From Planctomyces sp. (GTDB lineage Bacteria > Planctomycetota > Planctomycetia > Planctomycetales > Planctomycetaceae): 64,000 nt of DNA. Where the stretch lies: positions 62,001-126,000 of the forward strand of contig JAHBXW010000012.1 of assembly GCA_019636235.1 (NCBI GenBank), in the 5' to 3' direction. How positions within the stretch are numbered: the first letter of the stretch is position 1; each line of letters begins with the position of its first letter. This document shows positions 1 to 64,000 of the stretch, piece by piece. Made by a program: the position numbers and the translations under genes. The notes under the pieces are model-generated. The model saw nothing but the letters and a program-made list of their open reading frames with translations, searched no databases and was not told the origin of the DNA.

Positions 1-364
1 CGCGGCGCTCGAGCGCCTCGGTCAGCTGGCGGTCGCCGACGCGCCCCTGCGGATCGGAGCGGCAGCTCCACACGACGCCCCGCGCACCGCTGTCCTGAAC
101 CAGCTGCAGCAGCCCTTCTTCAGCCGCGCCCGATCGGAGAATCAGCCGCGAGCCGCGTTCGCGAAGTTCACGGTCCAGTGCGTTCAGCGAGTGGTGCAGC
201 CACCAGCGGCTCGCGGCCCCCGGCGCCCAGTCGTTTCCAGAGTCGGCCATCGGAAGCGCTACGGGGATGACGGCACCCCCCTGCTCCTGCGCGGCGAACC
301 AGCCCGGGTGGTCGTGCAGCCGGAAGTCGTTGTGCAGCCAAAGCAGGAGGGGCGCGGCATTCAT
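1..364 (-). CDS. phr: Deoxyribodipyrimidine photolyase / cryptochrome family, N-terminal part (runs off the window)
   Basis: Light-driven repair of UV pyrimidine dimers, or a cryptochrome relative. The minus strand is open from an ATG at 364 to the window edge, about 121 codons. The start is typical of the photolyase alpha/beta domain: an LLWLHNDFRLHDHP stretch (compare the family R-x-D-L-R-x-x-D-N-P-A), then a conserved block with WWLHHSLNALDRELRERG and a Rossmann-like LILRSGAAEEGLLQLV. Only the antenna-type N-terminal domain is present; the FAD-binding helical domain lies outside the window, so photolyase cannot be told from cryptochrome. It is divergent from the sigma-factor gene, with about 150 bp of shared upstream DNA carrying repeated 11-mers. 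Confidence 0.85.
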   Translation of the reverse strand, partial: MNAAPLLLWLHNDFRLHDHPGWFAAQEQGGAVIPVALPMADSGNDWAPGAASRWWLHHSLNALDRELRERGSRLILRSGAAEEGLLQLVQDSGARGVVWSCRSDPQGRVGDRQLTEALERR

Positions 365-405
365 GGTTCCCCGATTGAACACAATGGCCTGCCGACTGAA
401 CAGAA

Positions 406-468
406 CGTTTTGAACGTTTTTCACTCGACAGAGGAAATTTCTGTGTTATCGTGTGACCGTTTTGAACG
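406..468. promoter_or_regulatory. Pair of identical 11-bp elements between photolyase and sigma-factor genes
   Basis: CGTTTTGAACG occurs at 406-416 and again at 458-468, 52 bp apart start to start, about five helical turns. Each copy is itself an inverted repeat (CGTT-ttg-AACG). Flanks also match in part: both copies are followed by more T-rich sequence. The position in a divergent promoter region suggests operators for one shared regulator; the regulator is not identified. Confidence 0.5.
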
Positions 469-491
469 GTTTTGAGGCCAGTCCGTTTATT
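462..491 (+). promoter_or_regulatory. Candidate sigma-70-like promoter for the sigma-factor gene
   Basis: TTGAAC (462-467) and TTTATT (486-491) are separated by 18 bp, 23 bp ahead of the ATG at 515. The -35 box overlaps the second copy of the 11-bp element, so a protein bound there would block this promoter. Assigned by eye only. Confidence 0.35.
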
Positions 492-514
492 CCTCGTCGA
501 CTGGAGCAGAGACC

Positions 515-1411
515 ATGGCCGCCCGCTTGAAAGTACGTTCCCGGTCCGCGGATCCGGACCTGATCGCACGCGCCGAACGGCTCCTTGACCGGGAAATCTC
601 GTTCATCTACAGCCGATCGTTCGAGCAGCTCAGCGAACAGCACGTCGCCCTGCCCGCGGCGCAGCAGCTGTTCCGGAGAGACGCCGGCAGCCCGCCGGGT
701 TCTTCCGGCGTGGGGGACCTGCTGACCGCCGAGGGGGAGGCGGCGCTGTTCCGGCGCATGAACTTTCTGAAGTTTCAGGCCAGTCGGCTGCGGGCGCGGT
801 TGTCGCGGAGACGGCCCAGCCGGGCCGCCGTCGAGAGGATGGAACGGCTGCTCGCCGAGGCTGCGGAAGCCCGGGCGATCATCGCCGAGGCGAATTTGCG
901 GCTGGTCGCCAAGCTGGCCCGCAAGCTGGGGCGGGGCGACTGCTTTGACGACTTCCGCAGCGAAGGGCACGCCATCCTGCTGTATTCCATCGACATGTTC
1001 GACGTCGATCGCGGGTTTCGGTTCAGCACGTACGCGACGCACGCGGTGCAGCGGCATCTGTACCGGCAGTTGCAGCGGCGATCGCGTCGGCTGCAGCGGG
1101 AGACGTCGACGCCGGCGGACGTGCTGGCGGATTCCGTGCCGGCGGCGGATGTCGATGAAGGGCTTCCGGAGGTGGACCCGCAACTGGCGCGGCGGATGCT
1201 GGCGATGATGCATGAGCATCTCGAGCCGCGAGAGCTGTCGATTCTGCGATCACGATTTGGCCTGGGGGGCGGCCCGGGGCAGCCGCTGCGAGCCGTGGCC
1301 CACCAACTGGGGCTGAGCAAGGAGCGGGTGCGGCAATTGCAGAACCGGGCGCTCGAGAAGCTGCGTGTGCTGCTGGCTCCGCTGGGCGGGCAGTCGCTGG
1401 CGTTGGGCTGA
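515..1411 (+). CDS. Sigma-70 family RNA polymerase sigma factor
   Basis: Directs RNA polymerase to a promoter set. The 298-residue protein has region 2 at about 125-195, with the -10 recognition and melting signature RGFRFSTYATHAVQRHLYRQ, and region 4 at about 235-290, ending in a helix-turn-helix with LGLSKERVRQLQNRALEKLR. This is the layout of a primary-like (group 2/3) factor rather than an ECF factor, but region 1.1 is missing and region 3 is very short. GGAG sits 9 nt before the ATG. An 11-bp repeat pair lies upstream and the divergent neighbour is a photolyase gene, so a light- or damage-response role is possible but unproven. A bidirectional hairpin follows at 1538-1565. Confidence 0.9.
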   Translation: MAARLKVRSRSADPDLIARAERLLDREISFIYSRSFEQLSEQHVALPAAQQLFRRDAGSPPGSSGVGDLLTAEGEAALFRRMNFLKFQASRLRARLSRRRPSRAAVERMERLLAEAAEARAIIAEANLRLVAKLARKLGRGDCFDDFRSEGHAILLYSIDMFDVDRGFRFSTYATHAVQRHLYRQLQRRSRRLQRETSTPADVLADSVPAADVDEGLPEVDPQLARRMLAMMHEHLEPRELSILRSRFGLGGGPGQPLRAVAHQLGLSKERVRQLQNRALEKLRVLLAPLGGQSLALG

Positions 1412-1537
1412 GCGGCCGCGAGTCAGCTGGCGGCGCAGAATTGGCGCTCGTCGCTGGGCCAGCGCGTGCCGGCCGAGAGTCAGCGCGGCGTCCTCCCGGA
1501 CCCTGAGGCCGCCGCGCGCCGTCCTGAAAACACGAAC

Positions 1538-1565
1538 AGCCCGCTTCGGCGTCACGAAGCGGGCT
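1538..1565. terminator. Bidirectional hairpin terminator
   Basis: Perfect 11-bp arms AGCCCGCTTCG (1538-1548) and CGAAGCGGGCT (1555-1565) with a 6-nt loop. It lies between the ends of two convergent genes, and on the minus strand T-rich sequence follows. Both the sigma-factor gene and the small YP-rich gene could use it. Confidence 0.75.
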
Positions 1566-1591
1566 TGTCGTCTGGTCATCGCCCCCGGAAA

Positions 1592-1891
1592 TCAGAACAC
1601 GTCAAGCACGTAGTGGTACCCGGAGTGGTACGGCTTCTTGGACGGGTAGAAGTTGTGCCAGCTCGAGTTGTACACCGGAATCTGCTTCTGGACCGGGTAC
1701 TTGTAGTACATGTGGTCGTAGCTCTCCGGCAACTTCTGGAAGTTGTGCGGGTAGTAGACGTACGGGTAGTAATAGAACCGCTGCCAGTTCGACGGCTGTC
1801 CGGGCGGAGCGGCCTGAGCCTGGCTGGCGATGGCCGCCGTGACGGCGACGACCGCCACGATGACGCATTGGGAAAGTGCTCGCTTCAACAT
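1592..1891 (-). CDS. Small secreted tyrosine/proline-rich protein (planctomycete type)
   Basis: A 99-residue protein starting MLKRALSQCVIVAVVAV, a clear signal peptide ending near AQA. The mature part is rich in Tyr, Pro, His and Asn with repeated YYYPYVYYP-like runs. I recognise the pattern as a small exported family common in planctomycetes but know no proven function. I chose the ATG at 1891, not the upstream in-frame ATG at 1945, because AGGAG lies 9 nt before it and the signal peptide then begins at the N-terminus. It is a lone gene ending at a strong hairpin. Cell-wall or matrix association is only a guess from its composition. Confidence 0.7.
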   Translation of the reverse strand: MLKRALSQCVIVAVVAVTAAIASQAQAAPPGQPSNWQRFYYYPYVYYPHNFQKLPESYDHMYYKYPVQKQIPVYNSSWHNFYPSKKPYHSGYHYVLDVF

Positions 1892-2148
1892 GCACCCGTG
1901 CTCCTGCGACCAAACGTGAGCCGCTCTTGAGGGTTGACCGGCCACGACTTCCGGCGGCGTTCGCCCGCAATCCGAAAGGCATTACCCTCAGTACAATCGG
2001 CAGAACACAGCCGGTGCGGCGAGTTTTTCCCGCAAAATCGCTACGACCCGTTGACAGGCCCCCGGCCCGCGAAGCCCGCCGACGGCCGACGTTCGCACCG
2101 CCTCCGTACGCACGCGAGTCAGCCCTGGCCCTGTGGCAGTCGATCGCC

Positions 2149-3303
2149 TCAGCCCGCGGTCGCCAGCGGCGACCGGGCCCGTTCCAGAGCGGCCCGGGAC
2201 GCGTTCGTCGAGATCGCCCCCGCGATGCAGAACATCACGGCCGACGCGACCGTCGACCACCACAGGCTCAGTCCAAACTGCCGGATCACCATCAAGGCAA
2301 TCACGTTCCCCAGCGCCAGGGGGATCAGCACCTTCCACGCCAGGCCCATCAACTGGTCGAACCGGAACCGCGGAATCGTCCAGCGGATCACCATGATGAA
2401 CAGAATCACCAGCAGCACCTTGGCGAACAGCACGCCCAGCTTGACCGCCCAGGCGCCGGGGTAGGCGCTCTCCGCCGTGGCCAGGGGACTGTGCCAGCCG
2501 CCGAAGAACAGCACCGACATCAGGAAGGCGATCGTGATCATGTGCGTGTATTCGCCCAGGAAGAACAGCGCGAACTTCATCGCGCTGTATTCCGTGTGAA
2601 ATCCGCCCACCAGTTCCTGCTCGCACTCCGACAGATCGAACGGCAGCCGGTTGGCTTCCGCCAGCGATGCGGTGAAGAAGATCAGGCACGCCAGCGGCTG
2701 CGTCCACACGTTCCAGGCCAGGAAGCCCCCTTTGGCCTGTTGCGCCAGAATCTGTTCGAGATTCAGCGTGCCGGACACCAGCGCCACGCCCAGAATCGAC
2801 ATCCCCAGCGGAATCTCGTAGCTGACGACTTGGGCGCTGGCCCTCAGCGATCCCAAGGCGCTGTACTTGTTGTTCGAGGCCCAGCCTCCCAGCACCACGC
2901 CGTACACCGACAGGCTGCCGATCGCGAAGATGAACACCATCCCCATATCCAGGTCGGGGGCGATGATGAACCGCATCCAGGAGGGCTCGTCGCCAACCGG
3001 ACCGAAGGGCACGACGGCGAACGCCAGCATGGCCGTGAACACCGCGACGCAGGGCGCCAGCAGGTACAGCACCTTGTCGACGTGCCCGGGAATCACGTCT
3101 TCTTTCAGGAGGAACTTCGCACCGTCGGCCAGCGGCTGCAGCAGTCCCAGCGGACCGACCCGGTTCGGACCGACCCGGTCCTGCATGAAGGCCGAGATCT
3201 TGCGCTCGATGTAGATCAGGTAAGCGCAGGTCGTCAGGATGGCGCCCAGCGCGATCGCAATCGTGATCAGCGTGGGGAGTTGCGACTTCAACAGGTCCAG
3301 CAC
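2149..3303 (-). CDS. nuoH: NADH-quinone oxidoreductase subunit H
   Basis: Membrane subunit of respiratory complex I that forms the quinone chamber and links it to the proton channels. The 384-residue protein has about eight membrane spans and the family signatures ERKISAFMQDRVGPNRVGP near the N-terminus and LAEANRLPFDLSECEQELVG with GFHTEYSAMKFALFFL later. I start at GTG 3303 (VLDLLKSQLPT), with GGAG about 9 nt upstream. The frame stays open to 3546, but that extension is Arg-rich and looks non-coding. It is divergent from nuoG across about 350 bp; the other nuo genes are not in the window, so complex I is encoded in scattered loci. Confidence 0.93.
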   Translation of the reverse strand: MLDLLKSQLPTLITIAIALGAILTTCAYLIYIERKISAFMQDRVGPNRVGPLGLLQPLADGAKFLLKEDVIPGHVDKVLYLLAPCVAVFTAMLAFAVVPFGPVGDEPSWMRFIIAPDLDMGMVFIFAIGSLSVYGVVLGGWASNNKYSALGSLRASAQVVSYEIPLGMSILGVALVSGTLNLEQILAQQAKGGFLAWNVWTQPLACLIFFTASLAEANRLPFDLSECEQELVGGFHTEYSAMKFALFFLGEYTHMITIAFLMSVLFFGGWHSPLATAESAYPGAWAVKLGVLFAKVLLVILFIMVIRWTIPRFRFDQLMGLAWKVLIPLALGNVIALMVIRQFGLSLWWSTVASAVMFCIAGAISTNASRAALERARSPLATAG

Positions 3304-3652
3304 GAATCCGCTCTCCGGTCGGTTCCGCCAGCGATGCAGGTCTGGCGTCGCGGAATTTAGAGCATCGCGTCGGGCGCGGCCATCGAAACCCGCTCGCGTC
3401 TCAGCGGCAGGAACGCGCCGGCGGCCGCCGCGTCGCTGCCGTTCCGTGTTTCGCGGCACGGCCGCCCGTCGGGAACGGTTCGTTTCAAACGCGGAGTTCT
3501 CATCGCGGCGAACCGGATCGGCCGGCGTGAGACAGTCGGCGAACATTCTCGACCGCAGGGAACCGATCCCCTATGCTGCGGCCGAGTCATCCCGAGATCG
3601 GTCCGGCGGCCGCGCATCGCGCCGCCCGCAACACAAGGCGCTGCTTCCAGAT
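3304..3652. other. Divergent intergenic region between nuoH and nuoG
   Basis: About 350 bp separating two complex I genes transcribed away from each other. It must hold both promoters. Frames are open on both strands here, but their Arg-rich translations show no recognisable family. I see no strong repeat or hairpin. Confidence 0.5.
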
Positions 3653-5317
3653 ATGCCCACGGTTTACGTCAACGATCAACCCGTTGAGATCGGTCCCGAG
3701 GAGCGACTGAACTGCATCCAGGCCGCGCAGCGGGTGGGAGTCGAGATTCCGCATTACTGCTGGCATCCCTCCCTGTCGGTCGTCGCCAGTTGCCGGATGT
3801 GTCTCGTCGAAGTCGGCGACACGAAGCCGGACGGCACGGTGGCCATGCAGCCCAAGCTTGTCCCGGGCTGCCAGACTCCCGTCCGGGACGGCACGGTCGT
3901 CATCGCCAACAGCCAGAAGGTTCAGGACGCCCAGAAGGCGACGCTGGAGTATCTGCTGCTGAATCACCCGCTGGACTGCCCGGTGTGCGACCAGGCCGGC
4001 GAGTGCGGACTGCAGGATTACGCGTATCGCTATGGCCGCGGTTACAGCCGACTGGATGAGCCGAAGAACCTCAAACCGGACAAGGACCACATCGGCGACC
4101 AGATCACGCTGTTCACCGATCGCTGCATCATGTGCACGCGCTGCGTGCGGTTCACGCGGGAGTTCAGCGGGACGGCCGAGCTGCAGGTCGTCAGCCGCGG
4201 CTCGCATGAAGAGATCGACATTTTCCCGGGCGAGCCCTGCAACAACAAACTCGCCGGCAACGTCGTCGACCTGTGCCCCGTCGGCGCCCTGTGCAGCAAG
4301 GATTTCCTGTACGAGCAGCGGGTCTGGTGGCTGCAGCGTAAGAACAGCGTCTGCCCGGACTGCAGCACGGGCTGCAGCGTGCACGTCGATCAGAATCACG
4401 ACACGGTGTTTCGTCTGACGCCGCGGCACAACCCGCAGGCGCAAGGGCACTTCATGTGCGACGAGGGCCGGTTCGGCTGGAAGTACATCCACTCGGAGGA
4501 CCGGCTGACCCGTCCGGAGGAACGGATCGACGGCCGGGTCGCCAGCCAGGTGTGGGAAGGCGTGCTGCCCTCGCTGCGGGCGGCCCTGGACAGCGCGGTT
4601 CAGCGTCGGCCCGCGTCGGTCGCGGCGATCTTCTCGCCGTGGATGACGGTCGAAGAGGCGTACCTCCTCGCCAAGCATCTAAAGGGGCTTTCGCCTGAGG
4701 TCACGCTGGCCATGATCCCGACGCGGGTTGTCGGAGAGGATGATTCGTATCCGAAGGATGTGCGGGGCCGAACCGTCGAGCCGGTTCGATTCACGATTCG
4801 GGCCGAGAAGGCGCCGAACCGCCGTGGCGTGGAGGCCGTCCTGCGGCACTTCCAGGGCAGCATCATTCCCGCGGGGGATGTCCTGGGGGGCATCGGCTCC
4901 GGGCGGTTCGACACGCTGGTCGCCGTTAACGGCGATCCCGCGGGGTGGATCACTCCCGCGCAGGCGGAGCCGCTGTCGCGGCTGAAGCTGCTGGCGGTGC
5001 AGGACATCCTGAAGACGCCGGCGACCGTGCACGCCCACTATGTGCTGGCCGGGGGCTCGTTCGCGGAGCGTGATGGCACGTTCATCAACCATGCGGGTCT
5101 GGCCCAGACGATCGCCCGCGCGATGCGAGGGCCCGGGGAATCCCGGCCGGACGGCCGCATCCTGTGGGACCTGGCCGGCCGCGCGGGAATGTTCGTGGCC
5201 GCCCGGGTCCGTCAGGAACTCGCCGCAGAGATCCCGGAACTGGCGGCGCTGTCCCCCGCCAGCCTGGGCGAGCTGGGCGTGATGATCGACGCGGCGACTG
5301 CAGGCGTTCCGGGCTGA
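3653..5317 (+). CDS. nuoG: NADH-quinone oxidoreductase subunit G-like iron-sulfur protein (short form)
   Basis: Electron-wire subunit of complex I. The 554-residue protein begins MPTVYVNDQPVEI with a ferredoxin-like [2Fe-2S] site (C36, C47, C50, C73), then the His-Cys3 site (H105, C109, C112, C118), a [4Fe-4S] motif CIMCTRC with a later CP, and a fourth motif CPDCSTGC typical of the molybdopterin-type domain. E. coli NuoG is about 900 residues; here most of the large molybdopterin-oxidoreductase-like region is missing or reduced to about 200 residues. I chose ATG 3653 because the protein then begins exactly at the ferredoxin fold; the upstream open frame is Arg-rich. nuoH is divergent upstream. 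Confidence 0.9.
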   Translation: MPTVYVNDQPVEIGPEERLNCIQAAQRVGVEIPHYCWHPSLSVVASCRMCLVEVGDTKPDGTVAMQPKLVPGCQTPVRDGTVVIANSQKVQDAQKATLEYLLLNHPLDCPVCDQAGECGLQDYAYRYGRGYSRLDEPKNLKPDKDHIGDQITLFTDRCIMCTRCVRFTREFSGTAELQVVSRGSHEEIDIFPGEPCNNKLAGNVVDLCPVGALCSKDFLYEQRVWWLQRKNSVCPDCSTGCSVHVDQNHDTVFRLTPRHNPQAQGHFMCDEGRFGWKYIHSEDRLTRPEERIDGRVASQVWEGVLPSLRAALDSAVQRRPASVAAIFSPWMTVEEAYLLAKHLKGLSPEVTLAMIPTRVVGEDDSYPKDVRGRTVEPVRFTIRAEKAPNRRGVEAVLRHFQGSIIPAGDVLGGIGSGRFDTLVAVNGDPAGWITPAQAEPLSRLKLLAVQDILKTPATVHAHYVLAGGSFAERDGTFINHAGLAQTIARAMRGPGESRPDGRILWDLAGRAGMFVAARVRQELAAEIPELAALSPASLGELGVMIDAATAGVPG

Positions 5318-5351
5318 TTCAGACACCGAGGCCGAATCGTTTCCATTTTCT

Positions 5352-6308
5352 ATGGCGCACCCCACGACTCCCGCGTCCTCCGAGCCGCTCGCCTACCTGA
5401 ATGGCGAATTCGTGCCGCATCGCGATGCGAAGCTGCCGGTGTGGGATCTGGGAATCGTCCAGGCCGTCACCGTCACCGAAGCCATCCGCACGTTCCGGCA
5501 TGCCCCGTTCCGGCTGGAGCAGCACCTCGCGCGGCTCAAAGGTTCGCTCAGCGGCATCGGGCTCGCGCCGTCGGAAACGCTGGAGCAGTTGCGGCACCTC
5601 GTCGCCCGGCTGATCGAACACAACTCGGGGCTGATCGACGCCGCCGAGGACCTGGCGGCGGTGATTTTCGTGACGGCCGGAGAGAGCCTGATACATTCCG
5701 GCGGCCTGGCGGCGCACCCGGGTCGGCCGTCGATCTGCATTTACACCTATCCGCTGGGGCTCCGCACGGCGGCGCGGCTGTACACGCGAGGGCTGTCGCT
5801 CGTCGTTCCCTCCGTGCGGCACATTCCCCGGTCAATCATCGATCCACAGATCAAATACCGCAGCCGGCTGCACTGGTATCTGGCCGACCGCGAGGCGCAG
5901 CAGGTCGAGCCCGCGGCCGAGGCGCTGTTGCTGGACCTCAACGGTTTTGTCACCGAGACCGCGAAGGGCAACCTGTTCGCGCTGATTGGCGGGATGGTCC
6001 AGACGCCTTACGAGGACACGACGCTGGGCGGCATCAGCCAGCAGGTCGTCGAGGAGTTCCTGCTGCAGATGGGTTATGACGTGGAGCCGGCCAACATCAC
6101 TCCGGATGAGCTGGCCCGGGCGGACGAAGTGTGGGTGTCAAGCACGACGACCTGCCTGACGCCCGTCACCCGATTGAATGACGCGCCGATCGCCAGCGGC
6201 CAGCCCGGCCCGATCTGGCGGCAGGTGATCGACCGCTGGTCGGCCAGTGTGGGGATGGACATTGTCGCCCAGGCGGAACTGGCCGCCGGCAAGGGGGTCG
6301 TATGCTGA
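5352..6308 (+). CDS. Class IV PLP-dependent aminotransferase (branched-chain / D-amino acid / ADC-lyase group)
   Basis: A pyridoxal-phosphate enzyme of 318 residues. It has the fold-type IV landmarks: YLNGEFVP near the N-terminus, conserved RLEQHLARL, catalytic Lys at about 168 in SIIDPQIKYRSRLHW, and the cofactor-binding segment ALLLDLNGFVTETAKGNLF. The late motif EVWVSSTTTCLTPV fits this family. Residues that would separate BCAT, D-alanine transaminase and aminodeoxychorismate lyase were not resolved, so no symbol is given. The stop overlaps the start of the next gene by 7 nt, so the two are probably co-translated. Confidence 0.88.
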   Translation: MAHPTTPASSEPLAYLNGEFVPHRDAKLPVWDLGIVQAVTVTEAIRTFRHAPFRLEQHLARLKGSLSGIGLAPSETLEQLRHLVARLIEHNSGLIDAAEDLAAVIFVTAGESLIHSGGLAAHPGRPSICIYTYPLGLRTAARLYTRGLSLVVPSVRHIPRSIIDPQIKYRSRLHWYLADREAQQVEPAAEALLLDLNGFVTETAKGNLFALIGGMVQTPYEDTTLGGISQQVVEEFLLQMGYDVEPANITPDELARADEVWVSSTTTCLTPVTRLNDAPIASGQPGPIWRQVIDRWSASVGMDIVAQAELAAGKGVVC

Positions 6309-6943
6309 CCGCGCTTCGCGATCAGCTCTGCTTCTTCCGGCAGTTCCGGCAGCGATTTGAAACGACGGGCGCGGTTCTGCCGAGCAGCCGGTTTCTGGCG
6401 CGGGCGATGACGCGGCCGCTGCAGTCGCTCAGTGGTCCGCGGCGGGTGCTGGAAGTTGGTCCCGGCACGGGCGCGGTCACGGGCCGCATCGTCCGTCTGC
6501 TGCGCCCCGACGACCGGTTCGACCTCGTCGAGATCAACGAGACATTCGCGCAGCACCTGAAGGACCGGTTCCAGGCCGATCCGCATTACCGTCGGTGCGC
6601 GGACCAATCGCAGGTGCATGTCTGCCCGCTTCAGGACTTCGCCTGCGAGGCTCCGTATGACGCGATCATCTCCGGCCTGCCGTTCAACAACTTTCCGGCT
6701 GAGCTCGTGGAGTCGCTGGTGGATCGCTGCCTGGGCCTGTTGAAGCCGGGGGGCACGCTGTCGTTCTTCGAGTACATGTACATCCGGCCGGCGCGGCTGC
6801 TGATCACGCGCGGCCCCGAAGGGGAACGGCTGGCGCGAATCGAGAGCATTCTTCAGGATCGCTTCACACGCTGCCGCGAACGCCGCGACTGGGTGTTCGT
6901 GAACATGCCCCCGGCGTGGGTGCAGCACCTGCGAGTCCGTTGA
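6302..6943 (+). CDS. Class I SAM-dependent methyltransferase, phospholipid N-methyltransferase-like
   Basis: A 213-residue methyltransferase. Motif I is VLEVGPGTGAVT at about 49-60; the acidic end of strand 2 is DLVEINE; motif IV-like is AIISGLPFNNFP, where Rossmann methyltransferases bind the substrate amine. The N-terminal TTGAVLPSSRFLARAM and the FFEYMYIRPARLL segment resemble the PmtA/Opi3-type phosphatidylethanolamine methyltransferases and rRNA dimethylase relatives. I infer a membrane-lipid amine substrate, but this needs assay. It is translationally coupled to the aminotransferase. Confidence 0.82.
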   Translation: MLTALRDQLCFFRQFRQRFETTGAVLPSSRFLARAMTRPLQSLSGPRRVLEVGPGTGAVTGRIVRLLRPDDRFDLVEINETFAQHLKDRFQADPHYRRCADQSQVHVCPLQDFACEAPYDAIISGLPFNNFPAELVESLVDRCLGLLKPGGTLSFFEYMYIRPARLLITRGPEGERLARIESILQDRFTRCRERRDWVFVNMPPAWVQHLRVR

Positions 6944-7090
6944 TTCGATGGGGGCGCGGCCATCGCAGACGGAACGCATCGACAGAGACGGATGCGTCCG
7001 CGATTGTCAGCCGGTATCGTGACGCCGCCGGCGCACGCGAGGCCGTGGTCCGCCGGGTTCCCGGAATGCGCTCCTCACTCAGGTGACCCG

Positions 7091-9481
7091 ATGCCGATGC
7101 GATGGTCGCTGTTGATTCTCTTGCTCTGTCCCTGCGTCGCGTTGGCCCAGGCGCCGCCGACGCTTCCGAACACACAGCCGCTGGAGCTGGACGCCCCGCT
7201 CGACGTCGTCATGGTGCAGGGCATCAATGCGTTCGCCGAGCAGGAGATCGGGCTCAGCCGCGACCGGCGGGCACGGCACTGGAATCGGGATTACACCAGC
7301 CCCGAGGCGTACGCGGCCAGCATCGCGGCGAACCGGGAGCGATTCCGGACCATCATCGGGGCGGTGAATCCTCGCGCGGAAGCTCCGCGAGTGCTCTTCG
7401 ATTTTGGACCGACGACGACAGAACGGCGCCAGCGGACGCCCCGGTATTCCCGACTTCGAGCGGACGTCCTCCCGGGCGTCAGCGTCGAGTTTGTGGACTT
7501 CGCCCGGGATCCCAATGCTGCGCGAATGATACTCATTCCCGATGCCGAATGGGCGCCGGAAGAGGTGGCCATGCGGCTGCCTGCCGAAGCCGGCAGGTCC
7601 CGAACGGCACGGCGGATTTTCGATCATGGGATCGGCATGTTCGTGCCTCAGCTGATCAATCGCAGCGACGAGCATTCGGGACATCCCGATATTCGCTTCA
7701 CGAATCAGCCGCACCGGGAGTTCCTGTATCGCCCGGCATTCGAACTGGGCCGGCACCTGATTGGCTACGAGGTGCAGAAGATTCAGACTCTCGTTGATCT
7801 CCAGATCTCCCGGGGTCAGGGGAGCGGCCAGGCCGACGCGCCCGTCGTCGTCTGGGGCATTGGCGAGGGGGGGCTGCTGGCGATGGCCGCGGCCGCTGTC
7901 GATCCGCGGATCGACGTCTGCATCGTCTCGGGCTATTTCAACGAACGCGAGGGGGTCTGGCAGGAACCGATCTATCGAAATGTCTGGCGGCAGCTCGACG
8001 AATTCGGCGATGCCGACATCGCGAGTCTGATCGCGCCCCGGCGGCTGATCATCGAGGCCTGCGCGGCGCCGGAGGTCGACGGCCCCCCCGCCCCGCGCGA
8101 CGGACGGTCCGGCGCGGCGCCCGGCCGGATCCGCACGCCGGACCTCGCGGCCGTGGAACGCGAGTTTGATCGCGCGAAGGTGCACTTCGAGCGACTGGGC
8201 GTGGCGGACCGCATCCAACTGATCCGCGCCGGCGACGGACGGGACCCCGCCGGGAGCGATGAAACGATCGCCGCCGTTCTGGCGGCCTTCAATATCGACA
8301 CTCCCGTCGTGCCTCCCAAGGAGTATCAGCCGCCCGCCGTCGATGAGCGCATCGTGGACCTCGTCCAGGCCCGCCAGAAACGTCAGATCGACGAGCTGCG
8401 AGATTACACGCAGCGGCTGCTGCACGTCTCCGACAAAGCCCGCGACAAGGTCTGGGCGAAGGCGGACCGGTCGTCTCTGGAGGCTTGGCAACAGACGCAG
8501 GAGCCGTACCGAGATTTCGTTTACGACGAACTGATCGGCCGGATTCCGTATGACCTCAACGCGCCGAATCCGAGGTCGCGGAAGGTGATCGACGAGCCGA
8601 CGCATGCCGGGTACGAGGTTGTCCTCGATGTGTTCGCCTCGGAAGGCGGGGGGGAGCCCGTCATCGCCGGCGGCATCCTGCTCGTTCCAAAAGACCTCAA
8701 GCCCGGAGAAGCGCGGCCCTGCGTCGTCTGCCAGCACGGCCTGGAGGGGACGCCCATGGACACGATCGTCACCGACCCCAACGCCTCGGGGTTCGGCCCG
8801 TACAAGGGATTCAGCACTCAACTCGTGCAGCGCGGATTCATCGTTTACGCGCCGCAGAACCCCTACCGCGGCCAGGACGAATTCCGCGTCATCCAGCGAA
8901 AATCCAACCCCCTCGGCCGGTCGCTGTTCAGCTACATCGTTCCGCAGCACCAGCAGACTCTGAACTGGCTGTCGACGCTGCCGTATGTCGACCGCGACCG
9001 GATCGGTTTTTACGGGCTGTCGTACGGCGGAAAGACGGCGATGCGCGTGCCGCCGCTGCTGCCGCCGGGGGCGGCGGGCCCGGGATCGCCGGGGTATTGT
9101 CTGTCGATCTGTTCGGCCGACTTCAATGAATGGGTGCTGAAGAACGCGACGACCGAGGATCGCTACAGCTACGTTTTCACCGGAGAGTACGAGATCTTCG
9201 AGTGGAACATGGGGCACGTCGCGAATTACGCGGAGCTGGCGTCCCTGATGACGCCGCGGCCATTCATGGTCGAGCGCGGGCACGACGACGGCGTGGCGCC
9301 GGATGAGTGGGTGGCGTGGGAATTCGCCAAGGTCCAGCGGCACTACGACAAGCTGGGCATCGGCGATCGCGCCGAAATGGAGGTCTTCAATGGCCCGCAC
9401 ACGATCAACGGCCAGGGGACGTTCGACTTCCTGCACCGGCATCTGAAATGGCCCGCCACGAACCCCCTGGACGGCATTTGA
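7091..9481 (+). CDS. Secreted alpha/beta hydrolase of prolyl-oligopeptidase/acetylxylan-esterase type with a duplicated, degenerate N-terminal domain
   Basis: A 796-residue exported protein. The ATG at 7091 (AGGTGA 5 nt upstream) gives a signal peptide ending near ALAQA. The C-terminal hydrolase domain (about 500-790) has the nucleophile elbow YGLSYGG (Ser 644), an acidic pair in RGHDDGVAP (about 732-733) and a His in FNGPHTINGQ (about 770), a complete catalytic triad. The N-terminal half (about 35-400) also looks hydrolase-like, but its elbow reads WGIGEGG, with Gly where Ser should be (about 258). So one domain is probably active and the other is not. The substrate is unknown; periplasmic esterase or peptidase is likely. 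Confidence 0.8.
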   Translation: MPMRWSLLILLLCPCVALAQAPPTLPNTQPLELDAPLDVVMVQGINAFAEQEIGLSRDRRARHWNRDYTSPEAYAASIAANRERFRTIIGAVNPRAEAPRVLFDFGPTTTERRQRTPRYSRLRADVLPGVSVEFVDFARDPNAARMILIPDAEWAPEEVAMRLPAEAGRSRTARRIFDHGIGMFVPQLINRSDEHSGHPDIRFTNQPHREFLYRPAFELGRHLIGYEVQKIQTLVDLQISRGQGSGQADAPVVVWGIGEGGLLAMAAAAVDPRIDVCIVSGYFNEREGVWQEPIYRNVWRQLDEFGDADIASLIAPRRLIIEACAAPEVDGPPAPRDGRSGAAPGRIRTPDLAAVEREFDRAKVHFERLGVADRIQLIRAGDGRDPAGSDETIAAVLAAFNIDTPVVPPKEYQPPAVDERIVDLVQARQKRQIDELRDYTQRLLHVSDKARDKVWAKADRSSLEAWQQTQEPYRDFVYDELIGRIPYDLNAPNPRSRKVIDEPTHAGYEVVLDVFASEGGGEPVIAGGILLVPKDLKPGEARPCVVCQHGLEGTPMDTIVTDPNASGFGPYKGFSTQLVQRGFIVYAPQNPYRGQDEFRVIQRKSNPLGRSLFSYIVPQHQQTLNWLSTLPYVDRDRIGFYGLSYGGKTAMRVPPLLPPGAAGPGSPGYCLSICSADFNEWVLKNATTEDRYSYVFTGEYEIFEWNMGHVANYAELASLMTPRPFMVERGHDDGVAPDEWVAWEFAKVQRHYDKLGIGDRAEMEVFNGPHTINGQGTFDFLHRHLKWPATNPLDGI

Positions 9482-9521
9482 TTCCGCTCGCAGCGATCCG
9501 GGATGGCCGGGCCGCCGGGGG

Positions 9522-11309
9522 TCATCGCCGTCGCTGCATCGCGCGCATCACGTTTTCAAACGTCTGCACATCCCGGTCGGTGAGGCGATAGACGTCGATT
9601 GAATCGCCAATCCGCGCGACCGGCTTGAACAGTCGGAAGTAGAAGAACTCGTCCAGGTCGATGGCCCGCGCGCCCCCCTGCCCGTCCGGCGCGGCGTGCG
9701 GCCGGCCCATCACGTAGTTCACGCTGACCGCGTACACGCCCGGTTCAGGATGCCGCGAGGGAGGCAGCCGATAGCGGATGCCCACAGCCTCGGGCCGCAG
9801 CGTTCCGAAGTACGCCAGACCGATCTCGTCGATGTTCTCCGCATCGAGCCAGGCCTTCAGGCCGTCCAGGTCCTGTCCCCAGTCGAGGTTCGAGTCGACG
9901 AGACGTTCCCGTCCGCCAATCGGCCCTCCCGCCCATTCATTGAAGTAGGCCAGGTGATAGGGATGACAGCGCAGGCCCGCCAGCGACCCCGCGGCCGCCA
10001 CGACGACCAGCCCCTTCGCCAGCCAGCGCCGCGGCTCGTTCCACAAACGTCCCAGCCGTCCCACGAACACGCAGCCCAGCGCGACGCAGGGCAGCACGTA
10101 GCGCACGCCGAGCTGCATGTTCTCGCGCGAGGCCACAAACAACAGCAGCGCCGCCGGCGCCAGCAGGAACAGGCTCCGCCGAAAGTCCCGGGGCGGCCGG
10201 GCCAGGGAAACCACCGCCATACCGAACAACAGCAGCGTGCCCAGCGGCAGCTTGTAGACCAGGGCCTTCACGTAGTACAGCGGCCGGCCGTGAACGGTCC
10301 ACTGGCCGTCGAGATAGACCGGGTGCTGCTGTTCCATGATGGCCCGTTGATCGTCAATCCCGCAGAGAAAGTCGGCGGGCAGCGGGACGGGCAATCGGCG
10401 GAATGTGGACACCGCTTGCTGAAGTCTGGAGACGGCCTGACTGCGAAAGGCGAAGTCCCCCAGCGGCCGGCCCGTTCCCTGGAACAGGTACGCGGCGTTG
10501 AGAACCAGGAGGCTCACGCCCAGCCCGACCAGCCAGCGTCCGGCGACGCGGCCCTTTGAGGGGCGTTCCAAGGACGGAGGACGATCGCACAGAAACCAGC
10601 CCACCGCGCACAGCGGATACAGCAGCAGATTCGTGTATTTGAGCGCCTGCGCCGCGCCGAGCATCGCGCCCCAGCCCAATGCCCGCCCCCAGGTCGGCTG
10701 TTCCGCGAACCGCATCAACAGCGGCAGGACCGTCACGAATCCCAATACGGCCGCCATGTCGGTCGTGACGAGCGCACCGTGAGCGATCGTGTTCGGGTTC
10801 AGACACCAGACGACCGCGGCCAGCGCGCCGCCCGCCGGCCCGTACAACCGCCAGGTCCATGCCACGAGCGCGCCGCTGGCCGCCAGAGACAGCATCAGCG
10901 CCATCACACGGCCGCGAAAATACAGGCTGCGGAAAGTCTGGGGATTCTCGCGGACGAATGCGTCTCCATATTCGCCCATCGGCCGCGGCCCAGCGGGGAC
11001 CTCCTGCCTCGCGGAAGCCGCGACCGGCGCGGCCGCCCAGGCCCGCAACAACGGCGGATTCAGCGGCTCCCAGTCGAATCGTCCTGTCCGCCAGTACAGG
11101 ACGCCGACCGGCAGATGCCAGTATTCGTCATGCGTGACGCTCGCCGTTGCGGCGAACTGCAGCGACAGCGCCGCCTGTGCCAGCAGCGCCGCGGCCACGA
11201 TGACGGCCGCGCTGCGCCCTCGTCCGCGCGCATCCGGGCGGGCCGGCGCCGAGGACGTCTCGGTTGGCGCTCGGGAGGCCGGTCCGGAGGGGCGGGCGGG
11301 AGTTGTCAT
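9522..11309 (-). CDS. Polytopic membrane glycosyltransferase-like protein (GT39/ArnT-like)
   Basis: A 595-residue integral membrane protein with about ten hydrophobic segments. The first periplasmic loop has THDEYWHLPVGVLYWRTG, matching the acidic catalytic loop (D/E) after the first span in lipid-linked-sugar glycosyltransferases. The C-terminal soluble part has a DSNLDWGQDLDGLKAWLD stretch that I associate with planctomycete and myxobacterial GT39-like proteins. Donor and acceptor are unknown. The YfhO-like gene upstream runs in the same direction with a 129-bp gap, so they may act in one glycosylation pathway. Confidence 0.7.
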   Translation of the reverse strand: MTTPARPSGPASRAPTETSSAPARPDARGRGRSAAVIVAAALLAQAALSLQFAATASVTHDEYWHLPVGVLYWRTGRFDWEPLNPPLLRAWAAAPVAASARQEVPAGPRPMGEYGDAFVRENPQTFRSLYFRGRVMALMLSLAASGALVAWTWRLYGPAGGALAAVVWCLNPNTIAHGALVTTDMAAVLGFVTVLPLLMRFAEQPTWGRALGWGAMLGAAQALKYTNLLLYPLCAVGWFLCDRPPSLERPSKGRVAGRWLVGLGVSLLVLNAAYLFQGTGRPLGDFAFRSQAVSRLQQAVSTFRRLPVPLPADFLCGIDDQRAIMEQQHPVYLDGQWTVHGRPLYYVKALVYKLPLGTLLLFGMAVVSLARPPRDFRRSLFLLAPAALLLFVASRENMQLGVRYVLPCVALGCVFVGRLGRLWNEPRRWLAKGLVVVAAAGSLAGLRCHPYHLAYFNEWAGGPIGGRERLVDSNLDWGQDLDGLKAWLDAENIDEIGLAYFGTLRPEAVGIRYRLPPSRHPEPGVYAVSVNYVMGRPHAAPDGQGGARAIDLDEFFYFRLFKPVARIGDSIDVYRLTDRDVQTFENVMRAMQRRR

Positions 11310-11438
11310 GGAGTCAACACAGGACGGCTCGCTGCGGAGCGTTTGCGGCGCGACGGCATTGCGGTCGCGGGTCCGTCGCTCATTGGAACGTTCGCCGACC
11401 GCGACGGGAACTCCTCCGCGTCGTCGGCCCTCTGCAGA

Positions 11439-13535
11439 TCATGATGGGGCATTCGCGTTTGGCGCACTGGAACGGTTCGACGCTTCTGATCGCAACGCCC
11501 GTCGCCGCACTGTGAGTCGCAGCCAGCACCAGCCGGCCAAAACGCACAGCGACGCCCCGCCGACGACCGCGCCCAGCCAGACGCTGCGCGGCGCGTACCG
11601 CCACTCGACGCGATGGCGACCGGGCGGAATCGTCGTTGACCGGAACATGTCCTCCCAGGTCGCTGACTCGGCCGACGCGCCGTCAATCTCCACGCGCCAG
11701 CCGGGGTACGACAGATCCAGCAATGCCAGCTCTCCACCGCCAGCGCTGTCGACGTCGAGTACGATTCGCTCCCGCCCCTGCTCCACAAACGTCACCGTCG
11801 CCTCGGCATCTCCCTCGACAAAGGCCCGGGGACGGGGGCCGCGAAGCCGGTACAGGTACAGCGGCTGCCGAAACCGGGCCCAGGCCGCATTCAGAAAGCG
11901 ATCATCCACAACCCCCAGCGTTTCGACCGGCCACACGGCCAGGTCCAGCGGCTCGTACCGCAGCACGTGCGTCACGCCGGCCTGCTGCAGCCAACGGACC
12001 TGTCGCTGAATGTCCTCGGGAGAACTGCGCTCGTCGATGGAGGGGATCGCGAGTCGTGTGTCGTAGTACGCCGCAGGGCCGATGCCCAGGTATTCGGGAA
12101 CGCAGTTCACTCCCAGAAGGGTCGGCAGATTCGGTCCCGGCGCGAACAGCCGCACGGGCGCGGGTTCCTGCGCCAGCAGACGCCGGACTTCGCTCTCGGC
12201 GACATGCTTGATGGGCGGATCGGGGATCATCTGGATGTTCGTCACCCAGCGGCTGACGAACCACAGGTCAACGACGCACAGTCCGCCAATCGCGGCGACG
12301 ACGAGACCGCGCAGCGCTTTGCCGCGGATGCGGCCGAGCAGCCGGTCGAGGACCGCCCCCGCCCCCAGCGCCACGGCCCACGTCGTCACGATGCCGTATC
12401 GCCCCGGACCGGCGAAGAAGCTCACCCCGGGCAACGATTTCAGCCACAGGACGGGCCAGCCGGTGGCCATGACGACGGCGCCCAGTCCCAGCCCGGCCCA
12501 CAGCAGACCGCGGCGCGTCGGCCGCGCGCCGCGCTTCAGACCCGCCAGCCCGCCAGCCACAAGCAGATAAAAACCCGCCGCGCTGAAGTACAAGTGGGCC
12601 TCGATCTTGTTCGTGCTGCCGTCGGGCGCGGGTGGCGAGCCCCAATTGGTCGACCACAGCGCCTGATCCGGATTCATGTCCGGTCCGTACCACATCAGCG
12701 GCCACAGCGCCTGGCTGAGATACCAGGGGGGCAGGTGTCCGTAGGTCTGCTTCTCGTAGCTGTCGCGCTGGCTCAGCGACTTCAATTCCACCGTCGGCAG
12801 GAGCTGCGGCGCCGCCAGGCCGAACCCGAGCGTCACCGCAACCAGCCAGCCGGCGATGGGCTTCCACGCCGGACGCATTCGCGGATCCAGCCCCTCCTTC
12901 GCGAAGCAGGTTCGCACCAGCAGATAAACGCTCGTCGTCGCCAGTGCGATGAACGCCAGGTTGAAGTGTCCTGCCAGCAGGAATTGCGACAGCGCAAGCG
13001 CCGTCGCGATCAGCCATCGCTGCCGGCCGGTCTGCAGATAGCTTTCCGCGCACCACAGAATCGCCGGAAACCAGACGCCGCCGAAGATCGCCCATTCCAG
13101 GCACGCCCGCGGCGGGAACCAGCCGTACACGAAGACCGTCGCCGCCAGTCCGGCGCCCCAGTGGCCCAGGCCCAGCCGCCGACCCAACAGCCAGGCGGCC
13201 ACCCACGCGGCGATGTAATGCAGCAGGTGCGTCGCGTTGTAGGCCGCGTTCACCGGCAGCAGCCGGTACAGGAGAAGGTGCGGCAGGTATAGCGCCCCCG
13301 TCTGACTCTCCGCGTGCTGGGGGTAACCGAAACTGACCAGCGGGTTCCAGAGCGGGATTCGCCCTTCGCGGAGGGCCTCGGCGTACACGACCTTCTGCGG
13401 GAAGTAATAGGTGTACGTGTCGCCGCCGATGACGCCGCCGCCCGTCCACAGCGGCCCCCAGAACAGGCCGGCGAGAAACACGGATACGGCGCACGCGCCG
13501 GCGAACGACAGGGGGCGGATCACGAGCGGCGACAT
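11439..13535 (-). CDS. YfhO-family polytopic membrane protein
   Basis: A 698-residue protein with about 12 spans. It has the YfhO-type beginning: a first span, then GGDTYTYYFPQKVVYAEALREG and IPLWNPLVSFGYPQHAESQ, the conserved acidic and aromatic first loop, and later a C-terminal soluble beta domain. In other bacteria YfhO relatives glycosylate cell-wall polymers with lipid-linked sugars. I use ATG 13535, which places the first span at the N-terminus; the frame is open to 13724. It lies next to a GT39-like gene on the same strand, which supports a shared envelope-sugar role. Confidence 0.78.
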   Translation of the reverse strand: MSPLVIRPLSFAGACAVSVFLAGLFWGPLWTGGGVIGGDTYTYYFPQKVVYAEALREGRIPLWNPLVSFGYPQHAESQTGALYLPHLLLYRLLPVNAAYNATHLLHYIAAWVAAWLLGRRLGLGHWGAGLAATVFVYGWFPPRACLEWAIFGGVWFPAILWCAESYLQTGRQRWLIATALALSQFLLAGHFNLAFIALATTSVYLLVRTCFAKEGLDPRMRPAWKPIAGWLVAVTLGFGLAAPQLLPTVELKSLSQRDSYEKQTYGHLPPWYLSQALWPLMWYGPDMNPDQALWSTNWGSPPAPDGSTNKIEAHLYFSAAGFYLLVAGGLAGLKRGARPTRRGLLWAGLGLGAVVMATGWPVLWLKSLPGVSFFAGPGRYGIVTTWAVALGAGAVLDRLLGRIRGKALRGLVVAAIGGLCVVDLWFVSRWVTNIQMIPDPPIKHVAESEVRRLLAQEPAPVRLFAPGPNLPTLLGVNCVPEYLGIGPAAYYDTRLAIPSIDERSSPEDIQRQVRWLQQAGVTHVLRYEPLDLAVWPVETLGVVDDRFLNAAWARFRQPLYLYRLRGPRPRAFVEGDAEATVTFVEQGRERIVLDVDSAGGGELALLDLSYPGWRVEIDGASAESATWEDMFRSTTIPPGRHRVEWRYAPRSVWLGAVVGGASLCVLAGWCWLRLTVRRRALRSEASNRSSAPNANAPS

Positions 13536-13758
13536 CCCCGGCCGGCACGGCACGTTCCTTGCTCCCAGCAGAGTTGTCGGCGGCGACCATTCCAGAGGAA
13601 CCACGCCCACGACACGGTTTCCAGAGTCATTGCACGTCACAACGGTTGAGAAGTCGCCTCTCCGGCAGCAGGATGCGGCCGGGCGGGGAAATTCGTGTGT
13701 AACTTCGACACGAACTGGATGCAAATCTTACAAACCGTCCGCGGTCGGAGCTTCAAGG

Positions 13759-15255
13759 ATGAAGGCCGTCTCGTTGCTGCTGGTGTCTCTGTTCGGGGCC
13801 GCTCCCCGCGGAGAAGTGCTTGAGTTTTCGTCGCGGAACTGCGGTCCCTGTCAGCAGATGGCGCCGATCGTCTCTCGCCTGCTGCGTGACGGCCAGCCCA
13901 TCCGTGCGATCGACGTCGCGCAGGACCCGGGCACGGCCCAGCGGCACAATGTCAGCCTGCTGCCCACGTTCCTGCTGATCGTCGACGGCCAGGAGGTCGA
14001 GCGGATCACCGGAGCGCAGTCCGAAGACCGCATCCGGCAAATGCTGGCGCGCATTCCCAGCGGGACGGCCACGCCGACCGCGTCGCCGATCGCCATCGAA
14101 CTGGGCGAACCGACGTCCCAGCCGCAGCCGCGGCCCCGCTCGGGAGAAGGCGTCATCGCCGAAGCCTCCATTGAGCAGCCCGAAACCCGATCCGGCGTGC
14201 TGGGCGAGTTCCCCCGCCTGTTCCGCCGGACTCCGAAACCGCAGCCCGAGATTCGCGGCCAGGATCAGGAACTCGGAGGATCGCCGAGCCGCAGCGGCGA
14301 GGCCGCATACGCCGCCAGCATGCGAATTGTCGTCACCGCGGGCGGCACGAAGCAGCTCGGATCGGGAACAGTCATCGACAGCCGTGCCGGCCGCACAACC
14401 GTCCTCACCAGCGCCAGCCTGTTCGCCCAGCACAGCGACGCCGCGAAGATCGAGGTCAGCGTTCCGGGAACGGCGACGCCGCGGACGTACGTCGGCCGTT
14501 TGCTGGCGGCGGATTACGATGCCGACGTCGGCATCGTCGCGATCAACACCGACGCGCCGCTGCCCAGCGCCGCCATCGCGCCGGCGGAACGCGCGCCGGC
14601 GGTCGGCATGCGGGTCGTCAGCATTGGAGCGAACGACGGGCAGGAACTCGTTCGCCAGCAGACCCGGGTCACCGCGGTCAACAAGTACTCGGGTCCGGAC
14701 AACCTCGAGTGCGCCGGGCTGCCACTGCAGGGACGCTGCGGCGGCGGCCTGTTCAACGACCAGGGCGAACTTGTCGGCATCTGCGTCGCCAGCGGCGAGG
14801 CCCCGGACACGGGAATGTACGCCGGCCTGCTGGCGATCCACGATGTCCTGCGCAAGAACGGGCTCGAGTCGCTGATCGCGCCCGCGGCCGCAGCGCGGCC
14901 AATGATCGCCTCCGCCGAGATCGATCTCGGAGAGCCCTCCGCCGCGCCGTCCGGAGCGGAAGACCTGTTCGCGAACCCGGACGTCGATCTGGCGTCGTAC
15001 ACGTCCATGGAAGGCCCGGCGCCCGGGAACGGCTCCGGTTCGCCGCTGTCCGGCGTCCGGGACGAAGACCTGGAAGTCGTCGTGGTGCTGCGCAATCGCA
15101 AGTCGCCCGATGCCGCCAGCAAAGTGATGGTGATCCACCGCGCCAGCCCGAAGACCATGGCGCTGCTTCGCGGGGAACTCAATCCCTCGGCGGGAACGGC
15201 GATGGCCCGCAGCGGCGACTCCCGCAGCGCGGCCGACGCGCGGGAATGGCGGTGA
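13759..15255 (+). CDS. Thioredoxin domain fused to a trypsin-like domain lacking normal catalytic residues
   Basis: A 498-residue protein, probably exported: a short hydrophobic start, then a thioredoxin domain (about 15-100) with redox motif CGPC at 28-31 and the cis-Pro loop LLPTF. A linker is followed by a chymotrypsin-fold domain (about 180-370). The His position reads LTSASLF (no His), the Asp region DADVGIV (Asp about 256) is kept, and the nucleophile motif reads GRCGGGLF with Cys 327 where GxSGG has Ser. It is therefore a pseudo-protease, or a Cys-nucleophile variant without the usual base. The C-terminal 120 residues match nothing I know. Start chosen at the thioredoxin domain; AAGGA-like sequence precedes it. 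Confidence 0.8.
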   Translation: MKAVSLLLVSLFGAAPRGEVLEFSSRNCGPCQQMAPIVSRLLRDGQPIRAIDVAQDPGTAQRHNVSLLPTFLLIVDGQEVERITGAQSEDRIRQMLARIPSGTATPTASPIAIELGEPTSQPQPRPRSGEGVIAEASIEQPETRSGVLGEFPRLFRRTPKPQPEIRGQDQELGGSPSRSGEAAYAASMRIVVTAGGTKQLGSGTVIDSRAGRTTVLTSASLFAQHSDAAKIEVSVPGTATPRTYVGRLLAADYDADVGIVAINTDAPLPSAAIAPAERAPAVGMRVVSIGANDGQELVRQQTRVTAVNKYSGPDNLECAGLPLQGRCGGGLFNDQGELVGICVASGEAPDTGMYAGLLAIHDVLRKNGLESLIAPAAAARPMIASAEIDLGEPSAAPSGAEDLFANPDVDLASYTSMEGPAPGNGSGSPLSGVRDEDLEVVVVLRNRKSPDAASKVMVIHRASPKTMALLRGELNPSAGTAMARSGDSRSAADAREWR

Positions 15256-15269
15256 ACCGCCGGTTCCCG
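15241..15269 (+). terminator. Hairpin over the stop codon of the thioredoxin/protease gene
   Basis: CGGGAA (15241-15246) pairs with TTCCCG (15264-15269) and GGCGG (15248-15252) with CCGCC (15257-15261) around a TGAA loop that contains the stop. There is no T-tract, so it may act as a terminator or a 3' stability element. A second perfect palindrome, ACGGGCGCGCCCGT, lies at 15294-15307 in the same convergent gap. Confidence 0.35.
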
Positions 15270-15382
15270 AGTCGACGTCCGGGATGATCGATAACGGGCG
15301 CGCCCGTATCCACGAAGCGGCGGCGCCCGCGGAGATGGCGTCCGCCGTCTGCTGTTGCGCCCGCGGATGGCTAAAGCCTGAA

Positions 15383-16324
15383 TCACGGACCGCCGGGCGG
15401 ATTCTCCACTGCCGCCGGATCGTCCGGGCCGCCCCAGGGATTCGCCGGCGGCACTCCGGCGTCGCGCGGCCGTTTCGGCAGCCGCGGAATGAACAGCCGC
15501 ACCGCGAGCGACAATACAATCGCTGCCCCGGCCATCAGCAGCAGCGTTGACCGCGCCGAGGGAGGTCCGATGCGACGCACGGGAGGCGTCGCGGGCGCCG
15601 CCGCCGCTGAGACCTTCCAGCCGGGCGCGATCAGCACTGGAGCCACCGCCGCACCGCCCGGCGTCGCATAACCCATGAGTTTGAAAAAATACCCGGATGT
15701 GCGGGCCGGAATTGAAATTTCGATCCCGGGACGCAGGTCGCCCGAAATCGTCGGCGCGATCACCCGCCAGGGCATCGTCCCGGATTCCTCGGTGAACACC
15801 CACGCGTCATACAGTTCCCCCTCCGGGTCGGGCGTCAGTCGCTCGTTGCAGCGCTGCAGGCGGCGCACGGTCCCTTCGATCCGCAGCAGCTCGCCGCGAA
15901 ACTCCTCGGGCCGCTGCTTCAAGTCCGCGATCGGAACGTTTGCCAGCCCGGCTTCGCCGACGGCCTGCTGCGGCAGCTCGGATGCGGCGGCCAGCAGCGC
16001 CTCCACGACATCCTGCTCCTGACGCAGCAAGCCCACCTGTCGCTCTTCGATCCGCTCCCACAGGCCCGCGTCGATATCCGCCTGCTGCTCGACGTCGGCC
16101 GCGGTCCCGCGGGAGACGACCTCGACCTTCACCGCGGAGGCGACGTCCGGCCCGGCGGCCGCCTGCCCCGAAGCATTCGGGAACATCCAGTCCCACGTCG
16201 ATGGCCGGCCCACGATTGGAATCGCCAGCAGCACCATCGCCAGCAACAGGCACATCGTCCCCAGGGGCAGCACCGTGCGGCGCGGCGGAGACACGTGCGT
16301 GATCAGGCGCTTGCGCGGCGGCAT
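15383..16324 (-). CDS. Two-span membrane protein of unknown function
   Basis: A 313-residue protein with one span near residues 18-40 and a second near 255-277. Between them is a soluble region with a helical part (about 70-120) and an OB-like or beta-rich part around ELLRIEGTVRRLQR and DAWVFTEESGTMPWRVIAP. The C-terminal tail after span 2 is Pro-rich. I do not recognise a named family. It is the last gene of the long minus-strand series, 6 bp after the PVC heme protein gene, so it is probably co-transcribed and may tether or accompany that protein. Confidence 0.6.
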   Translation of the reverse strand: MPPRKRLITHVSPPRRTVLPLGTMCLLLAMVLLAIPIVGRPSTWDWMFPNASGQAAAGPDVASAVKVEVVSRGTAADVEQQADIDAGLWERIEERQVGLLRQEQDVVEALLAAASELPQQAVGEAGLANVPIADLKQRPEEFRGELLRIEGTVRRLQRCNERLTPDPEGELYDAWVFTEESGTMPWRVIAPTISGDLRPGIEISIPARTSGYFFKLMGYATPGGAAVAPVLIAPGWKVSAAAAPATPPVRRIGPPSARSTLLLMAGAAIVLSLAVRLFIPRLPKRPRDAGVPPANPWGGPDDPAAVENPPGGP

Positions 16325-16330
16325 GAGCGT

Positions 16331-19327
16331 TCAGCGAATGACTTCCGGAGGAACAGAACCGTCGAGGTATCTCCAATTCTTGACGAACGAGATGACGTCG
16401 GCCAGATCCTGAATCGAGAGCTCGCGTTCAAATCCCGCCGGCATCAGGGACACGCCGTTCGATCGGATGAGTTCGATGTTGTCCGACGCCAGCGTGATCT
16501 CGCGTCCTTCGGGCTGGCGCAGCGTCAGCGACGTCGCCGTCTCCGCGGCGATGACTCCCGTGTGAATCACGCCCTGGCGATCCACGACGGTGTAGCTGAA
16601 GTAGTTGCTGTCGATCGCGCGGTTCGGGTCGAGGATGTCGGTCAACAACTGGTCCTGCCGTTTGACGCGCGAGTCGGAGATGTCCGGGGCGACGTTCACC
16701 CCCAATTCGCCGATGCGATGGCACTGCGCGCAATGGCGGACGAACAAGTCGCGGCCACGGGAGGGATCTGCCGGAGCGTCGGGAGCCGGCCGATAACGTG
16801 CCAGCACCTCGGAGCGATCCTCGGGCCGCGCCGCCTCCGCCACCAGCGCGATCCGCGGCTGCAGCGCAGGATCGGCGATTCGTTGCAGTTGCTGCAGCAC
16901 GGCGGCATCGAGATCAGCGACCGCCACTCGTCCCGCGTCGATCTCATCGAGCAGCGCGCCGGCCCGGTCCGCGCGCGAGGCCACGAGCGTCAGAATCGTC
17001 CGCCGCAGCGACGGGGTCCGCGTCTCAAAGTCAGTCAGCAGCGCCGCGGCGACGTCCGGATCGAAGCGACGCGCGAGCGTCTGAGCGGCCGCCGACGCCA
17101 GCCCCGGATCGGGACAGCTCATCGCCGCGGTCAGCACGGGCGCGGCCGTCGCATCGTTCGAGAACTCAAGCAGCCGAATCGAGGCGAGTCGCAGATCCGG
17201 TTCCGCATCGGAATCCTGAATGGCCTCGCAGGCCAGTTCCAGTTCGTCGGCGAGAGAGACGCCCGCCGCGGCAGCGGCCGCGCCCAGCGCCCCGGCCGGC
17301 GCATGTCCCCGGGCGCGCAGACCATCCGCTGCGCGAAGCCACAACTGGCTGACCCACGCCAGACGATCCCGGCGGGATGCGGGCCGCACGGAATCGATGG
17401 CCCGCAGCAACGCCGCCAGTTCGTCCGGCTGGTTGCGGCCGCCAATCACCTCCGCGAGACGTCCCAATCCGACGCCGGCCGCCAGCTGCGCTTCCGGCCC
17501 GTTCCCGGACAGTCGCGACAGCACATCCAAGAACACGTCCGCCACGTCGCGCTGTGCTGCGAGCGCCACGGCCGTCGCCAGCCACGCGTCCGACCCGTCG
17601 GCCGCCAGCAAGCTCCCCAGCGTCCGAGTTCTGCGGGAAGCAGGCGGCGCCGCTCCCAACGCCAACGCGAGTTGGAACCGCAAACGGGTCGTCAATGGCC
17701 GTTCGGCGATGCCCTCCAACAGGGACGCGTCGTCCGGCGCGCTGGCCAGGCGGCGCTCCACGAGGGCCAGACACTGTTCGACGACGTCTTCCGAGGCGTC
17801 TCCCGCGGCGACTCGAAGATCGTCGATCGTCAGCGTGCCCTGCGCTTCCAGCAGCCACAGCGCGGCGGCCTTCGCGGCCGGATGCCCCTCGGAGTTGAGC
17901 AGTTGACGCAGCGGCTGGACGCTGGCCGGATCCTGACGCTCGAACAGCAGCCGGAATGCCGTCTCGCGCTGCCACCCCCAGGGATGAGCCAGTCGCTCGA
18001 CGAGCAGATCGGTCGGCGGCGCGTCGTCGAACACGGGCGCCGCAGCTCTCGCATTCGCGGCCGCGCGCGGACGAATGCGGTAGATGCGGCCGCGATCGCT
18101 GCCCAGCGTCAGGTCGGGACGCGTCCGCAACTCTTCGGGCATGTACTCGGGGTGTTCGATGACCGCGCGGTGCATGTCGACGACATACAGCGCGCCGTCC
18201 GGACCGAACGTCAGGTTCACCGGGCGGAACCAGAGGTCCTCGGTCGCCAGAAACTCACGGCCGTCGTGCGGACTGTGCGATTCAAACGTCGCGCCGGCGG
18301 GATGCATTCGCTCCCGGTGCACCAGGTTGCCGGTCGGATCGCAGACGAACAGGTCGCCGCGAAACCCGTCCGGCAGCGCGGAACCTCGCTCCAGCCGAAG
18401 TCCGCAGGCCGCGGTGAACTGGCCGGCATGCAGGTTTGATGTCGTCCAGAACCGGCTGATCGGGTGAATGCGGGACTCGTCTCCCGCCCGGGCGACATCG
18501 TGAACGACGGCCGAGGCGGTCACATCCGCGTTTCGGCGCAGCGCCGATTCCGGAACGACGGCGTGCATGCAGGGATTCCGGTTGCTGCATAGAAACCGCC
18601 GCCCGAAGTCGTCGAACGCCATGCCGTACTGCCCGAAGCCGGATGTCGTCTCCGCGGCGCCGGTCGCCGGGTCGAACCGGAAGTCGCGTCCGCCCAGCGT
18701 CACAGGATCGTGCGGCGCCCAGCCCTCCCGCTCGGCGGCGACCACGCCGCCCCGCAGGCCGTTGGCGACGTAGATCCAGCCGTCGAGTCCCAGCGTCGGG
18801 CTGTTGCAGCGAAGCTGCGGGTTCTCGCGCGCGAAGCCGGCGAACCAGGTTTCGCGGACCTCCGCGCGGCCGTCGCCATCCCGATCGGCGAAGAAGTCGA
18901 TCCGGCCGTCGGTCGTCGCCAGGACGCCGTCGCGCCAGAACATCAGGCTGTTGGGGAATGTGAGGTCTTCCGCGAACGTCTGCGGATCGGAGAATCGTCC
19001 ATAGCCATCGGAATCGGACAACACGCGAATGCGCGACCGGCCCGGCTGTCCCTCGGCCGGCCCGAGGGGATAGTCGCGCATCTCAATGACCCACATCCGC
19101 CCCTGCGGATCGAAGGCGATGCACACCGGATCGATGACGTCCGGCTCCGCCGCGACGAGTTCAATGACCAGATCGTCGTCGAGTTGAAACCGAGTCACGG
19201 CTTCCTCGGGGTCGACCGGGCCGGCGGCTGGTGCGACCGTCTCCTCGGCGGCCGGAGCCGCAGCGAGCGTCGCCAACCACACCGCGCACGCGAATCCGCC
19301 GAAGCCCCCAAGTCGCGTCATGGTCAT
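16331..19327 (-). CDS. PVC-type membrane-bound dehydrogenase / CxxCH heme protein with HEAT-like repeats
   Basis: A 998-residue exported protein (signal peptide through about residue 27). Domains in order: a sorbosone-dehydrogenase-like beta-propeller (about 35-420) with phrases such as VCIAFDPQGRMWVIEMRDYP and FGPDGALYVVDMHR; a helical HEAT-like region (about 425-830); and one c-type cytochrome domain with CAQCH (about 865) and a later Met-rich SLMPAGF. The family is expanded in planctomycetes and is inferred to oxidise sugars or related alcohols in the periplasm, passing electrons to the heme; the substrate is unknown. The start overlaps the RluA-type stop by 4 nt (ATGA); a second ATG lies two codons later. 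Confidence 0.85.
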   Translation of the reverse strand: MTMTRLGGFGGFACAVWLATLAAAPAAEETVAPAAGPVDPEEAVTRFQLDDDLVIELVAAEPDVIDPVCIAFDPQGRMWVIEMRDYPLGPAEGQPGRSRIRVLSDSDGYGRFSDPQTFAEDLTFPNSLMFWRDGVLATTDGRIDFFADRDGDGRAEVRETWFAGFARENPQLRCNSPTLGLDGWIYVANGLRGGVVAAEREGWAPHDPVTLGGRDFRFDPATGAAETTSGFGQYGMAFDDFGRRFLCSNRNPCMHAVVPESALRRNADVTASAVVHDVARAGDESRIHPISRFWTTSNLHAGQFTAACGLRLERGSALPDGFRGDLFVCDPTGNLVHRERMHPAGATFESHSPHDGREFLATEDLWFRPVNLTFGPDGALYVVDMHRAVIEHPEYMPEELRTRPDLTLGSDRGRIYRIRPRAAANARAAAPVFDDAPPTDLLVERLAHPWGWQRETAFRLLFERQDPASVQPLRQLLNSEGHPAAKAAALWLLEAQGTLTIDDLRVAAGDASEDVVEQCLALVERRLASAPDDASLLEGIAERPLTTRLRFQLALALGAAPPASRRTRTLGSLLAADGSDAWLATAVALAAQRDVADVFLDVLSRLSGNGPEAQLAAGVGLGRLAEVIGGRNQPDELAALLRAIDSVRPASRRDRLAWVSQLWLRAADGLRARGHAPAGALGAAAAAAGVSLADELELACEAIQDSDAEPDLRLASIRLLEFSNDATAAPVLTAAMSCPDPGLASAAAQTLARRFDPDVAAALLTDFETRTPSLRRTILTLVASRADRAGALLDEIDAGRVAVADLDAAVLQQLQRIADPALQPRIALVAEAARPEDRSEVLARYRPAPDAPADPSRGRDLFVRHCAQCHRIGELGVNVAPDISDSRVKRQDQLLTDILDPNRAIDSNYFSYTVVDRQGVIHTGVIAAETATSLTLRQPEGREITLASDNIELIRSNGVSLMPAGFERELSIQDLADVISFVKNWRYLDGSVPPEVIR

Positions 19328-20076
19328 GCGGTCCCCTGCTCTCCGGACTCGCGCTCGAAGAACCGTTGATCAAATCCGAACGCCCGCCACGACCGCGGCA
19401 GCGGCGCGACGATCGTCAGCGGATCGTACCGGATGGGGTGCTGGATGGTCAGACTCCATGCGTGCAGCGCGATGGGACGATCGCGGGGATCGTCTTCGGG
19501 GCCACAGCCTCCCGGAAATTCCGTTCGAGCGCCGTACTGGCGATCGCCCACAATCGGCCAGCCCCGGCTGCCGAACTGGATGCGGATCTGGTGCATGCGG
19601 CCGGTGTGCAGTTCGATTTCCACGAGCGCCCGCCCCTGATGAACGGCCAGCGTGCGGTAGGACAGCTCAGCGCGTTTGGCGCCCTCGGCGCCCTCGCGAG
19701 ACAGTTCCACACGCGGCTGCTCCGGCACGCGATACAGCCAGTCGACCAGCGTGCCCTGTGCCGGCTGCGTAGGCCGTTCCAGGCAGGCCCGGTACACTTT
19801 GCGGACCTGGCGTTCGTGAAACTGTTCGGCCAGCCGCGCCGCGCATTTTGAGTTGCGGGAGAACAGCAGCACGCCGGAGACGGGGCGATCCAGCCGATGC
19901 GGCACGCCGAGATAGACATTCCCCGGCTTGTCGTACTTCCTGGCGATATAGGCCTTCACCAGGCCCACGGCGCTGTCGACTCCCTGCGGCGCGCCCTGCG
20001 AGATCAGCCCGGACGGCTTATTGATCGCCAGCACCGGACCGTCTTCGCACAGAATTTCCAGCGAGTCCCCGTTCAC
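19324..20076 (-). CDS. RluA-family RNA pseudouridine synthase
   Basis: Converts specific uridines in rRNA or tRNA to pseudouridine. The 250-residue protein lacks an S4 domain and goes straight into the catalytic domain: motif I ILCEDGPVLAINKPSGLISQ, catalytic motif II GVPHRLDRPVSGVLLF (Asp in HRLD), and motif III HTGRMHQIRIQF with GWPIVGDRQYG. It starts with GTG at 20076. The gene sits inside an operon of envelope proteins, 7 bp after one gene and overlapping the next by 4 nt, so its presence there is more likely chance linkage than function. Confidence 0.9.
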   Translation of the reverse strand: MNGDSLEILCEDGPVLAINKPSGLISQGAPQGVDSAVGLVKAYIARKYDKPGNVYLGVPHRLDRPVSGVLLFSRNSKCAARLAEQFHERQVRKVYRACLERPTQPAQGTLVDWLYRVPEQPRVELSREGAEGAKRAELSYRTLAVHQGRALVEIELHTGRMHQIRIQFGSRGWPIVGDRQYGARTEFPGGCGPEDDPRDRPIALHAWSLTIQHPIRYDPLTIVAPLPRSWRAFGFDQRFFERESGEQGTA

Positions 20077-20083
20077 GCGAGCT

Positions 20084-21703
20084 TCACTTCCGGGCCGCTC
20101 CGCCGCCGCTGACCTTCGCCGAGTCCTCCAGGTCCCTGAGCGACTCCGCGAACTTGTCGGGATCGAGGTGCGTTGCCGCGACCTCCGCGAGCGTGCCGCA
20201 CAACTTGCGGATGCGGCTTTCCGCGACCTGGTCCTTCCTGCCGCGCGCGGCCTCCACGCCGGCGGTCCGCACCAGATCCAGACGCTGCTGAAACGTGCGC
20301 AGGTCCGGAACGGCCTTGAGTTCTTTCAACAGCGAGGTGAAGGCGTCGGTCTGGCCCGCCTTCGCCGCGGCCTGGGCCCGCACGGTCAGCACCTGCCGGC
20401 GGGCGATGAGTTCCACCAGGTCGGCCTCCAGCAGCGACACCTCCGCTTCCACCGACAGCCGCGGCGAATCGTCAATCACGTCCATCCGCAGCGACTCCTC
20501 CGCCCCCGGGCAGAACGGCACGCGTCCCAGCATCGCCTGTCCGCTGAACACCAGCGCCCAGCGAATGACGGTCGAGTCCTCCGCCGGAATGCGCACCCGC
20601 CCGTCGCGATCGGTCCGCATCCGGACGCGATCCAGAACCGGGTCTTCTTTCGTCGGCAGCCGGCCGACGATCTCCACCCGCGCCGCCGCCACTGGATTGC
20701 CGGGGTTGCTGCGCGGCACGACCTGAATGACGGTCGCGGGATGCCAGACCTTTGTCGCCAGGGCCATCGATTCCATCCGCCGCTTGGCCGGCACGACCGC
20801 GGGCGTCGCGTCCGACGTCGCTGTGAAGGTGGACACGGCCTTCGCCTCCACCCGGGCCCGATCGGCGGAGACGACCTGCAACAGCGTCCAGGCGACGGGC
20901 TGAATCCGCCGGACGTCCTTGTTCTTGTCGAGTTGCCGATAGAACGGATCGAGCAGATCGCCCGGCGCGAGCTGCGTCGCCGTCACGTCGGGAGGCAGGA
21001 GTTCGCCCGCCCGAATCCGCAGGACGACGTCCCGGCCTTCGACCGATTCAATCTGCACGAGAGCCCGGAAGGCGTCGCGGACGACCGCCGCCGCCGACAT
21101 GGTCGCCAGCCGGGGGTCCGAGCAGACGTTCGATCGCTCGGGCCCCAGTCGCTGCGACGCCAGGTCCCATTCCCGCACCGCAAACTGAAGCTGGCCCGCC
21201 TCGCGCCCCACGGACAGCGGATAGACCTTGTCGAACGGGGAGGTCTTCCAGCGCTCAAGCGCCGCGGACTGATCGAGTTCACGAAGCCGGGCCAGGGGCA
21301 TCACGTCCGAGCCGCTGGTTTCGCGAACATCGAGCGTCCACATCGCGCCCAGATCGTCGGCCAGTCGGTCGGCGAGTCCCTTCACGAATGCCTGCCGCGA
21401 TGCGACGGAGAGCGCCGGGTCCGGAGCGAACGTGACGGGAATCAGCACGCGGTAGGGCCGCACGCCCCAGGGAAGCTCCTGGGGCGGCGCCGCGGGTGTA
21501 GCGGCTGCGGAGGATTCGACCGTCGGATTCTCGGGCGGGGACTCGGGCGGCTGCGCTGACGCGGATGCCGGCGCCGGCGTCTCCTGGGCGAAGGCCGCCG
21601 TCAACAGAACCCCGCCAAATGCCGCCAGCGCGGCCAGCGTCCAGAACGCAGTCCGGCGAACGGGGGCCTGCGAAGCCTCTGAGTCAGGGCGCATCGGCGG
21701 CAT
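20084..21703 (-). CDS. Exported protein of unknown function, third-last region of the ExbB/ExbD cluster
   Basis: A 539-residue protein with an N-terminal hydrophobic segment (FWTLAALAAFGGVLLTAAFA) then a Pro/Ala/Ser-rich linker and a folded region. The first folded part (about 75-200) has alternating strands and helices around PYRVLIPVTFAPDPAL and may bind or act as a small alpha/beta domain. The middle reads as beta-sandwich (GRVRIPAEDSTVIRWALVFSG), and the C-terminal 130 residues are helical. I match it to no named family. I chose ATG 21703 because GGAGG lies 6 nt before it; it overlaps the upstream gene by 20 nt, so the two are translationally coupled. Confidence 0.6.
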   Translation of the reverse strand: MPPMRPDSEASQAPVRRTAFWTLAALAAFGGVLLTAAFAQETPAPASASAQPPESPPENPTVESSAAATPAAPPQELPWGVRPYRVLIPVTFAPDPALSVASRQAFVKGLADRLADDLGAMWTLDVRETSGSDVMPLARLRELDQSAALERWKTSPFDKVYPLSVGREAGQLQFAVREWDLASQRLGPERSNVCSDPRLATMSAAAVVRDAFRALVQIESVEGRDVVLRIRAGELLPPDVTATQLAPGDLLDPFYRQLDKNKDVRRIQPVAWTLLQVVSADRARVEAKAVSTFTATSDATPAVVPAKRRMESMALATKVWHPATVIQVVPRSNPGNPVAAARVEIVGRLPTKEDPVLDRVRMRTDRDGRVRIPAEDSTVIRWALVFSGQAMLGRVPFCPGAEESLRMDVIDDSPRLSVEAEVSLLEADLVELIARRQVLTVRAQAAAKAGQTDAFTSLLKELKAVPDLRTFQQRLDLVRTAGVEAARGRKDQVAESRIRKLCGTLAEVAATHLDPDKFAESLRDLEDSAKVSGGGAARK

Positions 21704-24344
21704 ACCACGCCTCCAGGTGCCAGCGATCGAGCCGGTCGTAACTGTGCAGCGGATTGGTGGGCACACCGCGAACCTGCTTGCGATACAGCAGGTAACCGTC
21801 GACCTCCCACAAAGGAATGAACCTCACATCGGCCCACAACTGCCGGTGCAGCGTCTGCAACTGATCCACCGCGCGATTCCAGTCGGATGTGCGATCGAGA
21901 GCGACCAGCCCCTGCTGCAGCCAGTCGGGGAACATTTCCAGATCCTGGATGTTCGCCCGGTCCTGAACCGTCAGGAAGGGCCACAGGTCGACGATCGGCT
22001 CCTCCATCTGCAGCGTGCGGTAGGCGATGTCCCAGCCCGCCGCCTCCGCGGAGTCCGGCTCGACCAGCACGACCTCGATGCCGACGCGCTTCCAGGCCGC
22101 CAGCAGCCGCTCCGCGACCAACTGGGGAATCGCCTCCGGAGGCACGGCCATCCGCAGCGGCGGCAGCTCGCCCCCCATCTGCGCGGTGACGGCCAGAGTC
22201 AGCGCCAGCGCGGCCGACAGGTCGTGGTTGCGGGGCGTGAGTTGCGGACTGTTTGCGTAACTGAACGACGGGAACGGCGAATTCACGATCCGGCCATGCG
22301 ACAACTGCCGGCGGTCGCGCAACGACGCCGACAGCGCCAGCACATCGGCATCTCCCGCGCCGCGTTCGGCACGCAGCGTCTGCAACCGCTGCGAATCCGC
22401 CAGCAGGCCGGGATCGCGCAGCACCACATCGAACAGCAGGCGTTCGCGATCGATCGCCTGCATCAGCGCCCGGCGCAGTTCGCGGAAGCCCAATGCGCGG
22501 CTGCGGGGATTGAACTGCAGCACGTGCGTCGTCGGCGCGGAATACTTCTGAATGAAGAAGTCCTTCTCCAGGGCGCGATTCGCCTGCGCCCGGCGGACGA
22601 TCCAGTCCGGCAGATCCGGCAGCATCCAGACGTCCCCCTGCAGGAGCGCCTGATAGGCCCGTTCGTGGCTGTCGTACAACTGTTCGATGACTTCGGTGAC
22701 GTGATACTGCGGCAGACCGTCGGGTTCGAGCCGCAGACGGCGATAGACGGTTCGCCCCTCCTCCGAACTGACGACCGGAAAGCCACCTGACAAAAGCTCG
22801 GCGGTCGCCGTCGATTCGAAGGCCACGGGCTGCAGCCCCTCGACGTCGGCGTCCGGGCTGTCCGCGACGGCCGGTTGTCCTTCGATCGGGCGACTGGAGC
22901 GGCGGGCGGTCGCGTTCCGCAGGATGGGCTCGACGCGGGCCGGAACCCGGGAAAACGTCAGCGAAAACTCGAACGGCGATTCGACCGTCACCGTCCGGAT
23001 GTAGGCGGACAGTCGTTCATCGAAATCGACGGAGGCAGGATCGAGCTGGCTGAGCAGGACATCTCCGAGAACCGAGGCGTCGAGCGGCGGCTGAGCCTCC
23101 CAGGGCTGGCGGGTTTGCGTCAGCGTGAACCGCATCCGACGTCCGAGGTCGAAGGGTTCCCATTCATCGAGGTAGCTGGTCCGGTAATGCGGGATGCCGC
23201 CGCGGAAGGAGTCGACTTCGAACAGGCGGTGATCGGACAGCCGTCGGCCGCGGAGTTCCGCCTCGCCATCGAAAGGAGTTGCCTTGGGCGATCCCGGGAG
23301 CCGCACGACGCCCACCCTGAGCCGCTGGTAACGTTCGGTCGCCGCCTTGTGGCCGGGCCGCAGATTGACGAGCGGCGGCCAGACCTGCACGGCCTCCTCG
23401 GCCAGGGTCGCCGCCAGCGGATGGTCGCCGTTTCGCGTCGCCGCAGCCGACTGATTCATCAGCTCCGTGGCGCGGGCCGCATAACTGGCCGACAGCCGCG
23501 TGAAGACCGGATGATTCGCGAACATCCGGTTCAGCCGCATCAGGAAGTGCCGCGCCTGCAGCGGGTCCGATGCCATCTGCGCCGCCAGGATCAGCTGTTC
23601 CGCCGCCTGCCCCGCGAGTTCCGACAGCCCCGGAAATTCCGGATTCTGGACATGCAGCTCCTCGCAGAGGACGAGCGCCGACTCGGGGCTGCCCTGCGAC
23701 AGCCGCAGTCTGGCGTCAGTCAGCAACAGCGCCTGCCGGCGTTCGGGCAGGCCCGGCCAGTCCGGCCACTGCCGCTCGAACCGCACCAGCAGCTCGTTCG
23801 CCGTTTCGATGTTGCCTTCGGCCAGCAGCGCATCGATCCGCGACAGAATGTGGTCTTCGTGATAGATGATCTGCGAGACCTTGACCCGCGCGATGCGGAA
23901 CTCCTGCGCGGGCGGCCCCGGCATGTTGACGTACAGGAACCGCAGATCTTCAAACTCCCGCTTCCACTGCTCGAACGCCGCGCCGGTTTTGCCCCGACGC
24001 TCCTTCTCCTTTTCCCGGAACGCCAGTTCCAGCTTGTTCAGCGTGTCGGGGCGCGGCGTCACCGGCTCGCTGATGACGACTTCGCCGCTCGACAGCACGA
24101 CCCAGTCGAGCGGCATGCCGTTCAGCAGCGCTTCGAGCGTCGGCGGTTCGAGGTCCTGGAGCCGCGGCAGTGTGATCGATTCCGGAGTCAGGGCGTCCGG
24201 ATCCGCCTCGTCGCCTTCCGCCGTCGCCTCCTGGGCCGCAACCGGACGCGGCGCAAGCGACAGCAGCGCCAGCGACAGGCCCACGACGGCCGCGAGCGAG
24301 ATCGGCAGGCCCGCCATTCGGCGAAGCGCGTCGGCAAGTTTCAT
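21684..24344 (-). CDS. Large exported solute-binding-like protein (SBP family 5-like) with N-terminal helical domain
   Basis: An 886-residue exported protein (signal peptide MKLADALRRMAG to about AQEA). The N-terminal third (about 50-340) is helical and TPR-like. The C-terminal half resembles oligopeptide/dipeptide-binding proteins: segments such as VLQFNPRSRALGFRELRRALMQAIDRERLLFDVVL and a late LLAAWKRVGIEVVLVEPDSAEAAGWDIAYRTLQ match family 5 binding proteins by pattern. There is no ABC permease or ATPase nearby; its partners are ExbB/ExbD-type genes. It overlaps the upstream FHA/propeller gene by 4 nt (ATGA). It could capture peptides or envelope polymers for the energised complex, but that is inference. 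Confidence 0.7.
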   Translation of the reverse strand: MKLADALRRMAGLPISLAAVVGLSLALLSLAPRPVAAQEATAEGDEADPDALTPESITLPRLQDLEPPTLEALLNGMPLDWVVLSSGEVVISEPVTPRPDTLNKLELAFREKEKERRGKTGAAFEQWKREFEDLRFLYVNMPGPPAQEFRIARVKVSQIIYHEDHILSRIDALLAEGNIETANELLVRFERQWPDWPGLPERRQALLLTDARLRLSQGSPESALVLCEELHVQNPEFPGLSELAGQAAEQLILAAQMASDPLQARHFLMRLNRMFANHPVFTRLSASYAARATELMNQSAAATRNGDHPLAATLAEEAVQVWPPLVNLRPGHKAATERYQRLRVGVVRLPGSPKATPFDGEAELRGRRLSDHRLFEVDSFRGGIPHYRTSYLDEWEPFDLGRRMRFTLTQTRQPWEAQPPLDASVLGDVLLSQLDPASVDFDERLSAYIRTVTVESPFEFSLTFSRVPARVEPILRNATARRSSRPIEGQPAVADSPDADVEGLQPVAFESTATAELLSGGFPVVSSEEGRTVYRRLRLEPDGLPQYHVTEVIEQLYDSHERAYQALLQGDVWMLPDLPDWIVRRAQANRALEKDFFIQKYSAPTTHVLQFNPRSRALGFRELRRALMQAIDRERLLFDVVLRDPGLLADSQRLQTLRAERGAGDADVLALSASLRDRRQLSHGRIVNSPFPSFSYANSPQLTPRNHDLSAALALTLAVTAQMGGELPPLRMAVPPEAIPQLVAERLLAAWKRVGIEVVLVEPDSAEAAGWDIAYRTLQMEEPIVDLWPFLTVQDRANIQDLEMFPDWLQQGLVALDRTSDWNRAVDQLQTLHRQLWADVRFIPLWEVDGYLLYRKQVRGVPTNPLHSYDRLDRWHLEAWYAADAP

Positions 24345-27300
24345 GGTTGCGCCTCCGGCACGAGGACCAGGCTTCCATCCATCGCGGGGACATACAGCTT
24401 GGTCCCGACCGCCACCGGCTCGCCGTTGAGAGCGACGTTGAGTTCCAGCGCCGACTGAATGGCGCCGCTGCCGGGATCGCAGTCGACGATCCGGCCGTCC
24501 TGCAACGGGATCATCAGGGTTCCGCCACGCGGCGTCGGCGTGCCGGCCACATGCGTGCCATCCAGCGGCAGCACCCACAGCTCGGGCAGGTCCGCCGCGA
24601 TTGACAGCGCGTGCAGCTCCGTCCCGCCGACCTCCACGAGGACCATGTCGCCAGTCAGCCAGGGTCCGGCCGTCACTGCCGCGGGCAACTGCCGGGTGCG
24701 GGGCTCAAACACATCGGAGGGAATGACGGCCACCTGGCCATCGACCGACGCCACCGCAAGCCGCCCCTCCGCGAACGCCGGCCGGCCGCCCAGCGGCGCG
24801 TTCAACGCGTATCGGCCAGCCTCCGCGACGTGGGGCCGGGGATTCGACTGCAGCCGGACGGAGAACACGATGCCGCTCTCCAGAACGGCGACGCCGGAAT
24901 CGTTCCCAGCGGCGAACGCCGCGCTCCAGCGCGCCCCGGCGTCGATGTCGCCCGGCAGCTTGAACTCCTGACCGGCCTGCTGGCCGTTGGTCGCCTGCAG
25001 CAGTTGCAGAGCCCCGGCGACCGGCGCGAGGATCCGATTCCCCAGCAAGGCCGGCGCCGCCTGCAGCGGCTGCGACAGGATCAGCGAACGCTCGATCTGG
25101 CCGACGCGATTGACGACCCACAGGCGGGGATCGGGCAGGCCGCAGGCCACCATCAGCTGACCGTCGCCGATCGCCCGCGCCAGCAACGGATCGGCGAGTT
25201 CCTCGTTCAGCGGCAAACGCTCCGCCACCGACAGGAAGCCGCCCGACTCCAGATGCCGCGCCGTGATGCGGAACAGGTTGCCGGACTCGGTCGCGCAGAT
25301 CACCGACGGCGAGTCCCCCGACACCGGGCTGGCCGCGAGAATCTCCGCCCCGACGATCGCCTGCCAGTCGCCGCTCAGCGACGTGCGATCCACCGGCGTC
25401 AGCACGACGGCGTCGGAATAGCGCCGCTTCCGAGCGACGTACATCATCCGGTCCTGGTACTGCAGAGGCTGGGAGGCCCGGCCGAGCAGGATCGGCTCCT
25501 GGGCCGGTTGCAGCGCGTCGACCGTCAATTGCAGCTTGCGGAGAGCCGTGCTGGCCATGAACAACTCTTCGTCCGGCGCGGGCGCGAGGTAGGTCACCGT
25601 GGGCTGCCCCCCTTTGACCTCATACGTCGGTCCCGTCGACAGCGGCGGTTGCCCCATCTCGGCCGACAGCAGGAAGGCCGCCACGCGCTCGCCCGTGGAC
25701 GGCACGAACAGGTCCCGACCCCGGACGGCCGGCGGGTCGACGACCTGCCCCGCCACATCCGCCGTCGCGATGTCGCGCAGCGGCTGGTCCTTGGGCTCCG
25801 TCGTCAGCAGCCGCAGCCGGCAGGTGTTGGTGGTGCGATTCTCCGCCGCCAGCACGTACGGCCCCATCGACAACAGCGGGGCCACGATCGACTTGGACGG
25901 CTGTCCGAGGTACGAAACGGCGACGCACGCCAGCGGCCGCTTGGTGATCGTGTAGAACACTTCCCGATCCCCGCCCACCACGATCCGCGAACCGTCGTCC
26001 AGGGCCACCGGGTTCGAAATCTCCTGCGAGAACCGCAGCCGTCCCGTCGCCCGGCCCGTCTCCAGGTCGAAGCGGTACAGCACCCCGCCCGCGGTCGGCA
26101 CGTAGACCTGCCCCTCATCGAGCAGCGGCCGCCCGCTGGCTGGTGAATCGACGGGCTGGCGCCACAGCGCCTGTCCGGAGTTCTGCTGGATCCGGAGGAC
26201 TTCCTGGCGCACGTTATCGAAGGCGATCAGGCTGCTCGTCCCGGCGTCGCGAACCGGGAAGAACGGGCGCTCGGCGCCGACGGTGACCTTCCAGACCGGC
26301 GCGCCGGTGATCGTGTCGATGCCGAACAGGCTGTCCTCCGCGAGGACCGGGATGGCCCGCTGCACGGAAACCTGGTCGGTGCGCGTACGGGCCTGGTACA
26401 CCAGCGAGATTGTCCCCGGATTGGTCGGCAACGGGTCCTTGATGGCCTCCAGCTCGAAGGCGTCGTCCTGAACGAGCTCCCGCTCGGTCTCCAGCATCTT
26501 CTGCGTCGCGGCCAGCACGCGACGGTCGCGCTCCAGGTCCGGATATCGGGCCAGCAGCTCCCGCCGCAGGACCAGCGCCTCCAGCGGCTGCTTTCCGGCG
26601 ATCGCCTCGTCGATCCGAGCGAGCAGCGATTCGTAGGTCTCGTTCTTGAGGATCGCCGCTTCCGAGTCCCGCCCCAGCGCATCGATCCGCTTCAGCTCCT
26701 CGGTGGGCTGCGCGTCCCGGGGGGAGTTCGTCGCGAACACCCCTTTGGCCTCCTGGGAAATCGCCAGCAGATCCCGCGCGTACGGCGGCCGGCCAGCCAT
26801 TTTCGCAGCGCCTTCCGCCACCTGACCCGCGCGCGTGGCCAGCTGCTGCTGCAGTTCTCCGAATCCCGGCAGTTCGCGTCGCGCCGCGATGAAGTCCTTC
26901 AGCAGTTTGAATCCCTCCGGGAAGTTCGGCGTGGCGCCGTTGATCTGCTGGTCGATCCGCGCCAGGCCGAGCTGCACGCGCGCCTGCGGCGCCAGCGACG
27001 ATTTCGCATGCAGTTGCAGGAACTTCGTCAATTCGGCGATCGCTTCGTTGTATTTCTGTTGCTCGAACAGCGAGTTCGCCGCGTCGTATGCCATCTGCGT
27101 CGACTGGCGATTGCCGATGAAATAGAAGACGGCCGCCGCCAGCGCCAGAACCAGCGAGCCAATGGCCAGGCCCAGCACCAGGGGCGATCGGGCGACGTCC
27201 TGCTCGCCCGGCCGCGCGTGCTGCTCCTTCATCGCGCGGCGGATGCGGTCGGTCACCGTGTCTTCCGATGTCGCGGCAGCCGCAGGCGCGGGCGCGGACG

Positions 27301-28237
27301 ATGACTCGACCTCGTCCCGCGAGTCCCGTTCAAGCCGATCATCAAGGGGCTCGTCGGGAGCCTCGTCGTCGGGGGGCTCGAAGAGGTCATCCAGCGCCTC
27401 GTCCCGGCGCGGCTTTGACGATGACGGCGCCTTGGACCCGCGACTTTCGGCGGCCAGCGCCGCCAGCCCCGCATCGAGATCGAGTTCCCGCACGGGCTTC
27501 TTGGCGGGCGCTTTCGGCGGTTCCGGCGCGGGGCGCCTCGGTTCTTCGGCGCGGGCGGGGGGCGACGCCTCCCGGGACGGCTTTTTGGGAGGTTCCGGGG
27601 ACCGCTCGGCGGGACGTTCCGCTTTGGCGGACGGCTTGGAGGAACTCGCCTTGCCGGGAGGGGCCTTGTCTCCCGCGGACCGCGGCGCCGGGGACTTGGA
27701 CGACGAGGACGACGTTTTCTGCGCCGAGGGCGCCGTGGACTTCGGTGACCCCTTCGCGGCGGAACCGGCACTTCGCGGAGCGCTGTCGCCCGCGGGCCGG
27801 GACGCGGGTTTGGCCGGCGCCGTCGGAACCTTGGACGGTTGGCTGGCACTCCCTTTGAGCCATTCCGGGACGTTGACTTCTTCGGACAACGGCTTCAGGG
27901 AGATCTCGCTGAGTCCTCCCTCGCTTTCCCGGGGAGCTTTAGCGGCGGCTTCATCGTCGCGAAAGCGGACATCGACCGTGCCAAAACGGAGCACGTCCCC
28001 GGGCTTGAGAGTGGCCCGCTGCACGATGGCCCCGTTGACTTCCAGGCCGTCCACGCCGGCCGCCACCGCCTCGAACGCTTCCTTCGCCCAACTGACCCGG
28101 CAATGCATCGACTCGACGGCATCCTCGTCGATCTGGATGTCATTGGAGGCATGACTGCCGATCGACACGGGCTGCTGCTTCTCGAGCGGACGCTGCTCCG
28201 TTTCGCCAGTCAGGTGAATGATTTCAAGGAACGCCAT
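24341..28237 (-). CDS. FHA domain - transmembrane - TPR-like - PQQ-type beta-propeller protein
   Basis: A 1,298-residue protein joining cytoplasmic and periplasmic modules. Residues 1-97 form an FHA domain (VSIGSHASNDIQ, then ESMHCRVSW) that would bind phosphothreonine. Residues about 100-345 are a disordered Pro/Ser/Lys/Glu-rich linker. One span lies at about 351-375 (LVLGLAIGSLVLALAAAVFYF), then a TPR-like helical part (about 380-600). The rest (about 620-1298) has repeated WXXP-like and glycine-rich blades of a PQQ-type propeller (for example GALWRQPVDSPASGRPLLDEG). FHA would face the cytoplasm and the propeller the periplasm. I start at ATG 28237; the frame opens earlier only through a TTG. 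It is coupled to the binding-protein gene by ATGA overlap. Confidence 0.82.
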   Translation of the reverse strand: MAFLEIIHLTGETEQRPLEKQQPVSIGSHASNDIQIDEDAVESMHCRVSWAKEAFEAVAAGVDGLEVNGAIVQRATLKPGDVLRFGTVDVRFRDDEAAAKAPRESEGGLSEISLKPLSEEVNVPEWLKGSASQPSKVPTAPAKPASRPAGDSAPRSAGSAAKGSPKSTAPSAQKTSSSSSKSPAPRSAGDKAPPGKASSSKPSAKAERPAERSPEPPKKPSREASPPARAEEPRRPAPEPPKAPAKKPVRELDLDAGLAALAAESRGSKAPSSSKPRRDEALDDLFEPPDDEAPDEPLDDRLERDSRDEVESSSAPAPAAAATSEDTVTDRIRRAMKEQHARPGEQDVARSPLVLGLAIGSLVLALAAAVFYFIGNRQSTQMAYDAANSLFEQQKYNEAIAELTKFLQLHAKSSLAPQARVQLGLARIDQQINGATPNFPEGFKLLKDFIAARRELPGFGELQQQLATRAGQVAEGAAKMAGRPPYARDLLAISQEAKGVFATNSPRDAQPTEELKRIDALGRDSEAAILKNETYESLLARIDEAIAGKQPLEALVLRRELLARYPDLERDRRVLAATQKMLETERELVQDDAFELEAIKDPLPTNPGTISLVYQARTRTDQVSVQRAIPVLAEDSLFGIDTITGAPVWKVTVGAERPFFPVRDAGTSSLIAFDNVRQEVLRIQQNSGQALWRQPVDSPASGRPLLDEGQVYVPTAGGVLYRFDLETGRATGRLRFSQEISNPVALDDGSRIVVGGDREVFYTITKRPLACVAVSYLGQPSKSIVAPLLSMGPYVLAAENRTTNTCRLRLLTTEPKDQPLRDIATADVAGQVVDPPAVRGRDLFVPSTGERVAAFLLSAEMGQPPLSTGPTYEVKGGQPTVTYLAPAPDEELFMASTALRKLQLTVDALQPAQEPILLGRASQPLQYQDRMMYVARKRRYSDAVVLTPVDRTSLSGDWQAIVGAEILAASPVSGDSPSVICATESGNLFRITARHLESGGFLSVAERLPLNEELADPLLARAIGDGQLMVACGLPDPRLWVVNRVGQIERSLILSQPLQAAPALLGNRILAPVAGALQLLQATNGQQAGQEFKLPGDIDAGARWSAAFAAGNDSGVAVLESGIVFSVRLQSNPRPHVAEAGRYALNAPLGGRPAFAEGRLAVASVDGQVAVIPSDVFEPRTRQLPAAVTAGPWLTGDMVLVEVGGTELHALSIAADLPELWVLPLDGTHVAGTPTPRGGTLMIPLQDGRIVDCDPGSGAIQSALELNVALNGEPVAVGTKLYVPAMDGSLVLVPEAQP

Positions 28238-28306
28238 GGAACAGTTTTCTGGAACGGGGAATGTCGTCCTGGTCCGAGTCCCGGCTGCCAACGGGAGCGG
28301 AACGCC

Positions 28307-28957
28307 TCAGTCGTCGTCCTTCCGCGAGATCCGCCGCACACGCTGCATGCCGACGTCGATCGCGGCGCTGGTCACCGCCACGACGGTCCCATGCTTCGCC
28401 TCGTAGGCCGGCTCGATCAGCAGCTCATTCTTGGATTCGCTGGCCATCTTCAGGGCCAGCACATCGCGCAGCTCGGCGAGGCCGGCCACTGGTTCGTCAT
28501 CGACAAGGATCTGGTCGTCAGTGGTAATGGTTACAACGATCGACTCCGAGGCCAGATCCTCGAGCGTGACCGACTGCGCGGCTCCTTCGTCCTCGGGCTG
28601 GGGCGCGGAGGTCTCCAGCGACTTCTGCGTCGAGAACGCGGCCGTCAGCATGAAGAAGATCAGCAACTGAAACGTGACGTCGACCATGGGCGTCATATCG
28701 AGCCCATCCGCGGTGAACTCCCGCTTCTTGAGGCGGACCTGCGGGGCCTCGTCATCGGCCTCGACAGCCGTCCGTTCCCGGACTTCGGGGGGAATGGACA
28801 GTTCCGCCGCGGTCAGGGATTCTCCGGACGCCGCCTCATCCAGCGACGGCACGCGGACCTCGGTGGTGCACGACGGACAGAACACCTCCTGGCCCGCCTT
28901 GCGGGTTGCGATGCTCAGCAGCTGCTGGCAGGACGGGCACCGGAACTGGATGGACAT
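28307..28957 (-). CDS. ExbD/TolR-like protein with N-terminal zinc ribbon
   Basis: A 216-residue single-span protein. The N-terminus holds a four-cysteine zinc ribbon: C7, C10, C27 and C30 (CPSC repeated). The middle (about 80-115) is the ExbD membrane segment with the conserved Asp in MVDVTFQLLIFFM (Asp 93), which in ExbD carries the proton. The C-terminal periplasmic domain (about 140-205) matches ExbD. The ribbon would sit in the cytoplasm, where canonical ExbD has only a short tail, so it may bind a regulator or nucleic acid. AAGGA lies about 9 nt upstream. A second, plain ExbD is 80 bp upstream. Confidence 0.85.
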   Translation of the reverse strand: MSIQFRCPSCQQLLSIATRKAGQEVFCPSCTTEVRVPSLDEAASGESLTAAELSIPPEVRERTAVEADDEAPQVRLKKREFTADGLDMTPMVDVTFQLLIFFMLTAAFSTQKSLETSAPQPEDEGAAQSVTLEDLASESIVVTITTDDQILVDDEPVAGLAELRDVLALKMASESKNELLIEPAYEAKHGTVVAVTSAAIDVGMQRVRRISRKDDD

Positions 28958-29037
28958 CCGCCGCGATCCTTGTTGCCGTTTCGGACAGGCCGGCGACCGT
29001 CGCCGGCAGACCCCGGGGAGGGGCCGTCACGTCAGGG

Positions 29038-29466
29038 TCAGTTCTGCGGCACGTCCTGCACGCCGACGAAGAACTGCTCGATTCCTTCCACCTCGTTGGC
29101 CGCCCGGGCGACTTCCTCGACGAACCCCGAAGGGGCCTCCCGGTCGGCCTTGATGATCACCGTCGTCTTCTGCGATTCGCGCTTGCCCTGCTCGACATAC
29201 GCCGTCACTTCGGGCAGCGTCACCGGGCCATTGGCCTTTTTGCCGTCGGACAGGTAAACGCCCGCCTCGCCGTCGTCCATCAGCACGGTCACGATCGTCG
29301 AAGTGTCGGTGATGACGCCCTTGCCGTGCTTGGCGGGGGGCAGCTTGAGGACGCTGGCGGCGTCCATCGTCGACGACACCATGAAGAAGATCAGCAGCAG
29401 GAATGTCATGTCGATCATGGGCGTGATGTCCATGTCGTCTTCGATGGCGAATCGCTTGCGTGCCAT
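29038..29466 (-). CDS. ExbD/TolR-family biopolymer transport protein
   Basis: Stator-rotor-type energy-coupling subunit. At 142 residues it has the normal ExbD length, with the membrane segment DITPMIDMTFLLLIFFMV and the conserved proton-carrying Asp at 19. The periplasmic domain follows, ending with VVGVQ-like ExbD sequence. It lies between the ExbB-type gene and the zinc-ribbon ExbD, so the complex may use a mixed ExbD dimer. Spacing to its neighbours is 73-80 bp, larger than the rest of the operon, which could hold ribosome sites or small signals. Confidence 0.9.
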   Translation of the reverse strand: MARKRFAIEDDMDITPMIDMTFLLLIFFMVSSTMDAASVLKLPPAKHGKGVITDTSTIVTVLMDDGEAGVYLSDGKKANGPVTLPEVTAYVEQGKRESQKTTVIIKADREAPSGFVEEVARAANEVEGIEQFFVGVQDVPQN

Positions 29467-29539
29467 GCTCCGCCTTTTGTCTCAACCAACTGCCGCCGGA
29501 TCGCGGCGTCTGTGGGCCTCTGGCTGACGCCGGGCCGCG

Positions 29540-30265
29540 TCAATCGCTAAGCGCGCGTTCCAGGTCGTGGAAGAACTCGCCCAGATGCTCCTGCACGGAA
29601 TCCACGAGCTTGCTGATCCGCACCTGCACCATGCCGCCCAGCATGGTCATGGGGATGGCGATCGTCAGCCCCCACATCGTGGTCAACAGCGCGAGGCTGA
29701 TGTCGTCGGCCAGCTGTTTGGGATCGGTGCCGGTGGAACTGGCGGTGGCGATCTTGGCGAACGCCAGGATCATGCCCGTGACCGTGCCGAGCAGCCCCAG
29801 CATGGGGGCCGTCTTCACGACCATGGAGATTCCCGAGTGGCGATAAGTCAGGTCGGCGACGACGTCGCGCTCAAACTTCTCCGTCAGCAGGCCCCGCAGC
29901 TTGGCGACGCCGCGATCGCGGTTGGCCAGCGCCAGCAGGATCAGCTGGGGAACGGCCTTCGACCAGTAGGGGGGCGAATCGCAGACCTCGCCCGCCCCCT
30001 CGAAGTCCTTGCGGTCCATCCGTTCGCGAACGTCGCTGAGAAACTGCTCGGCCTCCTGTTCGCTCGCGAACCGCTTCTCGCGGATCTTCCGCATCAGCAG
30101 GATGAACAGGAACACGCCATACATGGCCGACAGCGCCTGGGCGGTGTAGATCACCGGTCCCGACAGGCTGAGGGCGTAGTCCAGGAGCCCCCGCGACCCG
30201 GCGGGCTCGGCCGTCAGGTCCTGGGCGAGCACGAGTCCTGCTTGCACTGAGGCAGGTCCGAACAT
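29540..30265 (-). CDS. MotA/TolQ/ExbB-family proton channel protein
   Basis: Forms the proton channel with ExbD-type partners. The 241-residue protein has three spans: about 35-55 (YTAQALSAMYGVFLFILL), and the two conserved channel spans, GISMVVKTAPMLGLLGTVTGMILAF and SLALLTTMWGLTIAIPMTMLGG, the TolQ/ExbB signature. I start at ATG 30265 because GGAG lies 9 nt before it; an earlier TTG (30280) is also open. It is followed by two ExbD genes and preceded by a single-span protein, the order of an energised envelope complex. Confidence 0.9.
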   Translation of the reverse strand: MFGPASVQAGLVLAQDLTAEPAGSRGLLDYALSLSGPVIYTAQALSAMYGVFLFILLMRKIREKRFASEQEAEQFLSDVRERMDRKDFEGAGEVCDSPPYWSKAVPQLILLALANRDRGVAKLRGLLTEKFERDVVADLTYRHSGISMVVKTAPMLGLLGTVTGMILAFAKIATASSTGTDPKQLADDISLALLTTMWGLTIAIPMTMLGGMVQVRISKLVDSVQEHLGEFFHDLERALSD

Positions 30266-30310
30266 CTGCAGTTGCTCCAATAGGAACGGGGACAGCCGCG
30301 CCGGGGCGGG

Positions 30311-31213
30311 CTATTTCAAATAAGTCTGACGAGTCACCTCAAAGGAGTAGCCGCCGCGCTGGGCCAGCACCTGGAAGTATGTCCGGCGAATGTCCTTAGC
30401 CGGACGGTTGGCGTACTTGAGTTCCAGCGTGGCCAGCACGTTCTCGATGTTCTCGGGATAGAAGTGCAGGATGTTGGCCCGCGAGGCGTCGACGCCGGCG
30501 CGCTGAAACAACTGGATGTCCGCCTGCTTCCGCTCTCCCCCCTGCCAGGTGAAATACAGCCGCTTCTCATCCCGGCCGGAGGTCACCACACGCGATTTGG
30601 GGCTCTTCGAAACGTCCGACAGATACACCAGCCGGCCGTCCCGAAACATCGCTCCCAGTTCGATTCCAAAGTAGTCCAACTGAGCCGCGTACGCGGTCAG
30701 CGAGGCGTCGTTGGCGAACTGCACCACCCAGCGCAGCTCCCGCGCCACGCCGCCCCCCGAACCCGGACCGAAGCCCAGCGGACGCCGACCGGTCCCGTCC
30801 ACCGAACCTTCCGCCTCGGCGTACTCGTCCTGCGGCTCGACGAACATCTGCGCCTGAATCGACGCCTGGTCGGACACCTGCGTCACCATGTCCAGTTGCT
30901 CCTGGACCTGCAGTTCGTCGACCTCTTCCGGGGACTCGACCATCGGCGTCTCGTCCGGCGCGCCGTCCAGATCGCCGCCGCCCACGACGTCGACGACCTC
31001 CATCGCCACCAGCAAAGGCGGCGGCGCGGGTCGTGTCTGAAACCAGTAGAACAGCGCCGCGATCACTCCGCCGATCAGCGCCAGCACCAGCGCCATCATG
31101 AATGAGCTGACGCGGTCGTAGGGATTGATCCGCATCACCGGCGTGCGCGGCGCGACGGAACGGGCGGGTGCGTCGGCCGGTGCGGAAGTGGACAGCACCG
31201 GGGGGGCGGCCAT
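30311..31213 (-). CDS. Single-span periplasmic protein, possible TonB/TolA-position partner of the ExbB/ExbD complex
   Basis: A 300-residue protein with a short cytoplasmic start, one span (about 37-61), then an acidic Glu/Gln-rich linker (about 75-130), a glycine-rich turn and a C-terminal folded domain (about 155-300) beginning ARELRWVVQFANDASLTAY. The topology is that of TonB or TolA: N-terminal anchor, extended linker, C-terminal periplasmic domain. The C-terminal sequence does not match TonB; I do not recognise the family. It is the first gene of the operon, 45 bp before the ExbB gene, which supports a mechanical partner role (inference). Confidence 0.62.
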   Translation of the reverse strand: MAAPPVLSTSAPADAPARSVAPRTPVMRINPYDRVSSFMMALVLALIGGVIAALFYWFQTRPAPPPLLVAMEVVDVVGGGDLDGAPDETPMVESPEEVDELQVQEQLDMVTQVSDQASIQAQMFVEPQDEYAEAEGSVDGTGRRPLGFGPGSGGGVARELRWVVQFANDASLTAYAAQLDYFGIELGAMFRDGRLVYLSDVSKSPKSRVVTSGRDEKRLYFTWQGGERKQADIQLFQRAGVDASRANILHFYPENIENVLATLELKYANRPAKDIRRTYFQVLAQRGGYSFEVTRQTYLK

Positions 31214-31687
31214 GCGGTCGGTTGTCCTGTACGGGGTCGAGGGACGGGAACGACTCGGTCGCGAGGTGCGGCAGCCAGCCGGCAGAGATGAGCGATCAAT
31301 CCCTCGAATCTCGCCAGAGGGAACGCGTCCGCCTGAGCGCCGACAACGGCCAGCGTCGTCGGAAAACGGCTTTCGCGGTCCAATCGCCGATGCTATGGCC
31401 GGCGCTGAACACTGTCAACAAGCCGGCGGCCGTTCATCGATGAGGGAAATCCCGCGTGTGATTTCCAACCGGAATCCGCCTGCCTGACCGGGATTCGGAG
31501 GCAGAATTTCATTCGATGCGGGCCGGTTTCCAGATCGGAACGCACATCCCAACGCGGAGGCGCGGCGTTTTTGTCGCGAACATTCTCCGTCCCCGGGAGG
31601 TCCGGGAACGGACCCCTGCGATCCGCCGCGCCCGTCGGCGCGCCGCAGCGCGTTTCATGATTCCGCGGCGACCAGCTGAGGCCTATC
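31214..31687. other. Divergent intergenic region upstream of the ExbB/ExbD operon
   Basis: About 470 bp between the operon start at 31213 and the STAS gene at 31688. It should hold the operon promoter and the STAS promoter. I see no gene, no strong hairpin and no clear repeat. Confidence 0.45.
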
Positions 31688-32074
31688 ATGACGACCATGA
31701 AGCACCTGAAAATCTTTGGCGTCGAGCAGTTCGGCCCCGCCGTCGTCCTGACCCCCGAAGGGGATGCGAGCAACTTTCGCTATCGCGACCTTCAGGCCGA
31801 AGCGAATTCGCTGCGCGCGCACCTCATGAAGCCGGGCTGCCAGCATCTGATCGTCGACCTGCATCGGATGCAGTATTTCGGATCGGAGTTCATTGGCGCG
31901 ATTGTGTCGATGCTGCGGGAAGTGCGGGCTCGCGGGGGCAAGGCGATGTTCTGCTCCGCCAACGAACAGATGCTGCAGGTGCTGCAGAACATGAGCCTGT
32001 TCCGCCTGTGGCCGCATTATGCGACCCGGGAGGAGGCGCTCGCTTCCCTGGGCGAGCCGACTTCGGCTTCCTGA
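31688..32074 (+). CDS. STAS-domain (anti-anti-sigma-like) protein
   Basis: A 128-residue STAS protein of the SpoIIAA/RsbV type. The core reads LIVDLHRMQYFGSEFIGAIVSMLREVRARGGKAMFCSANEQMLQVLQ; a Ser in FGSEFIG sits where kinases phosphorylate these switches. Such proteins release sigma factors or activate phosphatases. No cognate anti-sigma kinase is adjacent, but two proteins with RsbW-like ATPase domains are 9-18 kb away (40826-41749 and 49868-50797). GAGG 6 nt upstream supports the start. A hairpin follows its stop. Confidence 0.85.
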   Translation: MTTMKHLKIFGVEQFGPAVVLTPEGDASNFRYRDLQAEANSLRAHLMKPGCQHLIVDLHRMQYFGSEFIGAIVSMLREVRARGGKAMFCSANEQMLQVLQNMSLFRLWPHYATREEALASLGEPTSAS

Positions 32075-32082
32075 GGTCTAAC

Positions 32083-32102
32083 ACCCCGGCGGATCGGGGT
32101 TT
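32083..32102 (+). terminator. Short GC hairpin after the STAS gene
   Basis: ACCCCG (32083-32088) and CGGGGT (32095-32100) with a 6-nt loop, followed by TT. It begins 9 nt after the stop. The T-run is short, so termination may be partial. Confidence 0.45.
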
Positions 32103-32210
32103 GCAGCTGACTGGCGATCTCTTCAAGTCCATCCGCGAAACCGTCCGATGAATGGGCGGAGACCCGCGTGCGACGGATGCGCCGCGGCAGGACGGGGACG
32201 GACGATCCGC

Positions 32211-32708
32211 ATGGCTGAACGAAACGGGGCCGACAAGCTGCACCTCGGCTTTCTCAGGGTCGTGACCCTCGACGCCGGGTATGTCGGCGGGCTGCTCGTC
32301 ACGAACCGCATCGGGCGGCCGCTGGAGTTTCAGTGCACCACGCCCGTTCGTCCCAACCGCACTCAGGAACTCCTGTACGGCGCCACGCTGGAAGGATTCC
32401 TGTTCACCGAGGTCCTGGGCCGAACCCTGTTCGACAGAACGGCGGTCAAGCCGGATGTCCTGCTGATCGATCAGCCCGCGCTGCTCGCCATCCGCGAACA
32501 ACTCGCGATCGGAGTCATCCAGCTCCCCGCATCGTCGGAGGGGCTCGCCGAGGCGATTCTGGACGCCGCCGTCCTGCATGACGAGCACCCCGGCGACCGC
32601 GACTGGATCGAACGGCTGCGCAAGGCGATCCCCGCCTCGGCCGACATTCGCGAACCGCTCGACCGCGTGCAGGACGCGCTTCAGGAAGCGCTTCGCGCTG
32701 CGGCCTGA
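32211..32708 (+). CDS. Conserved unknown protein
   Basis: A 165-residue soluble protein. It has alternating strands and helices (LHLGFLRVVTLDAGYVGGLLVTN, then QELLYGATLEGFLFTEVLG and VLLIDQPALLAIREQL). I do not recognise a family; the pattern could be a small alpha/beta fold, and there is no signal peptide or span. I use ATG 32211 because the conserved-looking region starts there; an earlier in-frame ATG lies at 32148. It sits 137 bp after the STAS gene and 88 bp before the alcohol dehydrogenase gene, on the same strand. Confidence 0.6.
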   Translation: MAERNGADKLHLGFLRVVTLDAGYVGGLLVTNRIGRPLEFQCTTPVRPNRTQELLYGATLEGFLFTEVLGRTLFDRTAVKPDVLLIDQPALLAIREQLAIGVIQLPASSEGLAEAILDAAVLHDEHPGDRDWIERLRKAIPASADIREPLDRVQDALQEALRAAA

Positions 32709-32796
32709 ACCGCCGCCAGCCCCTGCAAGGCTGCGCCGCCGACCCGGATGCGATACGATTCGCCGGGTCCCTCCCTTTCTCCGCAGACGCTCCGCC

Positions 32797-33819
32797 ATGC
32801 GCGCCATCCGCCTCGAGCAGCCCCGCGAATTTCGAAAGATTGAACTCGAGGAACCCGCTCCCCCCGGCCCCGGCCAGGCGCTCGTCCGCACGCACCGCAT
32901 GGGCATCTGCGGATCGGACGTCGGCGGCTATCTCGGCAAGATGCCGTTCTTCCGCTACCCGCGGATTCCCGGCCACGAGCTGGGCGTCGAGGTCCTGCAG
33001 GTCGGCCCGGATGTGACCAACGTCGCCGCTGGCGACCGCTGCAGCGTAGAACCCTACATGAACTGCGGACGCTGCTTCGCCTGCCGCCGCGGTCGCGGCA
33101 ACTGCTGCCAGACTCTGGAAGTCATCGGCGTGATGGCCGACGGCGGACTGCGGGATCGGTTCCTGATCCGCGCGGACAAGCTGCACCGTTCGGCGAGTCT
33201 GACCTTCGATCAGCTCGCGCTCGTCGAGACGCTGGCGATCGGCTGCCATGCCTGCGACCGCGGCGGCTCGCAGGCGGGGGATGATGTGCTGATCATCGGC
33301 GCGGGACCGATCGGACTGGCGTCGCTGGAGTTCGTGCGATTGACGGGCGCGCGGATCACGGTGATGGACATGGTCGCCGAGCGGCTGGAGTTCTGCCGGC
33401 GGGTGTATGGCATCGAGCACACGGTCCTCGCCGGGGACGGACAGGAGCTGGATCGGCTTCGCGCGGCGACCGGGGGCGATCTGTATCCGGTCGTCATCGA
33501 CGCCACCGGCGCCCAGCGCTCCATGTCGGCCTGCCTGGGATACGCCGCGCAAACCGGCGTCGTCGTTTACGTCGGCATCACCACGCAGGAGGTCAGCTTT
33601 CCGCACCCGGTGCTGCATAAGGCGGAGCTGACGCTGAAGGGGAGCCGCAACGCCCTGCCGGCCGATTTCCCTCGGATCATTTCGCTCATTGAACAGGGGA
33701 CGATCGACACCGGCCGCTGGATCACGCACCGCACCACGTTCGATCGCGTCATCGACGAGTTCGAGACGTTCACGCGGCCCGAGTCGGGCGTCATCAAGGC
33801 GATCGTTGACGTTGCATAA
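32797..33819 (+). CDS. Zinc-dependent alcohol dehydrogenase (polyol/L-sugar-acid dehydrogenase type)
   Basis: A 340-residue medium-chain dehydrogenase. The catalytic zinc site is C38 with GHE at 59-61; the structural zinc site is C90, C93, C96, C104 (CGRCFACRRGRGNC). The NAD(P)-binding glycine motif is IIGAGPIGLASLEF (about 167-180). The closest groups by eye are sorbitol, L-threonine or galactonate dehydrogenases; the substrate is not determined. ATG 32797 gives the normal length; the upstream open frame continues only into the preceding gene's other frame. Confidence 0.88.
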   Translation: MRAIRLEQPREFRKIELEEPAPPGPGQALVRTHRMGICGSDVGGYLGKMPFFRYPRIPGHELGVEVLQVGPDVTNVAAGDRCSVEPYMNCGRCFACRRGRGNCCQTLEVIGVMADGGLRDRFLIRADKLHRSASLTFDQLALVETLAIGCHACDRGGSQAGDDVLIIGAGPIGLASLEFVRLTGARITVMDMVAERLEFCRRVYGIEHTVLAGDGQELDRLRAATGGDLYPVVIDATGAQRSMSACLGYAAQTGVVVYVGITTQEVSFPHPVLHKAELTLKGSRNALPADFPRIISLIEQGTIDTGRWITHRTTFDRVIDEFETFTRPESGVIKAIVDVA

Positions 33820-33855
33820 CGGCGCCGGCAATTTCGCGGGCGATCGCGGGCGAAC

Positions 33856-36800
33856 TCAGAACCCGGCGGCGTCCGCCTGCAGCGCCGCCTCGACGTCCGG
33901 CTGCTGCAGGAACTCCCAGATCGCGTCAAACTGCCGCCGCGCATCCCCTTCGTAGATCCGGGTGACCTTGGTGGTCCGCCCATCGATCGCCAGCTTGGGC
34001 ATCCGCGTGTTCAAGTCGTACCGCGGCGGGTCGAGCATCCAGCGATGGTAGAACTCGGGCCGCATGCGCTCGCGGACCGATGCGAAGTTGATGCCGGGAG
34101 CGAGCAGCGTCTGGCGGTCTCCCGTCGGGGGCAGCCGTCCCACCCCGTGGCACTGCCGGCAGTCGAGACCCGTGCTGTTCAGCAGTTCCCGTCCGGCGTC
34201 CAGGCGGCTGGCGTCCGCAGCGAGTTCCTCAACGGCCTCGTGGCCGTCGTGCCCATGTTGCGCGGCCATGCCGAGCGCCAGGGTGCGGGCGTACGCGGGG
34301 AAGGCCGGCATGCGGGCCTTCAGCCAGGCTCTGGGCTTCTCGTCGACACGTCCGGCGAGGAACGCCTCCGTCCATTCCGGCTTGAGACGATCCCCCGTCC
34401 AGGTCAACGCCGGGAGCTGTTCCGGCGAGAGGCCGCCGTCCCCTTCCTCGGCGATGATTTCCATGCGGGGGCTGCGTCGTCCGTCCCGATCGTGGCAGGC
34501 CGAGCAGCGCAGCGACGTCATCAAAGCCAGCGATTCGTCGGCCAGCGACGGTGGCCCGCCGGCCCGCAGAACGGCCTCGCGCAGCGCCGAACGCTGCTCA
34601 TGAGTCAACGGGTGCCGGGGCGACTTGGGATCGGCGTCGTCCGGATTCGCCAGGCATCCGCGCGCCGCGAGTTCCCAATCGTCCGCATGCAATTTCGGCG
34701 CGTTCGGCGCCGGAAGCTCGCCGTCAGGCGCTGTCGCATGGCATTGCCGGCACTGGAGGGTTTCAAACAACGTTCGGCCGCGTGCGGCGTCGCCCGGTAC
34801 GGACGTCGCGGAATCCCCCGATGGAGAGGCGCGGTCGACCAGAAATGCGGTCAGAGCCGCAGCTTCCTGATCGGTCAGCCTGAAGTCTGGCATGTAGGAG
34901 TTGGGAAAGTGATCGAGCGGCGCGCGGAGATAGTCGTGCAGCGCGCCCGGCAGGAACTTCTCAGCGACCAGCCCCAGCGGAATCCGGTCCCACTCATCGT
35001 CAGCGGCACCGTTCAGGCGATGACACGCGATGCAGCCCAGGTCTTCATAAAGCTGGCTGCCCCGGTCAGCGTCCCCCGGCGCGCGGTCCGAGGAGACACC
35101 GGGGCGCGTCGATTCGTCGGCTAAAGTCTCGAGCCACGCCGCGAGGTCCGCGGCCGCCGTTGCGCGTTGTTCTTCCGGCAACGTCTGCAACAGCGCCGGC
35201 ATGGTCGCGTCTGGTCGGTGCGATGGAGGGTCGAGCACCCAGGCCCGGACCCAGTCGGGGTTCAGCCGATGTCCCGCACCGACCAGAGAGGGAGCGCCCC
35301 GCTCCGGCGCGGCGCTGGACGGCGTCAGTCCGGGATGACACCGCGCGCAGTTGTGGCCGGCCAGGAGCCGGCGCCCGGCAGCCGCCTGCACGGAGTCTGC
35401 TTCCGGGCCGGGCAGGATCGTCGTCCATAGCGATTCCGGAGGAATCGGCTCTTCCGGAAACGCGTCCGAAGACCACAGCACTCGCGCGGACACCGGCGCG
35501 CCCGAAGTCCCGAGAGTCAGTTCATACCGGTTGTATCCCGCATGGAGCGGCACGACGGCCGTCTGGCCCGCGTTGATCGTCACCCCCTGAATCCGCAGAT
35601 GGCCGGATGGGCTGCCCTCCAGCCGCAGGCGGTGCTCGCCCTTCAACGGCACATGCAAGAAGCCATGGGCGACTGCATTGTAAGGAATCGCCTCCCCCGC
35701 GATCCGGTCCTGGAGCAGGGTTAACGTCCTGCTCAGGCGGACATCCTCCCGAGTCAATTCGGAAGAAGCCAGCGGCCGGAACGTCCACTTCACGCCGGGA
35801 CGGGAATGCTCCAACTCCTCGGCCGTCAACTGGCCCCGGCGCGGCCGCCGCGTAATCCGCGCGGGATCGAACGGCGCATCCCGGACGTTGTGAATCGTGT
35901 GCGCATAGGTGTGCGCCAGTTTCGTTCCGTCCGCGGCGCGCAGCGTCCAGGACAGATTGAACTGACTGACCGGCGCGAGCTGCTCGACCTCCAGGAACAC
36001 CGTGCAGTCGTCGTCCAGCAGCGTCGCCGACAGGATTTCGACTTTGTCCCGCCCCTCCTCCCGGGGATTGGAAACCTTGAACTCCGGAGAGCCGTACTGC
36101 TCGCGATAGGCGATGTTCCACTGCTCGGCGAAGTAATTGTCCGGGTCCTCCGCTTCATCGCGATCGAGTGGCTTCGAGAACGTCAGCAGCATGCCATTCG
36201 GCAGCGTCGCCACGTTCACCGGCAAATGCACGGGTCCGCCCGTATGGCGCACCCGCTGAAAGCAGCCGTCCTGCGTCGCGGCCGTCGTCCAGCCCCGCAG
36301 GCCCGTCAGATACAGCTGCCCGTCATAGGGGCTGAATCGACCGCGGCACACGCCCGATTCGAACACATGCGGCAGGACCAGCGTCCCTCCCTGCGCCTGG
36401 CCATGAATGAACTCCGTCAACACAAGCTGCAGCGTGCACTGACCGTACGACAGATGCAGCAGCTTGCCCGCCAGCGGCCCCCAGCGATCGCTCGTCACCC
36501 ACACCTGTCCTCCGCTGGAGTTGTCCTGTCGGCGGGGAATCCAGCACAGCGGCGGGTCGTATCCCAACGGCCGGCTGAACTTCACCTGCGGCCCGCCATA
36601 GCCGCCGTAGCCCCCCTCGCGAACCAGAAAAATTCCCGAGGCCGGCGTCCACTCCCCCTCCTGAGGCGCCACCGTCATGTCGCCATCCAGGCTGACGCCC
36701 AGCCCATTCGGGTTGCGAAACCCCGTCGCCACGACATCCTTCCGACGGCCGTCCGGCGACACGCGCACCAGGCCTTCGTTCGCGTTCAGGTAATACAGCC

Positions 36801-39800
36801 GCCCCATCGCGTCGGTTTCGAGGCACGTCACGTAATCGTGCCCGCCGGCGGACGTCTCGATGTCCCCGTGAAAGCATTCGTAGTAGTCGGCTTCGTCATC
36901 CCCGTTGAGATCATGCAGCCGCGTGATCTGGTCGCGCCCCAGGATCAGCACGTCGACGTCCGACGTCGCGCTGGCCACGGCTCCTCCCGCCTCGGCCGGA
37001 GGCGGCGTCACGCGCTTGCGGACCAGCATTCCCAGCGGCTGAAACAGTCCGGTCGCGAACCGCTTCCACGTCAGCCGGGACAGATCGCCCGCGAGCCCCC
37101 GGACCAGCCAGACGTCGCCGTGAACTGTGCAGATCAGCGCCGCGTCCTCGGACAGGAAGTCGTGCCCCGCCACGAACAACAGCGCGCGGTACGGGTTCTG
37201 AAATGGCAGCGTGATCGTGTCCACAACATAGGGTCCGTCCCCGGCGCCCAGCGTCCCCTGTGTGACAATCTCTTCCGTCCACTGCGGGTCTCCCGCAATC
37301 GCGCTCCGCTGCACCGGCTCGGCGGCCGGAACGTCGCGCAGCGCCGCCAGACCCGCTTCCAGTTCCGCGGCGGCGCAGCGCCAGGTCGCCACCTGCACGA
37401 CAGCATCCGCGGTCCGCGCGTCTGCCGTGATGCGCACCGCCCCGTCCCGGGTCGTCTCAAGGGCGACCGCTTCGCCGCCGCTAATCACGGCGACGCCGAT
37501 CGCGTCCTCCCCGTCGCGCAGCACGACGCAGGGCGGCCCAGCCTCGGGGATCTGCGCCCAGTCGCCCGGACTCCGCATCAGCTCGACGACAATCGGCTCG
37601 CCCCCCGGGCCGAACTCGAACGAGCGGGTGATCGTCCGCAGCGGACCCGCCTCGCGATATCCAGGAGTCTCCAGCACCCGCGTCTCACCGACCTGCCAGT
37701 TCAGAACGACACGGCTGCCATTCCGCCACAGACCGCGAAAACGGGCCTGGTGCGCCTCCCCGTCAGTCTCCGATCCCGGAAAACCCGGATGCCGCCCGCT
37801 GACGAACACCGGCGTTCCATTGGGAACAGGAGCTTCGATCAGCCCGTAGCGCGCCGGCTTGAATTGCAGAAACCCATCCAACCAGGCGGCCCGCATCTGC
37901 CCCCGAGCGGTGTCGTAGCAGACGGTGCCCTGGGCGCCGTCGCCGACCTTGATCGACAGCCCTTTCTCGGTCATCTCTCCGTTGATCGGCAGGATGCTCG
38001 CCAGAAACGGTCCGACCTGCGTTTGCTGCCAGCGGCCGTCGACGGAGTCCCCTTCCTGCCAGTCAAAGCCGACCATCTCCTTGCCCCAATGGTTGACGGC
38101 CCTGCGGGGCGCGGCGGACATCGAGGCGTCAGCGGCGGGAAGTTGCGGGCGGTCGAATTGCGCCGGACGGACTCCCGTCTCATCGGCGACGACGCCCCCC
38201 TCCTGAAGCGCGTCGAACCGCCACAGGGCCAGTGTATTCGCGTCCGCGGCGAAGGCGGCGTCGGCGGGCGGGGGATCGTGAATGCCCGACCGAATCTGCA
38301 GTTCGTCGATCGCCCCGTCGCATCCCAGACCGTCCTCGACGAGCCGCCCCAGCCCCAGAAGCGTTCGCGTCGCCTTGCGCTCGCCATTCGTTTCGAACGG
38401 CGGCGATACCTGGCGATCCAGGACATTGCGGCCGTCGACGTACAACCGCACGCGCGCCGGTTCGAGCTGCAGGCAGACGGTGTGCCAGGACCGGTCGCAG
38501 ATGTTGGCCTGCGAGCGATACTCGCCGCCGTGGCCGGGCAGATAGACGCTGAGTTCGCCGCCTCCCGCATAAGTGTACAATTCCCAGTGTTCGGGCGAGG
38601 ACTTCGGCTCGCTGGCGGCGATGATGTTGAAGTTCGCCGGCGAATCGATCCGCACACGGGCGTCGACGGTCAGCGGCGGGCGGCGCAACGGCTCGTCCGC
38701 GGCGACGAACATCCCGGCGACCCGCGCGTTCAGCGCCGACCCGTGCTGGCCGGGAATGAGCTGCTGCGTCGACGTCACGCCGCGGAAGGCGGCATCCTCC
38801 TCGACCGCGAACCGCCGCACCTCGCGCCCCGCGCACCACGCCACCGCCCGGCGCAGCATCTCCCGCGGCTCGAACGCCTCGTACGTCCGCTCGCTGTGCC
38901 CCAGCAGCGTCTGGAACACCCGCCCGCCGCCATACGTGTACGTCCAGGCCAGCGGTTCTGGCCGGCGCGTGATGACCGACGTCGCCGTCAGCAGCGGCTC
39001 GACCGGCTCGTCCCCCTGCTGCGCGAAATACAACTCGTCGAGCACCTCGAACCGCTGGAGTCCCGCCGTCAGCGGCGAGTCCTCCGCTGCGATGTTGACC
39101 GTGAATGTCCGAAACGGATCGTGCGAACTGCGTTGCGACTCGGGCCCGTCATGATTCCACATCCGCCGGACGATGCGGCGATACTCCGGCCACGCGGCGG
39201 CGCCCGCATCCGGCAGCGAAGGATGAAACGCGCCATTCGAGAAATGGACGAGCGCCAGCCCTCCCCCGCCGTTCAGGAACTCGACAAACGCCTGGCGAGA
39301 TTCTTCGCTGAGCGGCGTGCCGTCCTGCCAGTTCACGTAGTTCTGAACGATGACGTCATACGCCCGGCGTCCCTCGGCGTCGCTCAGCCGCCGGCCAAGG
39401 TCCTCAATGTCATACGACACATCCACGGAGATCCGCGGGTCGACCTGCAGCAGGTCGCGAATCGCCGGCGTCGTGCGCTCCCAGTTGTGCCAGCGGTGCG
39501 CGTCGTTGCCGGCGAACATCAGGACGCGAATCCGCTCGGCTTCCGGGACGCTCTCGCGAACCGCGCCCGGCTCGAACTCCGGCTCGCCCGCGGTCACGCG
39601 ATCGTACGGCTCGCCCAGGTGCTGGGCGATCTGCCGACGCGACGGGAGCGCCGCCTCGACGCCCTGCTCGGGAACTTCGCCGCCGGCCGCCCAGACGAGG
39701 GCGTTCAGCACCAGGCGGCGAAAGCTCTCGTTCTGCCAGTTGTCGTAGAAATGTCCGCAGGTGGTGCCGAACCCGCGGCCGCCGTTCTCGCGCTCCCGCG

Positions 39801-40569
39801 CCCAGGCCACAGTCTGACCCCAGGCGTCCCGCCCGGGCAGCGCCGGCACGATCGCCAGCGGCGTCGTCCGCCCGCCGAGCACGTCGATCGGCTCCGCCGT
39901 CTTCCGTGGCGGCCCCTCAGCACCGGCCGGTTCGAACCGCAGATTGAAATAGAACTCCTCCCGCAGCTGGAATGGCCGCACCCCGCGCAGCGCCGGATGA
40001 GACGGGTTCACGGGCAGCACTTCGGTGTCGTGCACCTCGATCGCCGAATGCCACTTGCGTTCGCCGTTCTCTTCCCAGTCGAAGTATCCTCCGGACCAGT
40101 CGAGAATCTGCCGTTCGTACTGATCCGGCGCGAATGTCGAAAAGTGAAACGTCAGCAGGCCGCAGCCGCGGTCGATCAGCCGCTGCACCTCGGCGACGCG
40201 CTGCGGCGATTCCAGGTGCGGCGCTTCAGCGTACAGGTCGCCATCCCGGCCATCGGAGATGACCATCACCGCGTCGGCGCCGTCGAGGGCCGCCGGGTCG
40301 TCCGGCCAGCCATCGCGGAACACCGACACCCGCACCTGTTCGCGGACGTTCGACGTTTCCAGCATCGTCTTCAGCAGGCGCGCGCTCCACGGATAGTCAT
40401 GGATGCGATTGCCTTCGGGACCGTGGCTCTTCACGCCGGCGACAATCACGATCCGCCGGGGGCGAGGCTCATCCGCGGCGGCCGCCAGGCCGTTCGCGAG
40501 CAGGCAGGCGAGACTCAGGACAAGACCGGAAAAGCGGAGCGCGGGCATTGCCGATTCCAGGTGGGACAT
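33856..40569 (-). CDS. Giant exported ThuA-ThuA-LamG-propeller-pentaheme cytochrome protein
   Basis: A single 2,237-residue protein with a signal peptide (LVLSLACLLANGLAAA). Modules in order: ThuA domain 1 (about 38-295) and ThuA domain 2 (about 347-590), both trehalose-utilisation-like; a LamG/sugar-binding-like beta-sandwich (about 630-790); a beta domain (about 835-1090); a sorbosone-dehydrogenase-like propeller (about 1090-1480) with a calcium-like DLNGDDEAD; a PA14-like region (about 1600-1710); then five c-type heme motifs: CARCH 1741, CIACH 1846, CRQCH 1940, CSACH 2022 and CRQCH 2137. It would work in the periplasm as a sugar-related oxidoreductase, but the substrate is unknown. An alternative start at ATG 40548 places the signal peptide right at the N-terminus. 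Confidence 0.88.
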   Translation of the reverse strand: MSHLESAMPALRFSGLVLSLACLLANGLAAAADEPRPRRIVIVAGVKSHGPEGNRIHDYPWSARLLKTMLETSNVREQVRVSVFRDGWPDDPAALDGADAVMVISDGRDGDLYAEAPHLESPQRVAEVQRLIDRGCGLLTFHFSTFAPDQYERQILDWSGGYFDWEENGERKWHSAIEVHDTEVLPVNPSHPALRGVRPFQLREEFYFNLRFEPAGAEGPPRKTAEPIDVLGGRTTPLAIVPALPGRDAWGQTVAWARERENGGRGFGTTCGHFYDNWQNESFRRLVLNALVWAAGGEVPEQGVEAALPSRRQIAQHLGEPYDRVTAGEPEFEPGAVRESVPEAERIRVLMFAGNDAHRWHNWERTTPAIRDLLQVDPRISVDVSYDIEDLGRRLSDAEGRRAYDVIVQNYVNWQDGTPLSEESRQAFVEFLNGGGGLALVHFSNGAFHPSLPDAGAAAWPEYRRIVRRMWNHDGPESQRSSHDPFRTFTVNIAAEDSPLTAGLQRFEVLDELYFAQQGDEPVEPLLTATSVITRRPEPLAWTYTYGGGRVFQTLLGHSERTYEAFEPREMLRRAVAWCAGREVRRFAVEEDAAFRGVTSTQQLIPGQHGSALNARVAGMFVAADEPLRRPPLTVDARVRIDSPANFNIIAASEPKSSPEHWELYTYAGGGELSVYLPGHGGEYRSQANICDRSWHTVCLQLEPARVRLYVDGRNVLDRQVSPPFETNGERKATRTLLGLGRLVEDGLGCDGAIDELQIRSGIHDPPPADAAFAADANTLALWRFDALQEGGVVADETGVRPAQFDRPQLPAADASMSAAPRRAVNHWGKEMVGFDWQEGDSVDGRWQQTQVGPFLASILPINGEMTEKGLSIKVGDGAQGTVCYDTARGQMRAAWLDGFLQFKPARYGLIEAPVPNGTPVFVSGRHPGFPGSETDGEAHQARFRGLWRNGSRVVLNWQVGETRVLETPGYREAGPLRTITRSFEFGPGGEPIVVELMRSPGDWAQIPEAGPPCVVLRDGEDAIGVAVISGGEAVALETTRDGAVRITADARTADAVVQVATWRCAAAELEAGLAALRDVPAAEPVQRSAIAGDPQWTEEIVTQGTLGAGDGPYVVDTITLPFQNPYRALLFVAGHDFLSEDAALICTVHGDVWLVRGLAGDLSRLTWKRFATGLFQPLGMLVRKRVTPPPAEAGGAVASATSDVDVLILGRDQITRLHDLNGDDEADYYECFHGDIETSAGGHDYVTCLETDAMGRLYYLNANEGLVRVSPDGRRKDVVATGFRNPNGLGVSLDGDMTVAPQEGEWTPASGIFLVREGGYGGYGGPQVKFSRPLGYDPPLCWIPRRQDNSSGGQVWVTSDRWGPLAGKLLHLSYGQCTLQLVLTEFIHGQAQGGTLVLPHVFESGVCRGRFSPYDGQLYLTGLRGWTTAATQDGCFQRVRHTGGPVHLPVNVATLPNGMLLTFSKPLDRDEAEDPDNYFAEQWNIAYREQYGSPEFKVSNPREEGRDKVEILSATLLDDDCTVFLEVEQLAPVSQFNLSWTLRAADGTKLAHTYAHTIHNVRDAPFDPARITRRPRRGQLTAEELEHSRPGVKWTFRPLASSELTREDVRLSRTLTLLQDRIAGEAIPYNAVAHGFLHVPLKGEHRLRLEGSPSGHLRIQGVTINAGQTAVVPLHAGYNRYELTLGTSGAPVSARVLWSSDAFPEEPIPPESLWTTILPGPEADSVQAAAGRRLLAGHNCARCHPGLTPSSAAPERGAPSLVGAGHRLNPDWVRAWVLDPPSHRPDATMPALLQTLPEEQRATAAADLAAWLETLADESTRPGVSSDRAPGDADRGSQLYEDLGCIACHRLNGAADDEWDRIPLGLVAEKFLPGALHDYLRAPLDHFPNSYMPDFRLTDQEAAALTAFLVDRASPSGDSATSVPGDAARGRTLFETLQCRQCHATAPDGELPAPNAPKLHADDWELAARGCLANPDDADPKSPRHPLTHEQRSALREAVLRAGGPPSLADESLALMTSLRCSACHDRDGRRSPRMEIIAEEGDGGLSPEQLPALTWTGDRLKPEWTEAFLAGRVDEKPRAWLKARMPAFPAYARTLALGMAAQHGHDGHEAVEELAADASRLDAGRELLNSTGLDCRQCHGVGRLPPTGDRQTLLAPGINFASVRERMRPEFYHRWMLDPPRYDLNTRMPKLAIDGRTTKVTRIYEGDARRQFDAIWEFLQQPDVEAALQADAAGF

Positions 40570-40643
40570 GTCGGGGGAACGACAGTCTACGGGGAACCGA
40601 GACGATGTTCACGCCGCGACAAGCCGCGGCGCAGGGTGGCGTC

Positions 40644-40720
40644 GAGCCGCGTGAGCCCAGAGGGCGAGCCGGCGATGACCCACCGGATTGCGCGGCACGA
40701 GCCGGAAGCGTGAGCGACGG
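40644..40720. repeat. Two imperfect GC-rich motifs in the intergenic region
   Basis: GAGCCGCGTGAGCCCAGAG (40644-40662) and CACGAGCCGGAAGCGTGAG (40696-40714) share the GAGCC...CGTGAG theme in altered order. I associate the second form with dispersed intergenic repeats of planctomycetes, but cannot confirm copy number here. Confidence 0.3.
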
Positions 40721-40739
40721 CCGCGGCCTTGCGACCAGG

Positions 40740-40784
40740 ATTAGTCAATGGTCATCGCAGACTGGTCAATTGTCATTGAATGAC
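40740..40784 (+). repeat. Degenerate heptamer-repeat tract (copy A)
   Basis: Six consecutive 7-bp units: ATTAGTC, AATGGTC, ATCGCAG, ACTGGTC, AATTGTC, ATTGAAT. The consensus is close to AYTGGTC. This resembles the short tandemly repeated heptamers known from filamentous cyanobacteria. A related tract lies inverted at 42856-42897, with a 15-bp identical stretch GTCAATGGTCATCGC on the opposite strand. The two tracts flank the FHA/receiver gene pair. Confidence 0.6.
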
Positions 40785-40825
40785 ACGGACCCCAGTCGAC
40801 GTCTCCGCCGTCAGGCGTCTCGGCG

Positions 40826-41749
40826 TCACTCCATCGCCGCGGTAACTTCCAGATCTTCAAGCGCCACGTTCGCCGCGCGTTTGACCAGCACGATCTCCCG
40901 GCCGCCGTCCGCATAATGCACTTCGTCCATCACCGACGGCAGGAACACGAAACCGCCCAGCCAGCCATGATCGGCCGCCGCCGCCTCCAGATTCGCCGGA
41001 AGCATGGCCGGGTTGATCGGCGTCCCCTCGTGACGGATCGTCACCGTCGCGCTGTCCGGACTGATCTTCGCATCCACCGTCAGCATGCGGTGCTGGCACT
41101 CGGCCAGCCCCATCCGCTGCGCGATCAGCGCGGCCACGGCGGCATCATCCAGCGACTCGTCCAGAGGGATGTCCAGGTTGCCATGGTGCATGGCGATCAA
41201 CAGCGCGTGCTTGACCGCCACGCAGACGCGGAGCCGCTCCGCTTCATCCCCCAGCGGCAGGCAGCGCAGCATGCCCTGCAGCTGCGCGACGAGCGGCTCG
41301 AACATCTGCTCGTCGTTCCGCAGCCGGAATCGCAGATGGCAGGTTTCCAGCGAGTGCATCAGCCGCGACTGCATCCGGTCATGCCCCGCCGCCTGCAGGA
41401 TGCGGTGCACCGTCTCGCGGAGCTGATCCCCCAGCCGGGACTTCGGCACATAGCTGGCCGCGCCCTTGCGGAGCGCCTCCGCGGCGATGTCCTCGCTGCC
41501 GCGGGCCGTCATCAGCACGACCGGAATCGACGGGTACTCGCGCTTGATCGCCTCCACGAGTTCCAGCCCGTTCATTTCGGGCATCTGCAGGTCGGTCACG
41601 ATCAGGTCGGGAATCCGCGCCTGGATCTCGTCGAGCGCCGCGCGGCCGTCGACCGCGTATGTCACGCGGACCCCCTGCTCCTTCTCCAGGAGCCGGCCGG
41701 CCCGTGTCCGGTCGATCGCCGAATCGTCCACCACCAGAATGTTTGCCAT
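40826..41749 (-). CDS. Response-regulator receiver domain fused to a degenerate RsbW-like ATPase domain
   Basis: A 307-residue protein. The receiver domain (1-118) is complete: acidic pair D8/D9, phosphorylatable Asp 53 (IVTDLQMPEMNG), Thr 81 and Lys 103. The C-terminal part (about 140-290) is homologous to the ATPase of 49868-50797, sharing the end block MDEV-Y-GR/NE-VLVKR, but its ATP site has decayed: the N-box Asn is Ile 185, the preceding Glu is Lys 180, and the DEGPGF motif reads HEGTPI (His 240). So it may sense phosphorylation but bind no ATP. It is 42 bp downstream of the FHA gene, probably one operon. Confidence 0.82.
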   Translation of the reverse strand: MANILVVDDSAIDRTRAGRLLEKEQGVRVTYAVDGRAALDEIQARIPDLIVTDLQMPEMNGLELVEAIKREYPSIPVVLMTARGSEDIAAEALRKGAASYVPKSRLGDQLRETVHRILQAAGHDRMQSRLMHSLETCHLRFRLRNDEQMFEPLVAQLQGMLRCLPLGDEAERLRVCVAVKHALLIAMHHGNLDIPLDESLDDAAVAALIAQRMGLAECQHRMLTVDAKISPDSATVTIRHEGTPINPAMLPANLEAAAADHGWLGGFVFLPSVMDEVHYADGGREIVLVKRAANVALEDLEVTAAME

Positions 41750-41791
41750 CGCCCGAATCCCGAGTTGTCCGCTCGAAGTTCGCCGTCCCCG

Positions 41792-42775
41792 TCACATGTC
41801 CAGCGTGAGGTCGCGGCGTTTGTTTTCCGAATCGTCAGGACCGTACTGATCCTGAATCCGCTCCAGCAGCGAATTCAGGTCCTGATCCTTCATTCCGATC
41901 TTCGACATCAATGATTCTTTTCGGTCCATCGCATTCGTTTCCGGCAGCGGACGTGCCCCGACCGGCACATAATCCAGTTGAAACCGCTGGTCGGCGATCG
42001 ACAACCGGCTCTCCGGAAAGACCCAGGCCTCCCGGCAGGGCTGGCTGTCGACCCGGACGCCGTTGCGGCTGTCCATGTCGAACACCCGCCAGTAGCCGTC
42101 GATCCACTCCAGACGGCAATGCACGGACGACACGGTCTTGACTCTCAGGGTGACGTCGCAGGTCTTGTCCCGGCCGATTGTCGCCACCGGACTCGTGATC
42201 AGGAAGTCGACGCCGCCGCCGATGGGCACGAGATGGGCCCGCGGGCCCGAGGGAGCGGGGGGACTGACGGGCCGCGCCGGCAGCGACTGCCGCGACGGCA
42301 CGGCCGGCGCCAACCGGGACGGCGGAGCGGGCGGGGGCGAGGATGACCCCGACTTCGGCGACGCCCCGGAAGGTTCGCCGCGAGCGACGTCTGCCCCCGG
42401 TATCGGCGCCGACAGCACCTGCATCGCCACGTCCGTGGCCGCGTCCATCGGCACGGCGTACTCAATTCGATATCGCGCCCGGCCGATTCCCAGCTCGTCT
42501 CCCGGACGCAGTCGTCCTCCGGGGCAGGCGCGGTTGTTGATTCGCAACGGCTCCGCCGGGTCGAGAGATTCGATCACCCACCAGCCGTCCGTCAGCCGCA
42601 AACGGCAGCGGGCCGTGTCCTTGGACAGCGGAGCGGCCGCATCCGTGCCGACGCGGCGCCCCAGGAACAAGTGGGGCCTGGTCAGCGCGATTGGCTTTCC
42701 GCCCGAACACGGCACGAGGTGAGCGAGCATGACCCCAGCAACCGTTCCGATGGTGTGAGACGCTTTTGACTCCAT
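41792..42775 (-). CDS. Double FHA-domain protein
   Basis: A 327-residue soluble protein with two FHA-like domains. The N-terminal one (about 25-115) is divergent (HLFLGRRVGTDAAAPL, KDTARCRLRL). A Pro/Ser/Ala-rich linker (about 130-185) follows. The C-terminal one (about 190-285) has the canonical core: VATIGRDKTCDVTLR, SSVHCRLEW and DMDSRNGVRV. It would bind Thr-phosphorylated partners. GGAGGG lies 6 nt before the ATG. It is followed by the receiver/ATPase gene, and heptamer-repeat tracts bracket the pair. Confidence 0.85.
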   Translation of the reverse strand: MESKASHTIGTVAGVMLAHLVPCSGGKPIALTRPHLFLGRRVGTDAAAPLSKDTARCRLRLTDGWWVIESLDPAEPLRINNRACPGGRLRPGDELGIGRARYRIEYAVPMDAATDVAMQVLSAPIPGADVARGEPSGASPKSGSSSPPPAPPSRLAPAVPSRQSLPARPVSPPAPSGPRAHLVPIGGGVDFLITSPVATIGRDKTCDVTLRVKTVSSVHCRLEWIDGYWRVFDMDSRNGVRVDSQPCREAWVFPESRLSIADQRFQLDYVPVGARPLPETNAMDRKESLMSKIGMKDQDLNSLLERIQDQYGPDDSENKRRDLTLDM

Positions 42776-42855
42776 CCGGATCCCTCCGCCCGGACGATGG
42801 TCACTCTAACACGCCCCGGCCCGGGGCTCCACCTGCGACGGCCGGGACCGGATTC

Positions 42856-42897
42856 AATCGATGACTAATCACCAATCCGCGATGACCATTGACCAAT
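42856..42897 (-). repeat. Degenerate heptamer-repeat tract (copy B, inverted)
   Basis: On the minus strand it reads ATTGGTC, AATGGTC, ATCGCGG, ATTGGTG, ATTAGTC, ATCGATT, six 7-bp units. It shares AATGGTC-ATCGC and ATTAGTC with the copy at 40740-40784 in opposite orientation. It lies upstream of the FHA gene. Confidence 0.6.
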
Positions 42898-42923
42898 TCA
42901 CCGCGGGTGGGCGCGGCCTTCAC

Positions 42924-42948
42924 CACGCCCTCCCTGCGTCAGGGCGTG
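42924..42948 (-). terminator. Hairpin downstream of the branching-enzyme gene
   Basis: Perfect 8-bp arms CACGCCCT (42924-42931) and AGGGCGTG (42941-42948) with a 9-nt loop, beginning 24 nt past the glgB stop. No T-tract follows on the minus strand, so the assignment is by position and stem strength. Confidence 0.5.
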
Positions 42949-42972
42949 CCACGAGTGCCACACTCGCGGCGC

Positions 42973-45018
42973 TCACTGGCGCGTCTGGCCGCCAGGCGTC
43001 CGCTTTGCGGGAGGCGACGGCGGGGCGGCAGCCGGAGCCGCCGACTCGGCGGACGGCAGGCCGGTCGGCAGGGCGCCGGCCTTGAGCACAACCATCCCCA
43101 GGGGAGGCAGCGTCAACTGGACGCTCTGATAGCGCCCGTGCGAGGGGATCGGCTCGGCCTCGACTCCGCCGCCGTTGCCGACGTCTTCGCCGCCGTACAG
43201 CCGCGCGTCGCTGTTCATGATCTCGGCGTAGAATCCCGGCGACGGCACGCCGATCCGGTAGTGCTTCCGAGGCACCGGAGTCATGTTCAGCACGATCACC
43301 AGCTCTTCGCTGCGGTCCGCTGAGAACCGGCAGAACACGTACACGCTGTTGCCGGCATCGTCCGCGCCGATCCATTCGAACCCGTCGGACGCGAAGTCGC
43401 GCTCGTGCAGCGCGGGCTGCGACTTCACCAGCTTGTTCAGGTCCCGCACGAAGTTCTGCACCCCCTGGTGCCGGGGATACTGCAACAACTGCCAGTCGAG
43501 CTGCGAATCGTGGTTCCACTCGCTCCAGGGCGCCAGCTCGTTCCCCATGAACAGCAGCGTCTTCCCGGGCATCGTGAACTGATAGCCGAACAACAGCCTC
43601 AGATTCGCGAACTTCTGCCAGTCGTCGTTCGGCATTTGCCGCAACAGCGATCCCTTGCCGTGCACGACTTCATCGTGCGACAGCGGCAGCAGAAAGTTCT
43701 CGGTGAAAGCGTAGACCATCCGGAACGACAGCTCGTTCTGGTAGTGCTTGCGGTAGACCGGATCGCGCCGCAGATACCGCAGCGTGTCGTTCATCCAGCC
43801 CATGTCCCACTTGCCGCTGAACCCCAGTCCGCCGTCGTACACGGGGCGCGACACCCCCGGCCACGCCGTCGACTCCTCGGCGATCATCAGCACGCCGGGG
43901 AACTCGCCGTGCATGACGGTGTTGAGGTCCTTCAGAAACTGGATCGCCTCCAGATTCTCACGGCCGCCGAACGGGTTCGGCACCCATTCCCCGTAATTCC
44001 GCGAGTAGTCCAGGTACAGCATCGACGCCACGGCATCCACACGCAGCCCGTCGATGTGATAGACGTCGCACCAGAACCGCGCGCTCGACAGCAGAAAGCT
44101 GCGGACCTCGTTCCGGCCGTAATTGAAAATGTACGTGTTCCAGTCGGGATGGAACCCCTGCCGCATATCCTCGTGCTCGTACAGCGCGGTGCCGTCGAAC
44201 CGGCCCAGGCCGTGGGCGTCCGTCGGAAAATGCCCCGGCACCCAGTCGATGAGGACGCCCAGCCCCGCGTTGTGGCAGGCGTCGACGAACTTCTGAAAGT
44301 CCTCCGGCGAACCGAACCGGCTCGTCGGCGCGAAGTACCCCGTCGGCTGGTAGCCCCACGAGCCATCGAACGGGAACTCGGTGATGGGCATCAACTGCAG
44401 ATGCGTGAACCCCATGTCGAGCGCATAGGGAATCAGCATTTCCGCGAGTTCGCCATAGGTGTGGTAGCGGCGATTGTCCCAGGGGCGGCGCCAGCTGCCC
44501 AGGTGGACCTCGTACATGCTGACGGGCTTCGACGACCAGTCGTATTCCCGGCGGCGCTCCATCCAGTCCGCGTCCGTCCAGCGGAAGCCCGAGTGCTCGT
44601 AGACGATGCTCGCTGTTTTCGGAGGGACCTCGGCGGCGAAGGCGAACGGATCGCACTTTTCCAGCAGCGTCCCTTCCTGCGACCGGATGCTGTATTTGTA
44701 ATGGTCGCCCACGCCGACGCCGGGGACGAAGCCCCACCACACGCCAGCATCGCTCGAATTCAAATAGAACGAGCCGTGCTGCCAGTAGTTGAAGTCGCCG
44801 ACGACGCAGACTTCGCGGGCGTTGGGGGCCCAGACGGAGAACCACGTGCCGGGGCGCCCTTCATGGATCGCCGGATGTGCGCCTTGGGTTCGATACATCG
44901 TGCAGTTGACGCCCCGTGCGAGTGCGGCCGCATCCCGGACGCCGCTCCATCCCGTGCGCAGCACGGTGACAGACGGCGGCGCATCCGCCGGCGGCGGCGC
45001 GGAGGGGAAACCAGCCAT
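42973..45018 (-). CDS. glgB: 1,4-alpha-glucan (glycogen) branching enzyme
   Basis: Makes alpha-1,6 branches in glycogen. The 681-residue protein has an N-terminal CBM48-like module (about 55-140; [17 protein letters not shown]), a GH13 barrel with catalytic nucleophile Asp 328 ([13 protein letters not shown]), acid/base Glu about 381 ([13 protein letters not shown]) and transition-state Asp about 449 ([12 protein letters not shown]), and a C-terminal beta domain (about 570-660). All catalytic residues are present. It stands alone; other glycogen genes are not seen. A hairpin follows its stop, and the tagaturonate epimerase-like gene is divergent. Confidence 0.94.
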
Positions 45019-45445
45019 CTCTGGATGTCACGCGTTGCCGCGTTCCGAGCCGGGAGGCGGACGGCCGGGCCGCGAGGGTGGGTTCAATCCGTGTCCTGGC
45101 CGGGGCAGCCGCCCGTCCGGACCGCCATTCCCCTGACGCAACGCACATGGATCGCAAAAATCCGCTGGATCGTAATGCCTCACCCGCCCCTGAACAACAG
45201 CCTCTTCGGGAAGCCGCTCCCCGATTCCCACACGCCCCGCGGGACGCAACGTTCACGGCGACTGGACAGCCTGGGCAAATCCCGCCGACGAGCGGCACAG
45301 CACGGTGGGACCTCATCCGCCGCTCGTCTAAGCTGCCGATCCCGAGCCGTCAGTCGTTCACAGGATTCTGTCGACGCGATTCGGCTCCGACCGCACAACA
45401 CATTCCCGCCGGCTCCGCCGTCGCCCATCGCCCCACACCCCGCCC
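45019..45445. other. Divergent intergenic region between glgB and the epimerase gene
   Basis: About 430 bp that must hold both promoters. A plus-strand frame starting at ATG 45147 is open but runs out of frame through the epimerase gene and looks like a shadow. I see no clear repeat or hairpin. Confidence 0.45.
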
Positions 45446-46720
<1,275 letters not shown>

Positions 46721-46734
46721 CTCGCCACCGCGGG

Positions 46735-47769
46735 CTACGCCGAGCGGGCCGCGGCGCGAAGTTCCATTTCCGCCGCGATCAGACAGCCTCGCACGAGAGT
46801 GAACTCGGATGATCGGCCGACCCGCACCTCGCCCAGAGTGACGGGAATTTCCGCCCTCCGCAACGCCTCGGCCGCCAACCGCTCGAAGCCCGTCATCCGC
46901 GCCGGCCCGCCTCCGGTCACCAGCGTCAGGGGTTCGCTGACATCCAGCCGCGTCCCGGCGTCCCGCATCTGCTGCGCGAAGCTCCGGCAGGCCGAGTTCA
47001 GCCACTCGCGGAACAGGCTCGACAGCAACTCCTCGTCCGGCGTCCGCGGCGCGGCGAGATTGATCGGCTCGGCCATCCGCCAGCGGGCCACCGCCGCCAG
47101 GTCGAGGTATCGATTCCCCGAGCGGTCGAACAGGAAGCAGCCCCGGCTCCTCGCGAACGCTTCATCGATCTGATCGCTGCCCCGTCGCACCGTGCCTTCG
47201 AACAGCGGCCGTCCGTTGAGCGCGATGGCCATCGATGTCGCCGCCGAACCGGCCACAAACCCAATCCCGGTGAACCCCTGATCCTCCAGCTCGGCCAGCA
47301 CGCAGGCCCGCCCCGCATGCACGGCCAGCGCCCGGTAGCCACGCAGCGCCAGCAGCCGCTGCAGGAAGCTGAACAACGCATCGCCCGCCGGATTCAGGCT
47401 GCCCGGATTCGCCGGGATGATGACCCCCGCCGTCGTCGCCCGGATGCCCTGCTGCGGAATCAGCGCTTCGATCAGCGTGGCGGCGATCTGCCGTCCCAGC
47501 GGATCGTGTTCCGTCAGCCGCCCGCCGGGCAACACCGGCGCCAGCGGCAGTTTGAGCGCCTGCGCCAGCTCCACGGCATGCGCCCCGACGACGACGTAGC
47601 TGTCCTCGCAGGCCGAGAACGGCACGCACAATTGTTCCAGCAGCCGCCGCTCGGCCGGTTCCATCGGCAGCGTCAGGTACACGGCCGGAGTCTGCCGCCC
47701 GCGCAGCGCGGGTCCGATGCGATGCAGCGATCGCAATCCGCTGGAGCCGATGTCGAGCGCCAGGCTCAT
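46735..47769 (-). CDS. Actin-like / HSP70-fold ATPase of unknown role
   Basis: A 344-residue protein with the actin/Hsp70/sugar-kinase nucleotide fold. The phosphate-1 loop is LALDIGSSGLRSL at the N-terminus, the phosphate-2 region reads GIGFVAGSAATSMAIALNG (about 170-188), and the adenosine motif is LVTGGGPARMTGFERLAAEAL (about 283-303). It resembles MreB and FtsA relatives, but MreB itself is excluded by low similarity. The start overlaps the SLBB gene's stop by 4 nt (ATGA), so it is co-translated with an envelope protein and may act with it in cell-shape or polymer export (inference). Confidence 0.72.
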   Translation of the reverse strand: MSLALDIGSSGLRSLHRIGPALRGRQTPAVYLTLPMEPAERRLLEQLCVPFSACEDSYVVVGAHAVELAQALKLPLAPVLPGGRLTEHDPLGRQIAATLIEALIPQQGIRATTAGVIIPANPGSLNPAGDALFSFLQRLLALRGYRALAVHAGRACVLAELEDQGFTGIGFVAGSAATSMAIALNGRPLFEGTVRRGSDQIDEAFARSRGCFLFDRSGNRYLDLAAVARWRMAEPINLAAPRTPDEELLSSLFREWLNSACRSFAQQMRDAGTRLDVSEPLTLVTGGGPARMTGFERLAAEALRRAEIPVTLGEVRVGRSSEFTLVRGCLIAAEMELRAAARSA

Positions 47770-49556
47770 CGTCGCCCCTCTCGATCCATTGCGATCAGGA
47801 CGCGTTCCAGAAGCCCCTCGTTCTTCGAACGCGGCGTCACGCCCGTCACCGGCTGCCGCTCGTTTGCGTCGGCGGATGCGACCGGCGTCTCAGCCGTCGC
47901 GACGACGGCCAGGGGCGCTTCCGCCGCCTTCGGCGCGGCGAAGTGCGGTCCCGCCAGGGGCTGCGCCGCGTGCACAATCAGCCGCGCCTGGCCGACGGCC
48001 TTGCCGTAGAACTGCAATCGTTCCGGCAGTTGCAGCGGCTCTTCGATGATCGGCAGCCGATTGTCGACCAGGTCCTCAAACGCTTCCGCATCTGCGGCCG
48101 CCGTCTCCGCCACAATGTCGCGATCCTCCGCTGGCTTGCCAGCTGCCCGACGGGGAACCCGCAGCCGCACCAGAGAAACCAGCCAGACCCCCGCGATCGC
48201 CATTCCCAGCGACCCCGCCATCAGCATCGCGAACGCCGACATCACTGACGTGGACTCAACCGCCGCCCCCGCCGCGACGTCCAACCTCAGGGCGTCCAGG
48301 CCGCCCGCAACGGCGGTTTCCCGTTCCGCGTCAGCGCTCATCCCGAATGTCGCAGCGTCCCGCGTTGCTTCCGTCCCCTGGGAAGCGACTGCAGTCTCCA
48401 CTGAGGCCTGCACGCTGGTCGGCGCCGCGACCGGCGCGATCATCGATTCCTCGCTGCTGACTGTCGCAGGTCCGACTGCCGGAGTTTCGGCGTCGCCAAC
48501 CGGCGCCGACTCCCGGGTCGCCAGCGGGTCGAGAATTGTTTCCGCCGCCTCGTCGCGGTTCAGCGATTCGTTGTCGCCCGGCGCGACGAAAGGCCCCGAG
48601 GTGAACGACGGCGGCAGAAACTCGCGGACGTTGAACGCGCCTTCGGGCGCCGCGACCAAGCCCGTCGGCACCGCGTGCTCGTGCTGCGGATGGATCGTCG
48701 GGAGATCGGTCGTCGCCCATTCGTCGAGAAACGCCGACCGCGGTTCCTGCGTCGTTGTCAGCGGAGCCGGTTGATCCGGAGTTTCAAATCGATAGACCGC
48801 CTGCAGCCCGCATGTTTCATCGAGTGCGGGACGGTTCACGAGCGTCGCGTCCAGGAACACGACGTCTCCCGCCTGCAATCGGACGTCGCCCGTCTGCCGC
48901 GATCCGGACTGCGCGCGTCCTTCCCGCCTCCAGTCGGCAAAGCACGTCCGGGCCGTCGTGAGGAGTTCCTCCGGCTGCTTCCAGCGGCGAAGCGTCTGGC
49001 GCAGAGACGACTCGGACTTTGAAATTCTGGCGATGACAGGGTGATCGAGCAGTCCCAGGACCGCGACTTCAAATTCCGAGTCCGGGAGTTCCGCGCCATG
49101 CTGCAGAGCGCGGGTCGACTGCGGCGGTCGGACGACGACGACGTCGCCGGCCCACAGCCGTTCATCCGCCGCCGAGCCCAGGCTGGTCCAGACGATCGTC
49201 TGTCCCTGCCGGTAGATGCAGATGCCGCCGATTTCGGAGGTCTTCAATCCGCCGGCTCTCTCAATCGCCTCGCCGATCCGGGGCGACACCGACATGTCGA
49301 TCTCGCAGGCCAACGGCTGATCGACGTGCCCCAGGACGGCGACGAACGGCTCCGGCGCGGGTCGGCGCGAAAACTGGTTCGGTCCCCGCAACGATCGCGC
49401 AGCCGCATCGGCGTTCCGCGCTGCTGCCCGCCGGTCCACGCCGCCCCGCTCCTGAGCGGCGACCGGCCCGGACCACGCCGCAGCCACGACGCACAGCCCC
49501 CACGCGCAGGGCGCGAGGCCGGCGGAATTCCATTGGCGGGCGAATGCGAACTTCAC
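47766..49556 (-). CDS. SLBB-domain membrane protein
   Basis: A 596-residue protein starting GTG. Signal peptide or N-terminal anchor through about residue 35 (LAPCAWGLCVVAAAWSGPVAA). Two SLBB-like domains follow: about 69-145 (VAVLGHVDQPLACEID, AGGLKTSEIGGICIYR) and about 165-245 (VAVLGLLDHPVIARIS). Then a long low-complexity Ala/Thr/Glu-rich region, one span near 435-460, and a cytoplasmic tail. SLBB domains occur in polysaccharide exporters of the Wza type, but this protein is not a Wza. It is coupled to an actin-like ATPase gene by 4-nt overlap. Confidence 0.72.
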   Translation of the reverse strand: MKFAFARQWNSAGLAPCAWGLCVVAAAWSGPVAAQERGGVDRRAAARNADAAARSLRGPNQFSRRPAPEPFVAVLGHVDQPLACEIDMSVSPRIGEAIERAGGLKTSEIGGICIYRQGQTIVWTSLGSAADERLWAGDVVVVRPPQSTRALQHGAELPDSEFEVAVLGLLDHPVIARISKSESSLRQTLRRWKQPEELLTTARTCFADWRREGRAQSGSRQTGDVRLQAGDVVFLDATLVNRPALDETCGLQAVYRFETPDQPAPLTTTQEPRSAFLDEWATTDLPTIHPQHEHAVPTGLVAAPEGAFNVREFLPPSFTSGPFVAPGDNESLNRDEAAETILDPLATRESAPVGDAETPAVGPATVSSEESMIAPVAAPTSVQASVETAVASQGTEATRDAATFGMSADAERETAVAGGLDALRLDVAAGAAVESTSVMSAFAMLMAGSLGMAIAGVWLVSLVRLRVPRRAAGKPAEDRDIVAETAAADAEAFEDLVDNRLPIIEEPLQLPERLQFYGKAVGQARLIVHAAQPLAGPHFAAPKAAEAPLAVVATAETPVASADANERQPVTGVTPRSKNEGLLERVLIAMDREGRR

Positions 49557-49867
49557 GGACGTCGCGCGCTCCCTCGTCGCTACAACCGGAACAGTCGCTC
49601 CATCTTCCGCGCAGGCGGCGATCCGCTGCGCAGCGGCAGTGTCGTGATCGGCAGGCTCGGCAAATCGGAATCAGCAAATCAGCAGTCCACCCCGGCATTC
49701 GGCCAGTCCTCGACCGCAGCCAGCCGAGTTGGATGACAGAGTTTGCGAACGGGCCGGTGCGCCCCAGGATCTGCACCCTCGAGAACGCGCATTGTCTGCC
49801 GATCCCCGAACCAGGAGTTTTGAAGGACCGCTCAGCGCCTTGTGAGTCTCCCCCCGGGAGTCCGCCG

Positions 49868-50797
49868 ATGACGACGATCCTCACCCTGACCGATGACGAC
49901 GCACTCCGCGCCTGGCTGATCTCCAGCCTGACGCGTCACGGCGCCAGCCATGTGATCGCCGTGTCGGGCGTTCACGAGGCCCTGGATCGCCTCGATCTGC
50001 ACCCCGTCGACCTGCTGCTGGTCGACGGCCGGACGTGCGGAGCCGATCCGATTCTGGAGACGATTCTCGCCCATGTCGCCCGGAGGTTCCCCGTCCTCGT
50101 GGCCAGCCCGGACGCCACGGCGCCGGCCGCCTGTCAACAGCTGACGCTGCCCTGTTCGCCGACGCAGCTGGCGGTCGCCGTGCGGGAATGCCTGGACCAG
50201 GGGCCGTCCGTTTCGCGCCGCGCGTTCGCCGCCGGGAGCACGCGCTGTTCGCTGGAAATCGAGCTGAACAACGACCGTCGCCGCGTGCCGCCGCTGGTGG
50301 CGCTGCTGCTGGAACAGGCGCAGCCGCTGGGCTGGCTGCCGGAGTCCCAGGAGACTCGCGTTCAGATCGCCCTCGAAGAGGCCCTGCTGAATGCCGTCGT
50401 GCACGGCAATCTGGAGGTCTGCTCGCGGCTGCGCGAGTTCGAGGACGGCCGCTTTGAAGAACAGATCGCCTGCCGGCTGCGCGAGGCGCGCTTCGCGCGT
50501 CGCCGGGTCCGCATCCGCATGCAGGGGAACGAACATGAAGTCCGCTGGACGATCCGGGACGAAGGTCCCGGTTTCGACGTCGGACGGCTGCCGGACCCGC
50601 GCTGCGCGGACCGCATCGGACTGGCGAGCGGCCGGGGCGTGCTCCTGATGCGGTCCTTTATGGACGAAGTCACGTACAACGCCCGCGGCAACGAAGTGGT
50701 GCTCGTCAAACGGAACGCGGGCAGCGACCCGTTGGAACAGGCCGCGCCCGCGTGTCGCGAATTGTTGTCCGCCGTCGGCGCTGGCTGCAGCGATTGA
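49868..50797 (+). CDS. Degenerate receiver domain fused to an RsbW-like ATPase domain
   Basis: A 309-residue paralogue of the protein at 40826-41749. Here the ATPase half is intact: N-box Asn 175 after Glu 170/171 (ALEEALLNAVVHGN), DEGPGF motif with Asp 231, and GRGVLLM. The receiver half (1-112) keeps Asp 53 (LLLVDGRTCG) and an acidic start, but the conserved Lys is missing (LTLPCSPTQL). It may be an anti-sigma-type kinase with an altered input. GGGAG 7 nt before ATG 49868 supports the start. No sigma or STAS gene adjoins; the STAS gene is 18 kb away. Convergent, 20 bp, with the OmpA gene. Confidence 0.82.
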   Translation: MTTILTLTDDDALRAWLISSLTRHGASHVIAVSGVHEALDRLDLHPVDLLLVDGRTCGADPILETILAHVARRFPVLVASPDATAPAACQQLTLPCSPTQLAVAVRECLDQGPSVSRRAFAAGSTRCSLEIELNNDRRRVPPLVALLLEQAQPLGWLPESQETRVQIALEEALLNAVVHGNLEVCSRLREFEDGRFEEQIACRLREARFARRRVRIRMQGNEHEVRWTIRDEGPGFDVGRLPDPRCADRIGLASGRGVLLMRSFMDEVTYNARGNEVVLVKRNAGSDPLEQAAPACRELLSAVGAGCSD

Positions 50798-50817
50798 GCC
50801 TTGCCGGACCAGAGCGC

Positions 50818-51630
50818 TCAGCGACGCGTGCCGGGATCCCAGCCCGCGATCGTCGCGTCCGGCGCCAGGACGAAGATCTCGACCCGACGATTCTGCTGAC
50901 GCGACGTCGCATCGACGTTCGCGGCCGTCTGCTGGAACATGCTGTAGCCGGCGGCGCCCATGCGCTGTTCGTCGATGCCCAGTTTGGCGAGCGTCTTGAC
51001 GACGGCCGTCGCCCGGTGGACCGACAGGTCCCAGTTGGTCTGATGCGCCGCCCGCGTCGCCGCCTTGACGATCGGCTGATCGTCCGTGTGCCCGACCACC
51101 AGCACGTGAAACTGCCGGGCGTCCGGATCGTTCATGATGCGGCTGAATTCCTGCAGCAGCGTCCGGCCCTTGTCGCGGACCTCATCGCTGCCCGTGGCGA
51201 ACAGCAGATCGCCATTGAACCGGCTGACGCCCGTCGTGGGATCGAACTCGAACTCGGGATACTTGCGGGCCAGTTCCTCGAACTTCCGGCTGGCCGCGCC
51301 GCCCAGGGGATTCTCGCCCGGCTTCAGACCGGTCAGCAGGCTCTTGTACTGGTCATGCAGCTGCGAACGCTCGCTGGCGAGATTGGCGATCCGCTGATTC
51401 GCGACGTCGAGATTGGCGGCCAGCTGCTGGTTTTCGGCGGAAAGCTGGCCGGCGAGCATTTGCGCTTCGCCGAGCTGGCCGGCGAGGGCCTGGCTTTGCT
51501 GATAGATCTGCATCGTTTGATGCTGCGCCGCACGCAGGCGGTGCCGCTGCCCGCCGCAGCCGGACAGGCTGCAGCCAGCGGCGACGATCAGGGTCCACGC
51601 CAGGGGACGGGAAACGACGGGTGGCAGCAT
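50818..51630 (-). CDS. OmpA-family lipoprotein with coiled coil
   Basis: A 270-residue exported lipoprotein. The lipobox LSGC gives Cys 25 as the acylated residue. A helical coiled coil (about 35-105, Gln/Ala/Leu heptads) precedes an OmpA/MotB peptidoglycan-binding domain (about 140-260), with the conserved FATGSDEVRDKGR, VVGHTDDQPI and SRQQNRRVEIFV. It anchors the outer envelope to peptidoglycan. GGAG lies about 9 nt before the ATG. A candidate minus-strand promoter (CTGGCA, 18 bp, CTATAA) lies at 51788-51817. Confidence 0.88.
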   Translation of the reverse strand: MLPPVVSRPLAWTLIVAAGCSLSGCGGQRHRLRAAQHQTMQIYQQSQALAGQLGEAQMLAGQLSAENQQLAANLDVANQRIANLASERSQLHDQYKSLLTGLKPGENPLGGAASRKFEELARKYPEFEFDPTTGVSRFNGDLLFATGSDEVRDKGRTLLQEFSRIMNDPDARQFHVLVVGHTDDQPIVKAATRAAHQTNWDLSVHRATAVVKTLAKLGIDEQRMGAAGYSMFQQTAANVDATSRQQNRRVEIFVLAPDATIAGWDPGTRR

Positions 51631-52048
51631 GGGGATGATCTCCGCAGTGTGCCGAATGACACGTCGCGGCCCTCACGGGATGCGAGGCCGGCGACAGCGG
51701 GTCTGTGGGGTGGGACCTGTCGGCCCGCCAGAGGGGGTTGCGAGGACGCGGAAGCGCCCGACGCGGCGGCGGGTCGGAAGGTCCGGCTTATAGTGAGGCC
51801 ACTTTCGCCGCTGCCAGTGGAATCGCGGAGATTGCCTAAAGACCGGCAGGATTCGCCGACGGCCGACGCATCCCGCCCCGGCGACGCCGCAAACCGCGGC
51901 GGGACAACCCTCTGAGCGCGTCGCCTGCGGCCGGGATTGCCGTACAATGCCGTTCCGAGACAACCCGCACGGCCTGGCAGGCGAAGTCGGGCGTTTTCCC
52001 GGGCCGCCGCCCCGCCGCGGCCCTCCCAGCCTCCCAATCTGAGCACCC
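51631..52048. other. Divergent intergenic region with a candidate promoter for the OmpA gene
   Basis: About 420 bp between the OmpA-lipoprotein gene (minus) and the SDR gene (plus). On the minus strand CTGGCA (51817-51812) and CTATAA (51793-51788) are 18 bp apart, a possible sigma-70-type promoter. Nothing else is seen. Confidence 0.35.
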
Positions 52049-52831
52049 ATGCGGAATCTTCGAGTCCTCATCACCGGGGCATCGTCCGGAATCGGTCGCG
52101 AGCTGGCCGCCGAGTTCGCGGAACGGGGCGCGGATCTCGTCCTCGTCGCCCGCAGGCAAGATCGCCTTGAAGCGCTGGCCCGGGAGCTCGCCGCGCAGCA
52201 TGCGGTCCAGGCCGAGATCGTCACGGCCGACCTCTCGCGGGAGGAGGAGGTCCGCAACGTCTTTGAGGAGACGCAGCGCCGCGGGCTGACGATCGACGTG
52301 CTCGTGAACAACGCCGGATTCGGCGTCATGGACCGGTTCCAGAATGTGCCCACAGAACGGCTCCTGCAGATGATCGCGCTGAACGTCAGCGCGCTGACCC
52401 ATCTCACGCGACTGTTCCTGCCGGGCATGTTGGAGCGCAAGTCGGGACGGATCCTGAATCTGGCGTCGATCGCGGCGTTTCAGCCGGGGCCGAACGTCGC
52501 GGTCTACTTTGCGACGAAGGCCTATGTGCTGTCGCTCAGCGAGGCGCTCTGGCTGGAGCTGCGGCGGACGGGCGTGACCGTGACCTGCCTGGCGCCGGGG
52601 CCGACGCGAACGGATTTCGGCGCCGGGGCGGCCATGGAGCACACGCCGCTGTTCCGGATGTCGTCGATGGATGCCCGGGCCGTCGCCAAAGCGGGCGTCC
52701 GCGCGACGCTGGCCGGGAAGTCGCTGGTCGTGCCCGGGTTCGTCAACAAGGTGCTGACGCTGTCCGCGAAGATCTGGCCCCGGCGGTGGGTGCTGTGGGT
52801 CACGGGCCGGCTGCATCCGCTGAAGGATTGA
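52049..52831 (+). CDS. Short-chain dehydrogenase/reductase (classical SDR)
   Basis: A 260-residue NAD(P)-dependent oxidoreductase. TGASSGIG at 9-16 binds the cofactor, an Arg at about 35 in LVARR favours NADP, NNAG lies at 87-90, and the catalytic triad is Ser 140, Tyr 153 and Lys 157 (YFATK). The sequence LAPGPTRTDFG is typical of SDRs of the DltE/YqjQ group. The substrate is not predicted. Convergent with the PNP gene, 11 bp apart. Confidence 0.9.
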   Translation: MRNLRVLITGASSGIGRELAAEFAERGADLVLVARRQDRLEALARELAAQHAVQAEIVTADLSREEEVRNVFEETQRRGLTIDVLVNNAGFGVMDRFQNVPTERLLQMIALNVSALTHLTRLFLPGMLERKSGRILNLASIAAFQPGPNVAVYFATKAYVLSLSEALWLELRRTGVTVTCLAPGPTRTDFGAGAAMEHTPLFRMSSMDARAVAKAGVRATLAGKSLVVPGFVNKVLTLSAKIWPRRWVLWVTGRLHPLKD

Positions 52832-52842
52832 GGCCCCCCAAC

Positions 52843-53688
52843 TCAGCCGCGCGACTTCACGCGCTCCGCTTCATGCCGCAGCACGCCCGTCACGAGGGCC
52901 GTCAGCTTCGGCTCGGCGGCGTTCGCCACGGCGATGATCTCCTCGACGTTCGCCGGCCGCAGCGCGTCCGGCAGGCACATGTCGGTCACGATCGAAAAAC
53001 CGATCGTCCGGAGCCCCGCGTGCACCGCGGTGATCGCCTCGGGCACGGTCGACATGCCGACGACATCCGCGCCGATCCCTCGCAGAAACCGGTACTCCGC
53101 CCGCGTCTCCAGGTTGGGACCCGCGACGGCGACCAGCACGCCCCGGTGGCAGGCGATGTCCTCGCGCCGCGCCACGCGCAGCGCCTCCTCCCCCAATTCC
53201 TGATCATACGGCGCGCACATGTCCGGGAACCGCGGCCCCAAGCGATCGTCGTTGATCCCGATCAGCGGGTTGTCCCCCATCAGGTTGATGTGGTCGTCGA
53301 TGACCATCAGATCGCCCGTGCGATAGTAAGGATTCAGCCCCCCCACCGCGTTCGACACCACCAGCAGCTCGGCGCCCAGCGCCCGGAACACCCGCACGGG
53401 CAGCGTGATGGCCGACAACGGATACCCTTCGTACATGTGGAACCGGCCCTGCATCACCAGCACCGGCAGCCCTTCCAGCCGACCGCACACCAGCCGCCCC
53501 GCATGCCCGGTCGCGGTCGACTTCAGAAAGTTCGGAATGGCGTCGTACTCCAGAGACGCCTCGACCGTCATTCGGTCCACGAGCCCCCCCAGCCCCGTAC
53601 CCAGGATGATGCCCGCGTGCGGCGTCTCCCCCCATGCGCGCCGAATCGCGGCGCAGGCCTCCTCGATCTGTCCGTACAGATGCAGCAT
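52843..53688 (-). CDS. Purine-nucleoside phosphorylase (trimeric family)
   Basis: Cleaves inosine/guanosine with phosphate in purine salvage. The 281-residue protein has the family landmarks: phosphate loop GIILGTGLGGLVD, GHAGRLVCG, MQGRFHMYEGY, the SNAVGGLNP stretch and GPNLETRAEYR, plus purine-site DVVGMSTVPE. Length is normal for class I PNPs. It lies 53 bp downstream of gcvT on the same strand, so possibly co-transcribed. Confidence 0.93.
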   Translation of the reverse strand: MLHLYGQIEEACAAIRRAWGETPHAGIILGTGLGGLVDRMTVEASLEYDAIPNFLKSTATGHAGRLVCGRLEGLPVLVMQGRFHMYEGYPLSAITLPVRVFRALGAELLVVSNAVGGLNPYYRTGDLMVIDDHINLMGDNPLIGINDDRLGPRFPDMCAPYDQELGEEALRVARREDIACHRGVLVAVAGPNLETRAEYRFLRGIGADVVGMSTVPEAITAVHAGLRTIGFSIVTDMCLPDALRPANVEEIIAVANAAEPKLTALVTGVLRHEAERVKSRG

Positions 53689-53741
53689 CCTGGATGTCCC
53701 CTATCGATTTCGGACTGAGTGGCGCCGGGCGCCCGCCACGT

Positions 53742-54851
53742 TCAGTCTTTCCGAGACCGCTTGTAAAACGGCAGTGCCGTGATGATCGCTGCCTCGGTCT
53801 TCCCGCGAATGTCCGCGAGCGCGGCCGTTCCCGCAGCCGTGAATCCCGGCTCCACGTATCCCATGGCGATCGACTTCTGCAGCGTCGGCGAAAACGTCCC
53901 GGAGGTCACTTCGCCGATTTGCCGGTCCCCCGCGAGGATGTGCGAATGCTCTCGCGCGATCCGTCGCCCCGCCAGCGTCAGCCCGACCCGCACGCGGTCC
54001 GGCCCCCGTTCCGCGATGCGTCGCAACGCCGCCGCTCCCACAAAGTCCCCCTTGTCGAGCTTCACGGCAAAACCCAGCCCGGCCGTCAGCGGATCGATTT
54101 GCTCGCTGAGTTCATGGCCGTACAGCGGCATCGCCGCCTCGAGCCGCAGCGTGTCCCGGCAGCCCAGTCCACATGCCGCCAGGCCATGCCCGGCCCCCAG
54201 TTTCCACAGGTCGTCGAGAACGCCCTCTCCGATCTCCCGGGGAATCATGAGTTCAATGCCATCCTCGCCGGTGTAGCCGGTGCGGCTCGCGATCACGCGG
54301 CCCCGGGGAGTATCGGCCAGCCACGCGGTGTAATACTTGTGCGGCGCCGGATCGGGCGTTCCGTAACGGGCAAACAGGCCGCACGCCAGGGGGCCCTGCA
54401 GCGCCAGCATGCTCCAGGCGAACGTGCGGTCGTCGACTTCGACGTCCAAGTCCCCGCGGCGAGCCTCGATCCACGCGACGATCTTCTCGCGGTTCGACGC
54501 GTTGACGACCAGCAGGTGCGTCGGCGCGACGTCCAGCCCGGCCTGCAGCCGGTACACCAGCACGTCGTCGAGAATCCCGCCATCCTCGCGACACATCAGC
54601 GAGTATCGCACCTGACCCGGCGCGAGCGCCGCTACTGAATTGGTCAGCAGTGTGTCGAGAAACGGAACCGCATCCCGGCCACGGAACTCGATCCGTCCCA
54701 TGTGCGAAATGTCGAACAGGCCGACGCGTTCCCGGACCGCCTGATGTTCATCAATGATGCTGGTGTACTGGACCGGCATCGACCAGCCGGCGAAGTCCAC
54801 CATCCGCCCGCCCCGGGCCACATGCCACTCATGAAACTGCGTCTGCATCAT
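53742..54851 (-). CDS. gcvT: Aminomethyltransferase (glycine cleavage T protein)
   Basis: Transfers the aminomethyl group's carbon to tetrahydrofolate in glycine cleavage. The 369-residue protein begins MMQTQFHEWHVARGG and has MVDFAGWSMPVQYTS, the DISHMGRIEF segment and the late GFAVKLDKGDFVG. I start at ATG 54851; the next codon is also ATG. gcvH and gcvP are not nearby, unlike many operons. An imperfect hairpin (GTGGCG 53719-53724 with CGCCAC 53734-53739) lies around its stop and may weakly terminate before the PNP gene. Confidence 0.92.
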   Translation of the reverse strand: MMQTQFHEWHVARGGRMVDFAGWSMPVQYTSIIDEHQAVRERVGLFDISHMGRIEFRGRDAVPFLDTLLTNSVAALAPGQVRYSLMCREDGGILDDVLVYRLQAGLDVAPTHLLVVNASNREKIVAWIEARRGDLDVEVDDRTFAWSMLALQGPLACGLFARYGTPDPAPHKYYTAWLADTPRGRVIASRTGYTGEDGIELMIPREIGEGVLDDLWKLGAGHGLAACGLGCRDTLRLEAAMPLYGHELSEQIDPLTAGLGFAVKLDKGDFVGAAALRRIAERGPDRVRVGLTLAGRRIAREHSHILAGDRQIGEVTSGTFSPTLQKSIAMGYVEPGFTAAGTAALADIRGKTEAAIITALPFYKRSRKD

Positions 54852-55150
54852 CGCTGGAATTGTCCGCGGTGGTCGGCGGACCGATGTCATTCGGATGCCA
54901 TCGTTCCGCCCTGCGATTCGGATATCCGGCCCGCGCTGCGCCGGCGGTCCGGTCCCGCGAGTTGTATCGCATGCGCCGGTCCGGCGTCTTGTGCGCGGCG
55001 TTCGGTCGGGGCGACGCGACGTCGCGATTCGGCAACATGCCGTCCGCAGCGGACTGCGCAGCCTCGGCGGACTGACGAAGGCAAGTCGCGGCTTCCGACT
55101 GCTTTGCGCCGCTGGACCTGAAACGCCCCCCGGGCCGCTTGCCATCGGGC

Positions 55151-55819
55151 ATGCCCTTTGCCAGCATGTCCTGCATGCTGCTCATTGGCGACGATCTGCT
55201 CCCGCAGACTGACCTCTCGTATTTCGCATTTCGCGTTGCGTTCTGTGAAACCCTCGAGCGGATTGTCCTCGCGGAACAGGCCCGCCTCTCCGCGGATGCG
55301 TCGTTTGGCTACCTGACGGAAGTCCCCTTCCTCCGCAACGTGCCCCCACGAGTGCAGCTCGATCTGCTGGTTGACACCTGGTCCGGCCATTACGACGCCT
55401 CCACCGTCTCGGGTTCGCTGATGGACGAGGCGGTGATTTATGCCGCCTGCGAGACAGCGGTCCGCGTCGTCGGCGCCGATCGCAAGGCCATCCGCCGGTT
55501 CCTGCGCGGAGGCCCGCGTCCGCTGTTCCCGGTCCTGGATGAAGCCCTGGCGGCGTCGTTGCACGCGCTGCACATGGACCTCGCGACCGAGGGGGACTTC
55601 CTGCTGATCAGTCAGTTCCAGGACTTCCCGCCGGACGAAGCGAAGGTCCTGAAAGAGCGGTTCCGCCTCACGGATGCGGCCTGCGAGCCGCTGTTTGAAG
55701 CGCTCGGCCGGTGGCACGTCAAACGGGATTTCTGCATCCGTGCCCGCGGCCTGCTGACGCCGCAGGAAGCCGTCAAAGTCGCTGGGATACTGCGAATCTC
55801 CGCTGCTGCGGCCTGCTGA
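55151..55819 (+). CDS. Conserved unknown protein
   Basis: A 222-residue mostly helical soluble protein with segments such as FCETLERIVLAEQARLSADASFGYLTE, LLVDTWSGHYDAS and ILRISAAAAC at its end. I recognise no family; no signal or span is present. The start is unsure: ATGs at 55151, 55166 and 55175 are all in frame, and the frame opens earlier only with a TTG. It is divergent from gcvT across about 300 bp. Confidence 0.55.
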   Translation: MPFASMSCMLLIGDDLLPQTDLSYFAFRVAFCETLERIVLAEQARLSADASFGYLTEVPFLRNVPPRVQLDLLVDTWSGHYDASTVSGSLMDEAVIYAACETAVRVVGADRKAIRRFLRGGPRPLFPVLDEALAASLHALHMDLATEGDFLLISQFQDFPPDEAKVLKERFRLTDAACEPLFEALGRWHVKRDFCIRARGLLTPQEAVKVAGILRISAAAAC

Positions 55820-55921
55820 ACGCTGGCGACGTCGGCCCACCCCGGCGTCCGCGTTGGGTTCCAAACCGGTGGCTGCGATTCGCCGCCCGTCTCACAAGAC
55901 GCCACGATTCCCAACGAAAAC

Positions 55922-55958
55922 GGCCGCTGCAATCGCCGTTTCCGACGACTCAGCGGCC
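55922..55958. terminator. Inverted repeat in a convergent gap
   Basis: GGCCGCTG (55922-55929) and CAGCGGCC (55951-55958), 8-bp perfect arms with a 21-nt loop that itself contains CCGTTT pairing with AAACGG. It lies between the ends of the unknown gene and the disordered-protein gene. No T-tract is seen. Confidence 0.35.
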
Positions 55959-56020
55959 TGAGTTTCCTGCTTCCATCGATACGGCGCCCGCCGGCGACAA
56001 AACGGCCGGCTGACCCGGAT

Positions 56021-57826
56021 TCAGCTCGAAGGTCGGCGTCGGCCGCCCCCACGTCCGCCGCGGCGACGACGCTCATCGCCTCCGGAATCGCTGCCGGACG
56101 ACTCGCGACTCCGCGAGCCCCCCTGACGTCCGCCCCCGCTGCCGCTGCCGCTGCCGCGTTTCGGCAGGTGCAGGTAACCGATCGCCTCCTCCCAGGTGGG
56201 GACGTCGGTGTAGTCGATCGGGACAATGGCCTCCTGATCCTCGATCGGCTCGACATCGGATGCCGACCGCTCCGATGTACGCCGCTTGCGCTCGCCGCCG
56301 GGACGATCCTCACGACTGCGGCTTCTCCCGCGAGACTCGCGCGGTTCGCGAGTTTCACGCGGCTCGCGCGGTTCCCTGGTCTCTCGCGCGGCTCGCGGCT
56401 CACGCGATTCCCGCGGCTCGCGAGATTCACGAGGCTCGCGCGTCCGTTCGCGACGGCCGGAACGCTCGCCCTCCGACCGGGGGCGGCGTGGCGGCGGCGA
56501 TGTGATGCCCGACCCGAAGTCATCGTCAGCATCCGCGTCCGACGAGGCATCCGCAGCACCGAAATCGTCGCCCTCGCCAGCGAAGTCGTCGTCCTCCGGC
56601 GCCTCATCCGCGGCGCTGCGGCGGCTCACCGTTTCTTCTTCCGCGGGGCGGCGTCCCCGACGGCGGCGACGGCGGCGACGGGCATCCTGCTGATCGCCTT
56701 CGCCAGCCGGCTCAACATCGCGATCCTCAGCCTGCGGCCGGGCCGTCGACTCTTCAAACAGCCCCAGCCCGAACCCCGCCTCATCGTCGGCGTCCGGGAC
56801 GTCCGCCGGAGGGCGGGGCCGTTCGGCGGCCGGCGACTCGCGGCGCGGACGTTCGGAACGGCCGCCCGATCGAGGTTCGCGCTCGCGGCGCGGCTCGCGT
56901 TCCGGCGTTTCCGACCGTGCTTCGCGGGGCGGGCGCTCTTCGCTGCGACGACGTTCGCCGCGCGCCGGGCGTTCCTCGCGGGTCCGTTCCTCACGCAGCG
57001 GCCGTTCCTCCTGAGTTCGTTCTTCCCGAGTTCGTTCGCCGCGGGGTCGTTCCTCACGCACCCGTTCCTCCCGGGCGGGACGTTCCGCACGCGGACGGGA
57101 CTCGGCGGATTCCGCGCGACCCTCCCGCGGAGCGCGGCTGGACCGATCCGATCCTGCCGCGGATTCCCGGCGGGGACCGCGATCCCGTCCGCCCCGGTCC
57201 CGACCCCCACGCTCGCGGCCGCGACCGCCGCGCCCGCCGGGGCGTCCCCGGTCGCCGCTGTCTTTGCTGTCCCGCCCCTCGGAGCGCTTCGCGGCCGATT
57301 CCTCCCAGTCCCAGCCTTCGAGCGCATTCCAGTAGGTGTCGGCCGATTCATCAGTCTCGTCGGACTCCGGCTCCGCCGCCGGGGCGGACTCGGCCTTGGC
57401 TTCCGCGGGCTCGGCGGCCGGGCGACGCTCTGATCGCCGGGGCCTTCGCTCTTTTTCGCGGGGCGCCTCCGCGGCGGGCGCTGACTCCTTGTCGTCCTCG
57501 TCGAGCGGATCGGCGTCGATCAGGCCGGCGCCGAAGTCGTCGCTGGCGACGGGCGCGGATCGCCGGGGCCGCGGCGCGGGCTCCTGCCACGGCTCGACCA
57601 GCGGCTCGGCAGCGGGCGCGACGGGAGCCGGCGGCTCAACCTCTGGCGCGTCAACAGCTTCCGGCTCGGCCGGCTCGGGCTCCACATCCAGACCATCAAG
57701 ATCCAGCGGATCGTCGTCCACCGGGGGGGAGGCAAAGCTCTGATGGCTGCCGAGAATGTCGTCGGCGATCGATTCCCAGTTGTCCTTGGACGGTTCCTGG
57801 GGGGATCTGCGAAATGGGTCGTTCAT
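56021..57826 (-). CDS. Intrinsically disordered Arg/Glu-rich protein with RGG box and charged repeats
   Basis: A 601-residue protein without span or signal. Residues 1-180 are acidic and Pro/Ala-rich. An RGG/RDRGG box lies at 194-222, a run of REERxRE-type repeats at about 246-330, an R8 tract at 383-390, REPRES/REPRET repeats at about 460-500, and a C-terminal RRRRGGRGGG tail. The only ordered-looking stretch is near 538-553 (YTDVPTWEEAIGYLHL), a motif I associate with planctomycete proteins of this type. The RGG and Arg repeats suggest RNA binding or phase separation, but nothing proves it. It is divergent from the SIS gene. Confidence 0.7.
   Translation of the reverse strand: MNDPFRRSPQEPSKDNWESIADDILGSHQSFASPPVDDDPLDLDGLDVEPEPAEPEAVDAPEVEPPAPVAPAAEPLVEPWQEPAPRPRRSAPVASDDFGAGLIDADPLDEDDKESAPAAEAPREKERRPRRSERRPAAEPAEAKAESAPAAEPESDETDESADTYWNALEGWDWEESAAKRSEGRDSKDSGDRGRPGGRGGRGRERGGRDRGGRDRGPRRESAAGSDRSSRAPREGRAESAESRPRAERPAREERVREERPRGERTREERTQEERPLREERTREERPARGERRRSEERPPREARSETPEREPRREREPRSGGRSERPRRESPAAERPRPPADVPDADDEAGFGLGLFEESTARPQAEDRDVEPAGEGDQQDARRRRRRRRGRRPAEEETVSRRSAADEAPEDDDFAGEGDDFGAADASSDADADDDFGSGITSPPPRRPRSEGERSGRRERTREPRESREPRESREPRAARETREPREPRETREPRESRGRSRSREDRPGGERKRRTSERSASDVEPIEDQEAIVPIDYTDVPTWEEAIGYLHLPKRGSGSGSGGGRQGGSRSRESSGSDSGGDERRRRGGRGGGRRRPSS
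56312..56449 (-). repeat. Tandem REPRES/REPRET coding repeat
   Basis: This stretch encodes residues about 460-505 of the disordered protein, repeats of roughly four to six codons with consensus R-E-P-R-E-S/T. At the DNA level units such as GGCTCGCGNGATTC recur. It probably expands and contracts by slippage. Confidence 0.6.
56837..57091 (-). repeat. REERxRE coding repeat
   Basis: Encodes residues about 246-330 of the disordered protein, imperfect units of R-E-E-R-x with Pro, Thr or Val at the variable position. It is charge-alternating and could form a long single alpha-helix. Confidence 0.55.
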
Positions 57827-57973
57827 GCGGTGACACTACATCTGGCGGAAAACGAATTCAATGTCGGAACGGCCGGCGCGGCCAGCGACTGCCCCCGCGC
57901 AGCGTTGGGATCGCGTCGTTCCGATTCCGGAAACTCGGTGGCATGTCGATCCGACCTCCGTCACCATGCCGCC

Positions 57974-59005
57974 ATGCGCCTCGAACAGACCCGCTATTCC
58001 GAGTTCGGAATCGTCCGCGACATGCTCGCCGCCGTGGACGTCATCCGCGCCTTTGAGCCGGCCGCGGTCGAGCCGATCGTCCCCGCGGTGCGGGACGCCG
58101 GTCGATTGTTCCTGACCGGCGAAGGCTCGAGCCGCATCTTCCCGGCAAAAAACGCCATCGCGGACAGCCGCCGCCGCGGCGATTCTCTGGCGATCGACAC
58201 CGAGGCTGGCTCGCAGGCGGCCGAGTACGACCTGGCGGACCACGCCGTCCTGGGCGTTTCCAACTCCGGTCGCACGGCGGAAGTGATCGGGCTGTTCTCC
58301 AAGCTCAAGGAGGCGAACCATCAACGCCGGTTCTCGCTGGCCGCGCATGCGGACTCGAAGCTGGAAAGCCTCGCAACCCGTGGCTTCACGCTGAGTTGCG
58401 GGCCGGAATCGGCCGTGGCCGCCACCAAGAGCGTCCTCGAGCAGGCGTTGTTCGCGCGGGCGCTGGTTGATGCCGTCGCCGGGCGAACGCTGAAAGCGGC
58501 GGAGCTGTCGCGGGCTGCCGACCAGGTTCAGGCGGCGCTGACGGCCGTCATCGATCCAGCCATCACGGCGGCGATCTCACAGGCAAAGACGATTTACTGG
58601 GCGGGCCGCAACGACGGCGTCGCTGAGGAACTGACGCTGAAGACGAACGAGATCACCCGCAAGTCCGCGGACTTTCTCGAAGGCACGTACGCGGTGCATG
58701 GCGTCGAAGAGGTAATGAGCGCCGAGGACGTGTTGATCTGGGTCGATCCCTACCCGGAGTCCGAGGCGAAGTTCCAGGAGGTGCTGGCGACGAACGTCGG
58801 CGTGCGCGTGTTTGCGATCAGCAGCCGTCCGACGCTGTTCCCGACGATCGCCATCGAGGATGCCGGTCCGCTGGCCGGATTCGTGCAGATGGCGGCGGGC
58901 TGGAATGTCCTGGTCGAGGTCGGGTTGGCGCTGGGCATCGACCTCGACAAGCCGCTGAGGGCGCGCAAAGTGGGCAACGAATTCACCGAGCCGGGGCCGC
59001 GCTAA
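57974..59005 (+). CDS. Double SIS-domain sugar-phosphate isomerase/deaminase (AgaS/FrlB/GlmS-C-like)
   Basis: A 343-residue protein with two SIS domains. The first (about 30-160) has FLTGEGSSRIFPAKN and LGVSNSGRTAEVIG; the second (about 185-330) has IYWAGRNDGVAEELTLKTNEITRK and VMSAEDVLIWVDPY. The Ser/Thr-rich loops bind sugar phosphate. It resembles the isomerase half of GlmS and related deglycases, without the glutaminase domain. ATG 57974 is the first good start. Its TAA and the permease's TAG overlap tail to tail in CTAA (59002-59005). Confidence 0.85.
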   Translation: MRLEQTRYSEFGIVRDMLAAVDVIRAFEPAAVEPIVPAVRDAGRLFLTGEGSSRIFPAKNAIADSRRRGDSLAIDTEAGSQAAEYDLADHAVLGVSNSGRTAEVIGLFSKLKEANHQRRFSLAAHADSKLESLATRGFTLSCGPESAVAATKSVLEQALFARALVDAVAGRTLKAAELSRAADQVQAALTAVIDPAITAAISQAKTIYWAGRNDGVAEELTLKTNEITRKSADFLEGTYAVHGVEEVMSAEDVLIWVDPYPESEAKFQEVLATNVGVRVFAISSRPTLFPTIAIEDAGPLAGFVQMAAGWNVLVEVGLALGIDLDKPLRARKVGNEFTEPGPR

Positions 59006-60318
59006 CGCGTCCGGCCGCGGCGCTTGAGGTTGTCCAGCAGCACGGCGACGAGAATCACGCAGCCCATCACGACCTGCTTGGTGTAACTCTCCACGTTCAT
59101 CAGGTTCATCCCGTTCTGGATGACCGAGATGATCAGCGCGCCGACCAGCGTGCCGAACACGCTGCCCTCGCCGCCGGCCAGGCTCGTCCCGCCCACGACG
59201 ACCGCCGCGATCACATACAGTTCGTACATCTGCCCGAACTTCGGCGAGCCGCTTTTGAACTGGGACGCCATCACCACGCCCCCGACTCCCGCCAACAGCC
59301 CCGACAGCACATACGCAAACAGCAGCACCCGCTCCACCCGGATGCCCGACAGCCGCGCCGCTTCCCGGTTGCCCCCCACCGCGTACAGGTATCGGCCGAT
59401 CACCGTCCGCGTGAGCAGGAAGTGCGCGGCGATGTACAGCACAACCATCAGCAGGGCCGAGTTCGGGATGCGCCCGATCGCCGTGCCGATCCCCAGCCTG
59501 GAAAACTCCGCCGGCACCCGGTAGGCCGATTCCCCCCCGGTCAACAGGAACGCCACGCCGCTGGCGATCAGCATCATGGCCAGCGTCACCACGAAGGGGG
59601 GCACGCGAAATCGCGTAATGATCAGCCCGTTCGTGAGGCCGGCCGCCCCCGCCGCCGCGATGCCCAGCAGCGCGGCGCCCGTCATGGCTCCGGCTGAGGC
59701 GGCCGTCGCCCCCCAGCGCTCGATCAACAGGCAGCACGTCACCGCGGACAGCGCGATCAGGCTGCCCACGCTGAGGTCGATGCCCCCGGTCAGGATCACC
59801 AGCGTCATGCCAATCGCCAGAATGGCGATCACGGCGTTCTGATTGGCGATGTTCAGCAGGTTGTCGGCCTTGAGGAACATCGGCCAGGAATACGGCCGGG
59901 GCTCGAAGAACTCCGGCGCGCCGAGCGCTGGGAACTCCTCCGAGAGCCGCTGAATCAAACGCCAGCGAATGGCGTCCTGCGTGCCCGCCAGCGCCCCGGC
60001 CGGTCGCCCGTCCTCAGCGAGTCGCGCCAGTTGCTGTCGCACCGCGCGCGGGTCCCCGCGGATCGCATGCACGTCCCGGAAGTTCGCATCCGTCAGCCGC
60101 GACTGCAGCTCGGCTGCGAACTCGTCGTCCCGGGAGCCCTGCCCCGCGACGATCAGAACCCGGCTCTCCGGCGCCGCGCGGGCGACGATCGCATCCGCCG
60201 CCTGCCGTCCCGCCTCGCGCCCCTGCGGCGAATGCTGCGACCACGTCGCGACGCTCAACCCGGCGCACAGCGCCACGAGGACCAGCACCATTCCATAGTC
60301 GGACACGCGACGCAGCAT
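59002..60318 (-). CDS. Ribose-type ABC transporter permease with an inserted periplasmic half-domain
   Basis: A 438-residue integral membrane protein. From about residue 145 on it is an RbsC/BPD_transp_2-type permease with VILTGGIDLSVGSLIALSA and ILVAVLL-type spans. Before that, after a first span (8-26), comes an insert of about 110 residues (32-140) that reads like half of a periplasmic sugar-binding protein: VLIVAGQGSRDDEFAAELQSRL. Normal RbsC proteins are about 320 residues. No ATPase or complete binding protein adjoins. It may have its own built-in substrate lobe. Confidence 0.85.
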   Translation of the reverse strand: MLRRVSDYGMVLVLVALCAGLSVATWSQHSPQGREAGRQAADAIVARAAPESRVLIVAGQGSRDDEFAAELQSRLTDANFRDVHAIRGDPRAVRQQLARLAEDGRPAGALAGTQDAIRWRLIQRLSEEFPALGAPEFFEPRPYSWPMFLKADNLLNIANQNAVIAILAIGMTLVILTGGIDLSVGSLIALSAVTCCLLIERWGATAASAGAMTGAALLGIAAAGAAGLTNGLIITRFRVPPFVVTLAMMLIASGVAFLLTGGESAYRVPAEFSRLGIGTAIGRIPNSALLMVVLYIAAHFLLTRTVIGRYLYAVGGNREAARLSGIRVERVLLFAYVLSGLLAGVGGVVMASQFKSGSPKFGQMYELYVIAAVVVGGTSLAGGEGSVFGTLVGALIISVIQNGMNLMNVESYTKQVVMGCVILVAVLLDNLKRRGRTR

Positions 60319-60385
60319 CGGGCGATCCGCTCAAGGGGCGATGAGGGCGAAGCGGGACTCGAACTCCGCGACGGCCGCGCGGACA

Positions 60386-61426
60386 TCACTCGGCGTCAAT
60401 CGGCAGCGCGAAGTCGCCGCGCATGTCGCGCCACAGCGAGTGAATGTGGTTGGCGATGTTGCCTGCCGCGTCCGGCTGCGTGTTCACGAACTCGACGAGG
60501 AACGTCGGGCCCTGAACGCGGTAGTAATGGCCGATCCCGGGCTGCGTCGCGCCCGCCCAGCCGAAGTGCACCTGGTCCCAGCCGGCCTCCCGGATTTCGC
60601 TGAGACGCTGCGCGGCGACCTTTTCCGGCATGGATTCGCAGTAGACGACGAGCAACTGTTCGAGCAGCTTCTTCTGGTCGTCGTTCAATTCGGAGGCCGC
60701 GATCCCTTCCGGGGCGGCCTTCGGAGGCTGGGGCTCGCCCGCGTTGCGAACCTCGCTGAGCGCCTCTTCGCGGAACACGGCCCTGGCCCGCTGCTGCGCG
60801 GTCAGGCTGTTGACGAGTTCGAACGCCAGCGTCTCTTCCTTGTCGAGAATCCGCGTGCCGACGGCCACGCCGCTCGCGTTCTCGGCCTTCACGATCGCGG
60901 GGTTCGTGGCCAGCGCCTGCGGGCTGGAAGAAATCACCTGGTCCCCGTCGATCACGAAGTTCAGCGACAGGTGATGCCCTTCGACCGACAGGCCCCAGCG
61001 CCCCTCGCCGACCGTTCCGAAAAACGTGAAGAAGTACCGCTGAGGATCGCGAATGTTGGATCCCCGCCCCCCTTCCAGCTCATGCAGCAGCGACTCGAGC
61101 GCCATGATGCCGGTCGCCTTGCGGTAGCCGATCTGGCTGAGCGCCGCCTGCAGCGTGCGGAACGCCGCATCCCGCTGCTCGGCACTCATGTGTTTGACTT
61201 CCAGCCCCTTCCGCTCCGGCTTGGGGATGAAGTGCCAGTCGGTGCGGCGCGGCGTGTCGTAGGGCAGGACGGCCGCCTGCTTCTGGGCGTCGTCGAGAGT
61301 CTCAATGAACGCCGCGGCCGATTCCGTGAGCTGGACGGCCGGATTGACCTCTTCAAAGAACGTGTTCGCCGTGGCCCCCAGAGCAAACACGCACGCAACG
61401 ACGACAGCGGGCCGGGTCAGACGCAT
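60386..61426 (-). CDS. Exported DUF3500-family protein
   Basis: A 346-residue protein with a signal peptide from ATG 61426 (LTRPAVVVACVFALGATA). The sequence matches DUF3500: WHFIPKPERKGLEVKHMS, ALLQIGY-like helix, DPQRYFFTFFG, VEGHHLSLNFVIDGDQVIS and the C-terminal WDQVHFGWAG. Function unknown; members are often linked to secreted or cell-surface roles. The frame is open to a TTG at 61543, but ATG 61426 starts the signal peptide. It lies 67 bp before the permease gene on the same strand. Confidence 0.85.
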   Translation of the reverse strand: MRLTRPAVVVACVFALGATANTFFEEVNPAVQLTESAAAFIETLDDAQKQAAVLPYDTPRRTDWHFIPKPERKGLEVKHMSAEQRDAAFRTLQAALSQIGYRKATGIMALESLLHELEGGRGSNIRDPQRYFFTFFGTVGEGRWGLSVEGHHLSLNFVIDGDQVISSSPQALATNPAIVKAENASGVAVGTRILDKEETLAFELVNSLTAQQRARAVFREEALSEVRNAGEPQPPKAAPEGIAASELNDDQKKLLEQLLVVYCESMPEKVAAQRLSEIREAGWDQVHFGWAGATQPGIGHYYRVQGPTFLVEFVNTQPDAAGNIANHIHSLWRDMRGDFALPIDAE

Positions 61427-61588
61427 CGTGAGTCCCTCGATCAGACAGCGTTCCAACAACACGACGTCCGCCAGGGGACGCGGGCTTTGCATGGTAACGC
61501 TGAAATCTCGCCGCGCCACGCCCGTTGTCGGGCAATTCCGCAAGTCAGGCCCGGGGTCTCCCTGGGGTCGCCCCAGTGAGATTGCCGG

Positions 61589-63064
61589 TCATCCCGCCGC
61601 GGCCATCGCCCGGGGACGCCGCCACTGCCCAAACAACACGGCCGCCAGCACTCCGGCCGCTCCCGCGCCGATCGCCCCCACGCTCAGCCAGCCCGGCTGC
61701 GGATGCAGGTTGCCGACGCCCTCGCAGTACAACACCAGCACGCCCAGCGGAACAAGCTGCGGGCGCAGCACGTCCTCCACAAGCCGCCGCCCGTCGAATC
61801 GCAGCGCCCGGAGGCCATACGGCAGCAGAATGAACAGGTCGGCGATCAGCAGCGGCACGAGCGTTCCCACCGCCACGCCGACCAGCCCCCACACCGGCGC
61901 CAGCGCGATGGACAAAGCCAGGTTGATCAGCGCCTGACCAATGTCGATCAGCGCCGGACGACGCACCGCCCCCACGGCCATCAGCGTCTGACGCAGCATA
62001 ATCAGCGGCATGCCCACCACCTGAGCCGCCGACAGGATCACCAGCACCATCCAGCTGTCCGACAGCCCCGGCCCCATCCATGTCGTGATGAACAGATCGC
62101 CAAAGTACGCGCCGCCGATCAGAAACGCCGCCGCGAGAAGCAGCGACAGCCCCATCGCCCGCGAGCACAGCGCCTGCAGACCCGTCCGATCCCCGGCCGC
62201 GTGCAGCGCGCCCGCCTTGGGCAGGACCACATCGCCGATCTTCTCCAGCGGACCATGCACCATCTGCACCAGCCGCAGCGCGACGTAATACGGCACCGCG
62301 GCGTCCTTCCCCAGCATGATGCCGATCACCACCACATCCGACAAATAGATGAGCTGCACCGCCATGCCGCGGAGCGCCGTGTAGGCGCTGAATGAGAAGC
62401 ACTCGCGAAGCACAGCCCGCGAGACGAACCGCCTGCGAATCGCCAGCGTCGGAGACTCGCGCCGCGCCAGCCACACCGTCACGCCGTTTTCGAACAGCGT
62501 CACGCACAGAAAGATCAGCGCCAGCGTCACCAGCGCCTGCTGCTTTTGCAGGAGGGCGACGGTCAGCCCCAGCCGCGTCAGGGCCGTCGCCGCTTCGATC
62601 CCGCTGTACAGGTCGAACCGCTGCGCCGCGATCAGGACGCCGCCATGCACGCTGCCCAGCATGCCGACGGCGATGTTGAGTCCGAGCAGGATCATGGCGA
62701 TCCGCACGTCCGAAATCGGCACATCTCCCCAGTCGCCGAGCGCCGGCGCGGCCCAGGCCAGGCCGCAGGCGACAAGCATCACGGCTGCGGCCGCGACGAG
62801 ATACACCGCGAACACCCCGCTGCACACCGCATTCAGCCGGATCCAGTCCTGGCGGGCCCGGGCGTCCGCCACGAACCGGCAGACCGTCGCACCGAAGCCC
62901 ATGTACAGCAGGCTGGAATAGCCGGCGATCGAGTTCACGAAGACCCACGCGCCGTAGCCCGATTCGCCGATCGTCCGCATGACGTACGGCATCAGAAAAA
63001 ACCCCACCGCCATCGTAACGATGTGGGCCAGCCATTTGGCGGAAACCGAACGGGTCAGCGACAT
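61589..63064 (-). CDS. Polysaccharide flippase-like membrane protein (Wzx/MATE-type)
   Basis: A 491-residue protein with about 12-14 spans. The start is typical of oligosaccharide flippases: SLTRSVSAKWLAHIVTMAVG, then YVMRTIGESGYGAWVFVNS and a conserved EKIGDVVLPKAGALH loop in the middle. It would flip lipid-linked sugars for a surface polysaccharide. I use ATG 63064; an upstream TTG at 63115 is also open. No glycosyltransferase cluster is adjacent, though a YfhO/GT39 pair lies at 9.5-13.5 kb. Confidence 0.85.
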   Translation of the reverse strand: MSLTRSVSAKWLAHIVTMAVGFFLMPYVMRTIGESGYGAWVFVNSIAGYSSLLYMGFGATVCRFVADARARQDWIRLNAVCSGVFAVYLVAAAAVMLVACGLAWAAPALGDWGDVPISDVRIAMILLGLNIAVGMLGSVHGGVLIAAQRFDLYSGIEAATALTRLGLTVALLQKQQALVTLALIFLCVTLFENGVTVWLARRESPTLAIRRRFVSRAVLRECFSFSAYTALRGMAVQLIYLSDVVVIGIMLGKDAAVPYYVALRLVQMVHGPLEKIGDVVLPKAGALHAAGDRTGLQALCSRAMGLSLLLAAAFLIGGAYFGDLFITTWMGPGLSDSWMVLVILSAAQVVGMPLIMLRQTLMAVGAVRRPALIDIGQALINLALSIALAPVWGLVGVAVGTLVPLLIADLFILLPYGLRALRFDGRRLVEDVLRPQLVPLGVLVLYCEGVGNLHPQPGWLSVGAIGAGAAGVLAAVLFGQWRRPRAMAAAG

Positions 63065-63686
63065 TCCGGCGACGGGGAGACGGGGCGGACGGGCGGAGGG
63101 GATCCGAGCGGACAACCGTACCGCGCCGCACGCCGGCCGCGGCCCCGGGACTGGCCGGGGGCGTCGAAGCTCCGCGATTCGCGTCCCGGTGGCGACGCAC
63201 GCGCCGGGATGTCGCCGTTTGGCAACGTCGCGAGCGGCGATCGCGAGAGTCCATGCGGCCGGCCGGCTGGCGCGTCAGGGAACGGCTGCCGGGCTCCTCA
63301 ATGAAGAATTCGGGAATTCTCCAACGCCGGCTTCGTCCGCCAGCCATCCCGCGTGGACCGAATCGCCCGCAACGGGTCGCGGCGCGGGAGTTTGCGCGGG
63401 GCGTGCGGGTCCCAGATGCGTGAAACTCCTTTTATCATCGCAGGTTCCGGCGGATCGCTTGAACCTCGTACTGCCCCGGCATACGTTACGGGTTCCATTT
63501 TTCCGGCGACGGACCCGGCGATCGCCAGCCGCCGCCATTGAGCCCCCGGCCTCCGCGCCGGTTCCGTTGATTCGTTCCGGATTTGTTGCCCGAGTTGTTC
63601 CCACGTTTCCCGTAAGGTGAGTCAGCCCGCGCTCGCGGCCGTCATTCGACGCGCTGCCGCAGGTCGCTCGCCGGAGTCCAGGATCC
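63065..63686. other. Divergent intergenic region with an inverted repeat and candidate promoter
   Basis: About 620 bp between the flippase and the ABC ATPase genes. AGAATTC (63305-63311) and GAATTCT (63314-63320) form a perfect 7-bp inverted repeat with a 2-bp spacer, a possible operator. On the plus strand TTGAAC (63459-63464) and TACGTT (63482-63487) are 17 bp apart, a weak sigma-70-type promoter candidate. No gene is recognised. Confidence 0.35.
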
Positions 63687-64000
63687 ATGTCCGCGGAAGC
63701 TGTCATCCAGACGCGTAATTTGTCGAAAACCTATCGCGACTTCTGGGGCCGCCCCAAGGTCCGCGCGCTCAACTCGCTGACGCTGGACGTCAACCGCGGC
63801 GAGATCTTCGGCCTGCTGGGGCCGAACGGTTCGGGCAAGACGACGACCCTCAAGCTGCTGCTCGGACTGCTGTTCCCCACCGAAGGGGACGTCAGCGTGC
63901 TCGGCAAGCCGGCGCACGACGTCAGCAAGAACGAGCGGATCGGCTACCTGCCCGAGGAATCGTACCTGTACCGGTTCCTGAACGCGGACGAGACGCTGGA
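63687..64000 (+). CDS. ABC transporter ATP-binding protein, N-terminal part (runs off the window)
   Basis: The ATPase subunit of an ABC transporter, about 105 residues visible. It begins [20 protein letters not shown] and has Walker [19 protein letters not shown], a Q-loop-like region around [13 protein letters not shown] and the pattern of multidrug/antibiotic-type exporters (CcmA family). The signature, Walker B and H-loop lie beyond the window. Its permease is not visible. GGA sits close before the ATG at 63687. Confidence 0.9.

Follow-up and report, generated by a model that had tools for sequence, protein, structure and literature searches.

A conserved seven-gene set of Planctomycetia proposed to encode a proton-driven trans-envelope machine

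Seven genes on the minus strand at positions 20084-31213 of the window (the whole stretch of DNA analysed, 64,000 nucleotides long) form one conserved set, encoding in order a protein in the position of TonB, an ExbB-type protein, two ExbD-type proteins, an FHA-TM-TPR-propeller protein, an SBP5 protein and an exported protein designated g7. We propose, with confidence that is about evenly balanced, that the seven products make up a single trans-envelope machine driven by the proton motive force, of the ExbBD/TolQR (5:2 motor) kind, whose task would most likely be the mechanical upkeep of the envelope, as a counterpart of Tol-Pal. The motor is of a known type, and the output machine is undescribed in the literature searched.

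The ten minus-strand frames of the region are all open, with a third-position G+C content of 79-89%, and the gaps and overlaps between them agree with the spacings originally predicted. The first gene (30311-31213) encodes the TonB-position protein, a proposed force transducer of 300 aa with an N-terminal TM helix (residues 37-55), an acidic linker and a C-terminal alpha/beta domain (approximately residues 158-300). The second (29540-30280, with a start codon at TTG 30280 or ATG 30265) encodes an ExbB/TolQ/MotA-type motor protein with three TM helices (PF01618, 2e-21). After a gap of 73 bp comes the first ExbD/TolR-type axle protein (29038-29466 in its true frame; PF02472, 2.5e-19; TM Asp present), and after a further 80 bp the second, ZnExbD (28307-28957; PF02472, 4e-22), which carries a cytoplasmic N-terminal CxxC-x16-CxxC zinc ribbon; each ExbD has one TM helix. 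The gene for the FHA-TM-TPR-propeller protein (24341-28237; FHA, 1e-8; PQQ_2, 6e-18) lies 69 bp from that of ZnExbD and overlaps by 4 nt the gene of an exported TPR-SBP5 protein of 886 aa (21684-24344, ATG at 24344; SBP_bac_5, 3e-9), which in turn overlaps by 20 nt the gene for g7 (20084-21703, ATG at 21703). Both exported proteins begin with a signal-like helix, and the SBP5 protein has an N-terminal TPR-like region. Three local neighbours outside the conserved system follow: an RluA-family pseudouridine synthase (19324-20076; PseudoU_synth_2, 8e-30) 7 bp beyond g7, a PVC-type heme-binding protein (16331-19327; domain match 8e-87) that overlaps the RluA gene by 4 nt, and, 6 bp further, a two-span protein with no recognised family (15383-16324). 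The domains that had been called from the letters alone (ExbB, the two ExbDs, FHA, propeller, SBP5, RluA and PVC heme) were borne out by domain scans, which also agreed with the prediction in detecting no TonB, receptor or permease domain in the ten proteins. Upstream of the TonB-position gene by 177 bp is a candidate promoter on the minus strand (TTGACA-17-TAGCAT, 31390-31418), the sole sigma70-like match in 17 kb, where 0.7 would be expected; as the promoter of the operon, it is suggestive only.

The conservation of the gene order was analysed in two ways. When relatives were found via the SBP5 protein and 33 neighbourhoods were excised and searched with a profile for each of the ten proteins, the full order of the seven genes on a single strand was present in 19 of the 33 loci, and with the window counted, matches to the FHA-propeller protein, the SBP5 protein and g7 were obtained in 33, 34 and 32 of 34 loci, respectively. 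A second, independent scan of named genomes used the alignment of the TonB-position protein as the query, the SBP5 alignment being too divergent for a contig scan, and gave 80 loci, nearly all from Planctomycetota or planctomycete taxa, including Gimesia, Thalassoglobus, Schlesneria, Planctomicrobium, Pirellulaceae and Isosphaeraceae. The same order was found in 35 of the 49 named planctomycete loci that extended 9 kb or more beyond the TonB-position gene on its downstream side, and order and strand were kept even where the identity of the SBP5 protein and g7 fell to 18-25%. The expectation that ExbB, ExbD, zinc-ribbon ExbD, FHA-propeller and SBP5 would recur in order in other planctomycetes was thus strongly confirmed, and the ordered set extends beyond it on both sides, to the TonB-position protein and g7. 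On the other hand, the ten genes had been proposed to form one joint system, and this applies to the first seven only: the RluA and PVC heme proteins adjoin the set in a single relative of the same genus (L031), and the two-span protein was absent from every other relative's locus examined. The conserved unit is therefore 20084-31213, rather than 15383-31213. At two loci, L099 and L115, the TonB-position gene is preceded on its upstream side by an extra gene resembling that of the FHA-propeller protein.

Where the order breaks, the parts mostly persist as sub-blocks elsewhere in the genome. For instance, in Isosphaeraceae-type genomes (family f2; G025, G030, G034 and G038, at loci L054, L057, L060, L063 and L145-L148) and in G009, the ExbB-ExbD-ZnExbD trio is intact apart from the other four genes, which stay together. 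In family f4 (G032 and G036), the TonB-position gene and the trio are in one block and the FHA-propeller, SBP5 and g7 genes in another. The TonB-position gene is isolated in Schlesneria-like genomes, among which G042 keeps the remaining six genes together elsewhere, G041 has the trio with the FHA-propeller gene and neither SBP5 nor g7 within the next 6 kb, and G040 has the trio alone within the stretch read. In family f3, which is probably Gemmataceae, homologues of the TonB-position, FHA-propeller, SBP5 and g7 proteins are at scattered sites, and the assignment of the motor is uncertain there, with ExbB candidates at 84-90 bits that score no better than paralogues. Because the breakpoints differ while the parts are retained, this pattern argues for joint function. 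It is this pattern, also, that bears on whether the set is instead two or more functionally separate modules, such as a motor of ExbB, ExbD and ZnExbD and a group of FHA-propeller, SBP5 and g7, which merely share an operon. The parting of sub-blocks in several families is what such modules would produce, but the breakpoints differ by family, the parts are still kept in most genomes and their absences are correlated, and we consider separate modules quite improbable.

Among 148 genomes of Planctomycetia, the TonB-position protein was found in 133, the SBP5 protein in 142 (weak matches may include ordinary SBP5 proteins), g7 in 134 and the FHA-propeller protein, counted at E 1e-30 or better, in 128. 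The TonB-position protein and g7 were jointly missing in 10 genomes versus 1.4 expected, a statistic that ignores phylogeny and the detection limits in family f3 and is inflated by divergent and fragmented genomes; these two and the FHA-propeller protein were all missing in nine. In a phylum-wide sample of 159 genomes, the TonB-position protein had 10 matches and g7 had 11, of which 9 in each case were within Planctomycetia, so that these two diagnostic proteins are almost absent outside the class. Any core task of the envelope would be compatible with such near-universal presence in the class, not a Tol-like one alone. In four class members (G027, G271, G303 and G318), one of which is a single contig of 7.6 Mb, none of the TonB-position, g7 and propeller proteins was found; these are possible natural losses that could be of use for a comparison of envelope phenotypes.

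The family domains of the motor proteins (PF01618 and PF02472) scored well above the cut-off, and the residues expected of a proton-driven motor are conserved: a Thr in TM2 and another in TM3 of ExbB are invariant across 22 orthologues, and the TM Asp is invariant and kept in both ExbD types. The position matching Glu176 of the E. coli ExbB is hydrophobic in the operon ExbB orthologues. The four Cys of the zinc ribbon of ZnExbD (C7, C10, C27 and C30) are kept in at least 90% of orthologues. The operon ExbB profile gave 58-95 bits for the other motors of the same genome versus 325-339 bits for the G041 and G042 orthologues, and by these scores the operon ExbB is a subfamily apart from those motors. 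Beyond the operon, the window's genome (G000) has three or more other sets of the ExbB-ExbD-ExbD type and an additional ExbD, on contigs C10 (L158), C23 (L159), C41 (L160) and C6 (L161); one of these sets adjoins a D-glutamate cyclase gene, and another is flanked by a dicarboxylate symporter on one side and an SBP3-permease fusion on the other. It has been reported that high salinity induces RB12053 and RB12055 (exbB/exbD) of Rhodopirellula baltica (PMC2754498), which may or may not be orthologues of the present genes.

We propose the TonB-position protein as a force transducer on the basis of gene position and topology. Its identity as TonB was rejected, as it lacks both the TonB_C domain and the SHLS motif (S-x3-H-x6-L-x3-S), which was present in the TM helix of 0 of 26 TonB-position proteins; no Pfam family, vWA included, was matched by any of the 26 orthologues. 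The orthologues share 15 invariant columns, and a conserved YDRVSS-like stretch is found where the TM helix begins. The C-terminal domain is modelled by AlphaFold with pLDDT above 90 over most of its length; a sequence search of the PDB with the protein gave no match, and the fold search with this domain gave at best a Foldseek E of 0.06 and a VIA Z of 3.2, with no PDB fold reaching Z 5. No TonB, TolA or vWA chain was among the fold matches listed, absence from such a list being no proof.

In the FHA-TM-TPR-propeller protein, a cytoplasmic FHA domain is followed by a TM helix (residues 353-371, by hydropathy) and then by a periplasmic TPR region and PQQ/BamB-like propeller; PF13360 was detected in 31 of 31 orthologues and the FHA domain in 22 of 31. 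It had been suggested that the FHA domain places an energised machine under Ser/Thr-phosphorylation control. This is unsupported, and a phospho-switch was rejected: the first Arg of the phosphothreonine-binding positions (Arg46) is present in 8 of 23 FHA domains, the loop Ser/Thr60 in 1 of 23 and the next residue, Arg61, in 0 of 23, and the protein in the window has none of the three. The FHA domain also matches the YscD-type FHA fold, and because of this match and the loss of the binding residues, a role as a scaffold is more likely than one as a phospho-switch.

The SBP5 domain (PF00496) was present in 33 of 33 orthologues and is NikA/DppA-like, its profile matching NikA at 8e-24. For g7, the AlphaFold model (pLDDT 86) contains a CnaB/transthyretin-like domain (Z 11 to 3e8v) and C-terminal helices, and its N-terminal half matched structures of FlgT, a component of the Vibrio flagellar H-ring (3w1e and 8z5n, Foldseek 8e-9 and 1e-8), and the N-terminal domain of TolB (2e-6). 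In the model, g7 carries a fold that resembles FlgT/TolB-N; the likeness spans one domain and is one of structure, with no sequence match. In contrast to FlgT, g7 adds the CnaB-like domain and the helical tail, and none of the seven genes of the set is flagellar.

The retention of the SBP5 domain makes transport the main rival to the one-machine reading. The set could be an energised importer, in which the motor opens an outer membrane channel and the SBP5 protein captures a substrate, such as a peptide, metal-chelate or oligosaccharide, for onward transport; import is classically powered by ExbB/ExbD, and the SBP5 domain is kept in all 33 orthologues, with NikA/DppA-like profile scores. As in the Ton system, an ExbB/ExbD motor adjoins a protein with one TM helix. 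However, TonB_C (PF03544) was detected by Pfam neither in the ten proteins nor in the window's genome, where a plug-domain TonB-dependent receptor was likewise absent, and the transducer has no SHLS motif. Among 40 relatives, TonB_C was present in 9, suggesting that a Ton system exists apart from the set in some of them, and the plug domain in 14. Furthermore, PF19300, which covers OppB/DppB-type permeases only, was found in 17 of 40 genomes; the window's genome lacks it, as do 22 of 39 other relatives, many of which still carry the SBP5 protein, and the seven conserved genes include no permease or receptor. Therefore, the conservation of the set is explained neither by a Ton importer nor by one of the Opp type, and we regard an importer as possible but rather unlikely. 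The original prediction of an undescribed transport or envelope-remodelling system holds in that no description of the seven-gene set was found in the literature searched, and does not hold insofar as the evidence gives transport no preference over mechanical work on the envelope. The main text of a paper on the essential genes of Planctopirus limnophila makes no mention of ExbB, ExbD, Tol or FHA, and PHROGs gave no matches.

Another alternative is a surface machine like Agl-Glt, in which the motor would move cargo along the envelope or on the outside of it (gliding, a fibre, a pilus or a coat), possibly in connection with the fibres or crateriform pits of planctomycetes. The Agl-Glt machinery of Myxococcus is a similar kit of parts, with one TolQ-like and two TolR-like proteins (AglRQS), the FHA-TM protein GltG and TPR proteins (PMC3169522) in a comparable trans-envelope layout, and the FHA protein in the window (P0005) matched a GltG model at E 9e-4, over residues 42-206 only, which take in the FHA domain and the residues that follow. 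But GltG carries a C-terminal TonB motif (PMC3169522), whereas the FHA protein here ends in a PQQ propeller with no TonB_C; no other Glt family was matched, the Glt outer membrane proteins included; the operon instead encodes a propeller along with SBP5 and TolB-N/FlgT-like domains; and the set is class-wide and not lineage-patchy. We consider a machine of this kind unlikely. The set also resembles the motors with vWA force transducers that have been described in PVC bacteria, including Planctomycetes, in which a TolQ-like gene is accompanied by two different TolR-like genes and the transducers have a C-terminal vWA fold and an SHLS/His motif (PMC12204202). In the operon transducer, no vWA fold was found by Pfam or among the fold matches listed, and no SHLS motif, and the FHA-propeller, SBP5 and g7 proteins are not described in that paper.

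The closest parallel to the one-machine reading is Tol-Pal (TolQ-TolR-TolA-TolB-Pal-CpoB). Both are of seven-gene scale, with a proton-driven TolQR-type motor, a TM-anchored protein where the transducer would be, propeller and TPR parts in the periplasm and, in the g7 model, a TolB-N-like domain, and both can split into sub-loci (for tol-pal, PMC12204202). However, the operon set has two ExbD-type genes, one bearing a zinc ribbon, a transducer with no match to the TonB C-terminal family and no SHLS motif, a BamB/PQQ-type propeller fused to FHA-TM and an added SBP5 protein. None of the seven genes is Pal-like, and the TolB_N family (PF04052) was found in 0 of 40 class genomes, whereas it was detected in the positive controls E. 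coli, Caulobacter and Bacteroides. A survey found Tol-Pal in planctomycetes to be largely reduced in form (PMC8871954).

The reading of a single machine that is a counterpart of Tol-Pal is suggested by the kept order, the sub-blocks, the class-wide presence and near-absence outside the class, the correlated absence, the invariant Asp and Thr residues, the separate ExbB subfamily, the absence of TolB_N in 40 genomes and of TonB_C and Plug in the machine's own genome, the g7 fold and the survey. Such a machine could work as follows. ExbB would assemble into a pentameric channel. Its axle would consist of the two ExbD-type proteins, which judging from the invariant gene pair may heterodimerise, with the zinc ribbon of ZnExbD as a possible cytoplasmic docking site. 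The TonB-position protein would pick up the motion of the adjacent motor and relay it to the periplasm via its C-terminal domain, unrecognised by TonB models. A second arm anchored in the membrane would be provided by the FHA-TM-TPR-propeller protein, whose degenerate FHA domain would act as a scaffold, much as the YscD-like FHA fold does. In the periplasm, the SBP5-like protein and g7 would be soluble partners that pass the motion on to the outer membrane; TolB-N/FlgT-type domains elsewhere sit near the outer membrane. The task may be to tether the outer membrane, to bring about constriction or to organise the periplasm, as a counterpart of Tol-Pal where TolB was not found. We infer that the products form a physical complex, transmit force and contact the outer membrane, and the task likewise.

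To our knowledge, the coupling of inner and outer membranes is an open question in Planctomycetia, which have an odd envelope and no FtsZ. This motor set, which is present in roughly nine in ten genomes of the class, has an unrecognised domain in its transducer and occurs where TolB was not found (40 genomes), is a concrete candidate for this coupling. If this is true, the ExbBD-type force machines gain a family with new output parts. It is a tentative and more far-reaching idea that the set is a class-defining, seven-part proton-driven machine that replaces Tol-Pal in Planctomycetia and mechanically couples the two membranes in cells budding or dividing without FtsZ, by means of a transducer of new fold and a solute-binding protein put to another use.

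Two other minus-strand genes of the window, outside the conserved set, were also observed. Approximately 10 kb upstream of the operon, positions 41792-42775 encode an FHA protein of 327 aa (FHA domain at residues 199-250, E 6e-14), and positions 33856-40569 encode a protein of 2237 aa that joins ThuA, laminin-G-like, DUF6797 and cytochrome c domains.
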